NCBI GenBank assembly: GCA_963556695.1
Contig: CAUWAG010000016.1
Span: forward strand, 62,001 to 126,000
Source: Anthostomella pinea
Lineage: Eukaryota > Ascomycota > Sordariomycetes > Xylariales > Xylariaceae
Length of the DNA stretch: 64,000 nt
Direction: 5' to 3'
Shown piece by piece: positions 1 to 64,000 of this stretch; position 1 is the first letter of the stretch; each line of letters opens with the position of its first letter. Below the pieces are notes generated by a model. It made no database searches. It saw only the letters and a list, made by a program, of their open reading frames with translations, and was not told where the DNA came from. The translations under genes were made by a program, and so were the position numbers.

Positions 1-1373
1 TTGCCGACCGAGCCACCGGGCGCGAGGGCACCCCGTAAGATCTGGATGTGGCCCGTGGGCTTGATGGGGTTCGAGAAGGGGCGGATAATTTCCTGCTCCT
101 TGGGGAACGATGGCCACGACTCGACGTTCTGCTTCATCGTCTTGCCCGTCGCCGTCATGCCCTTACCCGAGATGATACCCTCCCCGATCAAGAACTTGAG
201 AAGAGATGGCGTGCCGCCGATCTTGTGCATGTCTGTCATTACGTACTTGCCCGATGGCTTCAGGTCTGCTAGGAACGGCGTCCGGTCCGACACAGACTGG
301 AAGTCCTCGACGGTAAGCTTGATGCCCACGGCGTCGGCGATGGCGATCAGGTGCAGCACAGCGTTGGTACTGCCTCCCAGAATGTTGACCACAACCATAG
401 CCTCTTCGAAGGCTTCCCGCGTCATGATGTCCTTCGGCTTGATGTCCTCCTTCATGATGTGCCTTATCGCCTGGCCGATGTTCTCACACTCGGCTCTCTT
501 AGCTGGGTCCTCGGCGGGGCTGCTACTGCTGCCCGGCATCGTCATACCCAGCGTCTCGATGGCCGACGCCATTGTGTTCGCGGTGTACATGCCTCCACAT
601 GCGCCGCTTCCATTGCAGGCGTGTCGGATGATATCGTGGCGCTGCGTCTCGTTGATCTCACCGGAGATGTACTGTCCGTAGGCCTGGAAGGCACTGACCA
701 TGTCGATAACGTTACCGTCCATGCTGCACCCGGGCTTGATCGTACCACCGTAGACCATGATACTTGGTCTGTTCACCCGGCCCATGGCTATCAGGACACC
801 AGGCATGTTCTTGTCGCAACCGGGTAGGGAGATGTTCGCATCGTACCATTGGCCCTGCATGACAGTCTCGATACTGTCGGCAATGATCTCTCTGCTCTGA
901 AGGGAATACCGCATACCCGTTGTACCCATCGAGATACCATCTGACACTCCGATAGTGTTGAATCGGTAGGGGACCAAACCAGCCTTCGCGACTGATTCTT
1001 TGACGATCGCAGAGAGGTCCATAAGGTGCATGTTACACGGATTGCCTTCCCACCAGACGGACGAGATTCCAACCTGGGCCTTTGACATATCGGCTTCGGT
1101 GAGACCTGTGGCGTAGAGCATGGCTTGGGAGGCGCCCTGTGACTTGGGCTGTGTGATGGAGCGGGAGACCTTGTTGAGGTCATCGTCGGATCGGCGGACG
1201 GGAGTGGTGCTCAGGCAGCGACTACATGATAGTAGATTAGTATACAGACTACAATGGCAATGTCACTTCGAGACTACAGCAGTTTCAACATACGCATATT
1301 GTCTCGAGGGCGCAAAGGCCCTGCGCGCCAGAGCTGCTGGAACTCCGGCGCGGAGAAGGGTGTGGAAGGCCAT
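1..1373 (-). CDS. ILV3: Dihydroxy-acid dehydratase, mitochondrial (3' end outside window)
   Basis: Dehydrates 2,3-dihydroxy-isovalerate and 2,3-dihydroxy-methylvalerate in the mitochondrial matrix, the third common step of valine, leucine and isoleucine synthesis. Exon 1 is 1294-1373 and exon 2 is 1-1221, running off the window; the 72-nt intron has a GTATGT donor and TAG acceptor. The N-terminus [20 protein letters not shown] followed by RCLSTTP is a typical matrix-targeting presequence. The mature part carries the IlvD/Edd family cysteines: [18 protein letters not shown] and [16 protein letters not shown], the Fe-S cluster and substrate region. Later segments [14 protein letters not shown] and LAPGGSVGN also match the family. 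About 430 of roughly 600 residues are present. The reading frame is open throughout and looks functional. Long open frames on the opposite strand here are shadows of this gene. Confidence 0.96.
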
Positions 1374-2157
1374 AATGACGAGCTTTGCAGGAGCTCAGAG
1401 CTCACAATTGACTGGCAACAGGTGCACTTGGAGATCAATTGACAAGACAGCTCGATCGATGGCGCCGCAGCAAATGAAGGTCAACCGCTGGGCAAAGGTC
1501 GTCTTCTGGAGCTTCACCGTCCCGAGGCTGGGTGCGTCGAACAAGATGTATTGAAAATCTTGGGCGAAGTCGGCGACTCATCCAGCAAGCAAAAACTCGG
1601 CGATGCCCAGTTGGGTCCGGGGTTGCGCTGCAGGTCCGAGTCCCCGCCAATTCCACTGCCCCTATTAGTCCTGGTGACCATTACAGGCCCTGTCATTCGC
1701 TGCAGGTTCGGCCGTATGGGGTCCGAAGTCGCCTGGCGCCGTCGTACCGTCGCTATAAATTGAGAGGTCCAGCTTCCAGGGAGGTTCTCCCCAGCCTCGA
1801 TCGAATCTCGTCCGTAGTCCGTACCGGCATTCCTGATGAACCACCAGGACGGCCGTATCTGAAGGGATGTGAAGGCCTCAAGCCAGGCTGGACTGAGAAT
1901 GCTCCGATCTTCTAAAGTAAGCTAATTTCGACAGACGGCTTTCAACAGAAGCCGTCTGTCGCCCACCAACTTGCTACGTACGATTTAAGTCTCGCCTGGT
2001 TTCTCAAAGTTAACTTACATTAAGCTGGTGCTGTTTCACAAACAGCTGAGCTCAAGCAGCCCAACCGATTCTACGCGGCATATTCAACACTTAAGGGATA
2101 GTATGGTCTAGAACCAATGTACAACGTTCAGGCGGTAGGGTATGACCCCATACCTCC
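1374..2157. other. Intergenic: ILV3 promoter side and hydrolase 3' flank
   Basis: No convincing gene. Short overlapping open frames on both strands lack family motifs. The first few hundred bases act as the upstream region of ILV3. A near-match to the GCN4/CPC1 site (CGACTCA, around 1575-1581) is present but has one mismatch, so I do not call it. Confidence 0.5.
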
Positions 2158-2915
2158 TCATGCCGCGCCAGATATCGCACTCGCAACACCCTCCACAACC
2201 TTGACCACCTCCCCGGGCATCGTGAAGTTAGGACAATGCCCCGTCTCCAGCGTCGCCGTCTTGACCTCGACCCCCTCAGCCCTCATCCTCGCCACCATAT
2301 CCTCCTGGTACACTAGCGGCACCTCCCCATCCTGACTGGTTTCGATGTACGTAACCGGAATCTCCCTCCACGCACACCGTTCCACGGGCTGCTGCATGGG
2401 CTTAGCTCCCCAGATCCCCAGCGCAGCCACATAAGCATCTGCTTCTGCGTCGTCGTGCCACGCCCCTACGAGACGTCCCCTCGGATCCCGGTCCGCGACA
2501 GTGCCGTTCTCGCGGTAGTCGAACGCCAGCGGTATCAGCTCCTTGTGCCCCATGTGCACCACTTGGTCGATCATCGACATGCCCTCGGGGAGCGCAAAGG
2601 CGGTCATGTAGATCAGGTGGGCGACGGCGCCCTTGAGGCCCTGGGTTGAACGCGCGTGCCGACCTGGCCGCCGTACGAGTGCGTGATGGCGATGACGGTC
2701 TTGCCGGCGTCGAGAAGTTTTTCCACGTAGGCCTTGATGAACTCCGTGTCGCTGGCCAAGTCTGCCGTTGGTGGCATGGCACCGTTCATGGAAGGCAACT
2801 GTGGCATATGGACCTCGAAGCCGGCGCCCTCGAGGCCGTTGCTCAGCTTGGCGTAGTGCTGGGGGAGGTGCCAGCCTCCGTGGATGATGATGATAACTGG
2901 GTTTGAGGCTGCCAT
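2158..2915 (-). pseudogene. Alpha/beta-hydrolase with internal frameshift
   Basis: Single-domain alpha/beta hydrolase of the fungal esterase-like type. The 5' frame begins at ATG 2915 with MAASNPVIIIIHGGWHLPQH, where HGGW is the oxyanion strand, and reaches the nucleophile elbow THSYGGQVG (Ser about 80). The rest of the protein (STQGLKGAVAHLIYMTAFA, then QDGEVPLVYQEDM and ETGHCPNF with the catalytic Asp and His) continues in another frame from about 2645. Homologues usually have about ten residues between the nucleophile elbow and this strand, and most are missing here. I infer a small deletion that also shifted the frame. No GT-AG intron fits. The total span is 758 nt, not a multiple of three. 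Both halves keep good coding character, so the lesion is recent or is an assembly error. Confidence 0.82.
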
Positions 2916-3146
2916 TATTGTGATACCTGGGTGATTCGACCGAGAGAGTGCCCTTTGGTATATGAGGATCGCAGATGGAGAAGCAGGTCTTATATACTAG
3001 GTAGGTATCTACCAACCCCATACAACTTGGGTGGCAGTGCCTCAAGGGTCTGCCAATTTGGCAGCCTAGAACTCAGGCCCATATCGTAAGCGCTAGAGAT
3101 CCTCAATCCTGCATCAGCTCCTATTATAGACCGCGTCACGAGCGTT

Positions 3147-3743
3147 CTAACTTCTGTTAGTAACGCCAGTAGACAATTCAATCAGCATGCCTGCTCTTTG
3201 AACATAAGGATATGGTACCGGACGGGGTGTCGGCCGCAGTTCTGCCAGAAACCCATTAAGTCCGTGGTTCTCCGAACAAATACGGAGGGAAGAAACCAGG
3301 CTGTGATGCAAGCCAATGGACTCTAGCAGTGCGGCGTTATTGAGCAAGTCTGCGTCTGTGTCGTTGTCCCGCGTGACTCCACGCACGAATTCATTCGGCT
3401 GCGGCAGAGGCAGATCGCCAAACTGGACTTTTTTTCTCCTCCAGCTTCGGACGGTGGAATGTCAGCGAGCCCCAGACAACCTTCGCCACTATACGACCGT
3501 TTTCCATGATGATACCTTACCCATGCCACCATGAAAGTTGAAGTGATGAAGCTCTGGGACCCGACATGCTACGGAATCCAACACCCCGGACGGAGTTTCA
3601 GCGGGCATGATGAATGTCTCCTGACACTGCGGACATTCGACAGCCGCGTGAGCCCCTGATTTCCCGAGATGCAGCGTCCGGCCGTGGGCTGCGAGGAAGT
3701 CTGTGGGAGAGAAGCCGTGGGCCATGGGGTTGATGATGATCAT
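3147..3743 (-). CDS. Possible two-exon gene, product not recognised
   Basis: Two adjacent frames join in phase over an intron with donor GTAAGG (at 3520), a GCTGAC branch site and a poly-A/AAG acceptor: exon 1 3521-3743, exon 2 3147-3427, 167 residues. The first half contains a CPQC motif (AAVECPQCQETF), and the second contains RDNDTDADLLNNAALLESIG, which reads like natural protein. I do not recognise the family. The ATG lies only 16 bp from the end of a MITE, so the gene may have lost an original 5' end or promoter to the insertion. It could also be a relic. Confidence 0.35.
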
Positions 3744-3758
3744 TTGTGGAAAGACGTA

Positions 3759-3969
3759 CACTCAGCCCTCATAAGTCTCAGTACGCGCCATGTTGTAAGA
3801 TTCCAGACCAAGGGTGAAAATTCAAAATACGGAATAAGCATACAGGAATAAGCAGCTCTGATCCAACAAGTCACATTTGATGCTTATTCCCGCCTGCTTA
3901 TTCCATGTATAATAAAGGCATCTTTCGCTTGGTGACCGAAGGCGTACGCAGACTTATGAGGGTTCAGTG
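3759..3969. mobile_element. 211-bp MITE of Tc1/mariner type, copy 1
   Basis: The element is flanked by TA dinucleotides (3757-3758 and 3970-3971). Its terminal inverted repeats of about 30 bp share the core ATAAGTCT...GTACGC with the larger transposons at 30-34 kb. An inner inverted motif, GGAATAAGCA / TGCTTATTCC, occurs twice on each side, so the element can fold almost completely. It has no coding capacity. Two further copies lie at 36.7 and 40.9 kb. Confidence 0.85.
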
Positions 3970-4114
3970 TACCTACCGCGGCGTCTAACATCAACTCCAG
4001 TGACCGGTCTGGCGTTACATCGCGTCTAGAGTTACAGCTTCCTGATTATTAGCCAAAAGTGCTATCGACGAATATACAACACTCGTCACGGCCCCGGCTT
4101 CACTAACCTCTCAG

Positions 4115-4265
4115 TCACTGGTTCTTGCAGTCGAAGACGCCGTAGTCGAGGCTCCAGTCGTTGTTGGCCACGCAGCCGGCAATGTTGGCGCCGCACGTGC
4201 TGGGTGTTGCTGAACGGTCAGGACACTCCAACAGCAGATCCGTTGTTACAAGCCCGGGGACTCTG
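4115..4265 (-). other. Orphan 3' exon of a small secreted-type protein
   Basis: A frame behind a good acceptor (CTCTTTTTCAG) ends ATPSTCGANIAGCVANNDWS followed by LDYGVFDCKNQ and a stop. It includes an earlier LLLECPDRSA, giving four cysteines. This is typical of the C-terminus of a small cysteine-rich secreted fungal protein. I could not find a first exon with a signal peptide upstream (4270-4700), so it may be a truncated gene or an exon whose partner I missed. Confidence 0.35.
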
Positions 4266-4717
4266 CTGAAAAAGAGTGATATCAAAGACGAGGGATAGCA
4301 AAGGAGAAGGGATATCAGGGGGGTAGAACATCGAGGAGAGGAGTTCGTGTTGCTTCATTGTTGATTATTCTCTCGTTATAGGCTACTGGCAGTCTGGCAC
4401 AGGGGCTCGAGTTCAATATATGCTGTCCCTTTTCAGCATGAGCTTGGTGAGACACCTCCTCTTTGGAGTAAACCCCGCTAATCGAATCACGGCAGCCGAT
4501 GCTATCCTTCCTACCCTCGCGACTCACTGGGGCCCCCGTGCCACGGTCGGCATGGCACGCTCTGATAGGGCGCCAGGCCATATCGTTGATGTAATCGACC
4601 ATATGGTTCAGCATCTCGCACTCGCTCAAACTTCAATAGAAGTTCGTCCATACTACTCCGTATATCGATACAGCTGACCTTGAAGGCGACCGTGACCTTA
4701 AAGGCGACCGTGGTACG

Positions 4718-6181
4718 ATGAGAGGCACAAACACTTACCACCCGGGCGACCTCCCGCAGGAGAAGTTCGGACCTGCTTCACTCAACGACACCACTCTACA
4801 AGGGGGCGTGTATCCCCGCGGGGATGTCTATGATGAGGGCCATACGGATCCGGGCGTGCCGGACGACGTGTTCGGCCACGAAGATGGCCACGATATCAAG
4901 TACAAGACGCTGAGCTGGCCGCTCGTCGCGGTCCTCATGATCACCGAGATCGTCTCGAATGGCATGCTCAGCTTACCCAGCAGCTTGGCAGCTGTGGGGA
5001 TTGTCCCAGGTGTGATAGTGATCTTCTTTCTTGGGGCGTTCGCGACGTACACGGCGTGGGCTTTGATACAGTTCAAGCTTCGACACCCGGAAGGTACGTG
5101 GATCGACATGGAGATCAATCTGTTGTGCTGACTGTAAGAAGTGCATAATGTGGGCGACGCCGGCATGATCTTGTTTGGGCCAATTGGTAGGGAGATCCTG
5201 GGCGGCGGCAGCATCATCTTCGCCATCTGCGCGACGGGAAGCCAGATCCTGGCCGGCCAACTCGCCTTGAGCGTGCTCTCCAACGAGAAGCTCTGCGCGA
5301 TCGCCTTCTCTGGCATATTCGCCATCGCTGTGACTCTCGCGAGCTTCCCTCGAACTCTGGACCACCTCGGATGGCTATCCATCGCCGGAGGCATCTCGAT
5401 CATCGTCGCTGGCATCGTGGCAATGGCCGGAGCTGGAGCTCTCCCTGTTGATGCGGGCGATATCTCGATCACGGTAACGACCACTTTCACGTCGGCCTTC
5501 ATCAGTATAACCAACCCGGTCTTCGCGTACGCGGGACACGTTATGTTCTTCACCTTCATCAGCGAGATGAAGCGGCCGCAGGACGCGATGAAGGCGGCAT
5601 GGGTGCTACAGATCGTCGCGACTGCTTTCTATATCGTGTTCGCGTTGGTGACGTACTGGTATGTAGGATCCGGGGTGGCAAGTCCCAGTCTGCTGAGTCT
5701 CAGCCCGCTCTGGTCCAATATTTCCTTCGGACTTGCAATCCCCAACTTCTTCATCGCCGGGAGTCTCTACAGCCACGCAGCCGCCAAACTCGTCTTCGTT
5801 CGCATCTTCAGACACAGCCGCCATATCCACTCGCACACGTTCCTCGGCTGGGGAGTGTGGTCTTTGTTGATCCTGCTCGCCAATGTGGCAGCTTTCGTGT
5901 TCGCCGTCGGGATCCCCGTGTTCAACTATCTTCTGGGGATCACGGCATCACTGTTCGCCGCGTGGTATACGTATGGGCTTGCGGGGGCGTTCTGGCTTCA
6001 TGATACATATTACTTCGAGGGGGGATCCCGCGCCTGGTTCAGGAGACCTTTCATGTTCACTGTCAATGTATTGACTGTCCTGGCTGGTGCTGTGATTTGT
6101 GTTGGTGGGCTGTATGCGACGATAACGGCACTGAAGCAGGCTGCCGACGCGGGAGAGCTGCAAACACCATTCCAGTGCTGA
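4718..6181 (+). CDS. N-type (MTR-like) amino-acid transporter
   Basis: AAAP/Aa_trans family permease, 472 aa, resembling the Neurospora MTR neutral/aromatic amino-acid transporter group. Exons are 4718-5093 and 5139-6181; the 45-nt intron has GTACGT, TGCTGAC and AAG. A hydrophilic N-terminus of about 60 residues (acidic, ending HDIKYKTLSW) precedes about 11 hydrophobic segments. Family-like stretches include EIVSNGMLSLPSSLAAVGIV in TM1, VHNVGDAGMILFGPIGRE, and FAYAGHVMFFTFISEMKRPQ. It should act in the plasma membrane as an H+/amino-acid symporter. The substrate cannot be read from the sequence. No lesion seen. Confidence 0.92.
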
Positions 6182-6713
6182 CCCCGGCGATCGACTGCTT
6201 ATTAATGAGGTAGAGTGGTGAGCATGTACAGACTATCTGTACTAAATCTCGATGGTGAATCCTACACACTGAGCGGAGTGGAGCCTCCGAATAGGCGGCG
6301 CAGGCGTCTTCGGCGTCTCTTTCCAAAATCCAAACCACGTCCCAGAGAAACCCACAAGTTCTACCGAACCAGTGCCCAGATGATGTCAATGAAGCGAATA
6401 AAGCTGCGTCTGTCGCACTTTAATTCAGTTATGGAGGAAGGAGTGAAGTCATTGGCGCCTACCTTCGGTGCCCAGGTGCGCAGCTGTGACGTTTCGTGGT
6501 TATGACGTCAATACCGCAAGGAGTTGAGGAGTTCCCCATCGACACCGACTTACACCAAACTGGACCTTCTTTTATCAGTTCTCTTCCCGTCGTGATCACA
6601 TTTCGGCACCACCTTGACAATACATCGACACATCTGACAAGCAAGCTCAACTAAATACGACCTACAAAGCACAATCCAACAGATACCAACACCAGCCAGA
6701 ATCAACCATCACA
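6182..6713. promoter_or_regulatory. Upstream region and 5' leader of the disordered-protein gene
   Basis: No gene seen. The last 120 bases before ATG 6714 are A/C-rich with CAAC and CAATCCAAC stretches, typical of fungal 5' leaders. No clear TATA box. Confidence 0.4.
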
Positions 6714-7286
6714 ATGCCGGCCAAAGCACCCAGTGAAGGCACCAAAGTGACTCTCGGCATGGACGCCCCCGTCACGAAAGAGGGCACCGGCGCTGTAGCC
6801 TCCGACTCTCTAGCCGCCGAGTCGCAGACCTTCCGCAACGCCAACGACGTCCGCAACACCACGAGTGCGGGCGCCCAGACCACCACGGGCAACGCCACAT
6901 CCTCCGCCTCATCGGGCGGCTCGGGCTCCGGACCAGGCTCGAAGTCGGGAGCAGGCTCGGGCTCGGGAACAGGCTCGGGGGGGACAGGTGCGGGCGCGGG
7001 TTCGAAACACGTAGACACCGCCCCCACCTACGTACTGAACCAGTACCACCGCGACCCGGCGGGCCCGCACGGCAAGAACATCAAGGAGGACGACAGCATC
7101 GGCACCGAGGACAAGACCAAAAACACCAGCTTCAGCGAGTTCGGCACCAAAAACGACCCGGCGGCGCTGGCCGAGAAGAAGATCGAGCTGGGGAACAGCG
7201 CGGTGGGAGGATCGACGGGCGGTCGTGAGAAGGGTGTTGATGGCAAGACTCCTTATGATGCACTTGCTTCGGAGGAGCAGGCATGA
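6714..7286 (+). CDS. Intrinsically disordered Gly/Ser-rich protein, hypothetical
   Basis: Single-exon, 190 aa, with a good start context (CATCACAATGCC). Residues 1-45 include GTGAVASDSLAAESQTF, faintly like seed-maturation/LEA-type repeats, but I do not assign that family. Residues 65-97 are a low-complexity Gly/Ser tract. The C-terminal half is polar and conserved-looking: VLNQYHRDPAGPHGKNIKED, FSEFGTKNDPAALAEKK. There is no signal peptide or membrane segment. I infer a cytosolic, possibly stress-related, disordered protein. Confidence 0.78.
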   Translation: MPAKAPSEGTKVTLGMDAPVTKEGTGAVASDSLAAESQTFRNANDVRNTTSAGAQTTTGNATSSASSGGSGSGPGSKSGAGSGSGTGSGGTGAGAGSKHVDTAPTYVLNQYHRDPAGPHGKNIKEDDSIGTEDKTKNTSFSEFGTKNDPAALAEKKIELGNSAVGGSTGGREKGVDGKTPYDALASEEQA

Positions 7287-7764
7287 GGGGATGGTATCTG
7301 TGCTGAAGGACCAACGAAGTCAGACATGAGACATGTAAAGGGATAATGGATCATGGGACCGGCCAATGATAGGTATAGGTCGATGAATGCATGAGATTAC
7401 GAACTGCATACTGTTGCTAAGTGAAGTATATCACCCTGGTGAGATGCGGATCATGGTGATGAACCCCTATCTTACTCAGCGGGCATTGCTTTACCAACAT
7501 GAGCGACAAGGAACCGCTGGTTAGGGTCGACGAGGGGATACCAGTTTGATGGTCACGAAGGCAGACAGCTGAGAGGAACAAGATCTATTTGACTGCCTCA
7601 ATAGACGAGAGTGAGTATCTGAAATCGGATGTCCGCCAAGTTCCGCCACGTGTAGTCCTGATCGTCTTTATGATGTGCGTCCAGGCGACAGCGCCGTATC
7701 CAAACTCCGGTCAGCGGCAGATGTTGCTTCCCTGCATCGCGGACAGCTCGTATTACCCTCCTCC
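7287..7764. other. Convergent intergenic region
   Basis: This is the 3' flank of two convergent genes. Nothing coding seen; AATAAA-like signals are weak. Confidence 0.4.
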
Positions 7765-8188
7765 CTAGCACCCATACACGCAATGAGTCTTCATGCCCAC
7801 AGTCTCGAAATCGCAAGGACCGACGCCCTTGCAATCGCCTCCGCACTGTCGAGATGTCAGTATCAGCACATCCTAACCCACAGCTCAGGAGTAAGAGCTC
7901 AGGGGCAAGAATACGTACTCCGCCATAGTAGCAGGAGTAGACCAGACCGTTGCCCAGTTGGCAACCTTGACCATCAGAGGAACAAGTCCCGATGATCGTC
8001 GCTTGGGCTGCTTCCGCCGACAGGACGGCCGTGCCGGGCAGGGCCAGCACTAGAGCGGCGGCGAGCGCAAGGACCGAGAGGACGATTTGAGGAAGCGTCT
8101 TGGAGTTGATGAGTGTATGGCTTCGATGAGGGGGGTGCCGGTGCGGTTGTCTCGCAGTCGTCAGAATATGGGAAGGAAAATGTTCCAC
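7765..8188 (-). CDS. Small secreted cysteine-rich protein (8 Cys)
   Basis: Exon 1 is 7919-8188 and exon 2 is 7765-7845; the 73-nt intron has GTACGT, ATACTGAC and CGACAG and falls in phase 0. The product is 116 aa. A strong hydrophobic segment (LPQIVLSVLALAAALVLALP) and a small-residue region ending AEAAQA look like a signal peptide, though the 30-residue N-terminal extension before it is unusually long, so the true start may differ. The mature part of about 55 residues has eight cysteines, C-X6-C-X9-C-X4-C-X3-C-X5-C-X10-C-X3-C, with Gly-rich loops. This suggests four disulfides, as in secreted effector-like or defensin-like fungal proteins. I do not recognise a named family. Confidence 0.72.
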
Positions 8189-10068
8189 TTTATAGGCCTC
8201 CGGGCCATCTTGCTCCCCCTGTCTCGCAGGATTATACGATCTGGGCCTATACCCTATACCGCTTCTAGAACGAACCCTCTCTTCGTCTACTCCTGCAGGA
8301 ACAATGATATTGAACTAATGCGCGTCTACTTCCTGTACCGAAACTGTTGCCGACATGAATCAAAGGCTTTTATCTTACCATTCGCCCGACTAGCAGGGGA
8401 AGCCTACGACTTGGTCACGTAGCCGAGCTGGCAGCCTGGTGCTGGCGATCACTGCTTGACTCATCGAAACTATCGAAAACCGCGGTCAGGGGTATTCGGC
8501 GGTCTACACAGTAGTAACCTTGATGCGGGCCAGGGTTCTGATGTGCTGTCGCTGGCGGCGGGGGACAAGTGAGGGCGAGGTTCGGGGCCGAGGTGAGAGC
8601 GAGGGTGGCAGACGAACCAGGCTCGGAATCTACTGCAGGGCCATGTTGGCAGGTCTTTAGGCCCCCGATGGAACTCTTGCTGTCAGGACCCGGAGATCGC
8701 TGATCGGGTTCACTTGCTCGCTTTGGCGGGTGAGGCCTGTCGAATAGAAGCAGACAGGGGATGGCATTGCCGTCCTGTGTTCTGGACCTCAGCGGAGAGC
8801 GGCGGCGTCTCCTGTATCTCTGCGCGGTTCATTGGGATCGACCATGCTTTAGTAGTTGTATTTCGGCATGAAAGTCGGCGAGTGACTTGGAGCACTACGG
8901 CTCAACTGGATGGGCTCCGATTCGTTCGTACCATGATGGGACAGTGCAGGAAGCGCGTAGGTATGGGATAGTAAAGGAAAAAATGGTTGATTAAATTCAT
9001 CCGCCGCTATTGGGGGAGCGTGGTTCTCATCCGCACGTCGTCCTCATGTGATCTAGCAGAGAGCGTGATGGTGCTCAGCTTATCGTATGCGAATTAGATC
9101 CTTAGTGATATATCTTATCAACGGCTGCGGCAGTATTATCTTCACCGTGTCGGTGATTACATACGACTTCAACACATATTGCATCTCGATGTGAGTCAAA
9201 GTGATTGTAGTGAAACTAATAGTCATCTCGAAGATTTACAGCAATATGCGCGGTGCATGGTATACTTATATCTAGTTGTGTATAGAAAAGGGGTTATGAC
9301 AACGGCTCGCCCATCGGGAGTTGACAGTTACACGAACATCGCGCATCATACATCACACGTCACACACCCAAGTCTCAATCCATACGGTATTCAGTGACAA
9401 GGAGAAAATCATATTCCCTTAGCAGGACGAGCAGCAAGTACTCTGCCACACTACTGATTGGAAGTCCTCCAACTGCCTCACGCCAACCAGGTATCTCTAA
9501 CATCAGAAAATGCTGGAATTTTTCGAAGTCAGAAGTTGCTCATTCAATCTCTTCCATGCTCTTCTCATGCGCACGGGGCACACACGCTGATAAGTCCTTC
9601 TACCGAGGAAAGATGCCAACCCGGTATCTCCAACTCAAAGTTCGCGCGTTAGGCAAATAAATCCTCATTTCTCAATTTCAACTCGCTTCCTCCATGTTCC
9701 TCGATGATCCCCACTAATCCTCGGTGTTCGTCCGGCATATGTCGCTGATGATGATATGTGCGGCGTTGAGTGGTGTGACGTGTCGAGCCTTCTTTGTTCG
9801 TGCCTCTCTGAAATGCAATGTCAAGCGGATAGGCAATACTTTTTTGTTCTGTCTCTTTGTCGTCGCTCGGTGAATGTAGAGGATGATTCTGAGGAAAGAT
9901 AGTCGAATCCAGGTTGTGCCGGCGGCTGTGGTGTGTTCTTGTAGGAGGATGTGTTCTGTCCGCGGCGCCGTTTGTGGTGGCAGGTTTCGAAGCCGCGATT
10001 CGAGTGCGGATATGGATCTGGGCCGAATTGAGGCCATCAGGTACTTCAGTAGTTATCTCCAACCATCT
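8189..10068. other. Gene-poor stretch
   Basis: No gene supported. A frame at 9649-10062 (minus) lies just downstream of the J-protein stop and in the same frame. It is His/Thr/Arg-rich, and a competing frame of similar length overlaps it, so I read it as non-coding. Confidence 0.4.
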
Positions 10069-10899
10069 TCAGACTGATTGTTTCGTGTTCTTGGACTTTG
10101 CCCATATCTCCAGCTGCATCTTGATGAACCCCAGCATCTTCTCAAGCCCTGCCCCATCGAAGTTGGTTAGGGCTCGGAAAATCTGTCTAGCGTCACACGA
10201 GGCGCAGTACATGCGAAAGACGTCCGCACGTAGAGCGCTGACGTCGCCGGAAAGGTGAAGCATGCCCTCGATACCAATGCCCCTCTTCATGTCTATAAGC
10301 CGGTTTCGTACTTCATTTCTAGAGTCCCTGACAGCCTTGAATGCAGTGTGGACTTCGGCCAAGAGGGACTTCCAGAAGGCGTTGTTGGGCTGGTAAACGT
10401 GTCCGTAATCACTGATATATTTCTTCAAGGTCTTTAGATCAAGTCGGATGATGCCGAGGACGCGATTGATGAAGCGGATCTCGTCCTCGACCAGTGCAAT
10501 GATACCCTCGCACCAGGAGGGGCGTTTCGGTGCCGGCTCTTCTTGCTTCTCGTCCTGGGCTTAGGCGCCTGGCATCGGATTCGAACTTTCGTTCTGATCT
10601 TGCCCCCAAGTATCGCCCGACTCGGCCTTCCTCTTGTTACTGTTGCTGCTTCTGGCCTCCGTCTGCCGCTGTATGTGCACGGTGTGGAACTTTCCTCGTA
10701 GTACCGGATCTCGCAAGACCTCCCATGCCTATTGGATCTTCGCGAAATACTTGTTGTTCTCAGGCGTGTCGCCCTTCTTGTCCGGATGATATTTCAAGGA
10801 AAGCGCTCTGTATGCTGTCTTGATGTCCGCCGCGCTGGCGCTGCTCTCGACCCGCAGTATGGCGTACAGGTCAAATTCAAAGCTCTTAGGATGAGCCAT
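10069..10899 (-). pseudogene. J-domain (DnaJ/Hsp40) protein with two premature stops
   Basis: A single frame of 276 codons begins MAHPKSFEFDLYAILRVESS and carries a full J-domain: helix II, then the diagnostic HPD in ALSLKYHPDKKG, then helix III NNKYFAKIQ. Codon 57 is TAG where the J-domain expects Gln in QQAWEVLRDP (10729-10731), and codon 113 is TAA (10561-10563). Everything else is open and protein-like up to the stop at 10069. Both lesions are explained by CAG-to-TAG and CAA-to-TAA, that is C-to-T at CpA, the RIP preference. The C-terminal half (FINRVLGIIRLDLKTL, then FWKSLLAEVHTAF) is helical and unassigned. The protein would be a soluble Hsp70 co-chaperone if intact. Confidence 0.85.
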
Positions 10900-11189
10900 C
10901 GTGCCTGAATGTGTGGAGAGAAGATGAAAATTAGGGAGCTGGACAGCTTGTTGTGGGGTATGTCGGGTGTTCTTTCGAAGCAATTGATGCGGCTGGAAGG
11001 AGGAGATCTGGGTTGTCGTGGGTGACGCTGGGAAGGGAAGAGAGGATTGTCTGCGCTTCCTAGAAAGGTTTCGCTGGAGCCATTGTCATTGAGGTTGAGG
11101 GAGAAGACAAATAGAGTTCAGCCATGAGCCACCAACAAAAAACTCGTCAATTTGCTCAATGTTGGGGCAGAGCCTGAATTGATCCCAAC

Positions 11190-11760
11190 ATCGATACCAT
11201 CTCTCAATCTGCTGGGTTGGGACACGAAGTCATCGCGGCCATTTCGTCCCTCGCCGGTATGGTCGGCAACCGAGGTCAAGCCGCCTCCTACGCGGCCGCG
11301 GACCGCTTCCTTACGCCCTCGTTCAGCACCGCATCTCGCTCGGCCTGCCCGCCTCCTCACTGGACCTGACGGCCATCTCCAACACCGGGTACCTGGCCGA
11401 GGACCTCGGCAAGACGGCCGAAGTGGCGCGAAGCCTCGGAAGCGACACGATCTGCAAGGCCGAAGTGCTTGCGCTCCTGGGCGCCGCCATCGGCGGGCGC
11501 ATGGCCACGACGTGCAACAGCCACATCGTCATAGGCATGCGAACTAAGCCGACGATGCAGCCACGAAGGCGACCTCATACAATGCGGCGCTCAAGGCGAC
11601 AAAGTCCCACAACCGGAGGCCAAGCAGTTGTGTGCGACGGCCTCGTGTGCAAGCTTGCGGCGTTTGATGATGAGCTCGAGGACCTCGACGTGACGCGCTC
11701 GCTGTCGCACTACCCGCTCGACTCGCTGGTCGCGATTGAGATCCGCAATTTCAATAGATC
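11190..11760 (+). pseudogene. Highly reducing polyketide synthase fragment (KR end plus ACP)
   Basis: The fragment starts with the KR-domain signature ISSLAGMVGNRGQA (about 11245) and AADRF. After a one-base shift near 11310 it continues QHRISLGLPASSLDLTAIS and VARSLGSDTICKAEVLALLG. It then reaches an acyl-carrier segment, VCDGLVCKLAAF...DVTRSLSHYPLDSLVAIEIR, with the DSL phosphopantetheine serine. The KR-ACP linker is shortened compared with intact synthases, and nothing upstream encodes KS, AT, DH or ER. This is the 3' stub of a type I PKS left by deletion or transposition. Its GC content is higher than its flanks. Confidence 0.78.
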
Positions 11761-12066
11761 GTATACATTCCTTGTTGAATCTTCGCCTTCGTTGCCCGGA
11801 TGGCGGTCAAATGCGTTCTTATGATGCTCCCGGATGCCGGTTTCGATCTTTACGACGCGTTTCTGACAAGAAACTATACTCAGACCTCCATAGACGTATA
11901 AGCTGCTTATCAGCGATCAACCGTCTTTATAACCGTGTATGTCGTAAAACAGTATAATGTCTGTACCCACACCTCTTATCAATCGCGAGCACAACATTCA
12001 AGCTGACCATGGCGATACCAAAGAACGGCTCTCCGCTTCCACTGGTCTGACTGAGTGATGGATTAG

Positions 12067-12073
12067 TGAGTCA
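12067..12073. promoter_or_regulatory. GCN4/CPC1-type site TGAGTCA
   Basis: Perfect TGA(C/G)TCA match 80 bp upstream of the permease ATG, next to related partial matches (CTGACTGAGTGA at about 12048 and AGTGACTGATTC). In ascomycetes this site binds the bZIP activator of general amino-acid control. Confidence 0.55.
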
Positions 12074-12152
12074 GTGACTGATTCCTGATGGAGATACGCA
12101 GATTGGCCCGTACTCCTCACATTCCTCGCTTCCTGTCCTCACCGCCATCACG

Positions 12153-13957
12153 ATGAATGGCAGCCAATCCGAGGCGGAATCACGCGATAATGCTTCCGCA
12201 CACGAGGCGCTGTTACCGCCGGATAGAGAAGCATCGCAGTACGGGACGCTCGAAAACGCTCAAGATCATGTCCTGAGTCATTCACTCGTGAATGGCGACA
12301 TTGTCACCGATACCGAGGATCACAGCCTAAAGCGCGGACTCGGCCAGCGTCATCTGTCAATGCTAGGCATCGCTGGTGCGATTGGAACCGGTCTCTTCCT
12401 GGGCCTTGGCGGTGCTGTGCAGAAGGGAGGTCCATTGGGCGCCCTACTCGGGTATGCGACAATCGGGCTGGTTGTGTGCGCCGTCCAGTTCGCTCTCGGC
12501 GAGGTCTCGGCCCTGCTCCCCGTGACAGGCAGCTTCGTACGCCATGCTGAGTTTCTGGTCGACCCGGCTCTGGGCTTTGCCGTCGGGTGGAATCTGGTCT
12601 ATGGCAACATTCTTGCAATCCCGTCCGAAATCACAGCCATATGCGTCCTCTTCCAATTCTGGACCGACCTGAACCCGACCGTTTTCATTCTCATCTCCAT
12701 CGTGTTGACGGTGACCGTCGGCGTCGCCTTTGTCCGTGTCTTTGGAGAAGTCGAGTTCATCTTTGCGTTACTAAAGATCTTTCTCGTCTTCTTTTTGATC
12801 ATTCTGGGGCTCATGATCGACCTGGGTGGTGTTCCGGGCACTCCACGCATTGGGTTTGCGTACTGGCGCAATCCGGGACCCTTCGTGGAGAACATTGCTA
12901 CCGGTGACTGGGGGCGGTTTCTAGGCTACTGGAGCGTCATGACCAGCGCCGTCTTCTCTTTTGCAGGTGTTGAGTCCCTTGCAATGGCTGCCGCCGAGAC
13001 TCATAATCCTCAACAAGCCATACCAGCCGCGTGCAAACGCGTGTTCATCCGCATCGTCATTTTCTACATGTTGGCGATATTGGTCGTGGGCATGCTAGTA
13101 GCGAGCAACGACCCACGACTCAATGATTCGTCGGGATCAGCTGCGCAGAGTCCCTTCGTTATCGCGGCCTCTGCTGCCGGAATCCCGGTTATCCCAACTA
13201 TTGTCAATGCCGTTGTGATAACGTCAGCATGGTCTGCATCCAACCAAAGCTTGCTTGCCGGCACTCGCGTGCTGTACGGCCTAGCGCTGAAGGGGCAAGC
13301 TCCCAAGATCTTCCTTCGAACAACATCGTGGGGCACACCGTATATGTGTGTGCTTCTCTTTGCAGCCTTTATGTTTCTCAGCTTCATGAGCCTGTCCAAT
13401 GAAGCACTCACTGTGTTCTGGTGGCTGGTGAGACTTACAGCTGCGGGCGTATTGGTATCGTGGTCCGTCATCTTGTTGAACCATGTACGACTGAGGCTGG
13501 CAATGAAGGAGCAAGGGATATCAGAAGCCCGGCTTCCATGGCATAACTGGTGGACATGTAAGTTGGAGAGACATCTGCTATCCAAACCTCCTCACTAATC
13601 CCTCATCGCAGTGTACAGCTCGTACGCCGGACTCTTCATGTGCATAGTCATACTGCTTACTGGAGGTTTCGAAGTCTTCACCGAAGGAAACTGGGATTCC
13701 AGAACATTCGTATCATCGTACCTGTAAGTTCACAGTACAACCAGACCACACCAAGCCCCGAGCGCTGACGAAGGCACAGAGACATCCCTCTCGTGCTCGC
13801 TGCCTACTTCACGTGGAAGTTTGTCAAGAAGACCAAGGTTACAACACTGTCTAGCATACCTCTCGACGAGGCGTTTGAACAAGCTGATCAGCTTTTGGAC
13901 ACCCCAAGCAACAAAGCTCAAGGCTGGACACGGGTTGTCAGCTGGGTATGGGAATGA
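12153..13957 (+). CDS. Amino-acid permease (APC superfamily, YAT type)
   Basis: Three exons: 12153-13557, 13612-13723 and 13780-13957 (introns 54 and 56 nt), 564 aa. After a polar N-terminus of about 65 residues comes the family motif KRGLGQRHLSMLGIAGAIGT and GLFLGLGGAVQKGGPLGALL (TM1), then 12 predicted hydrophobic segments. Internal landmarks are FSFAGVESLAMAAAETHNPQ in TM6 and SAWSASNQSLLAGTRVLYGL in TM8. The C-terminal tail is cytosolic (LSSIPLDEAFEQADQLLDTP). It should import amino acids across the plasma membrane by proton symport; the substrate is not predictable. No lesion, although neighbours on both sides are broken. Confidence 0.93.
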
Positions 13958-15698
13958 AAGACTGGTACATGAGCTACACTGTTTTTTATTCTCATTCAAA
14001 CATATGGACGGGTCGCTTAGGTGGAAACGCTCGCCGTGGAACGACCGGTCTGCCGATAAGGGGTGGTGGCACGCCGACCATGTGAGTCGTCAACGAGGTG
14101 ACCGTCCCGAAACACCAACATTATGCCCTGCAGGGGTTTCATGGAGGTCGTCCACGCGAGTTGAATTGCGGCCACGCCGCGAATGCCAGCATGGTTTTCC
14201 GCAGTGCTCCTGAGCGGAGTGTGTTGACGTGGACTCCATCCGCCTCCTAGAATCAGTCAGCAATACTGATTACAAACCCGAGGACGCCGTCAGCTTTGTA
14301 CAATATCGTCGGACTAGCGCTAATCATGCAAAACACTGCCGCTGCCCAGAGGGTGTTTCTCAAGTACAGCGACTTCCGTCGCAATAGAGGTCACACTTGA
14401 TCTCCTCGGTGCGACCGTGACAACTGGCGGGCTCTGCTGTTGGATGGAGCTTGAGCGCAGTGACGTGCAGCTCCTCAATAGCTTCGTATTGCGGACTCTG
14501 TCTGAGCACGTCAGCGTCACCTCGTCCGCTTATTGCTTTCAGTCCTGACATCTGAGCCCCATACCATCCCAGTGGCAGTTGTCATTGAACACCCCTGGGG
14601 CTCGAACGCATACACCATCATATGAAGTTCTTAAGTCTCGCTGATGATGTACGATCTGATTCATTCCCATTTTGAACAATATGACCAATCTTGTTCGTCG
14701 TTATGCCGCCGGCTTTGAGTCTGATTGTCACTGGAACAGGAGAATTAGTCTGTCGGTCAGTCATTGCAGGACTTTCCACCTGGCAGCAATCACATCATAG
14801 CTAGGCAGTCCCGGATATAGTCTCATGCAAACACTGGGTTCAGACGTGTGCTCAAAATTCCTGACGTACCCATATTGGGTTCGAGGGTCCTCATTGCCCA
14901 AGGGAAATTGTAACTCCTCAGACTGTGTTGAACGGGCAATATCCCAAATATACGATATCAGCAGTACGCCAGCCTGGTTTCGATACTTTACACGCTGGAC
15001 TCTACCTTTTTCTAGTGGCCTAGCATCGCTTCATGACACACGGTACTTGATACCCCGCGGTAGACGTTTCACTTGTCACAAAAATGCCTTGAAATCAGTT
15101 GTGGATATCTATTGCTTGACATACATGTTTGCTTGACGTGTGATCCGGAATGGTAAGCAACGCAAAAGAATAATGCAGGTTGCATGTTGCGCGAGAAACT
15201 GTACATAAGGGCACGTCCTCTCCGAGCCAAGTGGTCCGATGAACATGGAAGCAAATCATTTGAAGTCTGCAGTTTCAACGTAGTATTTATACTTGGCACC
15301 CCGTCCTATATTTTACGGCATCCTAATAGGGAGTGCTTCCCTCTTCATCACATTTGTTCAAACTATGGCGAAGTTCAACGAATTTGCAGATAGTCACAAA
15401 GGGCCATGCATATCAGCCCTTGCAATGCGTGTGCCGCATGAAGTTTCTGTGAGGGGATAACTCATGTCACTTACGCCAATAAGCAGTAACGTCTATTGTT
15501 GTTGACCGTCGAAAATTTGGCTGCTTTGCCTAAAGCATATGGATGCCTGGTTGCCTGGGTGAAATTTACACATATGCAAAAGATTGCCCATCCTTGACCG
15601 CCCAAAAAACTGTTGAGTAAGTCTCCACCTATCCATCGCCAATACTGCCTTCTCTCCACAGTTCTCCCTCCCCACCACCAACACACGAAACTCCGGCA
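13958..15698. other. Intergenic, no gene seen
   Basis: Moderately AT-rich with short frames on both strands only. No domain motifs, no terminal repeats, no tRNA-like boxes. Confidence 0.45.
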
Positions 15699-16345
15699 AT
15701 GAATATCTACGGGTATCTCAACCGAGCCGACCCGGCTTGGCAGGCGTTTTAATCCTACAGTCCGACGCGTGGTGACCCGGTGGATTTTTTGAAAGAAATC
15801 GGATACGGGGGCGCAGAAGGCTTCCCGTTGCCGGCCATCGCCACGTCGGCGCACGACATTAAGGCGAGACTCGCGCTCCTCGGGAGCAACATCCTTGCAG
15901 CTTTCAGGGATATGCAATCACTACACAGGAACTATAATGACGTGATGAAGGTTGTGTGGAAGGAACGCCTTGGGTACACAGAGAGGAAAACGAGATTGAG
16001 CGAACTTCTGGGCGACAGAGTGCCTCAGCGCCACCACCCCACTTTCATTTTTTACTCGCGCACCTGGAAGCGATTTCTGCCACAGGGATAAGTCTCAAGG
16101 GAAAGGTGTACAAGTACTACAACTCGACAAGAACTCTTCTAGGACACCCCAAATCAATGTGGAGGACTTGGCTGGTTTGCCAACATGTATGGAGTTGTTC
16201 TTCAATGCGCAGGGCTCCTATAATCCATCCGATTTCTGAAGGAAGGACCTCGACGGCGCTCACACAGGAAGACAACTGAGAGTCATACAAGTACCTTTCT
16301 TCCATAGACATGGGGTCTATTTCAGGCTGGGACCGATGAATACCC
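15699..16345 (+). pseudogene. Truncated duplicate of the downstream large uncharacterised gene
   Basis: Begins MNIYGYLNRADPAWQAF and then a TAA, and aligns along its length with the gene starting at 17248 (MDVYNWLNRPDPAWSAYYNF). Matching blocks are GFPLPAIATSAHDI against GFPLPVIATSPSDL, GISLKGKVYK against GITLKGVNIK, and RKDLDGAHTGRQLRV against RRDLESAHMGRQLRV. The frame changes at least once (around 16040) and there are at least two in-frame stops. One stop replaces a Trp (TGG to TGA) just before RKDL. Only the first 230 or so codons remain. This is a tandem duplication followed by decay. Confidence 0.75.
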
Positions 16346-17247
16346 AAAACTCGTGCCGCTCACGGTGATGCTATGGACCTCTGTAGGTCGCTCACCATGC
16401 CAAAACCTACGTGGCATGTATAGTGTAACTTTAACGTAGCACGGGCTAATATATTACAGCGGATGTGCTGTCTCAGATACATAACAGTCAATGCCCACTC
16501 ATTGGTCATAATCGTCACTCACAGAACGAGATCTGGCAGAAAGTCGAACTGTTGGTCCGCCAGGCGAACAAGGTACTCCATTTTCGTATCTCACTAATTG
16601 CTATAAACTCAGAGAACCTCAGACACTCAGACACAATTGCAGGTAAGCACGAAGTTTTTGGCACGGGTTCAGAGCATTTTAAACAAAGACTAAATTTGCA
16701 TAAAGGCTTAGCATGCATAATACTGCCGCCCAAGCTGTTGGACATTGGTCCCAATATTGGGAGCGGATTGAGCGTGTGCGTTGCTGTTGATTGAGGGGAG
16801 GCTTGTTACCCAGGTTGAATAGTCAGCGCAGTGTGTAGTGGTCTCCGCTTGATTTTTTCACCTCCATCTTCCATTTCACTCACCGCGGTTGGCCACTTTT
16901 CTCGCCCCTGGCAACCGTACAGCTTTCCCTGCGAAATCTTTGCAGCCTCCAACCTTCCCTTCCATCTTCGCTTTGCCTGAGACACGTCTGCAGTACTAGT
17001 TGTGATCACATCCGAGTGACACGCACAGAATTTTGCAGTCACGATTTCTCTGACCAGCAGTCTGCCGACCAACGCCAGAGACTTTCACACAACTTTGACC
17101 TTCACATAGGTACCAAGAAACAACAGCGGGGGGACATTCGATCGGTAAGAAAATGGCACCCTCTCACTGGATCGATGTACTGATACTGCATCCCAGACTC
17201 TGGAATAGACCTTCGTCCCATGTCAGTCGCAAACACCTGAGGCCGCG
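16346..17247. other. Spacer between the tandem copies
   Basis: No gene supported; this is the upstream region of the 17248 gene. The remainder of the truncated upstream copy is not recognisable here. Confidence 0.4.
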
Positions 17248-19823
17248 ATGGATGTCTACAACTGGCTCAACCGACCTGATCCGGCGTGGAGCGCATATTA
17301 CAATTTCAATCCCACTCGGGATGATGCCCGATCATACCTACAGTCGCTTGGCTACGGCATAAGCGGCGGCTTTCCTTTACCAGTGATCGCGACATCGCCG
17401 AGCGATCTCGATGCGAGAATCTCCTTCCTTGGGCATGGAATCTTAGCTGCGTACGAGGAGATGAAAAAAATGCATGGTCATCACCACGGCGGCTTCAAGA
17501 TATACTGGGCAAATATGGGAGTCAAACAGCGAGCAGCGATGTTGGCTGAAGCTTGGGGAGGACCGTTACCTCTGCGTCATCGTCCAGACCTACACGAACT
17601 TCTCACTCAGTTGAATGGCATCACTTTAAAAGGCGTCAACATCAAGCCTAAAGGTTTCGATCACTTGCTATCCAACAAGCAGGCGTTTAGGGCACCGTTC
17701 CTCAACGCTGAAGACTTGAGCAACGTACCCGTTTCTATGCTGCTCTTATTCGGATCACTTAGTTCCCACCATCCAGTCGAGTTTTGGAGACGGGATCTCG
17801 AAAGCGCCCATATGGGGCGACAGCTGCGGGTCATACTGGGACCATTCCTACCAAGACATGTCGTGACATTCCAGTCCGGAGAGGAAAGCTACGCCCAGCT
17901 CGTGGCCTTAACCAGTGATGCTGCAGATAAGAACTATGCTCTGCTACTCCGCCATCGAGCGGTCACACCCGGCGAGGCCGTGATTGTGTTAGAAAGTCAG
18001 CACCAACTGTACCAGTTTCTGGCGAAATGGGCAGCGAAGATTGTGGAGAAGGTGGATACAGTTACTATCCCACGAGAAGTAAACGAACCAGCCATTCTAT
18101 CATCAGAAACGACAAAAATGAAATCTTCTGCTTTCATTTCTCTGGAGAGTGCATACGGCATTCCCAAAGATCTCAATCTCGACCAAATCGTGGACATATC
18201 GGACGGAATGTGTTACTTGGGCGCGGAAGAGTTGAAGCAGGCTCGCCAGGAGCCGTCTTTCTTCAAAGACCACGTCGTAGATGAGCTTGAGAGCCACTAG
18301 GGGTGGATCTCCGACGACCGTGGTAAAAAGGAAGCATACCTTCTAGCAAGCCCGCAGGGCGCGGCTTATAACGGACTGTGGGAACAGTCTATCAGGGGCA
18401 CAATTTCTACGATGTTGGAGTCGATTCAGATCTGGAAATGTACTACCTGCATGTTGGAGGATCTCCGTAAACAGCATGAGGTTCACAAAGGAGGACTGAA
18501 TCTCGAAGACGACCTCCCCAAACCATTGGAAGATGCAACGGCACACGGAGTTTTTTTCCTGAAGACAACCATAAGATCACTCGTCGAAGGCCTGGACGGT
18601 GGGGGGCGAGTTTTCTCTGCCCCTGGGCTTCGTGATTTATTCATCCGACACCCGCAGTCCGGGAGTCCCTCGACCTTCTCTATTCGCCCGCAGGGAAAGA
18701 AAGACGGCGGAAGAGACGGAATCAATACTATGCTTTCGCTTCTACTAAGCCAATCCTCGGTCGCACAAGTAGGATTAAAGCCCTTACTCGACACCCTCAA
18801 TATCGTCGCTGATGCAAGCGATGGCCATGCTAACATGCTTGGAGAGCATGTAATCAGACAACTAGCTCCCATCGCGATAATGGTAGATATTCTCGATCGG
18901 CTCGAGAACTTCCACCCATGGGCTGGCAAATTTGTCATTGATCTGAGCGATTTATACATCCGCAAGCCATTGGAGGTACGCTATAAGGCCGAGCTAGAAA
19001 GTTCCCTTCGGCCTGTGCGAAGATTATGCAAAGGAAAGACGAAGCTGCCGCAATTTACCATGCTCGCAGGCAGGCCATTTATAAACAAGTTTGACTATCC
19101 GCTAGATGCCAAGAGCACTGTTAAAATATCAAGAGAATGCACCAAGCAGAAGCCAACCTCGGCGAATTCTGGGACCTAGTACTAAAAGACTTACGAGCTG
19201 CTAGATGTTTAAATGAACACCTCGAAGAAATCATTAGAAATCAGGTAATAGAACGAAAGAAGGAAATACTTGACAACGAAAATATACCGCCGAGCTTGAA
19301 AGTATCGGTCGACCGCGCAGGACCTGCCCTAGATCTCGTCTTCTCATTTACCGGACTGAGCATTAAGCTCAACCGAAGGGTCAAAAGTAAACAAGAGGAG
19401 AAATACCCCAAGGAAAAGACTCGCGAGGTCCTAGATCCGGACCGGCAAGAAGATCTTGCCGCTCCCGATGAGGGCGACGGAGAGGTAATTGTCGCGAAAG
19501 AGTTTAAGCTCTCTTGTCGAGGGCTCATAATGGTAAATTTCCTCTTAAACGAGACCGAATCGGGCCATGTAGGAGAGGCGAAGTGGACAGACTTTCTAAA
19601 CTTGATCGCAGAGATGGGCTGCACAGGGGAGAAGCTGCTGGGCTCAGCGTGGCGCTTCACACGAGCGGAAGGCTCGCTCTTAGAGGGCCGGGGGTCTCTG
19701 AACTTGCACGCGCCGCATGGCAGAAAGTCAGGCTCCAAATTAACACGCCAATACGCCAAACACCAGGCGTATATGATGAAGACGCGGTTGTTGTTGTCGT
19801 TGTTGTTGTTGTTGTCGTTGTAG
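17248..19823 (+). pseudogene. Large uncharacterised fungal protein ('ipa protein'-like), broken
   Basis: One long coding region of about 860 codons interrupted twice. Codon 351 is TAG (18298-18300), after DHVVDELESH, and the same frame continues without damage for another 290 codons. A one-base shift near 19120-19135 moves the rest (HQAEANLGEFWDLVLKDLRA) to another frame ending at 19823. The C-terminal block (KWTDFLNLIAEMGCTGEKLL, then GSAWRFT and LNLHAPHGRKSG) resembles the conserved C-terminus of large fungal proteins of unknown function that are often auto-named ipa protein; that match is from memory. No membrane segment, signal peptide or catalytic motif is visible. The end runs into a (GTT)n tract. 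The TAG fits C-to-T at CpA. Confidence 0.75.
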
Positions 19824-21273
19824 CATTTAACGCCGGGGGGACTGCCGCGTAGCGGCGTCAACCAGGGGCTCCAAGAGGCCGCTCAGGCGTGCTAGGCTAG
19901 GTCTTCTATGTACATACACTGCCCATCTAGCAGGTCAAGTCCGTAAACAGCCACCACACTTAAGCAGCGGATCACACCGTGTCCCCCCTCCTCCGGGTGA
20001 GGGGAAGTATCGGCTGGGGTCCCAAATGTTCAGTTTTCAGGGCGCAACGCCAGGTTCAGTGCTCTTAGAGCTTACAGTAGGTGCCGCGGCATGCCGCAGT
20101 GGTTCTTACGCGCCCCGTGAGACGTAATGAAGACGCGGTGGGGCCTCGACAGGTGCCAATTCGTGCTGAAATCCGCATAGTAACTGCGCTTTCTTTACCT
20201 CGGACTCAGCGTGTCGAGAAGGGACTGGGATATATGGGGATGGGATTGGTGGGGAGAGTCTTCCCCCGCCGTCCTTGAACCTGATGTTTGGAAGGAAGAC
20301 ATCGCTTTCTTCACCTGGGATACAACCAGGCTTATGCGTCGAGATGGGATTGGGATATATGGGGATGGGATTGGTGGGGAGAGTCTTCCCCTGCCATCCC
20401 TAACCCACTATCAAAATCATTGCATAAACGCGAACGGCTTCTTGTGTTCGTCACATCATTCGCGGTTTGCCCTGGAAGATGAATATGGCGAATGCAATCA
20501 GTTGGCATAGGGAGAGTCTTCCCCTATCGCTCCGGAACACCGCCACCTAATTGATAAGTGTTGGACTAAATTACTCTGCTTGATGTGGTTTATAAGAGAC
20601 GAAGAGAATATATGTATACGGAGACTTTCGGGTCGAGAAAATCTTGACGAAAAGTGACGCAAACAAGATCGGGCTGCTATTGTTCGGTTTTCAAATCTTG
20701 TTTCAACCTCTGGCGGGATCGAACCGCTCACGTTGATGAAGAAGGCTGGAAGATAGTTCTGGGATTTGTAGATGAAACCTGAGTTCCTGGCTTGGACCGA
20801 TGATCAGGACCGGGGCAAAGGAGACTTGGTCGCGAAATAGCTGTGGATGCCTAGCTGGGATACTGCCGGTGTTCTGAAGTGAGCGGTCAATGAAACTACG
20901 CAACTACGCAACCACGCGACCACCATCTGTATGTGGTGTCTTTAGGGTAGGTAGTTGACCAGGAATCCAGAACGAGATCCAAGTTGCTGTCCATTCCGAC
21001 TCGACTAAAGACTCCAGTATCCCAGCCATACAGGAGGGTCTGGAACCCGCAGTGACAGAAGCAAGTGGAAATTGCGCTGGGTGAGTGTCTTGTACATGCA
21101 AAATTAACCCCACCATACCGATCACTCCCATCACCCGAGGGCGCGGAAACGTCTCTGACTCGTGCTCAAGAGTCTCCCCATATGCTGTCTTTTCATCGCC
21201 AAGGAGACGTGAATGGAGGAGTTTCTTGATGACCTCACCGACATCCGGAGAGCACCCAGGACACACTCTGATG
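19824..21273. other. Intergenic with repeats, no gene
   Basis: Nothing coding is supported. It holds the tandem duplication listed at 20186-20408. A third short copy of its end (GGGAGAGTCTTCCCC) lies at about 20510. Confidence 0.45.
20186..20408. repeat. Two tandem copies of a unit of about 120 bp
   Basis: Units starting at about 20186 and 20303 both run from GCTTTCTT.ACCT to the near-palindrome GGGGAGAGTCTTCCCC. They share the phrase GGGATATATGGGGATGGGAT. A partial third end lies at 20508-20522. Origin unknown. Confidence 0.7.
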
Positions 21274-22083
21274 TTAGATGTACAGCCAAGCGGCTCCGAT
21301 AGCGAACAACCCGAGTACCCAAGGCCCGGCGACTTTGGTGGTATTGATCAAGAACGTCATATGCCTCGACTGTGCTTCCGATGCTTGAGCGACCCGGTCA
21401 TTCTCCCTTGGAAAGTTCCTGTCCGGCACGTCCACACCTAGGAAAGCACATAGGGGCTCCCACCCAGAGCCCATCTTGTACTCGAGCCTCCGTTCCGGCG
21501 GTACCAGTTCGCGTATATCTCGAAAGTAGGCATCGTATGCCTTTCGTGCGCAGACCTCATCGATCCCAAGCCTAGTCTTAGCGTTGAAGAACCCGAAGAG
21601 TAGCTTCTTCGTAGCCTGCACTGGACGTATTCCAAGAAACCGGGACGTGATGAAAGCTTGGATGCTGGATACGGGCTCCTTCATGACCGTGTCCCGGATT
21701 GCCGATCTAAAGCTGGGCCACCAAGAGTCGAAGTCCAGCTGCAAAACCACGACTTTGGCGTCCGGATACGCCTTGATCAACTCCAATGCAAAAGGTGAGG
21801 CGAGATCCGTCACCGCATCGTACTGGCCCCAAAGGGCATCCTAGTCGGCGCGTGTGTGCGGCGGCCTCGGTGTTGCGCCAGGTACGGACGGCCAGGTAGC
21901 TTCGGCCCCTTGTTCTATCAGCGTCCATGGGCTGTCCATTACGCTCTCGAGCAGGCCGTGATGTATCTTGTAACCCAGGAGTTGATAGGCCTGCGCCATG
22001 GACTTTGTACCCATGCGGAAGAGAGACGCGTTGATGATCTTGAGGCCATCGCGGTCACGCGCGGCAGGTGTTGCTGCCGCCAT
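21274..22083 (-). pseudogene. Sulfotransferase-like P-loop protein with one premature stop
   Basis: A frame of 269 codons resembles the fungal Sulfotransfer_4 group, often misnamed NAD-dependent epimerase. The N-terminal PAPS-type loop is INASLFRMGTKSMAQAYQLL. It then reads TRAD-stop-DALWGQYDAVTDLAS, where homologues have TRADWDALWG, followed by FALELIKAYPDAKVVVLQLD. It ends with a C-terminal membrane anchor (TTKVAGPWVLGLFAIGAAWL). The only lesion is TAG at codon 81 (21841-21843). TGG-to-TAG is G-to-A on the coding strand, C-to-T at CpA on the other strand, again RIP-like. If translated it would be a tail-anchored transferase. Confidence 0.85.
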
Positions 22084-22519
22084 GGGGAGGATTTTCGCTT
22101 CGATATCTGTATCTTGAGTGAACGCGAAATGTGATGCTGTGCCGTCAAAGCTTCTTCGTGACTGTGGTGCACGCAGTTATCACCAAGCTGGCTAATTCGA
22201 AATCGAGTGAGGCAGACTTTCGAAGAGGCAAGGGGCAGGGGGCAGGGGGCAGGGAGCAGACTGGCAGACTGGCTGACTCAGCAGAGAAAAGGGGGACTGG
22301 GTCAGCTGGCAGACTTGGACAGCAGCTGGCACCGTCTGTCAAGTACATCCCGCCGGCGGTCGGTGGGTCGCAACCTCAACCTCACCCTCAATCCACTTCC
22401 CACGTACCACATCCCACTTCATGGGCTGCGACAAGTTGAGGTAACATCTGTTCGCGGTTCGCCGGCAATCCACACCTCCACCCCTACATCGCGTCGGATA
22501 ATCTCCTGTCAGGTCTACC

Positions 22520-24276
22520 ATGTCCGCCCACTTCTACAACAACCCGCCGTCGACGAGCTATATCCCGCCGCCGACGTACCCCTTCAGCGATGCGGCCAGT
22601 TTCGCGCATCACGGTCACCAATATACACAAGGCGGCCAATTCAACACGGCGTCGCCCGGACTAGCTGTGTCGAATGGCGCTGTCGTCCGCACGCGAACCC
22701 AACCTCAACCGCAGCCGGCCGCAGCCTCGCAATCGACGCCCCCTCCCCCCCGCACAACCGGCCAGAAGGATGCGCTCAGTCAAGCCGCCCTCGAAGCGCG
22801 ACTAGCCGCTACGGCGGCAGATGGCAGTGGCAATGCCAAAACCTGGAACTATCCTCATACGCGGGGCTCGAATGTCGTCGACTTCCGGGCGGAGATCGAG
22901 GAAAGAACGAAGAATGGGGAGAGCTGCGATCAAATCGCTGCCGCCCTGATCGCGAAGGGTGTACACACCAGCTCCAAGACGATTAGTCGACAGAGAATCC
23001 TAATGGGCTTACGGAAGAGGGTACGTGGCGTATAATCAGGCTATCATCTTGCTTGGCAAGACACTGATCTCGTGATGAACCACAGGCTGTTCGAAAGGAG
23101 AATCCAAATCGGAAAGCCCCCTACGAGAGAAAGCATGGGCCTCGGAAGGTACAGCCGAAGGTGGTTGCCCAGAAAGAAAGGCAGAGCCAAATAACACAGA
23201 TGACGGAACAGGGTCTCTCAGCCGAGGAAATTGCCAGTATAATGATATCCCGTGGTATGCCACTGGTGAAGGGGGCCTCGACTATCCGCCGCCTTCAATC
23301 GAGTTGGAAGCTGCGTATGGACCCTCACCGTGTCAAAAGAAACGCCCGCCATATGGCCCGGAAGAGGGCGAGACTGGAGCAGAGAGCTGAGTTCGAACGC
23401 TACGCGGCGGAATTGGGGCTCCAAGACTCGGCTGGATGGGTGGCACAGAAAATGTCAGAGCCAGCTGTGCAGCAACTTAGAAAGGACCGTTCACATGTGT
23501 TGATGGGTGAACATGCCCCGAAAAGTGGCGATAGGAAAAATGCCGCCGTGGCGCGTCCCGGCAACCCCCGTGGTTCTGGCAACAAGCAACATCCCAACAA
23601 GTCGACGACCGACGCCGGGCTCGCTACCGCCCACCAGGACTCTGATTTCGACGGCGATTCGAGCGATGAATCATCGGACGATGGCTCACACGCCCAGATT
23701 CAGCGACCAACAAGGAGCAGACCTAGTGGAGGTGCCAGGCCTTCGGAGAACTACAACACGGTCAAGCACCCCGGGGACCCCTCCGACGACAGTGAGAGCG
23801 TGGACTCGGAGTATGAACCGCACCAAAATCTGCCTACAGCAACTCCTAGGTTCGAACCCATGCCTGCCATCTCACCTGTAGGTGGAGGTGACTATCAAGA
23901 TGATTCCGATTACGGCCCCATGATGCAGGACAACGATTATGATGATGATGACGATGCCGAACAGATGGGTGACATAAACTCACCTCAGGACAATACCCAG
24001 GCGCCACCACCAACACAACAACAGCCTCCCGCGCCATCGGTTGCCTTTCCCGCGCCTGTCTTACCAGTCGAAGAAGCAAATGCGAACAAGGAGACTATCG
24101 GCTCTATCAACAGTCAAATTGCCGCAGCCCAGTCATTGAAAGACTTACTGGAGGCCCGGATGAACGGCACGCCCATGAGAGGTAATCTCACCGGCTTGCC
24201 GCCCTCGTTGGCAGACATTGCGGCCGCTCGCAAAGAAGCGAAAACAGCCACCGAAGCCATATTGGCGATGTTGTGA
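22520..24276 (+). CDS. Conserved-looking nuclear/regulatory protein with two HTH-like segments
   Basis: Exons 22520-23020 and 23086-24276 (65-nt intron), 563 aa. The N-terminus is Pro/Gln-rich and disordered. Residues about 118-167 (DFRAEIEERTKNGESCDQIA, then LIAKGVHTSSKTISRQRILM) and about 195-240 (QITQMTEQGLSAEEIASIMI, then SRGMPLVKGASTIRRLQSSW) are two similar helix-turn-helix-like repeats split by the intron. A basic stretch (RVKRNARHMARKRARLEQRA) could be a nuclear localisation signal. After that come acidic Ser/Asp-rich and Pro-rich tracts and a short C-terminal helix. I infer DNA or chromatin binding; no named family recognised. Confidence 0.8.
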
Positions 24277-25410
24277 TACCCCTTTGCAATGATGAAAGCG
24301 AACCACGGCAGCAATACCTTTAATATCCGTACTTGTAGTACAATAGGCAACAGGCGGGTTTCAAGGGTGAGGCTTCCTGAGCTCGGTGTAGAGCTATTGT
24401 ATGATACCCCTTTATCACTTTCATAGTTCAACTATGCGATACAGCTATGTACGTAGGTTCTAGTGAATCCAGTCGCACACGGCCTTTTTACACTGTGGGT
24501 GTTTCATGATGCGATGGTGTTGGTCATCTGGGAGTATGATGGCCAAATTCGGCAGATTCTTCCCGTGTCGTCCTCAACTCTCCGTCCAGACACAGCGTGG
24601 ACGTCCTCGCACATTTCTTGCTTGACAAGATTTAGCCGGTATTCCAGCCCATGATGGTGCCATGGCCGCAAACTTGCCCGCCGTTGCATATTTCAGTCTT
24701 CCTCTCAAACTCGGCAGTTGATTGCACGCAGCAAGCCCCAGCTTGTATGGTGGTGGCGGTGGCAATAGCACAGACGAGGGCGTCCGCTCGAGGGTTTTTC
24801 CATTCTCTTAGTTCACGCTCCGCTTCAACGTCCCCGTCTTGGAAGCACAAGCGGGTTTCGCTCGGCCTCCGCAGCTTCGACGAGCACCGAGTCGTGGTTA
24901 ATCCGTTGGCTTCCTAGGCACCGTTCTTTTTTTATTTTTTTCCTCTCGCTTCCGCTCTGGTTTTGTCCCCCACTTTCCGAAGCAAAGTGAAAAGCGCTCG
25001 CGGTGGGTCCCTCCCTTGAGCCAACTGGTATGTGAGACAAGGTTTATCAAGCTGGAGATAGGCGATAGTAGCATGAACGCAACCTAGACCTCTGTCGTAG
25101 ACGGTGATGACGTGGTCTGCGGCATGGTGCCGACTCCATTACGGAGGACGGAGCGGGGTTTTTGACGTGACGCGCTCGGGTTTAGACAGGATTAACGCCA
25201 TTACCCCTTACCGCCATCTTCCATCTTCCCTTCTTCAACGTCCATCCTCCCTAAGAATCACCTAGACTGTCTATATAAAGGCAGTTACTTCGCAATCAGA
25301 GAGGAGAGAAGAGAGAGCAGACGCGACCAGCTGCATCTTTGAATCGTGAAGACACTGAATGGTCCGCACATCTTCTGCGCCCCTTAGCTACCTATGTAGT
25401 TGTGGAGATC
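24277..25410. other. Intergenic; possible remnant of a Cys-rich frame on the minus strand
   Basis: On the minus strand (24630-24790) one frame reads ALVCAIATATTIQAGACCVQ then AEFERKTEICNGGQVCGHG, like a signal peptide plus cysteine-rich mature start. It meets a TAA and lacks a convincing ATG. I do not call a gene. The last 150 bases are the promoter of the aldo/keto reductase. Confidence 0.3.
25272..25279 (+). promoter_or_regulatory. TATA box (TATATAAA) of the aldo/keto reductase gene
   Basis: Perfect TATATAAA 132 bp upstream of ATG 25411, followed by a purine-rich GAGAGGAGAGAAGAGAGAGC leader. This is one of the few clear TATA boxes in the window and suggests an inducible promoter. Confidence 0.6.
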
Positions 25411-26553
25411 ATGGCTTCAAAGTACCCTCAGCGCAAGATTGGCGACGATTCCGTCAGTGCCCTCGGCCTCGGTTGCATGGGAATGAGCTTCGGTTATACC
25501 TCCTTCGGCGGATTCGATAATGAAGAGTCATTCAAGGTTCTCACCACAGCGGCCGATATGGGCATCACCTTCTGGGACACCTCCGACCTCTACGGGCCCT
25601 TCACGTACGTCGCTTCGCTTGCTGGACTCATATTAATAACCTGATGCTGACCTAGTGCAGCAACGAGCAATTGATTGGAAAATGGTTCCAGGAGACGGGC
25701 CGCAGAGACGACATCTTCCTCGCCACCAAGTTCGCCAACAGGTTCGTCGACGGCAAGATGGTAGTATGCGGAGACCCGGAATACGTGAAGCAAGCCTGCC
25801 AGGCGAGCTTGGAACGCCTACAGACAGACCGCATCGACCTGTACTACCAGCATCGCGTAGACCCTAAAGTTCCGATCGAGCACACCGTCCAGGCCATGGC
25901 GGAGCTCAAGAAGGAGGGCAAGATCCGCTATCTGGGTCTATCGGAGTGCTCCGCCCGCAGTCTGCGGCGGGCGCACAAGGTCCACCCCATCGCCGCCGCG
26001 CAGATGGAGTACTCGCCCTTCGCGCTGGAGATCGAGTCCGACCAGACCCAGTTGCTGAAGACTGCCCGAGAGCTTGGCGTGAAGCTGGTGGCGTATTCTC
26101 CGCTTGGCCGCGGCTTCCTGACCGGCTCGATCAAGAGCCGGGATGACTTTGATGAGAAGGATGGTCGAAGAAACCATCCTCGCTTCTCCGAGGAGAACTT
26201 CAAGGACAATTTGCACCTCACAAATCTCATCGCGTCCATCGCGAAGCACAAGGGCGTTACTCCGGGCCAGCTCACTATAGCTTGGGTCCTAGCGCAGGGC
26301 GATGGTGAGTCGCCACGATCTTTTTCAACTCCCGTTGCGCTGACTAATCATCGCAATAGATATCATCCCTATTCCAGGCACGAAACATGTCAAGTATCTC
26401 GAGGAGAACGCCAAGGCTGCCACAGTCAAGCTCTCCGACGAGGAAGAAGCCAAGATAAGGAAGGCCATTGAGAGCGTGGGCGGCTCGAGAGGGGCTCGAT
26501 ACCCCGAGGCAATGATGGGCGCGTTATTTGGGGACAGCACTGAACTGAAGTGA
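25411..26553 (+). CDS. Aldo/keto reductase
   Basis: NADPH-dependent reductase of carbonyl compounds, AKR fold, 343 aa, cytosolic. Exons 25411-25604, 25661-26304 and 26360-26553 with consistent phases. The catalytic tetrad is visible: Asp56 and Tyr61 in FWDTSDLYG, Lys88 in FLATKFA, His129 in LYYQHRVDP. The loop YSPLGRGFLTG and the cofactor region IIPIPGTKHVKYLEENAKAA match AKR13/YakC-like enzymes. An ATG 72 nt upstream is in the same frame, but I prefer 25411 because the encoded stretch before it is not conserved-looking. Intact. Confidence 0.93.
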
Positions 26554-27539
26554 ATGAGAAGCTGGGGATCAGGGGCTAGGTACTGAGGAAACTGTCTCCA
26601 TGCGTTTTCAATATCGGTTACACGTGGTTCCTGATCCTGGTCGGTCCTGTGTACGACTAAGAGCGATCAACCAAATCAGTTGTTACTAGGCCATTAGAAA
26701 ATACATATATACAGTGCCCGATTGCCAACATGATAGTATGGGAGCCATTGGTACCTCTGATGACCTTTGGAAGGGGCACTTGTATACGTGGGACAGCAGT
26801 AGAAGGGAAATAGCGCATGCGGTGGACCATGAACAGAGCATGTACTCGACGCTGTAGCTGGTCTTCGAATGAAAGAAATGATCCCATAGGCTTCCAGACT
26901 TGTAGTATTGTGACTGAATTTGACCACGCAATCAGCAGCATGTCAGAATATTATATTTCATGGTGAACACAGTTGTGCTGGCCGGGACTCTATCTTCAGA
27001 AAGATCACGAGTTACGATGAGCTGCCTATAAGGTAGTCTGGACAGCCATGAATGTATTGGAAACCAGAGACAGTGGTATGGGGTGGATGATGGTTTCATG
27101 GTTGTATAGATCAGCCCATATGTCTAGGGCTGTCATCTAGTACTAAATATACACTTTGGACACAAGGTCGGGCCTATCCTCTGATCTGCTGGATGAAGCT
27201 CCTTTCACTTCCCTGCAACCAAAGCTTCCTCTCAGTCCCCTTCACACTCTTCACCTGCTGCCAGCTATAGTCCACACCTGACAGGCACCTTGGTTCTCAC
27301 AAATTAGTTGTGGAAATCAGGGGGCAAGACATGTGGTGGTTTAGAAAATGGGATGATGATTGGTCAGTGTCTCATCTATGGTTCCGCGCGGGATTCCCAT
27401 CTAAGTACATGTATAGGAGCCCCTTAATCCCCGGCTACCTAACACCTGACAACGGATCTGCCAGGCAACACCCCGAATGCTGTCCCTTTCAGCTGCAGCC
27501 ACCTGTAGACACACCTAACAGGCACCAATATTCCTTACA
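26554..27539. other. Intergenic, AT-richer
   Basis: No gene. Two diverged copies of a block of about 60 bp containing ACACCT(G/A)ACAGGCACC lie at about 27245-27305 and 27480-27545. The second overlaps the 3' end of the F-box-like pseudogene. Confidence 0.4.
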
Positions 27540-28877
27540 TCAGTTGATGTAGTCGTCATGGTCAATGCCGGTCTTACGCCCCCAACCACCGCGCGAGAAC
27601 TGTCGTTGCTCGACAAGTTGGTCAGCAAGGACCTCTTGCAGCTCGGCGGTGGTTGGAAGCCGCCCTCCGGCCTGCCACTCGAGCTTGTCCCGTCCCCAAA
27701 ATACGAACGCCCAATTCGTCATCACCGGCTCACAGTGGAAGCAGCTGTACGCGCCCCGAGCGAGCATCGGGATCTCCTCTTCCTCAAAGCCCTGAGAAAG
27801 CGTATGGAGCCATGAGTCCTGAGGATCGGTATCGCCATCCTCGTGGAAGGTGTCAAGGATTTCTGTGACATCAAGGCTGACAATTCCATCGATGTTGCGT
27901 AGGTAGAGACCGTCAGATTCGGTGTGCCAGGTCGTCCTTCTGCAGTCGCCAGTCTGTTGCTGTTTGAAAAGAGTGATCGCACGCTAAGTCGATTGCTCGA
28001 CACTGGGCCGAGCCTCGAAGCTGTATAGGTCGACCAGGCCACGATTGATGACAAACTTCGTCAGGGTCTCTGTATCTATGTAATACATGTGCTCGTTCTC
28101 GTCATCATTGACGACTATTTTAGAATTAGCATGCCATACGAGCTAAGTGACAGGAATCCTTTGCTTACCATCTTCAACATGGCCGACCAAGAAAGTCTGC
28201 AGACATCGGACTTGCTGAAGCTCCCTAGGAGCGAATTGCACCCAAAAGTGCCCGAACACCCCCTGGACTGGAGAGTCCCAAGAACGATAGGTATCTATGG
28301 GGAACATGTGGCAAACAAGTTGCAGTATATACAGCGCCTTGCTGAATCGGTGGATCTCCTGGACGGATGGAGAGGAGAGCTTCTTGGGTGCCCTTGAAGA
28401 CCAATGCCGGGTAGTTCTGGGCTCCTTGGTCAAAGCGCGCTCGGAGAGGCAGTTTGCGTAGAGGGAGACGGCTGCCTGAGTTCTGAGGAGCTGGCCGGCG
28501 GACTTGAACGTGGGCTCAAATGATGCCGCATTGGTCACCATTCCTCCGGGGGTGATGCAGTGGCGAACGAGCGCGTCAAGATGAGACACAACTCCCTCGG
28601 TTGCCGTGACCGGCTCGCCCTTCTCGTTTCGAGTGAGTTTGGCGGTGGCAGCCGCGACATGATGATGAGCGACAGCGATGGGAAGTAGCTCAGGGCCGAT
28701 GGCCGTGTTGATCAATCCGCGGACGATGCCCTCCTGGTTGCTCACAACGAGTTCGAAGAAGGTGGGACCAGTGAGAGCAAGACGGACGACAACATCTGTG
28801 TGGCCGAGATGATTGATGACGAGCAACTTCAACTCATTGGGGAGAAGTTCCAGACCAGATCGGCGGTCTGCGTTCAT
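27540..28877 (-). pseudogene. F-box-like protein, paralogue 1, one premature stop
   Basis: Exons 28169-28877 and 27540-28114 (54-nt intron). N-terminus MNADRRSGLELLPNELKLLV followed by LALTGPTFFELV has the F-box-like Leu-Pro-x-Glu start. Codon 280 of 427 is TAG (27984-27986), and the same frame is clean before and after it. After it the frame reads TWHTESDGLYLRNIDGIVSL, FHCEPVMTNWAFVFWGRDKL and the end GRKTGIDHDDYIN. The exon junction, phase and length match the paralogue at 34051-35375, which has no stop at this place. CAG-to-TAG (C-to-T at CpA) explains it. F-box proteins select substrates for SCF ubiquitin ligases; here the role is only inferred from the N-terminus. Confidence 0.8.
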
Positions 28878-29037
28878 TCTGCCACATGAGTCAAGTCAGA
28901 TATGATTTAGCGGGCTACTGGGGGGAAGCGGGATTCTTGATGGATCTCAGACTTACCTCATGAAAGCAGAGTGGACCGCCATGGGAGAAGTGATAGTCGT
29001 AGACATGATGGAATATGACGACTGGGTCAAGATACGT

Positions 29038-29235
29038 GTCGAGTCGAATCTGGTATGTGCAGAAGACGACGACGGGTTCAGGATATGGGTCGAGTCGAAT
29101 CTGGTATGTGCAGAAGACGACGACGGGTTCAGGATATGGGTCGAGTCGAATCTGGTATGTGCAGAAGACGACAGGATCAGGATATGGGTGTCGAGTCGAG
29201 TCTGGTATGTGCAGAAGATGACCGTGGGGTTGAGG
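29038..29235. repeat. Minisatellite, about 4 copies of a 51-bp unit
   Basis: Copies start at 29038, 29089, 29140 and about 29190, each with TCGAATCTGGTATGTGCAGA and GGTTCAGGATATGG. A fifth, degenerate copy lies at 29251-29288. The array sits 160-410 bp upstream of the F-box-like paralogue 1 start, so it is probably in its promoter or leader. Confidence 0.85.
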
Positions 29236-29559
29236 TGAGATGAAACGATGCGAAGAGCCGAATCTGGTACGTTCAGAAGACGGCGACGTGAAGGTGAAAT
29301 GAAGGGATGAAGAAGATGATGTGGTGTCTTTGGCGTTATATAGTAGGAAAAACAAGTGCGTTTTCGGGAGTGACTCGAGACAAATACTTCAGCTTCAGAC
29401 TTGTTGCGAGGTTGCGGAGGGAAGGGAGGGAAGGGAGGTCTGGGGGAGGGACCCCCTCCTCAAGTAGTTCTCTGGGGATATACTGATTGTTCACAATCAG
29501 TAAATCTGGTTACTGATTGCGCGTAGCAACTGCCTGTGCATTGACCTTTTTGGCGTGGT

Positions 29560-29880
29560 GATGCCCCTTTTGGTGTGCGAAAGGGGGGAGGCTGGGGCAA
29601 CCAACACCTAATCTGGCGCATTTTCCATCTACTGATCCCGTCGATTTTTCTGATTGGTCAGAAATAAATCTGTACACTTCTATTTTTAGACGAGTTACTG
29701 ATTCTGACCTTGATTACTTCAAGATCAGGCCCCCTGTGGTGTGCGAAAGGGGGAAGTCGGTCGTCTGACCTTGCACCTTCTTCACTGCTGATTCCGTCCA
29801 TTTTCTTAATTGGGCAGAATTAAATCTGCGCATTCCTATTTTTGGACGAGGCTACTACGATACGGTTCAAATCGCAGGTA
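29560..29880. repeat. Tandem pair of diverged units of about 164 bp
   Basis: Both units start with CCCC(T)TTTGGTGTGCGAAAGGGGG-like sequence (about 29565 and 29729). They share the order TGATTCCGTC, TTTTCT.ATTGG.CAGAA, TAAATCTG and CTATTTTT.GACGAG. No coding potential; possibly remains of a MITE or transposon end. Confidence 0.65.
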
Positions 29881-29998
29881 CTACCGATTGATCCGTGATC
29901 TGTGATCCGTGATCTGTATTCAGGCAAGAAAGGGGTGATCCTGTCAGCCACCCTCAGCTGGCATGCAGCTGCGGGGCTCGTGCCCCACCGCTGGAGTA

Positions 29999-31366
29999 CA
30001 CTAACCCCACACAAGTCTCCGTACGGCCCCATCCACACACCGTCACCACCACATTCACTGCTTAATTGCGAAGGCATCACGAGGCCGAAAATTATAACAA
30101 AATATGTATTTGATAGCGGTTTAATAGTGGTTATACCAGCCGCGCGGCCGGACCACTGCGGCAATCCGATCAGGGAGAGATTTGATGAGCTTTTTCAGGA
30201 GGTCAGGATCCAATTCTGACCACGCGGCTTGGATTATCTCTCTAGTCCATGCCTAGTGAACGATATTGTCCTTTAGGTCTTAAAAATAAGGCTCTATTTC
30301 CCTTATTTTTTTTAGAGCTGCCTAAACGTGCTCGATAGGGTTTAAATTGGGGCTGTGAGGAGGCCAGTCGATAGTCCAGATCCCGTGCTCTTCTAACCAC
30401 TCTGGCAAGCCTCCTTTAACATGCATAAGAGCATTATCTTGTTAAAAAAGGTCCCCTGCCTCATAGAACGGAAGAAGACCTTCCTTTAGTACCTATTAAT
30501 AGCGCCTAGCAAAAACTCCTTTGTGTGATAAATCCAGATCTCTTTTATAAAAGACCAGCTTGCCTAAGCCACTTTTGTAATCATGTAATCACATCAAACC
30601 ACAAATTATTATTGAAATACGAGCTCTCCCGTGGCTCTGTAGATTCATGAGATCCTTATGGTACCATTTGTTGGAGAGGCGAATGACCTATTTGCCAGGT
30701 CTATCGGGATCATTCTGGATAATGTATTTATCGGAGAAGAGGGCTATTATCAACTCCTTTTGAGCGTGTTGAATGCGGTATTTTTGCACTCAAACAAGCT
30801 GTCTCGCGGCGTCATCCTCCGTGAGAAGGATTTGTTTTGTTGTGTGCCATTTATTGAGGCTGTGGCAGCGGAGAGTCCTCACTATGGTCTCTGTGTGGCA
30901 GGTAACACGTGCTTTGGCTTTGAGCGCCTCTCACGAAAGATGAGGGTACCTCTGTGCCAAATTGACCAGATGGCGTTCTTGCCCATGTAAAAGAAGCCTA
31001 GGGAGCTAAGAAGCCTAGGGAGCTAAGAAGCCTAGGAGCTCCTTTTCTTTGCGCAGTGCGCATGGTTTTGGTAGTAATGATATGCGAGCAAATTTCAGAG
31101 ATAGTTTCGACGTGTTCTGTGCTGTAAGCGCGTGTGACATCCCTACGACTGCGGCCTTCTGCGCGTGCCGTGATAATGCCTGTACGCGCCTCCAAAGTAA
31201 ATTCATTATTTATTTAACAAGTGCTGTTCAAAATGGTACATATTTTGTTAATATCTATAGCAAACTGATTTTATTATGAATTATCGCAAGATGAGGGTGT
31301 CGCGTTGTTATTTTGGTCAGAAGATTGAATTAGGGCTAGCGTACGGAGACTTATGTGGGACAAGTG
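29999..31366 (-). mobile_element. Tc1-like DNA transposon, copy A, transposase dead
   Basis: 1368 bp flanked by TA. Terminal inverted repeats of about 28 bp start CACTAACCCC (left) and CACTTGTCCC (right, complemented) and share AAGTCTCCGTACG. The transposase remnant reads leftward. An N-terminal HTH-like piece (IITARAEGRSRRDVTRAYST) lies near 31195-31060. The DDE part DWPPHSPNLNPIEHV, typical of Tc1/mariner, lies near 30320-30370, and LFxQDNALMHVKGG, containing the second Asp, lies nearby. Frames are broken by shifts and stops. A 17-bp unit (AAGCCTAGGGAGCTAAG) occurs twice plus a partial copy from 30994. Rightward open frames in this segment are antisense shadows. Confidence 0.88.
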
Positions 31367-32649
31367 TACCTGGCGCCTGCCACCATTAGACAGGACCACA
31401 CACCAATATTCACCTTCTGATATAGCCCGTTAATTTTGCCAGACGCAAATCCAAATCTAGGATCGGCGCCATGTTAGATGGAGCACAAGGATCAGAAGAA
31501 CAATCAGCTTAGCGTGTGTATTGAATAGACGTAGCAATTTTCGTGATCCAACGGATCACGGCAGTGATGCAGAATGAAGCAAGGAGTCGGGCTTGATTCA
31601 AGTTTTGGATGGCCTGCTTCAGGGTCAGAGCCATCTTTTCAGCTTCGTCTGTCACAGCTTCATCGCCCGAGTTTCACAAGAAAGGCAGATCAACGAGGGG
31701 AGGTTGCCAATCTCACGGCATACAATGCTTTAGAGGAGTTGCTCAGGGGCTCAGACCACGTTGGGTCCCACTTTTGTGCAGACATACACTGTAAAGCTCG
31801 TAATTCTACCAAGATCAACACCAACCTCTTAAAATAATTAGAATCAATCAATTATCTTCAACCAATGATAATTCAACGTTTGAGGCACCTTCCCTTTCTA
31901 ATCGGTTTTATTGGTAGTTGTACAATCAGCCAGACCTCCCCCCTTTCTTACATAAGAAAAGGAGTTAAAGAAGGGGCACCTCCCCTCGACCTCCCTCCGC
32001 TTTCTCAATCTTTAGCACAACTTTCTATCATGTCTTAGCTTAATGGTTCTTTCTACAGTCTTTCCTTAGAAGCCCGCCTTGTTGCTCTCATTGTCGATAC
32101 GATAAGCACACTCTTGTCGATCCTCTCTGAAGTCCATATATACGGTCATCGTCGCCCTCTTTTCGTCCTTAACCATTCTGTTGATCTGGATATGTACTCC
32201 ATCTCATTTAATCCACCTCATTCACCTCGAGCTTGTCTGGCGACCTGGATACATACACCCTCTCAACCACTTCATCTCCTTTACCTTCCTGTTGACCTGG
32301 ATACGTACTCTATCTCGACCACTTCATATTATTCTCTAGCCTGAGCTCGTCTGTCTGCCTAGATACATACTCCATTTAAACCACTTTTGTCTCTATCTCC
32401 TTTCCCACCTTTGACATATAGAGATTTAGATACATACTCTATCTCGCAACCCGAGCTCCATACCCGGTGTTCGATACTCATCCCGCATTGACTTCTTTGC
32501 GATCGCAATTACCAATAATTCGACTCTTCCATATATTGTTACCTGCAGTCAGCTTGAGCTTACCGCAACCTGTATTAACACAAAGATGTTCTCTACAACA
32601 ACCGCTGTTCAGGCGGTAGAGACTGCTACTATCAGATATATCTACTCTA
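31367..32649. other. Segment between the two inverted transposons
   Basis: About 1.28 kb, AT-rich, with no supported gene. Its right part holds about five decayed copies (32165-32460) of a unit of about 55-60 bp built on CCTGGATACGTACTCTATCT and ACCACTTCAT. It may be host sequence or an older element; I see no terminal repeats of its own. Confidence 0.5.
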
Positions 32650-34000
32650 CACTTGTCCCACATAAGTCTCCGTACGCTAGCCCTAATTCAATCTTCTGAC
32701 CAAAACAACAACGCGACACCCTCATCTTGCGATAATTCATAATAAAATCAGTTTGCTATAGATATTAACAAAATATGTACCATTTTGAACAGCACTTGTT
32801 AAATAAATAATGAATTTACTTTGGAGGCGCGTACAGGCATTATCACGGCACGCGCAGAAGGCCGCAGCCGTAGGGATGTCACACGCGCTTACAGCACAGA
32901 ACACGTCGAAACTATCTCTGAAATTTGCTCGCATATCATTACTACCAAAACCATGCGCACTGCGCAAAGAAAAGGAGCTCCTAGGCTTCTTAGCTCCCTA
33001 GGCTTCTTTTACATGGGCAAGAACGCCATCTGGTCAATTTGGCACAGAGGTACCCTCATCTTTCGTGAGAGGCGCTCAAAGCCAAAGCACGTGTTACCTG
33101 CCACACAGAGACCATAGTGAGGACTCTCCGCTGCCACAGCCTCAATAAATGGCACACAACGAAACAAATCCTTCTCACGGAGGATGACGCCGCGAGACAG
33201 CTTGTTTGAGTGCAAAAATACCGCATTCAACACGCTCAAAAGGAGTTGATAATAGCCCTCTTCTCCGATAAATACATTATCCAGAATGATCCCGATAGAC
33301 CTGGCAAATAGGTCATTCGCCTCTCCAACAAATGGTACCATAAGGATCTCATGAATCTACAGAGCCACGGGAGAGCTCGTATTTCAATAATAATTTGTGG
33401 TTTGATGTGATTACATGATTACAAAAGTGGCTTAGGCAAGCTGGTCTTTTATAAAAGAGATCTGGATTTATCACACAAAGGAGTTTTTGCTAGGCGCTAT
33501 TAATAGGTACTAAAGGAAGGTCTTCTTCCGTTCTATGAGGCAGGGGACCTTTTTTAACAAGATAATGCTCTTATGCATGTTAAAGGAGGCTTGCCAGAGT
33601 GGTTAGAAGAGCACGGGATCTGGACTATCGACTGGCCTCCTCACAGCCCCAATTTAAACCCTATCGAGCACGTTTAGGCAGCTCTAAAAAAAATAAGGGA
33701 AATAGAGCCTTATTTTTAAGACCTAAAGGACAATATCGTTCACTAGGCATGGGCTAGAGAGATAATCCAAGCCGCGTGGTCAGAATTGGATCCTGACCTC
33801 CTGAAAAAGCTCATCAAATCTCTCCCTGATCGGATTGCCGCAGTGGTCCGGCCGCGCGGCTGGTATAACCACTATTAAACCGCTATCAAATACATATTTT
33901 GTTATAATTTTCGGCCTCGTGATGCCTTCGCAATTAAGCAGTGAATGTGGTGGTGACGGTGTGTGGATGGGGCCGTACGGAGACTTGTGTGGGGTTAGTG
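32650..34000 (+). mobile_element. Tc1-like DNA transposon, copy B (inverted relative to A)
   Basis: 1351 bp flanked by TA, starting CACTTGTCCC and ending GGGGTTAGTG, the reverse of copy A. The transposase reads rightward. It has the same nonsense codons as copy A: TAA at 33555-33557 (CAA of the QQDNA motif) and TAG at 33675-33677 (Trp after NPIEHV). By eye the two copies differ in only a few bases plus one 17-bp repeat unit (one full unit here, two in A), which accounts for the whole length difference. The element ends 50 bp before the ATG of F-box-like paralogue 2. Confidence 0.88.
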
Positions 34001-34050
34001 TACTAGTCCCATTTCATAGCAACCCACACCAACATTTCTTGCTCGACAGC

Positions 34051-35375
34051 ATGAATGAGAATCAGCGCAGCCGCCTTGAGCGTCTACCGAACGAGCTGAA
34101 GTCCATCGTCGTCGTCTACCTTGGCGATGCCCAGTCTACCATGAACCCTGCTCTCACAGGACCCGAGTTCGACTCTCTTGTCACCAGCCGTGAGGTCACG
34201 ATCGCTACCACCATGGTCAAGTCCTTCATCGGATCTGAGTTGATGCCAATTGCCTTGGCAAGATACCACGCCGCGGCTACCAGTGAGCAAGACGCCCGAG
34301 AAGAAAGCAGCAAGTCACCTCTGTACGACCCGCAGCTCTTCTTCTCATCCTTTCGCAACGGTCTTGCGGTCTCTCCCTCCGATAGAGACATTGTCATGAT
34401 CACGGAAGTTCAGTTCACGCTGAAGACGGCTCGCAAGATTCTGCAGTTGCACTCGGCCATTAACTACTATGCGCGGAGCTTGGCTTACCGAGCAATGAAG
34501 TTCGAGCCGCGCTTGACCAAGAAACTTTTCCGCTGCGTACCTGAGGAGATGAAGTCCCCCTCTGACAAGGAACTTACCCGCTTCTGCAAGGCCTTGTACA
34601 TTTTTCAGCTCATCTCCGACCTATTCCCCTTTGCCAGAGGCGGGGAGCTCTGGAACCAGTTTTGGTTGAACTTCTCGCCCTGGGAGAACCAGCAGCTTCG
34701 CTGCCTTCAGTTGCTGCTGGCTGACCATGTGGACGACGGTGAGATAGACGTTTGCGCTTGCTGGTGGGATCCGTGGCTAATCGTGATCTAGTGATATGTG
34801 CCGACGATGAGAAGCGTGATGAACCTCAATTCCCCAGAAACGATGGGTACACGCTCACACGTTTCATGATCAACCGCGGACTCATCGAGCTGAAGCGTCT
34901 CGAAAAAGACGGTGACGTCCAAGCAACACAGGAGGCTGTTGATCGCTACGGACGCCAGCGTGCCAGAGGATGCAAAGAGGAAGCATGGCACAAGGGCGGC
35001 GACGCGCTGTGGCGCTACGACGTAGGACCTCATGTCTCCCTCAATGTCGAGCACATCTTCTCAGCCTATGCCGACGACGACTCTGGCCCACGGGACATCT
35101 GGCTATACACTCTGGCAATGATGCATTCGGAGGACCCCATGTTTCGGGACAGCGATGATCACATGTTCCGCTGCGACCGTTGCACGTCATACTGGGGCTT
35201 TGTCTTCTGGGACAGAGCGAAGCTAGACTGGCACACACATCGCTGCTATTTCCCCGAGACCAGCGAGATGTTGGAGGGAATTGCAGACCTGGCGGTTGGC
35301 CGAGCGCAATTCCGCCGGTGGAACAGGGGACGGGAGGTGGCTGAATGCAGAAGCGATATCCTTGACGGATGTTGA
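34051..35375 (+). CDS. F-box-like protein, paralogue 2 (intact)
   Basis: Exons 34051-34738 and 34792-35375 (53-nt intron), 423 aa. It begins MNENQRSRLERLPNELKSIV, then LGDAQSTMNPALTGPEF, the F-box-like Leu-Pro-x-Glu pattern. An upstream in-frame extension reaches into the adjacent transposon and I discount it. The C-terminal part has two paired cysteines, MFRCDRCTSYWGFVFWDRAK, similar to FHCEPVMTNWAFVFWGRDK in the paralogue. Its likely role is substrate adaptor of an SCF complex, inferred from the N-terminus only. Its promoter must lie within or beyond the transposon immediately upstream. The rest of the family is unrecognised. Confidence 0.8.
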
Positions 35376-36675
35376 ACAGGTCGTTTGGAAGGATCGTGGA
35401 CGGCTGGATGAGTTAAGTGGCTACTAGTCGATGTGTGTCATTGAGGCCATAACTACGCTTTAGAGAGGCGCAGTGGCAGAACTATTTGATATAGTCTACA
35501 CCGAAATGCTGATCATGTTGGGCCCCCCTCTGAACTGATCTGCCAATACCAAGAGAGTGTATCTAGAACTTCCCTGAAGAGTGCGGCGCGGACTTCATAG
35601 CGTATGCACAGACATTACATCGCATGGACTGCATGAGTCTCTCACCACAACCGCAATGTCTCCTATGGTATGGCGTGTTCACAGATTCGCGACTTAACCT
35701 CAAGCAGCGCACCCTAGGCCGTACGGCCTGAGAGATTGCCGAGAAGCCCATACACGGAGGATTCACTGAAATCAATACCGAAGAAGATAAGGCTATTGAG
35801 CGACAACCCTCACCGAGCCCATTCAGCTGGAAAGGACTACATGAGCCCGATAAACCAGACCGGTCCGAGAGGTGCTGGGAAACCCCCTATTCGCAAACAA
35901 CTAGGAATTCCCAGTGGGTTTGAACTCGACGTACCACAAGTCCACTGAATTGATACTGCTGGCCTCGTCGAGGCTGTGTTAGATTACTGCAGTAGGCGCG
36001 TCCTGAATCCGCCAAGCAAAGCTGACTCGAGCAGCCCTGCTCCGAATCTGGTAACTCATCCGGGCCTAAACAACTGCGCCGGTATTGGGACCGAGCACCC
36101 TTGCTCTGCATGCTTCGGTGTGCTTTCTCGGCTAGGAAGTCCGCGGGTGATGTTCTAGAAGAAAGTAAGATGGCGGCAAGGTTGAGTTTAAGTTGAGCTT
36201 TGACGTGAGATGCGATAAGAAGTTGGATTTAAGGTTGTAAAACGGAGACAGAGTCCCACAGGCAAGATCAATAGATCATGGGATGACGCTTCGTGGGTTT
36301 AGAGTAGCCCCATAATGTGTGAGTAGGTACGGCACGAACAGTGGCCCCGCTTGCACCTGAGTACTGCCACCTTGCGCACACGAGAAGTTAGGTGGACCAA
36401 GAAGTACCAGGTTCGACAGGGGAGAGCTAATCTCGTTGTCTCATTGGCTGTTGCCCTTGCGGCGATCTTTGTGCCGTACTCACACATTAAGGGGCAGAGG
36501 GGATATCTAGAGTGATGCGTATCGTATTATTTGTATATCATACTGAGAACAAACAACTACTCGCTCTCAAAATGCGTTACTTAACCCTTCGTCATGCAGA
36601 ATGCTCAGTAGACGCCCGTAGATTTTCCTTGGAATGACGAGACATGCGCCGTGTTCCAGCTTCAGAACTATGATA
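35376..36675. other. Intergenic, no gene seen
   Basis: Short frames only, with no family motif in any of them. Confidence 0.45.
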
Positions 36676-36887
36676 CACGCAGCCCTGATAAGTCTGCGTG
36701 CGCGCACGCTGTCAAGATTCCAGATCAACCGGCAAACGTTTTAAAACTCGCAATAAGGATATAAGAATAAGCAGCTTCAACTTATTGTACCACTTTCAAT
36801 GCTTATTTTGATATGCTTATTCTAATTCGAAGAATGTACCGTTGTTTGCTGGGTGGGTAGTGTACGGAGACTTATGAGGGTTCAGTG
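36676..36887. mobile_element. 212-bp MITE, copy 2
   Basis: Flanked by TA (36674-36675 and 36888-36889). The left end is CACGCAGCCCTGATAAGTCT and the right end, complemented, is CACTGAACCCTCATAAGTCT. Inner AATAAGCA / TGCTTATT repeats are as in copy 1. Lies about 1.8 kb upstream of the permease at 38691. Confidence 0.85.
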
Positions 36888-38690
36888 TACCGTGATTAAC
36901 CTCTACGTTCTCGAAGTCCACTGAGCACGCGATGTCTTTCTTGGACTATATGGTGCGAAAGCACATAAATCAGGGTCTTCTTTTCAGCTCTTCTACAAAC
37001 CCTCCGCGAATCTCGCAATAGTTCCCAGCAGCCTTCTATGCACACAGTTGAATATACCCCAGTATTTTCATACCCTCATACTAAAACCCGTTGGAAGATG
37101 ATTGTAACCCCTCATCACTTCTCGACGAGCGCCAATGGCATATGAATCTCATTCGAGCTTCGTGTTGGCCAGAGCCGGGACTTGGGGGCAACCCCCAGCC
37201 AGCCAAGTAAAGATAAGGCAGCGGTCAGACATGGACTCCAGTTGCCACTGCCAGTTTGCTAGCTGGCCTCCTCTCTATAGGAGTGGATGATATGATATGA
37301 TATGCATGGATGGATGATAGAGCCCCCAGCGGGTCGTACAACCTCACGGAAGGGCCGAAGAACAATCCTCAGGAAGTTAGTTCATTCGTCCGGTTGTATG
37401 GAGGCGACGTTTGCTCCTTGGCCATGGATCCGGGGCACATATGCATTGACACAACGTGCAGTTCCCTTCCCAGTCGCAGTACGCACTCGAGTCCTCGACA
37501 GCGTTCGTGTGACCCTGGTGCGTGGGGGTGTGGCAGCCGTTTTGCTGGCGGCGGATCAATCACACCTCGGGAGCTTATCACACCCTTGCCAAGACCGAAT
37601 TTCCTTCATATGTGGTGCACCGCGAGAGCGTCATCTCATGGCTTCCAGCGACAAGCTCACCGGTCCTATTCGTATATTGATGCATGTAGAGTCGATCCAA
37701 CATCCCAACATCCCAACATCCCGGCCAGGCGTATATGTGGCACGATAAGCCGCGAGACGCTAGGATCTGGCGCAACAAAAGGACCGGCAACGATCCGAGA
37801 CCCTCTGACGACGATCTAGACGGGAGCTGCTGCATGGAAGACGAAAAGAACATGCGAGGAACGTTATACTGCTGGGGGTTTGTTATCAGCGGAGACTGAG
37901 TATTGGATTCATCGCTGGGCCTCGGCCAATGATACGTCGCCTGGCTGTATGTAGACTGTCAGGGTCCCTGTGAGTGCACACGTATACCACGCAGCAGTAC
38001 TGCATCCGCCACCGACTGGTGGAGCATACTATGACGATACCCCTGATTCGCCAGCCTCCTGCACGACGTTAAGCAACGAGACAAGCAGGGGTCCTGGCCA
38101 GCCAGTCAGCGGCCAGCGGTTTGCGTATCAGCGAATCCTTCCCGCCCGCTTGGCTGGTTCGCGCCGGCTATAGACCATGTACAGTCGTACCTTGTCACAC
38201 CACATCGTGCCACTGTATCTGGGGTAACGGCGCCTCTTATCAGTACCCCAGACGCACGAGCCAGTCCCAAGATACTCCCAAGTGAACCCCCAAGACTCGG
38301 CCCTGTCAGGGCTGACCTCACCTTCCCCTCTGGGATCGTCCGTTCGTCTGGGAACGTCCCTTGGTATATTGGCATATTCTAGCCTGCTTGGAACCCAATC
38401 CGTCTACCATGAACCTCTCAGCTTCTATCACAAGCAGGTTGGCAGTTGGTTTCTTGGTGCTGGCTCGGTTCCCAATTGGGTAGACATAGCTTGCGTATCG
38501 AAGCGATAGACGTACGCATGTGAACCCTGGCGAGCCTGGCTGCCTGTGTGTCCTACTTTGTGTGACATAGGATAATGGGACACGGCATGGACGAGGAGAT
38601 GAAATAGACGCACAGCCCGCCGCTTTCTGATCATGTGGCTTGCATCTTCAACTCTCACCATATTCGCAACACCATCTTCATTGCGCCATC
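36888..38690. other. Long upstream region of permease 2
   Basis: Two overlapping frames of about 150-170 codons (37302-37819) compete in different phases and have no motif, so I do not call them. A short ATGATATGATATG microsatellite lies at about 37287. The 50-bp leader before ATG 38691 is C/A-rich. Confidence 0.4.
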
Positions 38691-40557
38691 ATGGACACCA
38701 AAGAGACCACTTCCACGGTTGCCGCCTATCCCAGCGGCAGTGCTGAAGATGTCTACGAGAAGCGTGGCTCCATGACAGGCGAGATTGTCAGCGGAGACCA
38801 TGGCGCCGATACCGAGCTCAGGAGGCTGCTCAGCACCCGGCATTTAACCATGATTGCCCTGGGGTCCAGTATCGGTATGGGGTTATGGCTTGGGAGCGGT
38901 ACCTCTCTAGCAAGCGGTGGTCCGGCTGGTATGTTCATTGGATACCTTCTGGCCGGGTCCATGATCTGGTGTGTCAGTCACTCGATCGGAGAGATGGCCG
39001 TTTTGTATCCCCTGCCGTCCGCTTTCGTTCAATGGACAGGTTAGTGCTACCAAGCCAAGCTTTACATGTGGATGATTGGAGACTCACATCACCGCCAACC
39101 AACTCCAGACAAATTCGTCGACCCGGGGGCCGCATTTTCTCTCGGCTGGTCCTACTGGTTGAGCTACTGCATCACCATCGCGAACGAACTGCAAGCAGCC
39201 CACACCATCATCAGCTTCTGGACGACTGCCGTGCCCATCGCGGGCTGGATCACAATTTGGTGGGCCTTCATCGTTCTCGTCAACATCGGGGCCGTCTCCA
39301 TCTTTGGCGAGATTGAGGTCGTTGCCAGTACCATCAAGTTCGGCTGGATCTTTGTCATCATCATCTCCATGATTGCAATGTCGGCCGGAGGCGCCGCCTA
39401 CGACGCAGTGGGCTTCAGGTACTGGAACGAGAACCCCTTTGCCGGTAACGGATTCAAGGGTTTCCTCAGCGTTATGGTCAGTACATTCTAGAGTCTTCTA
39501 TTACCCCTTATGGCCATCTTGAAAGCGAATGTTCCACTCTCGGCTGTGTCAGGAGTCCCGAGACACTCATCTCGTCTCCTTGCTCCGCTTTACAACACTC
39601 AGTCAGGGGTAACTACTGACACTAATTCTCTCGCAGCCTACCTGTATCTTTGCCATGTCGGGATCGGAGAACTCCGGCCTCGTCGCTGCCGAGACGGTCA
39701 ACCCGAGAAAGTCGGTGCCGCGTGCCATTGGCTCCATCTGGCTGCGCCTCTCGCTCTTCTACCTCCTCGGCTCGCTCATGATCACCATCAACGTCGACCC
39801 GACCAACAAGGACCTGTTCGGCCAGTCGGGCACCAACGCCTCGCCCTTCGTCATCGCCTACCGCGACGCCAAGCTGCCGGCCCTCGCCCACATCATGAAC
39901 GCCATCATCCTGATCTCCGTCGTCAGCACCGGTACCATCAGCGGCTACGGCGGATCGCGCACCGCCATGGGCCTCGCGCAGCTCGGCATGGCGCCCAAGC
40001 AGATGGCTAAGGCCGACAAGACCGGCCGACCCTGGTGGGGTCTGGTCCCGACCTTCGTCCTGGGCGGTGGCCTCGCCTACCTCAATGTCAGCGAGTCCGG
40101 CGCCGACGTCTTCGGCTGGTTCTCCAACCTCACCTCGCTTTTCACGCTCTTTGGCTGGGGCATGATCTGCCTCTCGCACATCCGCTTCCGCACTGCCTGG
40201 GCCCGCCAGGGACGCACACCTGAGGAGCTACCGTGGAAGTCGTGGCTCTACCCCTACGGCGCCTGGTGGGGTCTGTCCATGTGCATCGTCCTGATCATCG
40301 TGCAGTTTTACCTGGCCGTCTCGCCCCTGGGCGCCGCCATGAGCGCCAAGAACTTCTTCGCCAACTACATCTCCATCATCGCTTGTGTTGTCATGTGGCT
40401 CGGCGCTCGTATTTATTTCCGCGGCGGCTGGTGGATCAAGCTCGACTCCATTAACCTGGACGAGGGGCGCAGGTTTTACCGGGACGACATTGAGAAGGTC
40501 AAGCCTACGGGTGCCAAAGGAGTAGCCAAGCGCATTGTTGGCGCAGTCCTCAACTAG
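38691..40557 (+). CDS. Amino-acid permease 2 (YAT type)
   Basis: Exons 38691-39039, 39109-39476 and 39637-40557 (introns 69 and 160 nt), 545 aa. After MDTKETTSTV and a polar N-terminus of about 45 residues it shows LLSTRHLTMIALGSSIGMGL and then WLGSGTSLASGGPAGMFIGY, the TM1-2 motif of yeast-type permeases. TM6 is GFLSVMPTCIFAMSGSENSG with LVAAETVNPRKSVPRAIGS, and TM8 is ILISVVSTGTISGYGGSRTA. Twelve hydrophobic segments are expected. An in-frame ATG 51 nt upstream exists, but the encoded extension is not conserved-looking. It is GC-rich at the third codon position, unlike its surroundings. Role: plasma-membrane uptake of amino acids; substrate unknown. MITE copies lie on both sides. Confidence 0.93.
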
Positions 40558-40916
40558 GCTGGGTATTTGTTGCGGTGTGACTGGTCTATGGCAACATTGG
40601 ACTATCATGTGTAGCGTAAGGCGCAGGGAGGTTACCTGATTATGGAGGGGATTGATGATTAGACTATTTCGCGTCGACAGCTTCTGTGTTCACCTCGATA
40701 TTGGGGGCAGAGCCATGGAAGCATGCATAACGTAGAATAAATTCAATAGATTTGTACTTTGTCGACCGGACTTCCCCATCTAAGTGGCAACGCAGCCTCC
40801 ATTGATCTTGTTTGTGGTTTAGTCTACCTCACCAACGACTCTCTGTTCTCTTAACTGATATCATAAGCCCGTTATCCTGCTACAGTGACAGGGAATGTAT
40901 ACGATCTGGGAACTCG

Positions 40917-41130
40917 GTGTAATATATGATAAGTCTCCGTACACCTCCGTTCAGCAGCTGAAGGGTATAGGTATCATGATTGTAATAAGCATTCTGGAAT
41001 AAGCACGAGATATGAAAAACTAGATACAAGCCGCTTATTCCACGGTGCTTAGCCCATGAACATGAATATACCGATCACATCCAAGAACTAAATGCGGCAT
41101 GGCCGGACGGAAACTTCTGGGGGGTGACTG
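40917..41130. mobile_element. MITE copy 3 (about 214 bp, degraded)
   Basis: The left end retains ATAAGTCTCCGTACAC; the right end retains GGACGGAAACTT...GACTG before TA. Internal AATAAGCA / CGCTTATTCC motifs are conserved. The outer left bases have drifted, so the left border is approximate. Lies 360 bp downstream of permease 2. Confidence 0.7.
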
Positions 41131-42493
41131 TACCTCCAGATTGATTTAGACCTGGCGATATTTCCGCGACCTTGGAGTCGAGAGCCCGTATCAAGTGTGG
41201 CGTAGAGTGTAGCTAATTCAGTGTCATCTTGAACATGTTTTCCGGCAGTGGGATCAAGAGCCGATAGAAGTTGGCCTCCAAACCGCGGTTGGAGATCTCC
41301 CTGTACGGAAATTTCAGAGGTTATAATACATCTACTGCGTGGATGTGAGGGTGATGTGTGCCTGACAATTAACTGATCAACTTACAACGTGAGGTATACA
41401 ATGGGTGGTCTTCAACTATACTCTGTCCATACTATTTCCGGCGATATACAACGGGGACTATGCACACTACAATCGCTGATCACCACGTACAACCTCATCA
41501 GCTCCACTTCCCCATGATATCAAGTCTATAATGTTCCCCTGCCAAATGCGGGTGGTTGAACGGTCGTGAGCACGCGCGAGACGTGGCGGCGTACTTCGAC
41601 CAGCTTGGGGAGGATCCATGAGATTGAGAAGAACACCTCTAAGCCGTTTCCGTGTGGCATTGCCATGCATCCAGCACTCAATGGCTGTGCATGATAACAA
41701 AACCAGACATGGGACGAGGGGGAGAGTGCCGATATTCAGGTCGATCCTGAGGTGCTGGTTCTCAGTGGGAGGACTGATCCCCCAACAGGCCTCTCGAGGT
41801 GAAGTTCAGTATAAATCACGCCGCTGCTGTTGGTTTGGTCTAAGGCGAGCCACCCCGAAACAGTTCACTGATCAGTTTGTCAAAAACGAGACGATTTATT
41901 TTCTTATCAAGCTCTTCGACACAGTCATTGGCATGTGGAGGAAATCCTACGATGTCACCACGGACGATGGAGTGAACGATGACCAGGCCTATGTTTCCAT
42001 TGCCTTTGAAGATGGCAGCACTTTAAACATAAGGTGCACGCGATTGGAAATCCATGGAACCCTTTGCGCATCTGAACAAAAAAATCACGGATCAGGTGAC
42101 TTATCGAGACGAATTGGAGACGTCCGAGCTGGGGAGGCCTACGATGCTTTCGCAACACTGTTACACTGGCAATATGACCGACATTTAAAGGATATCATTG
42201 ATTTGCTAACTCTATTTCCTCCCATAAGAAAGACATACGCCTCTCTCGCAGACAATGCCCTTTGTGCACCACGACTTGTAATCAAGACAATGACTTGACT
42301 CCAGGGGGGCAAATGTCTTTGCAGATATTTCCTCTGAACTCAAAGACACGTGAACAAGGCTTTTGTTCAAAAGTGACTGAGATATAAGTCCAGAGGCAGC
42401 CGCAGGTCCCGACCTAGCAAAGGCGACAAACCAATTCTTCACAATATACCAGAACTATACCTGCACAAACTCATACAATCTGAATTACTCACC
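41131..42493. other. Intergenic with one doubtful open frame
   Basis: A plus-strand frame up to 42298 could encode about 120 residues from an internal Met (41935: MWRKSYDVTTDDGV, then YVSIAFEDGSTLNIRC). The part after it is vaguely BTB-like in spacing but has no firm match, and codon use is undistinguished. I leave it uncalled. Confidence 0.3.
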
Positions 42494-43381
42494 ATGGGAA
42501 TCCTCGACAAGAAAAAGTTCAACCACTTCAAAGCTACCAGTCACCCAAACACATTCAAACCACCCCCCATGAGAGCTCTCAACAAGGAAAAGGTCAACCA
42601 CGGCAAAACTACCCGCGACGCAAACTCAAGCGAACCAGGTTCTTCCCTTCAAGTTGAAGAACTTAATAATAAATTAAAGCGCCTAACCATGGGGTTGCTC
42701 GATAAGGAAAAGGTGAACCACGGCACAGCCGGCCCCCCTAAGGTAACCAAGCCCCAAAAGAAGCAGGTATACCACGGCACAGCCACCAACCTCAAGGTAG
42801 TCAAGCCCCGCCCTGCGCCCGACGACAAGGCCAAGGCCTTCCTCACAGTCAACAAACTCCTGTTAGAGGAGCGAATACCCAAGACCGCGCTCGCATACAC
42901 CGTCCACGACTGGGACAGCGGCTGCGTCGCCATCGCGCGCAAGGAGACGCCCGGCAGCCGTCCGGACCTGACCGTCGGCCACAACGGCAACTGCCAGTGC
43001 CTAGACGTGCGGATGACGCACCTATGCGACCACGCCGACCGCATGGTCAAGCAGAAGCGCATCATGAAGGCGCGCCGCGACGACCTGGTGCTAGCCCTCA
43101 AGCTGCGGAACCCGGACGTGCCGAAGGACTTAAGGCTCGTGGTTAAGAAGCAGAGGCCGCTCAGACCGCTGACGGAAGAGGAGAAGGAGGAGGGGACGAA
43201 GATCGCGAAGAAGAACGCGAAATTGTGGGTTGAGGAGGACGAGGAGATGAAGTTGTGGGTTGACGAGGAGGAGGAGAAGCACCGGCGCCGCGTGGCGGAG
43301 TATAGTAGGGGGCAGGTCCTCATGGAGAAGTGGAAAACGGACGAGGCGTGGCAGCAGAGAAATGTGTGGAAGGACTGGTGA
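42494..43381 (+). CDS. Orphan basic protein with N-terminal 15-residue repeats
   Basis: Single exon, 295 aa. The N-terminus holds three to four imperfect repeats on the pattern M(G)xLDKEKVNHGxAT: MGILDKKKFNHFKAT, MRALNKEKVNHGKTT, MGLLDKEKVNHGTA and KKQVYHGTAT. The centre has GHNGNCQCLDVRMTHLCDHA, whose Cys/His pattern could bind a metal. The C-terminal third is charged and helical (EEDEEMKLWVDEEEEKHRRR), probably coiled coil. No signal peptide or membrane segment. Third positions are GC-rich from residue 100 on, supporting coding. Function unknown. Confidence 0.72.
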   Translation: MGILDKKKFNHFKATSHPNTFKPPPMRALNKEKVNHGKTTRDANSSEPGSSLQVEELNNKLKRLTMGLLDKEKVNHGTAGPPKVTKPQKKQVYHGTATNLKVVKPRPAPDDKAKAFLTVNKLLLEERIPKTALAYTVHDWDSGCVAIARKETPGSRPDLTVGHNGNCQCLDVRMTHLCDHADRMVKQKRIMKARRDDLVLALKLRNPDVPKDLRLVVKKQRPLRPLTEEEKEEGTKIAKKNAKLWVEEDEEMKLWVDEEEEKHRRRVAEYSRGQVLMEKWKTDEAWQQRNVWKDW

Positions 43382-45500
43382 GTCGAGTTTCCTTTCCTTC
43401 CTTGGTCATTTTTGTCTCTCTCTAGAAAAAGGATAGTCATCATGCTTTTATGGTTGCTATCAAAATAAGCAGTTGTGGTCGGAGTAGATCTCCGTCATAT
43501 TCGTCTTGGCTGTGTAGGGGCTACAGAAATATGAGATATATGATACACAACTTCTATGAATTTCTGAGACGTCCCGAAATGATCACTCTTTGTGGCGCAG
43601 GTGCTATGTTGCTTCATCTCCAGCAGAGGCATCACTCCAGTGGCTGGGCCTACTGACACGTTGAGGGCATACTCAGTATTTGAACTTGAGTCTTTTTGAT
43701 TTAGAGTTCCTACGAGAGACGCCGTCACTCGAAGGGGCACAAATCGCAGTAGTTACGGCTATCTAAGGGTGATACCCGCCTTCTCGAGGAGCTGGCGTGT
43801 AAGAGGGAGGCTTGCTTGCGAGCAATCTACCAGTTGAATCTGAGACCTGTACCAAATACCTCGCCGACTTGGTAGACTACGTGCACATTAGCATGGCATC
43901 ATCACCCGTAGCGATGTATTATGCCAGTGACGCGTAGGCCGCTCGGAGCACTTGGCCATCATAGCAGCCTCTGGCTTCACCACTCGAAAGGGGACAACTA
44001 AGCTGGGAATATGTTTACGTGTCTAGAAGCACCACCTCGATGCAGGAGTGGCCCGCTACGAAGACGGCGTTTACTTTCATTGACAAACGCCGAGTCCTCG
44101 CTCGTACCCGCAAGCAACCGGCACCACTCGAAGTCCAACTTAGCACGGATGAGGATGAGGAGAGGTGGGACACGATTCATATCAGCGAAGGGATTCCAAG
44201 CTAAGACCATCGTGCCCCTTTCTATAATTGGCGTCACCCGCACACAAATAGGCACATTAGGCGACCAAAACAGCAACTCCTCACGATCCTCAAGAACCCA
44301 TCCGTATCACGAACACGACCATCGGCTGCCAAACAGGTTGTTTGCGCATACACCACGAGCCGAGTAGCCCCGTTTATTACGTTGGCTTCCTGAAACATCC
44401 TCGGGACGGAAGGCAGCAGCAAACAGCGGCGCGGTAACCGACTTCCTCTGCTCGGTGTCACGGACAGGGTGCCGCAGTGACCAGGGCTGTCTCTTGAATC
44501 GATGCGACGGGTTGGGGTTCATGATCCCTCCACAAGTTCCTGACTGCGCCTCGTTGACCGCGGGTTCACCCACGGGGTGAAGTCCCATCGCATCTGCTCG
44601 TCGAACAGGCCACATATATCCCATAGTCGAGTATGGGATTGTTCAGAACTTGGATCTTTGTGGCACAGCTCACGTCCACGAGGGGAAGGTACCCCATGGG
44701 ACGATGAAACGCGGCAACGCCGTAGAAACCGGCACTTCCACAGCAGGGAAGCTGACTTCCCCAGAGAGGACACTGCCGGCATTGCGGGTTTGCAGGGTAT
44801 AAAAGACATCCCATGGCTGTTTTGGGGCATGTCAAGAATAGATCGGCGCGGAGGTATCCGCCGTGCGAGACATAGAGACCATGGCTGGAGGATCGTGAAT
44901 AGTTCGCAGAACCATCCTCCTGCAAGGCTGCTCTCATGCTCCCGCCTCGTAGGCGCTGACAAGCGGGCCGTCTGGATCTATCATGAGGGTCTCGCCAGCC
45001 GACCTCACATGCCAGATTGTGGTGCCAGGTAGGAATAGCGCCGATGGACGTCCAGCGATCCGGGAGGATTGGCCGCCCGCCCAGGAGAATAATCCTCTGC
45101 CCACCGAACGAAGGCAGAATCGCTCTGGACCTTCTTTCGCCACCCAGGATCGTCTAGAACACCAACAGATCCAAGAATAGACCAATATCAGGGTCCAGGA
45201 TCGAGGATTCAGGGTCCAGGATCCACATTGGTACCCAAAGAAAGTTCTCATCAATCCCAGATGCGGCACTGTAGACAGATAGACCAATGGCGGACCACGA
45301 GCGCTATGCCTCTGTTGTGATCCTGCGGCGTCGACGTCGCTATTGGTGTGCCTTGCCAATTGGGTGACGGCAGCTCCGCGAACGACCCTTCATGACGGAT
45401 TGGGCGCGGCGCCGCAAGGTTGGCATCCAGACAGAATTAGGGGTCCTTTTCGTTCCTGTAAATAGCAACCGTCCATTCTCGCAAAGCTCCTGTCAGGCTG
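43382..45500. other. Gene-poor region
   Basis: Frames of 100-150 codons occur on both strands over the same bases (for example 44519-44962 minus and 44577-45032 plus), none with motifs or plausible introns. I see no gene. Confidence 0.4.
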
Positions 45501-46837
45501 TCAGTTCAGATTGGCGGGCGCGCTCGTAAAATGATCCGGTCGCAGGCCGACCACGCCGCAGAGGCCGTTGTAACGGGCTATATCGAAACGGGGTGTAGTA
45601 ATCAAGTCCGGGGTGCCGCTACGAAGACAGTCCGACTCGTTTGAGCACTCGGTCGCCGGTCCACTGAAGATGAAACGCATGCTTCGCGGGCAGCGCGGGC
45701 GCACCATGTCCCTCTCGGAGGAATCTCGCAGGAGGCTCAGATCGAGACACCCTGTCCGATCTAGCCAAGAGCGCCTAGCCTGGAACTACCATTCCATCAT
45801 CTCAACCTCCATCTCAACATGTATCTGCGCGAGTCGCAAGGCAGTCGGATTACAGGACAAATCAACAGGAACAATCGTCTGCAAACCTTCTCGGCAGGCG
45901 GAGAGGAGAGAGTTTAGCTGGGCAAACCTTGGGTGAGCAACGGCCGAGGAACTCAACGTGAAGCAGCCATTTAAGGTAGGATTCCGCACCACCGCGGAAC
46001 AGAAGCCGGGGATCATGTGTCGCGTCGCTTCGCGTCGCGGACAAACGGCCGCTTCAAATAAACTTGCGAGCTAGTAGTCTGGCATCCGTTAGATCCGCCA
46101 GTTTTTGCCAGATTGGAGGGCTGTTCTTGGCAAGTAACGAATTGTGACTTGTGTCTCCGGGAGGGCTGGAAGGATGAAGCGCAGTCTGCGATCCCGCTAC
46201 TGCAACTCGCGATCTCGGCACGCAGACACAGGCAGCTGACAGCATACCTTTTTCATATTAGCGTTTCGAGAGGGAGAGACTGCCGAGACGGTGGTGCGCG
46301 TTGCCTGTCAGACCAGCCTGACGAGCGTCGTCAGACGACGGCTGCGCCCCAACCGCGCAAAAGAATGCCATGATGATCGCGTCGAACTGACAACTGTCAA
46401 GTTGTCAACCAGTGAGTGCTGCTGATCATTGCTATAAGGAGAAGCATGAACAGGCTGTATCGCGATCTTATCAGGAGGGATTGGAGGGGAGCGACAAAAG
46501 GGACTGTCGACCGCTGCACCCGGCACCGTTTCCAGTCATCAGCCCTACTACTGTAGTACTGGTGCGAGTCATCACCGGTACTCATCACCAGACGAAACAA
46601 GAGAAAGTTCGATCGCTCCTGGAACGCTGATCCGGGGACGTTGAAAGAAACTGGAAAGGGGATGATCTGCTCGGCTTGCTCCAATTTTCGGGCCTCGCGC
46701 CACGTCGCTGGTTCGGGCGTCGGGTAGTCTAGATAGTAGAGGCAGTTCTGTCGTCGATCGATCTTGGGCGAACCTGTTTCCCAGAAGCTTGTCGGGCCAC
46801 GGACGTGAATGTCAATGGATTGAAGTTTGAAGGGCAT
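45501..46837 (-). other. Possible unrecognised multi-exon gene
   Basis: Three minus-strand frames read like protein: 46837-46397 starting MPFKLQSIDIHVRGPTSFWE, 46016-45786 containing FAQLNSLLSACREGLQTIVP, and 45707-45501. I could not join them with convincing introns, and no family is recognised. It may be a decayed gene. Confidence 0.25.
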
Positions 46838-47232
46838 GACGACCTGCTTCTCATGCGACTGTCCGCAATACCCTTTCTGATAAACAGGAAAAGGGAGTTG
46901 CGCAGACCTTGTAAACCTTATGCTAAGCTACGTAGTTGCTTTGCGTTCTTGTGACTGTGACAGTTTACGGTTAAAATGCTCCGTTTTGTGGTCGACCACT
47001 TGTCGACATCAGCACCGCGCGTCAGTTCACAAAACGGTTACCTCCATGGACGATTTCCCCGCTTCAGTATTCATGATGATGCTAGTAGCTAAAGTCATCG
47101 CACAGGAGACGCTCATGGTAGATGGTGCCAGCACATCAGATAATTACCAGACCGGAGTGCTATCCCTTTTCATGGCGTGGAAGGTTCGGAACTGCTGGAG
47201 TTGAAGGCGACCATCAAATGAACTGTCAAATG

Positions 47233-47263
<31 letters not shown>

Positions 47264-49445
47264 GAATGAATCGCGTTCGATACCTTCAGATTGATCTGCA
47301 AACCCCTGTAGCAAGATCGCCGCCCGGCGAGCTGCAGATTCGCAGAAGGGCCTGGATCGGGAGTTGGGCTGAGAATCGAGATCTGGGGGGCACGATACTA
47401 GGCTTGAGGGGTAGTGCGAACAAACTAATTAATAAACCGCCTCGAGCCGTTTTCCAACCACCTGACAGACAGGCTACAGCATGCAGAGCCGGGCTGTGAA
47501 CAACCAATTTCATGTTCATTGAATCCGCGATCACCACGGCCAGTCTGACCCCCACGCCATGCGATAGTACAGATCTACGGTACTCAAAGGGAGGCACCCA
47601 GGTGGCCAGGGTTATTATTGTCCCTCCCACGCCAGACCTCCCACAGCCATGCTGGTCTCTCTCATATGACCTACAACTTACTTGAAGTCGGTGAGAGAGT
47701 CGAAGAGACAGACCTCATGCCAGCCGGGGGCTTGAAAGCGCCGAGTAGCAACCAGGCTTCCTCTTGAATGTGTGAACGACCTTGAAACCCGAAATAGATA
47801 TCTCTCGGCCTCGCCTTGCAGCCTCGGTAGGGAAGGGAAGGGTTCTGTAACGACCGGTAATCCTGCGGCTCCCATGCAGTGCCATGTATACCGAGGAGGG
47901 CAGAAAGCCACGACACGATCAACGCCACAGAGGCACACGAAAGAGACTCCAAACAACAGAGGAGCCCACCACATCCATCATGCATGTGACAATGTGGAAG
48001 GCTGACAGTTCAGCGACGGACTTACAAACAAGCAGATGGGGAAGGGAAATGGATGAGCCAGACGATCGGGGATCTGGAGATTTGTATATGAAACCAAGCC
48101 AAATGGATCCTGTGGTACCCTCACGATGTAATTTTTATGGGCGTTCATACCATAGTGCTGGTAGCGGGCATTTGTTACACGCTCAACGCGGCCCATCGCA
48201 CGCAACCCATTCATTACCATTTTGTGATCTCAGATCTCATCGCCAACTGTCATTCACCATTCCCATATAATTCCCATATAATTCCCATATAATTCCCATA
48301 TAATTCCTATACTAGGCCCGTTCATGCCTACTAGGCCGGAGCTCTTGGTCAGCGATCACCCGTCGCAGTGGTGAGATCTCGATACAGGAGACACGGATAG
48401 CTAACAAACACCAAGCCGTCCAAGCCGTCGGCACCTCCCCATGTGACGATCAGCTCGATGCGGAAGCATATGACCCCCTCTGCTGCCGCCTCCAAATCTT
48501 TGCTTGGGATGGATATTTCTCTCATCTTCCAGAACACCTCTGAACAAGCAGCCAACCTAAACCGCCCCGACTCGCCCAACCAAAGGCAATACTGCTGAAT
48601 TGAACAGTCCATACTTTGCTGGCAGGCCACAGCAAACATCACCCTGGGAAAGAAAGTTTTGACGACCCAACCCAAAACCAAACCCCAAAGCAATTGGGCT
48701 GCTCTGCACACAGACTGGTGTTCGACACCCCTGTCCCTCAACCCTTGCCTCTTCACTGTCACCAATATTGTTACTGTACCTAGTTGAAGCCACGGTACAA
48801 TACGTACAAAAACAACAAGTCTGCGCCCGAAGCCCGTTTGTGCCCGACCGTTCCGTGCAGCCGAACCGTACCACCTATCCAAGCCCGCAAGCCCGACGAG
48901 GCACCAACCTTGAACATACACCCTCTAACCTTTTACCGACTGGACCTTATTATTATTACCACGGCCCCCTTGTCCTGACACCCGTGCCAGCGAGTCTTTC
49001 TACCTGCCTGTTGCCTGTGCCTCTGGCTAGTGTCACAGTTCCTGCTAGGAAGCCGTCCCACACCATCTCACCCTCCCACTGCCCACCCCGTCCACGCACC
49101 CCTGGCCCTGGAATCTCCACCTACCACTCCATTCTATATTCGTGCGGCCAGTGGGTACTAGCGAGAAGCGAGCTGGACCGCCGCCGACCGGCCTGCCTGC
49201 TGTGCATTCAGTTCAAAAGGGTCCTTCACCCGGAATACTCCCCCTGGTGTACTAGCTATTTTGGCCTGCACCTGTAATCAATATCATTGTTTCGAAACAA
49301 GACGAAACAAGCCTCACATTCCGCCGAGCTTCTTCATCTTCAAGACCTGCTCTACATGCGACACTTGCTACGCTCTACTATTAAACCAGCCGAACAGCCA
49401 CCTTCCCGCTGCGTTAGCCATAGACCAGCGCACCACCCACCCATC
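46838..49445. other. Intergenic with simple repeats; leader of the Cys4 protein gene at the end
   Basis: Contains a (GATGAAT)n tract at 47230-47271 and about four copies of the 11-mer AATTCCCATAT at 48257-48311. From about 48700 the sequence is C/T- and CAAC-rich, like the long promoter/leader of the gene at 49446. No gene called. Confidence 0.5.
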
Positions 49446-49715
49446 ATGTCATCCCGGCCTCACACACCACACTACTCGAGCTCGTCGTCGACGTCGTCGG
49501 CCAGCTCGTACTCGTCTTCCGACTCCGACCTCTCGATCCGATCCAGCATGGACTCCCGCCCTGCCGTGGCCTCGGTCGCGGTGCTCCGCTGTCTGCGGTG
49601 TCCCCGTCACGTCGAGACGACCTCGACGGACGATCTTGCGTCGACGGGCATGGTCCAAGTCGGGTTCAACCTTTACTACTGCCGGAAGTGCGCAAAGGAC
49701 GTTGGGTACATATGA
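49446..49715 (+). CDS. Small Ser-rich protein with C-terminal Cys4 zinc-ribbon-like motif
   Basis: 89 aa. A Ser-rich N-terminus (SSSSSTSSASSYSSSDSDLS) is followed by LRCLRCPRHVETTSTD and FNLYYCRKCAKDVGYI: two Cys-x-x-Cys pairs 30 residues apart, a typical zinc-ribbon arrangement. I recall similar short proteins in many filamentous ascomycetes, without known function. ATG 49446 is chosen because it opens the Ser-rich part; a longer in-frame extension upstream is leader sequence. Confidence 0.7.
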   Translation: MSSRPHTPHYSSSSSTSSASSYSSSDSDLSIRSSMDSRPAVASVAVLRCLRCPRHVETTSTDDLASTGMVQVGFNLYYCRKCAKDVGYI

Positions 49716-51688
49716 ATACCAAGTTTCGCGGGACGAGGAAGACACTTGCCTCAAAGGCATTGTCTTGAGACGAACAATCATTTATCCACCTGGTCATGCA
49801 GCGACCTGACCCGACTCCACTCTACCAACAAAGACAACAACGAAGGGGCTAGAGCGACGAAGGATCCGATCACCATCATACACGCCGACTCAAATTGGCG
49901 GGCACGTCTATAATTGCCATGGACTGGCAATACACGACGACAATCACTTCGCAACTCGACGACAAGATGTTGCCCGATACCCTTTCTTCGGGGATCGGTA
50001 GCTACCGCGACTGTTCTGCAAAGCATCCAGTCCAACGGATGACTGGCTGACTTGTCAGCTGGACCCTGATGGTGGTCCCTGATGGTCGCACCGTGTTGCA
50101 TTGATCCTCTGCGGTAAGGATCAACACACTCGTTCCTTTTCTTGGAACAGGCCAAAGTGTCACTCCATTTGGAGTCGCAAATCGGCGCCAGAGACCTCGT
50201 GTCGCGTTGCAATGGCAGTTTGCCACCGCACAGCATGGCATGGACATGAGGACAGCCTTTCGGAGCCTGCTCCGGAAGTTCAGTCACGACTCAGAGGTCG
50301 TCAGCTATCCCGGAGATGTCGCACCATTCAATTGACTGGCCGCAAGTGGCTTCAACTCAAAGGAGTGAACGGTTGCAATTGCTGAATCGCGCAACACCAC
50401 GCACGCACAGACGCACCATGGCCAAGACAGAGTTTGCCACGCAGAGCGCAAAGCTGATGCGACGATGCTCAAAAACGCTCGCTTCTACCACTTCCAATTC
50501 CCCTCGCTGGGACGGAATTGAAGAGCGCCGACGTCATCCTGCGTGCTCACTTTCCACGCGGCCAATCAACATCAGCGTTTCTAAAGTTGCACTTGGTGCA
50601 GCCCAGCCAATGACAGCGCGGCTTGCGTGGCCTACTCGGGCAGGAACTCGATGGCGTTGCCGCTTGCGCCGCCACTGACGCTTTCCTCGCCATGCGGGCT
50701 TACTTCCGCACTGCCGGCCTGCTTCCTTCACCATCCCTCTGCAGCCACATTCACACACTCACACACTCACAATACACTGCCGTCTCTCCAGCAACCTCGG
50801 CGTACCGCCTCACTTACACATTTCTGCACTTTTATATTTTCCCAACCCTGTGCACGACTACGGGACCGGATGGGGTGGCTTGGGCATTCGCTGGGCTGGG
50901 CTTGGCTTTCTACGCATCTACTGGGAAAAGTGCTTCTACATTGTGACTCTGGGATATACCCTTTTTCTTGCTTGGAGCTCGGGGCTTGCATTGGCTATGG
51001 CGTACTCATTTTGGGGTGCGGTTTGGGATACCATGGAAGGACAACTGGGATTGGAGTGTTTGCCAAGGGTACAATGAGGCTACAACTTCTACAAAATACA
51101 ACACTTTGATCATAACACCCCTTACTTCCATATGCTTGCCGTCCAATGTGAGATGACTGTTTGTACGTTGCCATTGCGAAACAACTCGGTGTCAGTCGGT
51201 TGTGTGTCGGAACGCCAGAATGACTTCGGTCCCGTGTGTACGAGTGCGACATCTCTGCTGCCACTCCAAGCCCCACCGGGAATCTGGTTGAATTCCCAGT
51301 TCGGGCTCGAAGTCTCAGCCCTGGCACCAAGAAACTCCATACCATCAAACGCTAAGCCCGCACAACGGGGTCAATGCCGGGATCCATAGTGCAACGATTT
51401 CTCGCAGAACGAAGTGCGAGCGCGCGCTGAGTAGGGGTTGGCCGGATGTTCAGGGTTGGGTGATGAATGCATGGAAGAGCAGGTTGCGGACCACGGGGAA
51501 CGACGACAGGAGAAAAACGACAAAGACGGCAATACAAGACGAATAAACATCTACAGACACTTCTGACTTCTACTATACTACCTTAACAGCAGCCTACCAC
51601 TAGCCAACACCACTCCCAAACTCACCACCCATCACCCACAAACCGCCAGACATCATCAGACCTCACCTCCAACAGCTCCATCGCAACC
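49716..51688. other. Intergenic, no gene supported
   Basis: A minus-strand frame of 169 codons (49778-50287) and several overlapping plus frames around 50600-51100 lack motifs. CCAAT boxes (about 50561 and 50608) and a CACACTCA tract (50750-50770) suggest promoter-like sequence. Confidence 0.4.
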
Positions 51689-51950
51689 ATGTCTACCCCT
51701 TCTTCCCTTCAGCAGCCCTCCAGCCCCGTCCTAACCATCGGCGCTGGCATCGCCGGGCCTACTGTACCCCGACCCAGGGCCTATCCCCCTACGAAATCCC
51801 CACCCGCGTTTTCGCGACTCTGCCGCAACCACGACTCGTCGGCAAGGGCGGGGATAGTGGAGATAGTGCATGGTGGGTTCTTGTAGGGGTACTGGGTTGC
51901 CTGGATAGAAAGGAGGGGAAAGGAAAGATGGTTGATAAATTCCGGAAATT
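51689..51950 (+). pseudogene. N-terminal stub of an FAD-dependent monooxygenase
   Basis: Starts MSTPSSLQQPSSPVLTIGAG, then IAG: the beta-strand and GxGxxG of a Rossmann FAD-binding site. The frame then shifts near 51765 to QGLSPYEIPTRVFATLPQPR and GKGGDSGDSAWW, reminiscent of the helix and second strand of salicylate-hydroxylase-like enzymes. Nothing further of the enzyme follows. Probably a recently truncated gene that kept its leader (C/A-rich, 51540-51688). Confidence 0.45.
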
Positions 51951-54044
51951 TATGCTGGCTGTGAGAAGATGTTGGGCTAGGCTGTAGGGATCGCGGTTTG
52001 ACTGTCAACCAACGTATTGAAATTGATATAGTTCCTCTATAATTCACGTAGCCTATTGTGGGTTTGTTACACTACCTCCTTGTGAAGATGTATGAATAGA
52101 TCCCAGCCAGGAATCTTTGCTTGATGTCGCTGATATTTCGTATTTACTGCTGGTAAACCCAAATCGAACTTCGTAACAACCGCGACGTGACGTTCTTGCC
52201 GACCGGCTTCAAATGCGGAGTCCGACCTTCGCATCAACCTCTATCCTCATTGCTGGGAGTCCATTCACAAGCCGCCTTGACGGACTCAGACTCGTGCTCG
52301 CTTACCATCCTTACATCATCATCTCGTCTTCCCTATGTCACCCTGCAAAACTTCTCCCACTTCGGAAGCCAGGGTTTAACGTTACCTGCACAGCGCCAAG
52401 GTAGCACCAACAAGTCCCACGATACACACAGCAGAGGCGTCGAAAGAGACCTGGGCGCGGCGGGATGTGGGGTTCACCAGGACAACAAAGCAAAAAAAGG
52501 CCTGCCAGAGTCCAGACTGACGATCAGGGTCCAATCTGCACGACGACATCATCGCGCGCCTTGTCTTCTCTGGGATGGACCCTCGAAGCCGGCACTTCGG
52601 CGCGGAGCAAAGCTGGCGACTATTATGCTGCTACTTTATTAGCTTTGTTATGCGTGCGACTTCCGTGACAGCTTCTGCGGACCATGCTGACGTCCAGAAC
52701 TGATTCTAGTCCACGGGGGGTCGATGCATGAAGGTTCAAAATGCTAGCCTCATCGGTCGCTACGCATGCAGGCGTGAAGCGACAGCGTGATTTGTGGGCG
52801 CGAGCCAGTTGGCAACTTGGGATCGATGTTGACGATTCCATCACGGAGTGGGGATCCGACAGACGGCGCCAGGAACGCGTCGCTTGGGTCCGGACGCACT
52901 CAAGTCTAGAGGGTAAAGTAGGTAGCGAAGCCGACGACTCCTGATTCTCCCCTGGGCACCTTACCGTCTAGATACTGCCTCTCTCTACGAGTAGAGGTAA
53001 TATGCACGCCATGTCGACCAGCGGGATCACTAATCGCAAAAGATGAGGTAGTCTGTACGAGACCTCACTCACCTTCTCGGGGATTACACGCTTACACGCC
53101 CGAGACATCGTGACACCGGACCCTTATAATCCCTAAAGTCCCTGTATGAATTTCAAGAAAGATAGCGTCTAAATGAGACCCTTCGTGTAGCCTGACCTCC
53201 ACGGTGCACCGTGAACGACGCCGGCGACGGTCGCTACGTCAGTAGGCAGAAAGCAAGGAAGCCGCCCCTAAGAAACACGTACCTACTAGAAACCGCAAGA
53301 AGACGGCACGCCAGCGGCTAACCTGGTAGCGCGAGAAAACTTCCGGGGCTCTATGATCCATCCGAGCCAAGGTCATGCAGCACTGGGTAAAAATGCAAAC
53401 AAGGTGTGATTAGAAGCGGAGTATCCCCCCAAGACTCAATCCTTTTACAGAGAACAGGGGAGCTTTGAGAATGGGGGCTTGCGCCGCGATCAGAGAAGAA
53501 AAGGGCTGCTCATGCTAGTGCATCTCGCGATGCTCGTTGAGGGTTGACTGATTGTGCAGCTTTCGAGATAATTCTTGGTGTTTCTGTGGGCCTGCGACTA
53601 TGCGACTACGAATGCTGCATGGCGCCCTGCCGGACGGGGTTGCAACTTGCAAGAGATGGGGTAGGCAAGGGTCTAGGGTATCTACCGTAGGTACAGACAT
53701 GGAGCCTCTCATACCATGGTTGATGTGTTGTCCAAATTTGACCAAGTCATCCATGCCCAACGTCAACCCCGGACTCTAGCCAGCCGGATGCGGTCGAAAC
53801 ACTTGTTGCCCATGCGGACTGCCGGACCCTGTTGGAAATACAACTTGGTAATTCGCATTTCATTCCGTCCAAAACGTTGATTGCTAAACGCCGTAACACC
53901 TGTGCAGTACCCATGCTGCTGTCCACCCTACCTAGAAAGCCTCTGGTATACCATACCTATCCCGCGATCATTGGTGAGACCACTACGCTTTTCGTCATAT
54001 CCACGTGAACATTCACCAAAGTTAAGATCCAAGTTCGTTCAAGG
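51951..54044. other. Intergenic, no gene seen
   Basis: Two kilobases with only short scattered frames and no repeats or RNA-gene boxes that I could support. Confidence 0.45.
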
Positions 54045-55728
54045 CTAGCCCTCCATCTTCACATCCTCGGTCTTCACTTTGCCCAGGTTCTTTAGCAAGT
54101 AACTTCGCTTGAAGTACTCGTTGGGATGCACAATAGTCTCGAGTTGCGCCGAAGTCATGATGCCCTCCTCTTTGGCCTTCTGAATCTCCTTCTTGTGGAC
54201 ATATTCAAAGACGCTGCATGGCAGGTTAGCCCAAGTCAATATTGTGAGTGGGCTTTGAAGGAGCTCCTTACCGATTGCAAGCCATGTGGAACTTTTGGCT
54301 GTCTTTGTCTTGCTTGACCCCCTGTAGGACTGCTCTATCCGAGATGCCTACACCCTGCAACAACGTGTTGAGGTTCTCCAAGTTGAAATGTCGGTACGGG
54401 CAGCCATGAGCCTCGCCGGGGCCAGGAGGATGCTCTGTCAAGATTTTTTGACATGAGAATGGCGAGTAGCCGCCCCCACGACGATTGGAGTCGCCACCCA
54501 CATCACCGTAAGAGTGGCGCACATTGTACTTGTACTCTTTGTTGAAGGTGTCGTCGGAAACCTTGTTGAAGGAGGTTCGCCAGAAGACCAGACTCTCCTC
54601 CAAGTTCAACCCTATTCCCTTCAGGAACAACGTGTACTGTAAACGACCGAAGTGCTTCAAGTGCGAGTCCCGGCGGAGTGATCGGTGTAAGTGCTGCATG
54701 CAGAGGGGGAAGTGCGAAGAGAGCGCATCGACGTTGCGTGCTGAAATGTCAGCACCGGGCACGGAAGAGGTGCTGCTATTGTACGAGGCATCGGGTGTGG
54801 TGAAGTTCTTGGACAAGTGGTCGAGGATTGGTGTTAGCCGGTCGTCTTCGTCCAGCCGTGGTAATGCGCGAGCCGTGAGCTACAACAGAGTCAGCCAAAG
54901 CCTAGGTAGCTTTCCATAAGTCGGACAGCACACACCTCTAACGCGCGTTCTAGTCTCTGAGTGAACTCTGCTACCACCATACTCGCCTGCTCCCTCGAGG
55001 GCACGTATGCCTTGCCGGCTTTGAGGAACACTCTTCTTCCCTCTACTAGGTCGGGCACGCGCTCCCAGTCCACCTTGAACCACAGCTCGTCCTCGTTGTT
55101 CTTTCTGAATCCGGCCGTCGCCGCCAGCTCGTCGCGATATTCATTCCGTTCTTCTTCTGTCACCGGCTCGCAGTCGAGATTGATGCTTTGCACGAATGCA
55201 TTTCGTTCGCGTAGGGTGTCCTCGTTCAGTCGCAGGCGGAACAGCATGGTCTCAACGCGGCTGAACCTCCGTCGCAGATCTTCAGTTGACGCGAAGGCAA
55301 GCCGTAATATGAAGTGGCTGTAGTGGTCTTTCTGACGCTCGGCAAAGAGTTTCGATGACGACGACGTGTTGGAGTCGAGCGGGAGGTACTTTTCGAGGAG
55401 CGGCTTCATGTGTGACGCCGTCTCGGCGGGTGACTTGTTGCGGAACGAGCATGCTTCCAGCTCGGCGAGGACTTGCGCGTGTATCTGTCAGCGAGAGCAA
55501 GGAAAAGGAAGCGCGTCGTTGGTAGACGGTAGACGTACTTCGCAGCCTGTCAATGGCCCATTGCTCAAACTGCTCGAGCGTGATGTCTGCTGTTGGAGGG
55601 GTCGCGTAGAAGTTCAGACGATGCGGGTACTCGGTTTCCTTGTAGGCGGGATCGGCGAACTGCTTCTTGCGGTAATCGAGAACATTGCGCCTCTTAGGGT
55701 CAATGCGGTTGTAGTCTTGTCTGAGCAT
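54045..55728 (-). CDS. PRI2: DNA primase large subunit
   Basis: Regulatory Fe-S subunit of DNA polymerase alpha-primase, nuclear, needed to start RNA-DNA primers. Four exons: 55539-55728, 54936-55471, 54272-54879 and 54045-54213, 500 aa, the usual length. The N-terminus MLRQDYNRIDPKRRNVLDYR and then YPHRLNFYATPP matches the family. The C-terminal [4Fe-4S] domain has all four cysteines at about 302 (FPLCMQHL), 385 (FSCQKI), 402 (HGCPYRHF) and 443 (MACNRVFE), with the same spacing as in yeast. The first intron uses an AAG acceptor (GCGCAAG); the CAG 16 bases earlier would break the frame. Intact. Confidence 0.96.
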
Positions 55729-55784
55729 GTTGGTTTCTGGTGTGGTAGAATATTTTGCGATTCATCAGTCGTCTTTTCACAAGG

Positions 55785-55848
55785 ACGCGAAGTCAATACG
55801 TTGTAGGGGGATCGTTAGCCGCGACGCGGTCGGCCAGGCAAGTCGCGT
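55785..55848. promoter_or_regulatory. Three MluI-cell-cycle-box-like cores upstream of PRI2
   Basis: ACGCGA at 55785-55790, ACGCG at 55824-55828 and TCGCGT (ACGCGA complemented) at 55843-55848, 57-120 bp upstream of the PRI2 start. In yeasts MBF binds such boxes to drive DNA-replication genes at G1/S. Here this is inferred from position. Confidence 0.6.
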
Positions 55849-56912
55849 CTCGGAGTGCCCAATTAAAGGTGGCCAATCAGCTGCCTGGTTCGTTGCCCCA
55901 CCGCCTGCCGGGGCATTGGCCTCCTAGATCCATCATCCAACGCAATCAAAGACATCGTCTCTCAAGAGAACCTGTATGCTTTACCTCGAACCCCTTCCAT
56001 TCATCCTCCGAGGCCGAATCATGCTCATCGTCATCATCGGAATCTCAATGGCCCTCCGCACCAGCTTCCTTGCCGTACGGTTTCCTGGCTTAGCAAAGCT
56101 TCAACAGCGAGACTTAGTGAATCGAGCATGAGACACCAGACCATCCCGGTGAATCGAAATATGTTGTCGACCTGAACCGAACTACAGCCAAATAATTGGG
56201 AATGCAGAATGACAGGGTATCATGGATGTAAGAATTGCGATCGAGTTTTCGGAGATTTCGAATCGTCACTTCTTGTATTCATCTACTATCCAGCTACTCC
56301 GAGGGACGAACAATGCCTACCTAGCCACATTGATACCCAAACAGCTGGATACGGCGCGAGCAACACCAATCCTGGCCACAGAGAGAATCTAGAGATGATG
56401 GCCAGGACAAGATACCGTCGGAAGACCATATGATACCGTCGAAAGTCCAGACTTTGCGCTGAATGCGGTCGATGAGATAGCAGATGACGAGCTTTGAAGT
56501 CCCAATTTCGATATGCTTGAGCAGCAATGATGTTTATCTCCGGCGCATCTATCGTCCCTTGCCAATGTTGGCCGTACACGGAAAATTCCATTCATGTCCA
56601 CCAACTTGTACTTGTGATTATCACATCGATGCCTTGAAGCTGGGTGCGGCGACGGCGACAGGACGTTCGGGCGATGAAAACCGGAACTCGATATTAGAGA
56701 TGCTTACCTGCAGCAGCCGTTGTCGGAAAGCACATCGGTCGAGGTGGGGCGGCCGGGAGTTGAGCCCGGAAGGCCAAAAGGACCTCGTGAGCTCCTCACG
56801 TACATATGTGACGTCAAGAATTAGTCAGCTATCGTATACTCCTCGCAGCCGGCTCGCCTTCCACTCTCAACAGGTAACGGAGGACTGTTTCACGAGAGCC
56901 CAAGTACTCATC
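55849..56912. other. Divergent promoter region
   Basis: Lies between PRI2 and the amidase gene. A plus-strand frame that runs into the amidase start (56484-) has no conserved content before ATG 56913. No other gene. Confidence 0.45.
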
Positions 56913-58763
56913 ATGTCGCTCTTCAAACTCGGGTCCGGCTCCTCAGTGACCGGAGACGATCTGAAACCACTGCTATCAAAAGCCGGCCTGGAGCTCTCCG
57001 CACCGCTGCTCGACGACTTCAGCAAGCTGGTGTCGAGCCTGGAAGATGCCATCGCCTCTCTGCCGGACGCCAAGTCGGTGCTGCCCCGGCCGGATCTGGA
57101 GAAGTACCCGCGGACTGACATCCATATCCCCGAGGACAATGAGATGGGAGCTTGGGCGACCAAGGTGCGGTGTTTCTGTTACGTTCCCTCTCTCATTTCC
57201 TAGAGGAGGCTTGCAAGAGCTTACGGTACTGATAAGTCGCCCAGGTGACGGCGAAATGCACAAGCCCTACTAGCGACCTCCTGAAAGGCAAGACCGTGGC
57301 GCTGAAGGACAACATGGCTTTTGCAGGTGTGCGCTGCACCAACGGGAGCACCATGGTCGATTGGGTGCCTGAGATCGATGCTACGATCGCGACTTGGATA
57401 ATGGACGCCGGAGCCACGATTGTCGGCAAGGCCGGTAAGCAGTAACCATGGCTAGCCTTTTAGCTCATGGAGACTTACTTCCGACTACCGCAAGCTTGCG
57501 AAAACTCGTGCATGGAGGGCATGTCCGCCACGGCAGTCACCGGACAGGTCCACAACCCATATGCCAAGGGCTACAGCGCTGGAGGCTCCAGCAGCGGTTC
57601 GGGGCGCCTCGTGGCAACTGGATCCGTCGACTTCGCCATCGGCTGTGATCAGGGCGGCAGCATCCGCATTCCGGCGTCTTCGTGTGGTATCGTCGGACTC
57701 AAGCCGACTTGGGGATTGGTGCCGTACACTGGTATCCTGAGTCTCGATGCTACGATTGACCATGCCGGGCCCATGGCGAAGACTGTGAGGGACTGTGCTC
57801 TGCTCCTTGAAGTCATCGCAGGGCCCGACGGCTGGGATGACCGACAACCGCCGTTTGGTCTCGAGGGAGATAGGCTCAAGTTCGTGGCGCCTGTAGATGC
57901 CATAACGGCCAAAGAGTCCTCGAAAATGCTGGAGGGAGTAAAGATCGGGGTGCTGATGGAGGGCTTTGATGTCCCGGGACAGGGCCCGAACGTCGTAGCA
58001 TCCGTCCGCTCTGCGATCGACAAATTCCGTGCTCTCGGGGCAACGGTCACCTCAGTATCAGTTCCTCTCCACAAGGAAGCGCCGATTCCGTGGATGTGCG
58101 CCATCCCGCTTTCCGGTGCGCGGGAGGCTCTACTTGGCGACGTACACGGGAGGAAACAGCTTCACCTGACCGATCGGGCAGAATTGGTCGGGACCAAACT
58201 CACCCAGGCCCAATTCGACGCTCTCGGTCCCGGTGCAGCGAACATGTACATGGGCTATCTTTACGTCCAGGAGGTGTACGGGCCGAAACTTCACGGCAGA
58301 TGCATGAATTTTCTCAAAACGCTCAGCGTAAGTGGGCAGGACGTGGAGAGCCAATGGGATTCCTGACAACGTGGCAGGACGCATACGATAATGCCTTGAA
58401 AGAGGTCGATGTACTCGTCATGCCAACACTACCGCACTCACCAGCTCAACTGCCGGAGAAGGGGTACGATGATAGCCCGGTGAAGTTCTTGGGCAGGACT
58501 ACGGGAATGCTGGCGAACACTTGCGCTTTCAATAGTAAGTGACAGTAGCCACACATTGACCTGGATCGGCTGCTGACGGTCCATGCTTGATAGACTCCGG
58601 ACACCCTGCTCTCTCTTTGCCAGTCGGGTTCGTACCTGCAAGGGAAGACCCCGACGTGAAGTTGCCTGTTGGGCTACAGATTGTGGGCAAAAAATACGCA
58701 GACGTCGACTGCTTGAAGGTTGCAGCAGCGTGGGAGAACGCGCATGACTGGAAGACACTGTGA
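56913..58763 (+). CDS. Amidase signature-family enzyme
   Basis: Hydrolyses amide bonds with a Ser-cisSer-Lys triad; substrate unknown. Five exons: 56913-57164, 57245-57434, 57495-58327, 58378-58534 and 58594-58763, 533 aa. Lys105 lies in TVALKDN, the cis-Ser179 region in YSAGGSSSGSG and nucleophile Ser203 in GCDQGGSIRIPAS; Ser179-Ser203 spacing is the family's 24. The third intron (58328-58377, GTAAGT, CTGAC, CAG) must be removed to join FLKTLS to DAYDNALKEVDVLVMPTLP. The last exon has the conserved NSGHPALSLPVGF and LPVGLQIVGKKYAD. No signal peptide; probably cytosolic. Intact. Confidence 0.94.
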
Positions 58764-58934
58764 GGCAGCCACCGTGCCATTGGCCACTGGGGGTTAGGCA
58801 ACAAGTATGCGCATGTGCTGGCTCTCGTTGTCATCGACTTCGCCAAAAGACCACGGCCAGTTCCCTTCGCCATTTGCTGCGTCACACGAGATCTTGCTAT
58901 GCTTGGAAATAATATATACTATCTATCCAAGAGC

Positions 58935-61781
58935 TCATTGCTTCTGCAGCTGTAATATGATGCTCTGATAGTCCACGGTAGGCCAGCTCAAGCTCAGCCC
59001 TTTGTTCATCAGCGTCGACCCCGACCAGGTCGTGCCCACCGTGCCGTTGCCGACCGTGTACTTCGCATCTGGGTCAAGTCCCTTCAACTTCAAAGGCGGA
59101 GGGAGAGGTTTGAGAGACGACCGCACTTGGAACGCAAACAGGACCGCCGAGCTAGCATCTGGGTAGGCGAACATGGCGGCTGGCCAGTTGGACTCGTCAG
59201 GTGTTGCTAGTCGATAGAAATTCCCGTTGATGACGATTGGGTTGATTTGCTGCTGAAGGGCGATCATCCCCGGGATGGCATCCAGGTCCGCCTGTTCGAG
59301 ATCCGACGGATCCAGTTCCAAGCCAAAGCTTCCGCACATGGAGGCTACTGCAGACCGGAAAGCCAACGGAGTCGTTCGACCGGTCTGCCCATTGGGGACG
59401 ACGGAGACGTGGCAGCCCATGGATGATGGGGGATATGCGTACGAGGTTCCGAATTGGATGAACAGACGCTCCAGTCCGTCTGTGTCATCCGAAGTCCAGC
59501 TCTGCGGCCAGTAGTGCAGCAATCCCGGATCGAACCGTCCACCCCCTGACGCGCACCCTTCCCAGAGGATTTCTGGGTGCGCCTGCGTCAAGTTATCGAT
59601 TACACGATACATTCCGAGCATGTAAGCGTGGTTGGCCGCTGGGGAAGGCAGCTCGTGCATGCCTCTGTTGTTGTCCCACTTGATGTAGCTGATATCGGCA
59701 GAGTCGAGTACCTTTTCGATGGTGCTGATGACGTAGTCTTGCACATCGGGCAGCCCGAGATTCAGTACGAGTTGATTCCGCACCAGAGTCCTGTTGTGAC
59801 TGCGGGCGTGCATTGCCCAGTCCTGCGTCGCTTTGTGTTAATAAGGCATCAACGTGTTGACAAGGTCTTGACAAGATTCTTACGGGATGTTCGTTGTAGA
59901 GATTGGACTTGGGATCAACCATCTCTGGCTCAACCCAAAGACCGAACGTCATCTTGGACGTCGTGTTCGCGACCGTAATGTCTGTTACTTCCTCGACGTA
60001 CGGCCCAAGTCCGTCGGGAAACTTGGCAGGCTGCGGTGTCCAGTCTCCAAGCCCCAGCGTGTCGTTGTCGCGAGGGTAGCTGAAAAGGTTACTCAGTATC
60101 AACTTCGAAGATGGTTTTGAGGGCGCATCTTACGTCGTCCCGAACCACCCATCATCGTTCACAAACAGGGAGCAGCCAAGCTCAGCCGCCTGCTGCGCGA
60201 GATGAACCATCGAAGTCTGATTAAAATCGAATCCGAGCCCCTCCCATGAGTTGAGAAGTGGCGGTCTCGTCTCAAAGGTGTGGTTGGATCGTGAGAGGTG
60301 GTTCTTGTACAATGCGTGGAGCGACTGAGACATTCCATTCAACCCCTTATCATTCGAAAAGACTGACACCACTTCGGGTGACGTGAACGTCTCGCCTGGG
60401 GCAACCGGCCACGATAAATGCAGTGGGTTGAGTCCCAGAAGCACCCTGACCCAGCCCGTGGACCACCTTTCCACTGTAGCAGCGAACGAGCCAGTGTATA
60501 TCAGTGAGTATCCTGTCGCCGAGCCCAGGAACTCGGTGGTTGTGGGAGAAACTAGGGCCAGGAAGGGATTGTGGAAATGACTAGAGTATCCAGCTGTTGA
60601 TCGGAAGCTATACGATGATGGTCAGCTGTACCCATGAGCAATGCCTTTGCTGAAGCAATCGTCCTGCCATGTAAGGTCGCAGGAGAAGCCATTACTGATA
60701 GGAAGAGGAAGAATGATGGGAAAAGGCGCAACTCACCCTTGCTCGCCGTATACCACCTTTCGCCGGTTTACGCGAGCCTCAGAAGCCCAGTCACCATGCA
60801 AGTCAATCATGTCCAGCTCTTCATTCGGCATATCAATGCTCCAGCTACTCGCCCGAAGGATTTTGACCTCCTCACTCCCATTGTTGGTTATCCGGAAGCT
60901 TCTCGCAACCGAGTTGTACCTGGGGAAGATGGAATAGTACAGATCTGCCGCGATGCTTGAATAGTTGTCGTACATGTGTATCGTGAGCGTCGACACATCA
61001 CCATCAGCGCCAAAGGTTGCCGGTAAGCCCGGAAGCGCAGGTTTACCGGCGCTGACCTCGTACGAAGTATACGCAAAGGCTGACACTGTATCGCCTGTAG
61101 AGTGTTCGATGTGAATAGTTGGTATTCTGAAGTCACCTAAATTAGAGTCAGTAATTACTCCTTTTCGACGAGAAACAAAGAGCCGGAATGCGTGTCTCGG
61201 GAGCAATGGCTCTTAACACAGGCCACAAGGGGAAATTCGCCCGTAGGACACGGCCAGAAGGGGCAATAAGGAGCTCCAAAATGCACATACCTCGCCCAGA
61301 GTCAGGAAACTCGCGGACTGTCGCATCCAGAGTCAGCAGTCGCCCTCGAGAAATTTCCCAGATTATTCAATAGCCGGGGCGTGTTGCAAGAGTAGAAACT
61401 ACCAGGGACACAGAGGACTCTGCCGAGTCGCAGTCCCCGAGGAATGCTACTCACGGGAATAGGTGTAGGGGCCTCCCCAGCCGCCGGTGACGCCGTCGAA
61501 CTGCGGGACAGTCTCAGCTGCATACGCGCCCCAATGATCATGGATGAGATCCAAAGTGAGGGGATCGACGTGGAACTGGTAGGAGATGTTGCATGAAGCC
61601 AGAGAGAACGAGGGAGCGGCACTGTCCCCGTCGATAGTTATCCCTGAGCTCGGTGGTCAGTAAGGAGTGTTTGAAAGGGTGGCCCATGACCCAGTATTGA
61701 AAATTCCTAGATCTTACACTTCACATCACCCTGACCTAGAGCAACAGTCGGGAGCAGACACAGCAGTATCGCACCCAACAT
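58935..61781 (-). CDS. Alpha-galactosidase, glycoside hydrolase family 36, secreted
   Basis: Releases terminal alpha-1,6-galactose from raffinose-type sugars and galactomannan. Seven exons: 61718-61781, 61455-61643, 61291-61317 (only 27 nt), 60737-61136, 60134-60607, 59884-60079 and 58935-59822. The product is 745 aa, like Aspergillus AglC-type enzymes. Signal peptide [18 protein letters not shown]. The N-terminal beta-sandwich includes [20 protein letters not shown]. The barrel has [26 protein letters not shown] and [12 protein letters not shown], the nucleophile Asp500 in [10 protein letters not shown], and acid/base Asp562 in [21 protein letters not shown] is the usual family segment. All junctions keep phase. 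Intact. Confidence 0.96.
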
Positions 61782-61981
61782 GATGGCTAATTACACTTCC
61801 CGTGTGATGGGTAGTCTTGTCTGCTTGGGTGAGAGAATCACCAACCTGCCGCCATCAGCAGCACTGCAGCCCATCTTTAAATACTCCAGGTTCCCTCCCC
61901 GTGGGTCGGCACATTGCGTCACCGACGATATCCTCTTCATGGTTCCAGATCACGACCGCCGGCTAAAGAACCGGAAGCCGT

Positions 61982-62039
61982 GCGGGGACGGGGCTGGGCA
62001 AAACTGAACTATCGAGGGCGGGTTGCGGGGGCTGCGGGG
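61982..62039. promoter_or_regulatory. Three CreA/Cre1-type GCGGGG sites upstream of the alpha-galactosidase
   Basis: GCGGGG at 61982-61987, 62025-62030 and 62034-62039, about 200-260 bp upstream of the start (gene on the minus strand), matching SYGGRG. A close pair is the arrangement that usually gives carbon catabolite repression. A TTTAAATA TATA-like box lies at about 61876. Confidence 0.5.
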
Positions 62040-62172
62040 AACCTGGCATACACACTCCCCCCTATCCCAGATGCCACGAGCCATATGCATTTTGGTCAGG
62101 GGAGGTGCCGTAACAGTTTTCGAGACGATGTGTGAAGCTAACGAGCTCATAGTCCATGGAAAGCACTGGTTG

Positions 62173-62469
62173 TCACTTCAGGTTCTTGGGGACCACGAGT
62201 GAGCCTGCTGCAGCTTGTAAGTTGTTGTGAGCGAGGGGTGAGGTATTCCCCTCTTTGGAGAAAAACACCCCGGTCAAGTCTACGGTTACATCGTAGATGG
62301 ACCCTTCGGAGATGCGCAGCTTAGAGTGACTGGGAAGAGGAACCTGGGTGGTGGACAATGATAAACCTGCAAAGGCATCAGCACTGAGCAGGCGTTCAAT
62401 TCCCTGGCTGCCCCGTTCACCCGTTGACGTAGAGCCGTGGTCTAAGATGGTGACCCTCTTCGATACCAT
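62173..62469 (-). other. Short open frame downstream of the ThuA gene
   Basis: 98 codons ending GSIYDVTVDLTGVFFSKEGN and GSLVVPKNLK, which read like the edge of a beta-rich domain. Not recognised. It lies 61 bp after the ThuA stop on the same strand. I found no intron joining them, so it may be the remaining 3' end of another gene. Confidence 0.35.
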
Positions 62470-62530
62470 GTTCTATGAAGTAGTTTCTCGCGACCGCTTC
62501 AAGAGTCGAGACCGAGCCCGAAAACTGTAT

Positions 62531-63205
62531 CTAGACCATACCCGCTGCCCACAGAATGCCATTGAGTACGTGGTTCATGAACTTGTCATCTTCATACGCC
62601 TCAGAAAAGTGGCCCAGGGCGGTGTAGAAGCTTCGCCCACCATCAATCTCCTGACACCAGGCCAGTGGGTGGTCATCACCCATCTTCCCGCCCTCGTAGC
62701 CCTTCTCATCAATCGACAGCAAGACCGTCACCTTGTCGCGCGACGGGTTCGCCCTGAAGTTGTACCACTCGTCAAGCCAGGCGAACTCCTCCGGGTGCCC
62801 AGCCACGATGCAATGGTTCCCCTTCTCGACGCGGACCACGACCTTCTGCGGCTCGGGGTGGTCGGTGAAGATGGCGCCGATAAGCTCGCCGTACCATGGT
62901 TCCGTGAACATGGCCGAGGCGGCGCAGTGTATGCCGACGAACCCGCCGCCGTTCTTCATGTAGGTCTTTAGTGCGCCGAGTTGCTCTTGATTCAAAAAGT
63001 CGCCGCTGGTTTGCAGGAACACTACCACCGCATATCGCCGTAGGTGGTCGACGCTGATCAGCGTCGAGTCTTCCGAGGCGTCGACGGTGAACTTCCCGGA
63101 TGCGCCGACTTTCTTGATGCCCTCGATCCCGGCGGGAATTGATTCGTGTCTGTACCCTGCCGTCTTGCTGAGAACCAAGACTCGGAATCTGCTCCTCGTC
63201 TCCAT
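62531..63205 (-). CDS. ThuA-domain (trehalose-utilisation-like) protein
   Basis: Single exon, 224 aa, a complete ThuA domain of the class-I glutamine amidotransferase-like fold. Landmarks are RFRVLVLSKTAGYRHESIPA, YAVVVFLQTSGDFLNQEQLG, GGGFVGIHCAASAMFTEPWY and EEFAWLDEWYNF. It ends GRSFYTALGHFSEAYEDD and LNGILWAAGMV. ThuA proteins are linked to sugar metabolism in bacteria, and the fungal role is unknown. It neighbours the alpha-galactosidase but is not visibly co-regulated. No signal peptide. Confidence 0.9.
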   Translation of the reverse strand: METRSRFRVLVLSKTAGYRHESIPAGIEGIKKVGASGKFTVDASEDSTLISVDHLRRYAVVVFLQTSGDFLNQEQLGALKTYMKNGGGFVGIHCAASAMFTEPWYGELIGAIFTDHPEPQKVVVRVEKGNHCIVAGHPEEFAWLDEWYNFRANPSRDKVTVLLSIDEKGYEGGKMGDDHPLAWCQEIDGGRSFYTALGHFSEAYEDDKFMNHVLNGILWAAGMV

Positions 63206-63679
63206 GGCGGGGATGTCGGCGCTGGTTCAGTTCGACGGTCGGATGGTTGGATGGTTGGATGCGGAGAAGAGGAAGAGAATGAAGGAGCATGTGTCGATCC
63301 TAGTATCCTGCACAGCAATCAGTCGCTCCCAATTCGCCATAGTGGTATAAGCAACCGATATGCAGTTATTCCAAGTCCATGCTATTGGCATAAGAAGCTT
63401 GAGAACTGGGTTTTCCATTGTGCACCATCCGACCTTAGTCTATGACTCACGCTTGAGAACGTCCACGTCTAAGCCACTACCGAGTTCTTCGACGAACGCT
63501 TCTATTCGTGGAATAAATCGTTGCATATTGCCACAGCTTCTTGCTTCTCGCAAGGCGCCCCCAGATGCGATAATTGCGGCTCAACAGCTCAACGTCATCG
63601 AGAGGCCCCAGGTCCACCACGTCACGAACACTCAGACCGTACAGTTTTCGCTCTACTATCCAGCGTCTCGATTCACAGC

Positions 63680-63987
63680 TCAAATGATGGCGACCGAGCC
63701 CTTGACGGCCTGTACAGCACCCACGAGCTTGTTGTCCAGTTCATTCTGGGATGCCATCTCCTGCGTTACCTCTGCCGGGGGTATACTAGCCGCAGCCTCC
63801 GCTTCCTGACGCAACTGACGCTTGTGCATGAAATCGGTGAAGACTGGGAGCACCATGAGCGTCAGCAACGAACACTGCGAGGAACACCAGATCTTTCAGC
63901 ATGGGGGTACCACTTACGGACGAGGACAATGGCAATCAGCGCGAAAGCGAGAATACTCGGATATCCGTTCTCGAAGCGCGGTGACAT
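63680..63987 (-). CDS. Small single-pass membrane protein, hypothetical
   Basis: Exons 63918-63987 and 63680-63843, 77 aa. The 74-nt intron has GTAAGT, TTGCTGACG and CAG, and an earlier CAG would break the frame. The N-terminus MSPRFENGYPSILAFALIAI with VLVLFTD forms one membrane segment, followed by a basic MHKRQLRQ and a helical tail ending NKLVGAVQAVKGSVAII. Likely an organelle-membrane microprotein; not recognised. Confidence 0.6.
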
Positions 63988-64000
63988 TGTTTGGGGGAAG

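What the first reader, a model, noticed from the sequence alone, without database searches (positions are those of the whole stretch)
10069..28877. A belt of otherwise intact genes with single RIP-like nonsense codons
J-protein (two stops), ipa-like protein (one stop plus one shift), sulfotransferase-like (one stop) and F-box-like paralogue 1 (one stop) are open apart from these codons. Every stop is explained by C-to-T at CpA on one strand (CAG/CAA to TAG/TAA, TGG to TAG). The pattern suggests mild RIP or RIP leakage, stop-codon readthrough, or editing, rather than random decay. In some Sordariomycetes (Fusarium, Neurospora) UAG codons in pseudogene-like loci are restored by A-to-I mRNA editing during sexual development. 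TAG codons here (codon 57 of the J-protein, 351, 81 and 280) would become UGG (Trp), and codon 81 of the sulfotransferase is exactly a conserved Trp.
Basis: partly seen in the sequence, partly recalled or inferred. Interest (0 to 1): 0.8.

Follow-up and report, generated by a model that had tools for sequence, protein, structure and literature searches.

The report
Broken fungal genes, one shared stop
Four neighbouring genes of a pine-associated fungus carry early stop codons; most look like ordinary gene decay, but one stop sits at the same place in two distant sister genes, as if inherited and possibly corrected in the RNA.

Summary
The window is Anthostomella pinea (Xylariaceae), contig C12. 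"Otherwise intact" is only partly true: the ipa-like gene also has a -1 frameshift and a SINE-like insertion, the sulfotransferase departs at two further positions that are invariant in 119 homologues, and the J gene has two stops. No trace of RIP was found, and "C-to-T at CpA" is automatic for any transition to TAG or TAA. The public annotation hides the sulfotransferase and J stops in pseudo-introns (102, 99 and 27 nt).

Editing UAG to Trp would restore a residue seen in homologues in two genes (sulfotransferase, ipa-like), not in J (Glu/Gln-type column) or F-box (Gln in its paralogue). The surprise is the ipa-like stop. Two paralogues only about 42-50% identical carry TAG and TAA at the same codon; two further copies have TGG. 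The frame beyond the stop shows the same codon-position pattern as before it, and the adenosine lies in a robust predicted hairpin loop. This suggests an inherited, once-tolerated UAG, a candidate premature-stop-correction editing site, in a family now decaying. Coincidence is not excluded (P = 0.008 to 0.07). No RNA data were available.

The parts
10072..10899 (-). J-domain gene with TAG (10731-10729) and TAA (10563-10561); public model Uu.00g132890 splices both out with pseudo-introns 10750-10652 (99 nt) and 10586-10560 (27 nt)
   Evidence: (PF00226, E 2.4e-15)
10729..10731 (-). TAG, codon 57 of J gene; aligned column mostly Glu in database homologues, Glu/Gln/Ser/Arg/Lys/Thr in own-genome J domains, no Trp seen
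10561..10563 (-). TAA, codon 113 of J gene, beyond the J domain; column not compared
15699..16332 (+). truncated second ipa-like relic (stops TAA at a Tyr column, TGA at a Trp column)
17248..19820 (+). ipa-like gene: N part 17248-18297, in-frame TAG, continues to about 19125, then -1 frame; its last codons before 19820 come from the inserted element
18298..18300 (+). TAG, codon 351; same codon is TAG in the C14 copy and TAA in the C5 copy, TGG in the C10 and C3 copies
18291..18309 (+). predicted hairpin whose loop holds the A of the UAG (min P(loop) 0.99 over flanks 10-30)
19125..19143 (+). -1 frame change beside a short A run; the C5 copy keeps frame here
19789..20126 (-). SINE-like dispersed element with (CAA)n tail, flanked by 13-bp direct repeats (19776-19788, 20127-20139); replaces the ipa C-terminus
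21277..22083 (-). sulfotransferase-like gene (PF17784); public model Uu.00g132920 removes a 102-nt pseudo-intron 21942-21841 that ends exactly on the TAG and spans a conserved block
21841..21843 (-). TAG, codon 81; Trp in 117 of 118 homologues with a residue there
27546..28877 (-). F-box-like paralogue 1, two exons, 54-nt intron 28168-28115
27984..27986 (-). TAG, codon 280; CAG (Gln) in paralogue 2
34051..35366 (+). F-box-like paralogue 2, no in-frame stop in the two matched stretches

Best explanation
The 'belt' is four unrelated accessory genes, each losing function separately by ordinary mutation and insertion (no trace of RIP), interleaved with open genes. The ipa-like stop is different in origin. 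A Trp codon (TGG) became UAG once, in the common ancestor of the window, C14 and C5 copies. The reading frame beyond it went on being used while those copies diverged to about 42-50% amino-acid identity. The UAG must then have been bypassed; A-to-I editing of a UAG in a tRNA-like hairpin loop to UGG, as known in other Sordariomycetes, is the likeliest way. Today the five close copies all carry further lesions, so the window copy is probably a recent pseudogene with a fossil editing site. Shown: the shared stop column, the codon-position pattern on both sides, the hairpin prediction, the extra lesions. Inferred: single origin, bypass, editing.
For: Stop at the same codon in 3 of the 7 own-genome places that one search lists as covering it (of 9 rows): window TAG, C5 TAA, C14 TAG; TGG in C10 and C3; no stop in the two distant ones. 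With distant homologues as outgroup the trio is a clade, SH-aLRT 89.1, UFBoot 73. Codon-position differences window-C5: upstream .43/.30/.65, downstream .46/.34/.63; C14 similar: coding-type constraint on both sides. Strict hairpin-loop test: window and C14 pass and C5's TAA is at 0.99 in all four flanks, against 10 of 117 in-frame Trp codons mutated in silico. Window and C14 stems differ by one compensated pair at two synonymous sites (direct reading). No RIP trace. Ordinary lesions in the other genes.
Against: No RNA data. All five close ipa copies have other lesions, and C10 and C3 have TAG at other Trp columns (558, 378), so Trp-to-TAG arises repeatedly in this family; the chance that some three copies share a column is 0.07, for this trio 0.008. 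C5 has TAA, which single-site editing would turn into UGA. C10's TAG and the sulfotransferase, J and F-box TAGs fail the strict hairpin test. Counting homologous sites once, hairpin enrichment is only P = 0.049. Clade support is moderate, and the place of C5 within it is unsupported (37.6/52). Distant homologues do not have Trp at this column. No relative from another species could be examined (one search found none).
Confidence: 0.5

Rival explanations
1. All stops, the ipa one included, are independent nonsense mutations in dying genes; the shared ipa column is coincidence at a mutable TGG codon.
For: Every close ipa copy carries other lesions; Trp-to-stop changes also at columns 180, 378 and 558; any-trio coincidence P = 0.07; interrupted accessory-gene stretches are common here: 35 of 150 scored HET stretches hold stops, introns included.
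Against: Specific trio P = 0.008, uniform-column null 0.00016; the trio is a clade with moderate support; constraint downstream of the stop equals that upstream; hairpin loop in all three.
Confidence: 0.38
2. A-to-I editing in the sexual stage restores all four genes today.
For: Four of the five stops are TAG, one per gene; ipa and sulfotransferase sit on Trp columns; pseudo-introns in the annotation like those over edited UAGs (PMC4817773, PMC11169179 passages); Sordariomycete host with DUF726 (Ame1-family) genes.
Against: J57 and F-box columns are not Trp in the homologues compared; J has a second, TAA stop; sulfotransferase lost invariant R116 and A59; ipa has a frameshift and an insertion; three of the four sites fail the strict hairpin test.
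Confidence: 0.05
3. RIP or RIP leakage from nearby repeats made the stops.
For: Four putative DNA methyltransferase loci exist; mariner-like remains at 30-34 kb; one 300-bp tile there (33500-33800) has an index just above zero, 0.03.
Against: Composite index -0.36 to -0.83 in the genes; CpA not depleted in the 30 kb mariner relic (1.38) (the inserted element's index of 1.18 reflects its own short, repeat-rich sequence); the 40 listed DNA matches of 10.0-22.2 kb all fall in the 338-bp element (39 of 278 candidates scored); protein matches covering at least 70% of a query are at most 52% identical, shorter ones reach 61%; ipa copies also carry stops at Tyr and Lys columns that need transversions, and none clearly at Gln.
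Confidence: 0.03
4. Intronisation: the TAG in the sulfotransferase created a 3' splice site and the annotated 102-nt intron (a multiple of 3) is real.
For: GT...TAG ends fit, in frame, and the public model uses it.
Against: Removes a block conserved in homologues; no branch-site-like CTRAY near the 3' end (direct reading); the J model needs a 27-nt intron, too short to splice (recalled); the annotation section names no RNA-seq.
Confidence: 0.03
5. Some lesions are errors of a Nanopore-only assembly.
For: R10.4 reads only, Racon and Medaka polishing (PMC10763133); the ipa -1 shift lies by an A run.
Against: About 80x, Q20 chemistry; substitutions to TAG are not a typical error (recalled); the neighbouring permease and reductase frames are open.
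Confidence: 0.03

Closest known systems
Premature-stop-correction (PSC) A-to-I editing sites of Fusarium and Neurospora (PUK1, AMD1, CHE1)
   Same: UAG at a codon that is Trp in sister copies, G at +1 and +3, predicted hairpin loop, apparent pseudogene, stop shared among homologues; annotation errors of the same sort seen at J and sulfotransferase
   Different: no RNA evidence, conservation seen among paralogues of one genome only, and every close copy carries further lesions
Ordinary unitary or family pseudogenes of accessory fungal genes
   Same: stops, frameshift, insertion, loss of invariant residues, paralogues also broken
   Different: one stop column shared by three diverged copies with a constrained frame beyond it
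RIP-mutated sequences
   Same: TAG/TAA stops
   Different: no CpA depletion or TpA excess in these genes; no duplicated template found
SINE retroelements
   Same: about 340 bp, dispersed, (CAA)n tail, 13-bp direct repeat at the window insertion
   Different: no Rfam family matched in the window; a flanking repeat was found by script in only 1 of the 8 other copies cut out (L031); family unnamed here

Membership tests
PSC A-to-I editing site (ipa-like codon 351) | in-frame UAG (U at -1), purine at +1 and +3 | tested here: met
   TAG then GG in window and C14; preference from PMC11156358 section 5
PSC A-to-I editing site (ipa-like codon 351) | edited codon UGG restores a residue seen in homologues | tested here: met
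   TGG in the C10 and C3 copies; not Trp in the distant homologues
PSC A-to-I editing site (ipa-like codon 351) | adenosine in a hairpin loop | tested here: met
   min P(loop) 0.99 window, 0.988 C14; control 10 of 117 Trp codons; 23 of 533 UA sites reach 0.98. Prediction only
PSC A-to-I editing site (ipa-like codon 351) | stop conserved in homologues | tested here: inconclusive
   shared by 3 of 5 close copies in one genome; no orthologue from another species found
PSC A-to-I editing site (ipa-like codon 351) | rest of the frame intact | tested here: not met
   -1 shift and 3' insertion
PSC A-to-I editing site (ipa-like codon 351) | A-to-G in sexual-stage RNA | not testable with these tools
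   no RNA-seq
PSC A-to-I editing site (J57, F-box 280) | edited codon restores a conserved Trp | tested here: not met
PSC A-to-I editing site (sulfotransferase 81) | restores a conserved Trp and a functional frame | tested here: inconclusive
   Trp 117 of 118, but R116 and A59 lost; hairpin minimum 0.06, 0.02 to 0.99 by flank
RIP product | CpA depletion and TpA excess | tested here: not met
RIP product | duplicated template of high identity | tested here: inconclusive
   none found: DNA search of 10.0-22.2 kb, where element copies filled the 40 listed matches and 39 of 278 candidates were scored; protein searches. F-box not searched as DNA
Pseudogene | multiple independent lesions or loss of invariant residues | tested here: met
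   ipa and J: two or more lesions; sulfotransferase: R116L, A59G. F-box: one lesion only

The most novel reading that the evidence does not exclude
An ipa-like gene family of Xylariales carries a long-conserved UAG at one Trp codon, kept through extensive protein divergence because the RNA is edited to UGG in the sexual stage; the A. pinea copies show such a site after the family began to decay, so lost editing-dependent genes can be recognised in DNA alone by a stop shared among diverged copies inside a conserved hairpin.
Probability: 0.3. Interest if true: 0.6.

Novelty: new member of a known kind. Interest (0 to 1): 0.42.

Why it matters
A-to-I editing is called a common feature of Sordariomycetes (PMC11087585, passage), but the species named with data in PMC11156358 are Fusarium, Neurospora, Sordaria and Pyronema, and term searches of PMC11156358, PMC11087585 and PMC11169179 for 'Xylari' gave 0. 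A Xylariales case would thus be expected rather than shocking, yet a shared-stop test that needs only a genome would let one find candidate sites in species without sexual-stage RNA. The case also shows that pseudo-introns in automated annotation can hide broken or recoded genes, and that a CpA argument built on TAG/TAA stops is circular.

Tried and rejected
RIP: indices, duplicates and stop spectrum, no support. Hairpin test at one flank length: rejected as uninformative, because 74% of 171 UA adenosines look 'in loop' at +/-15; replaced by the minimum over four flanks. One search used wrong frames for two control genes and was redone. One search's own-genome J alignment mixed orientations and was redone by motif; loci in which the motif was not found gave no count, one reading (L066) is spurious, and the window's own J domain was counted apart.

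ipa protein search returned nothing, so no other species was compared. PDB gave no ipa relative (two hits, E 0.39 and 0.73). Paper search for 'ipa protein' with Fusarium gave 0.

Kinase control for a PUK1-like site: one match with two TAG (C5:3209623) looked promising; the 141 bases read are an intact Kin1-like stretch (name recalled), so the TAGs lie elsewhere and nothing is claimed; kinase stops are confounded by introns. Kinase stretches without room for an intron hold TAG 6, TGA 2, TAA 2, against HET TAG 10, TGA 16, TAA 9 (P = 0.07). Ame1 orthologue among the DUF726 loci: not identified (three loci read). Telomere at the left contig end: no TTAGGG or CCCTAA in the first 1000 bases.
Full report
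IDENTITY. The window is G000:C12:62001-126000 of a 53.7-Mb, 16-contig genome. The best relatives of the sulfotransferase-like and J genes are Anthostomella pinea proteins Uu.00g132920 and Uu.00g132890. These are exact translations of the window if short GT-AG introns are allowed. A. pinea is Xylariaceae, Sordariomycetes. The genome paper (PMC10763133; abstract, passages and section 22 read) reports Nanopore-only sequencing and ab initio plus homology annotation; section 22 names no RNA-seq. Contig C12 is 247.5 kb and its right end is rDNA.

THE STOPS. The public models of the sulfotransferase and J genes do not show them. The sulfotransferase model removes 102 nt (21942-21841) that end exactly on the TAG and contain a block conserved in homologues. 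The J model removes 99 nt and 27 nt; a 27-nt intron is too short to splice (recalled). The public models of the ipa-like and F-box genes were not seen. Liu et al. 2016 (PMC4817773, passages) found 69 Fusarium graminearum genes whose edited UAGs were hidden by such erroneous introns, and Zou et al. 2024 (PMC11169179, passages) the same for CHE1 in two species. The symptom fits editing and pseudogenes alike.

RIP. A transition from sense to TAG or TAA must pass through CAG, CAA or TGG, so CpA context carries no information. Composite indices are J -0.65, ipa -0.52, sulfotransferase -0.36, F-box -0.83; 2-kb tiles -0.73 to -0.23; open neighbours -0.70 to -0.75; window -0.52. One 300-bp stretch of mariner relic reaches 0.03. 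A DNA search of 10.0-22.2 kb listed 40 matches, all in a 338-bp element (39 of 278 candidates scored, so this is not proof of absence elsewhere). Protein matches that cover at least 70% of a query are at most 52% identical (shorter ones up to 61%), and the J C-terminal part found only itself. DNA methyltransferase-domain genes exist (four loci), so RIP capacity is not excluded, only its trace here.

WHICH RESIDUE STANDS AT EACH STOP. Sulfotransferase 81: Trp in 117 of 118 homologues (119 aligned, one gapped; the 120 listed of 466, minus A. pinea's own). Own-genome paralogues were checked only in part: of seven loci scanned by a motif two gave a reading, TGG in L017 and AGG in L022. The gene also lost R116 (119 of 119 Arg; also Arg in the two solved relatives displayed of 10 hits) and A59 (119 of 119); the codons now there, CTG and GGG, are not reached from Arg or Ala codons by C-to-T (direct reading). 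J57: Glu in 118 of 119 listed homologues, many named as bacterial; in own-genome J domains read by motif Glu 7, Gln 4, Ser 3, Arg 3, Lys 3, Thr 2, Cys 1, Ala 1. F-box 280: CAG in paralogue 2; the C4 copy L043 aligns Arg there. So editing to UGG would be restorative in two of four genes.

THE IPA-LIKE STOP. Five close ipa-like copies were found in the genome, the window's included, besides a truncated relic at 15.7 kb. At codon 351 the window has TAG, C14 has TAG, C5 has TAA, C10 and C3 have TGG. With three distant homologues as outgroup the maximum-likelihood tree puts window, C14 and C5 together against C10 and C3 (SH-aLRT 89.1, UFBoot 73). Between window and C5 the fraction of differing bases at codon positions 1, 2, 3 is .43/.30/.65 before the stop and .46/.34/.63 after it; C14 gives .41/.35/.64 and .37/.29/.63. 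The part beyond the stop was therefore under coding constraint in these lineages for most of their divergence. Either the stop is old and was bypassed, or it arose late more than once. Chance: if each of five copies drew one Trp column at random, any three would agree in 7% and this trio in 0.8% of draws; with stops placed uniformly, 0.016%. Against single origin, C3 and C10 show that Trp-to-TAG also happens elsewhere in the family (columns 378, 558). Among ipa stop columns reachable by Trp-to-TAG or Gln-to-TAG/TAA, three are Trp and none clearly Gln; with Trp's share of 0.31 that is 0.03 by my arithmetic, post hoc.

HAIRPIN. Fungal A-to-I editing prefers U at -1, A or G at +1 and +3, and hairpin loops (PMC11156358 section 5). 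A strict test (minimum loop probability of at least 0.98 over flanks 10, 15, 20, 30) passes for the window and C14 codon 351 and the C3 TAG at 378, and fails for C10, sulfotransferase, J and F-box: 3 of 5 Trp-column TAGs against 10 of 117 in-frame Trp codons mutated in silico, P = 0.0085; 2 of 4 counting homologous sites once, P = 0.049; 3 of all 7, P = 0.025. C5's TAA is also looped (0.99 at each flank). The window and C14 stems differ at two synonymous wobble sites that still pair (direct reading): one covarying pair, no more.

LESIONS BEYOND THE STOP. Window ipa has a -1 shift by an A run, where C5 keeps frame, and a SINE-like insertion with a 13-bp flanking repeat at its 3' end. C5 has TAA at a Tyr, a Lys and a mixed column, and two more stops in its C-terminal part. 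C14 has four stops before codon 310 in its matched frame and frame changes between matched pieces, some of which may be introns. C10 has two stops in aligned columns and more in an unaligned stretch. C3 lacks about 100 codons between adjacent matched pieces. The close family looks dead or dying in this strain. Whether the A-run shift is a Nanopore error cannot be told here.

CONTROLS. In HET-domain stretches of the same genome 35 of 150 scored (182 candidates) hold stops; in those without room for an intron the count is TGA 16, TAG 10, TAA 9. The belt's 4 TAG of 5 has P = 0.026 against that share, post hoc. Open genes lie between the broken ones: amino-acid permease and aldo-keto reductase.

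MACHINERY. Ame1 belongs to DUF726 and its editing role arose in Sordariomycetes (PMC11087585 passages). At least four DUF726 loci are present; which is Ame1 was not settled. Tad2 and Tad3 were not looked for.

VERDICT. Ordinary decay is the best reading for three genes. The ipa stop is a real oddity that fits an inherited, formerly edited UAG better than chance, but not decisively.

Noticed in passing
window 19789-20126: SINE-like element, about 338 bp, (CAA)n tail, 13-bp flanking repeat; 40 matches listed in the genome, the best 99% identical, so not RIP-mutated. The eight copies cut out were inspected only at their ends; a flanking repeat was found in one.
   Followed up: partly
window 15699-16332: second, truncated ipa-like relic beside the first, perhaps an old local duplicate.
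   Followed up: partly
window 11183-11824: looks like a polyketide synthase relic (carrier-domain-like stretch, recognised by eye); no Pfam match.
   Followed up: no
window 30050-31250 and about 33500-33800: remains of Tc1/mariner-like transposase (recognised by eye) on opposite strands, lying between the two F-box-like paralogues; CpA not depleted.
   Followed up: partly
window 29017-29222: 51-bp tandem repeat, 4.1 copies, upstream of F-box-like paralogue 1.
   Followed up: no
L048 (C12 right end): contig C12 ends in rDNA; the SSU match spans 603-2062 against 706 model positions, so an insertion or intron in the SSU gene is likely.
   Followed up: no
L042 (C3 ipa-like copy), position 1717: TAG at another conserved Trp (column 378), also in a robust hairpin loop; a second candidate site or chance.
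   Followed up: partly
L090 (C16:798587-799654): DUF726 match with TGA and TAG in a short stretch, probably an intron.
   Followed up: no
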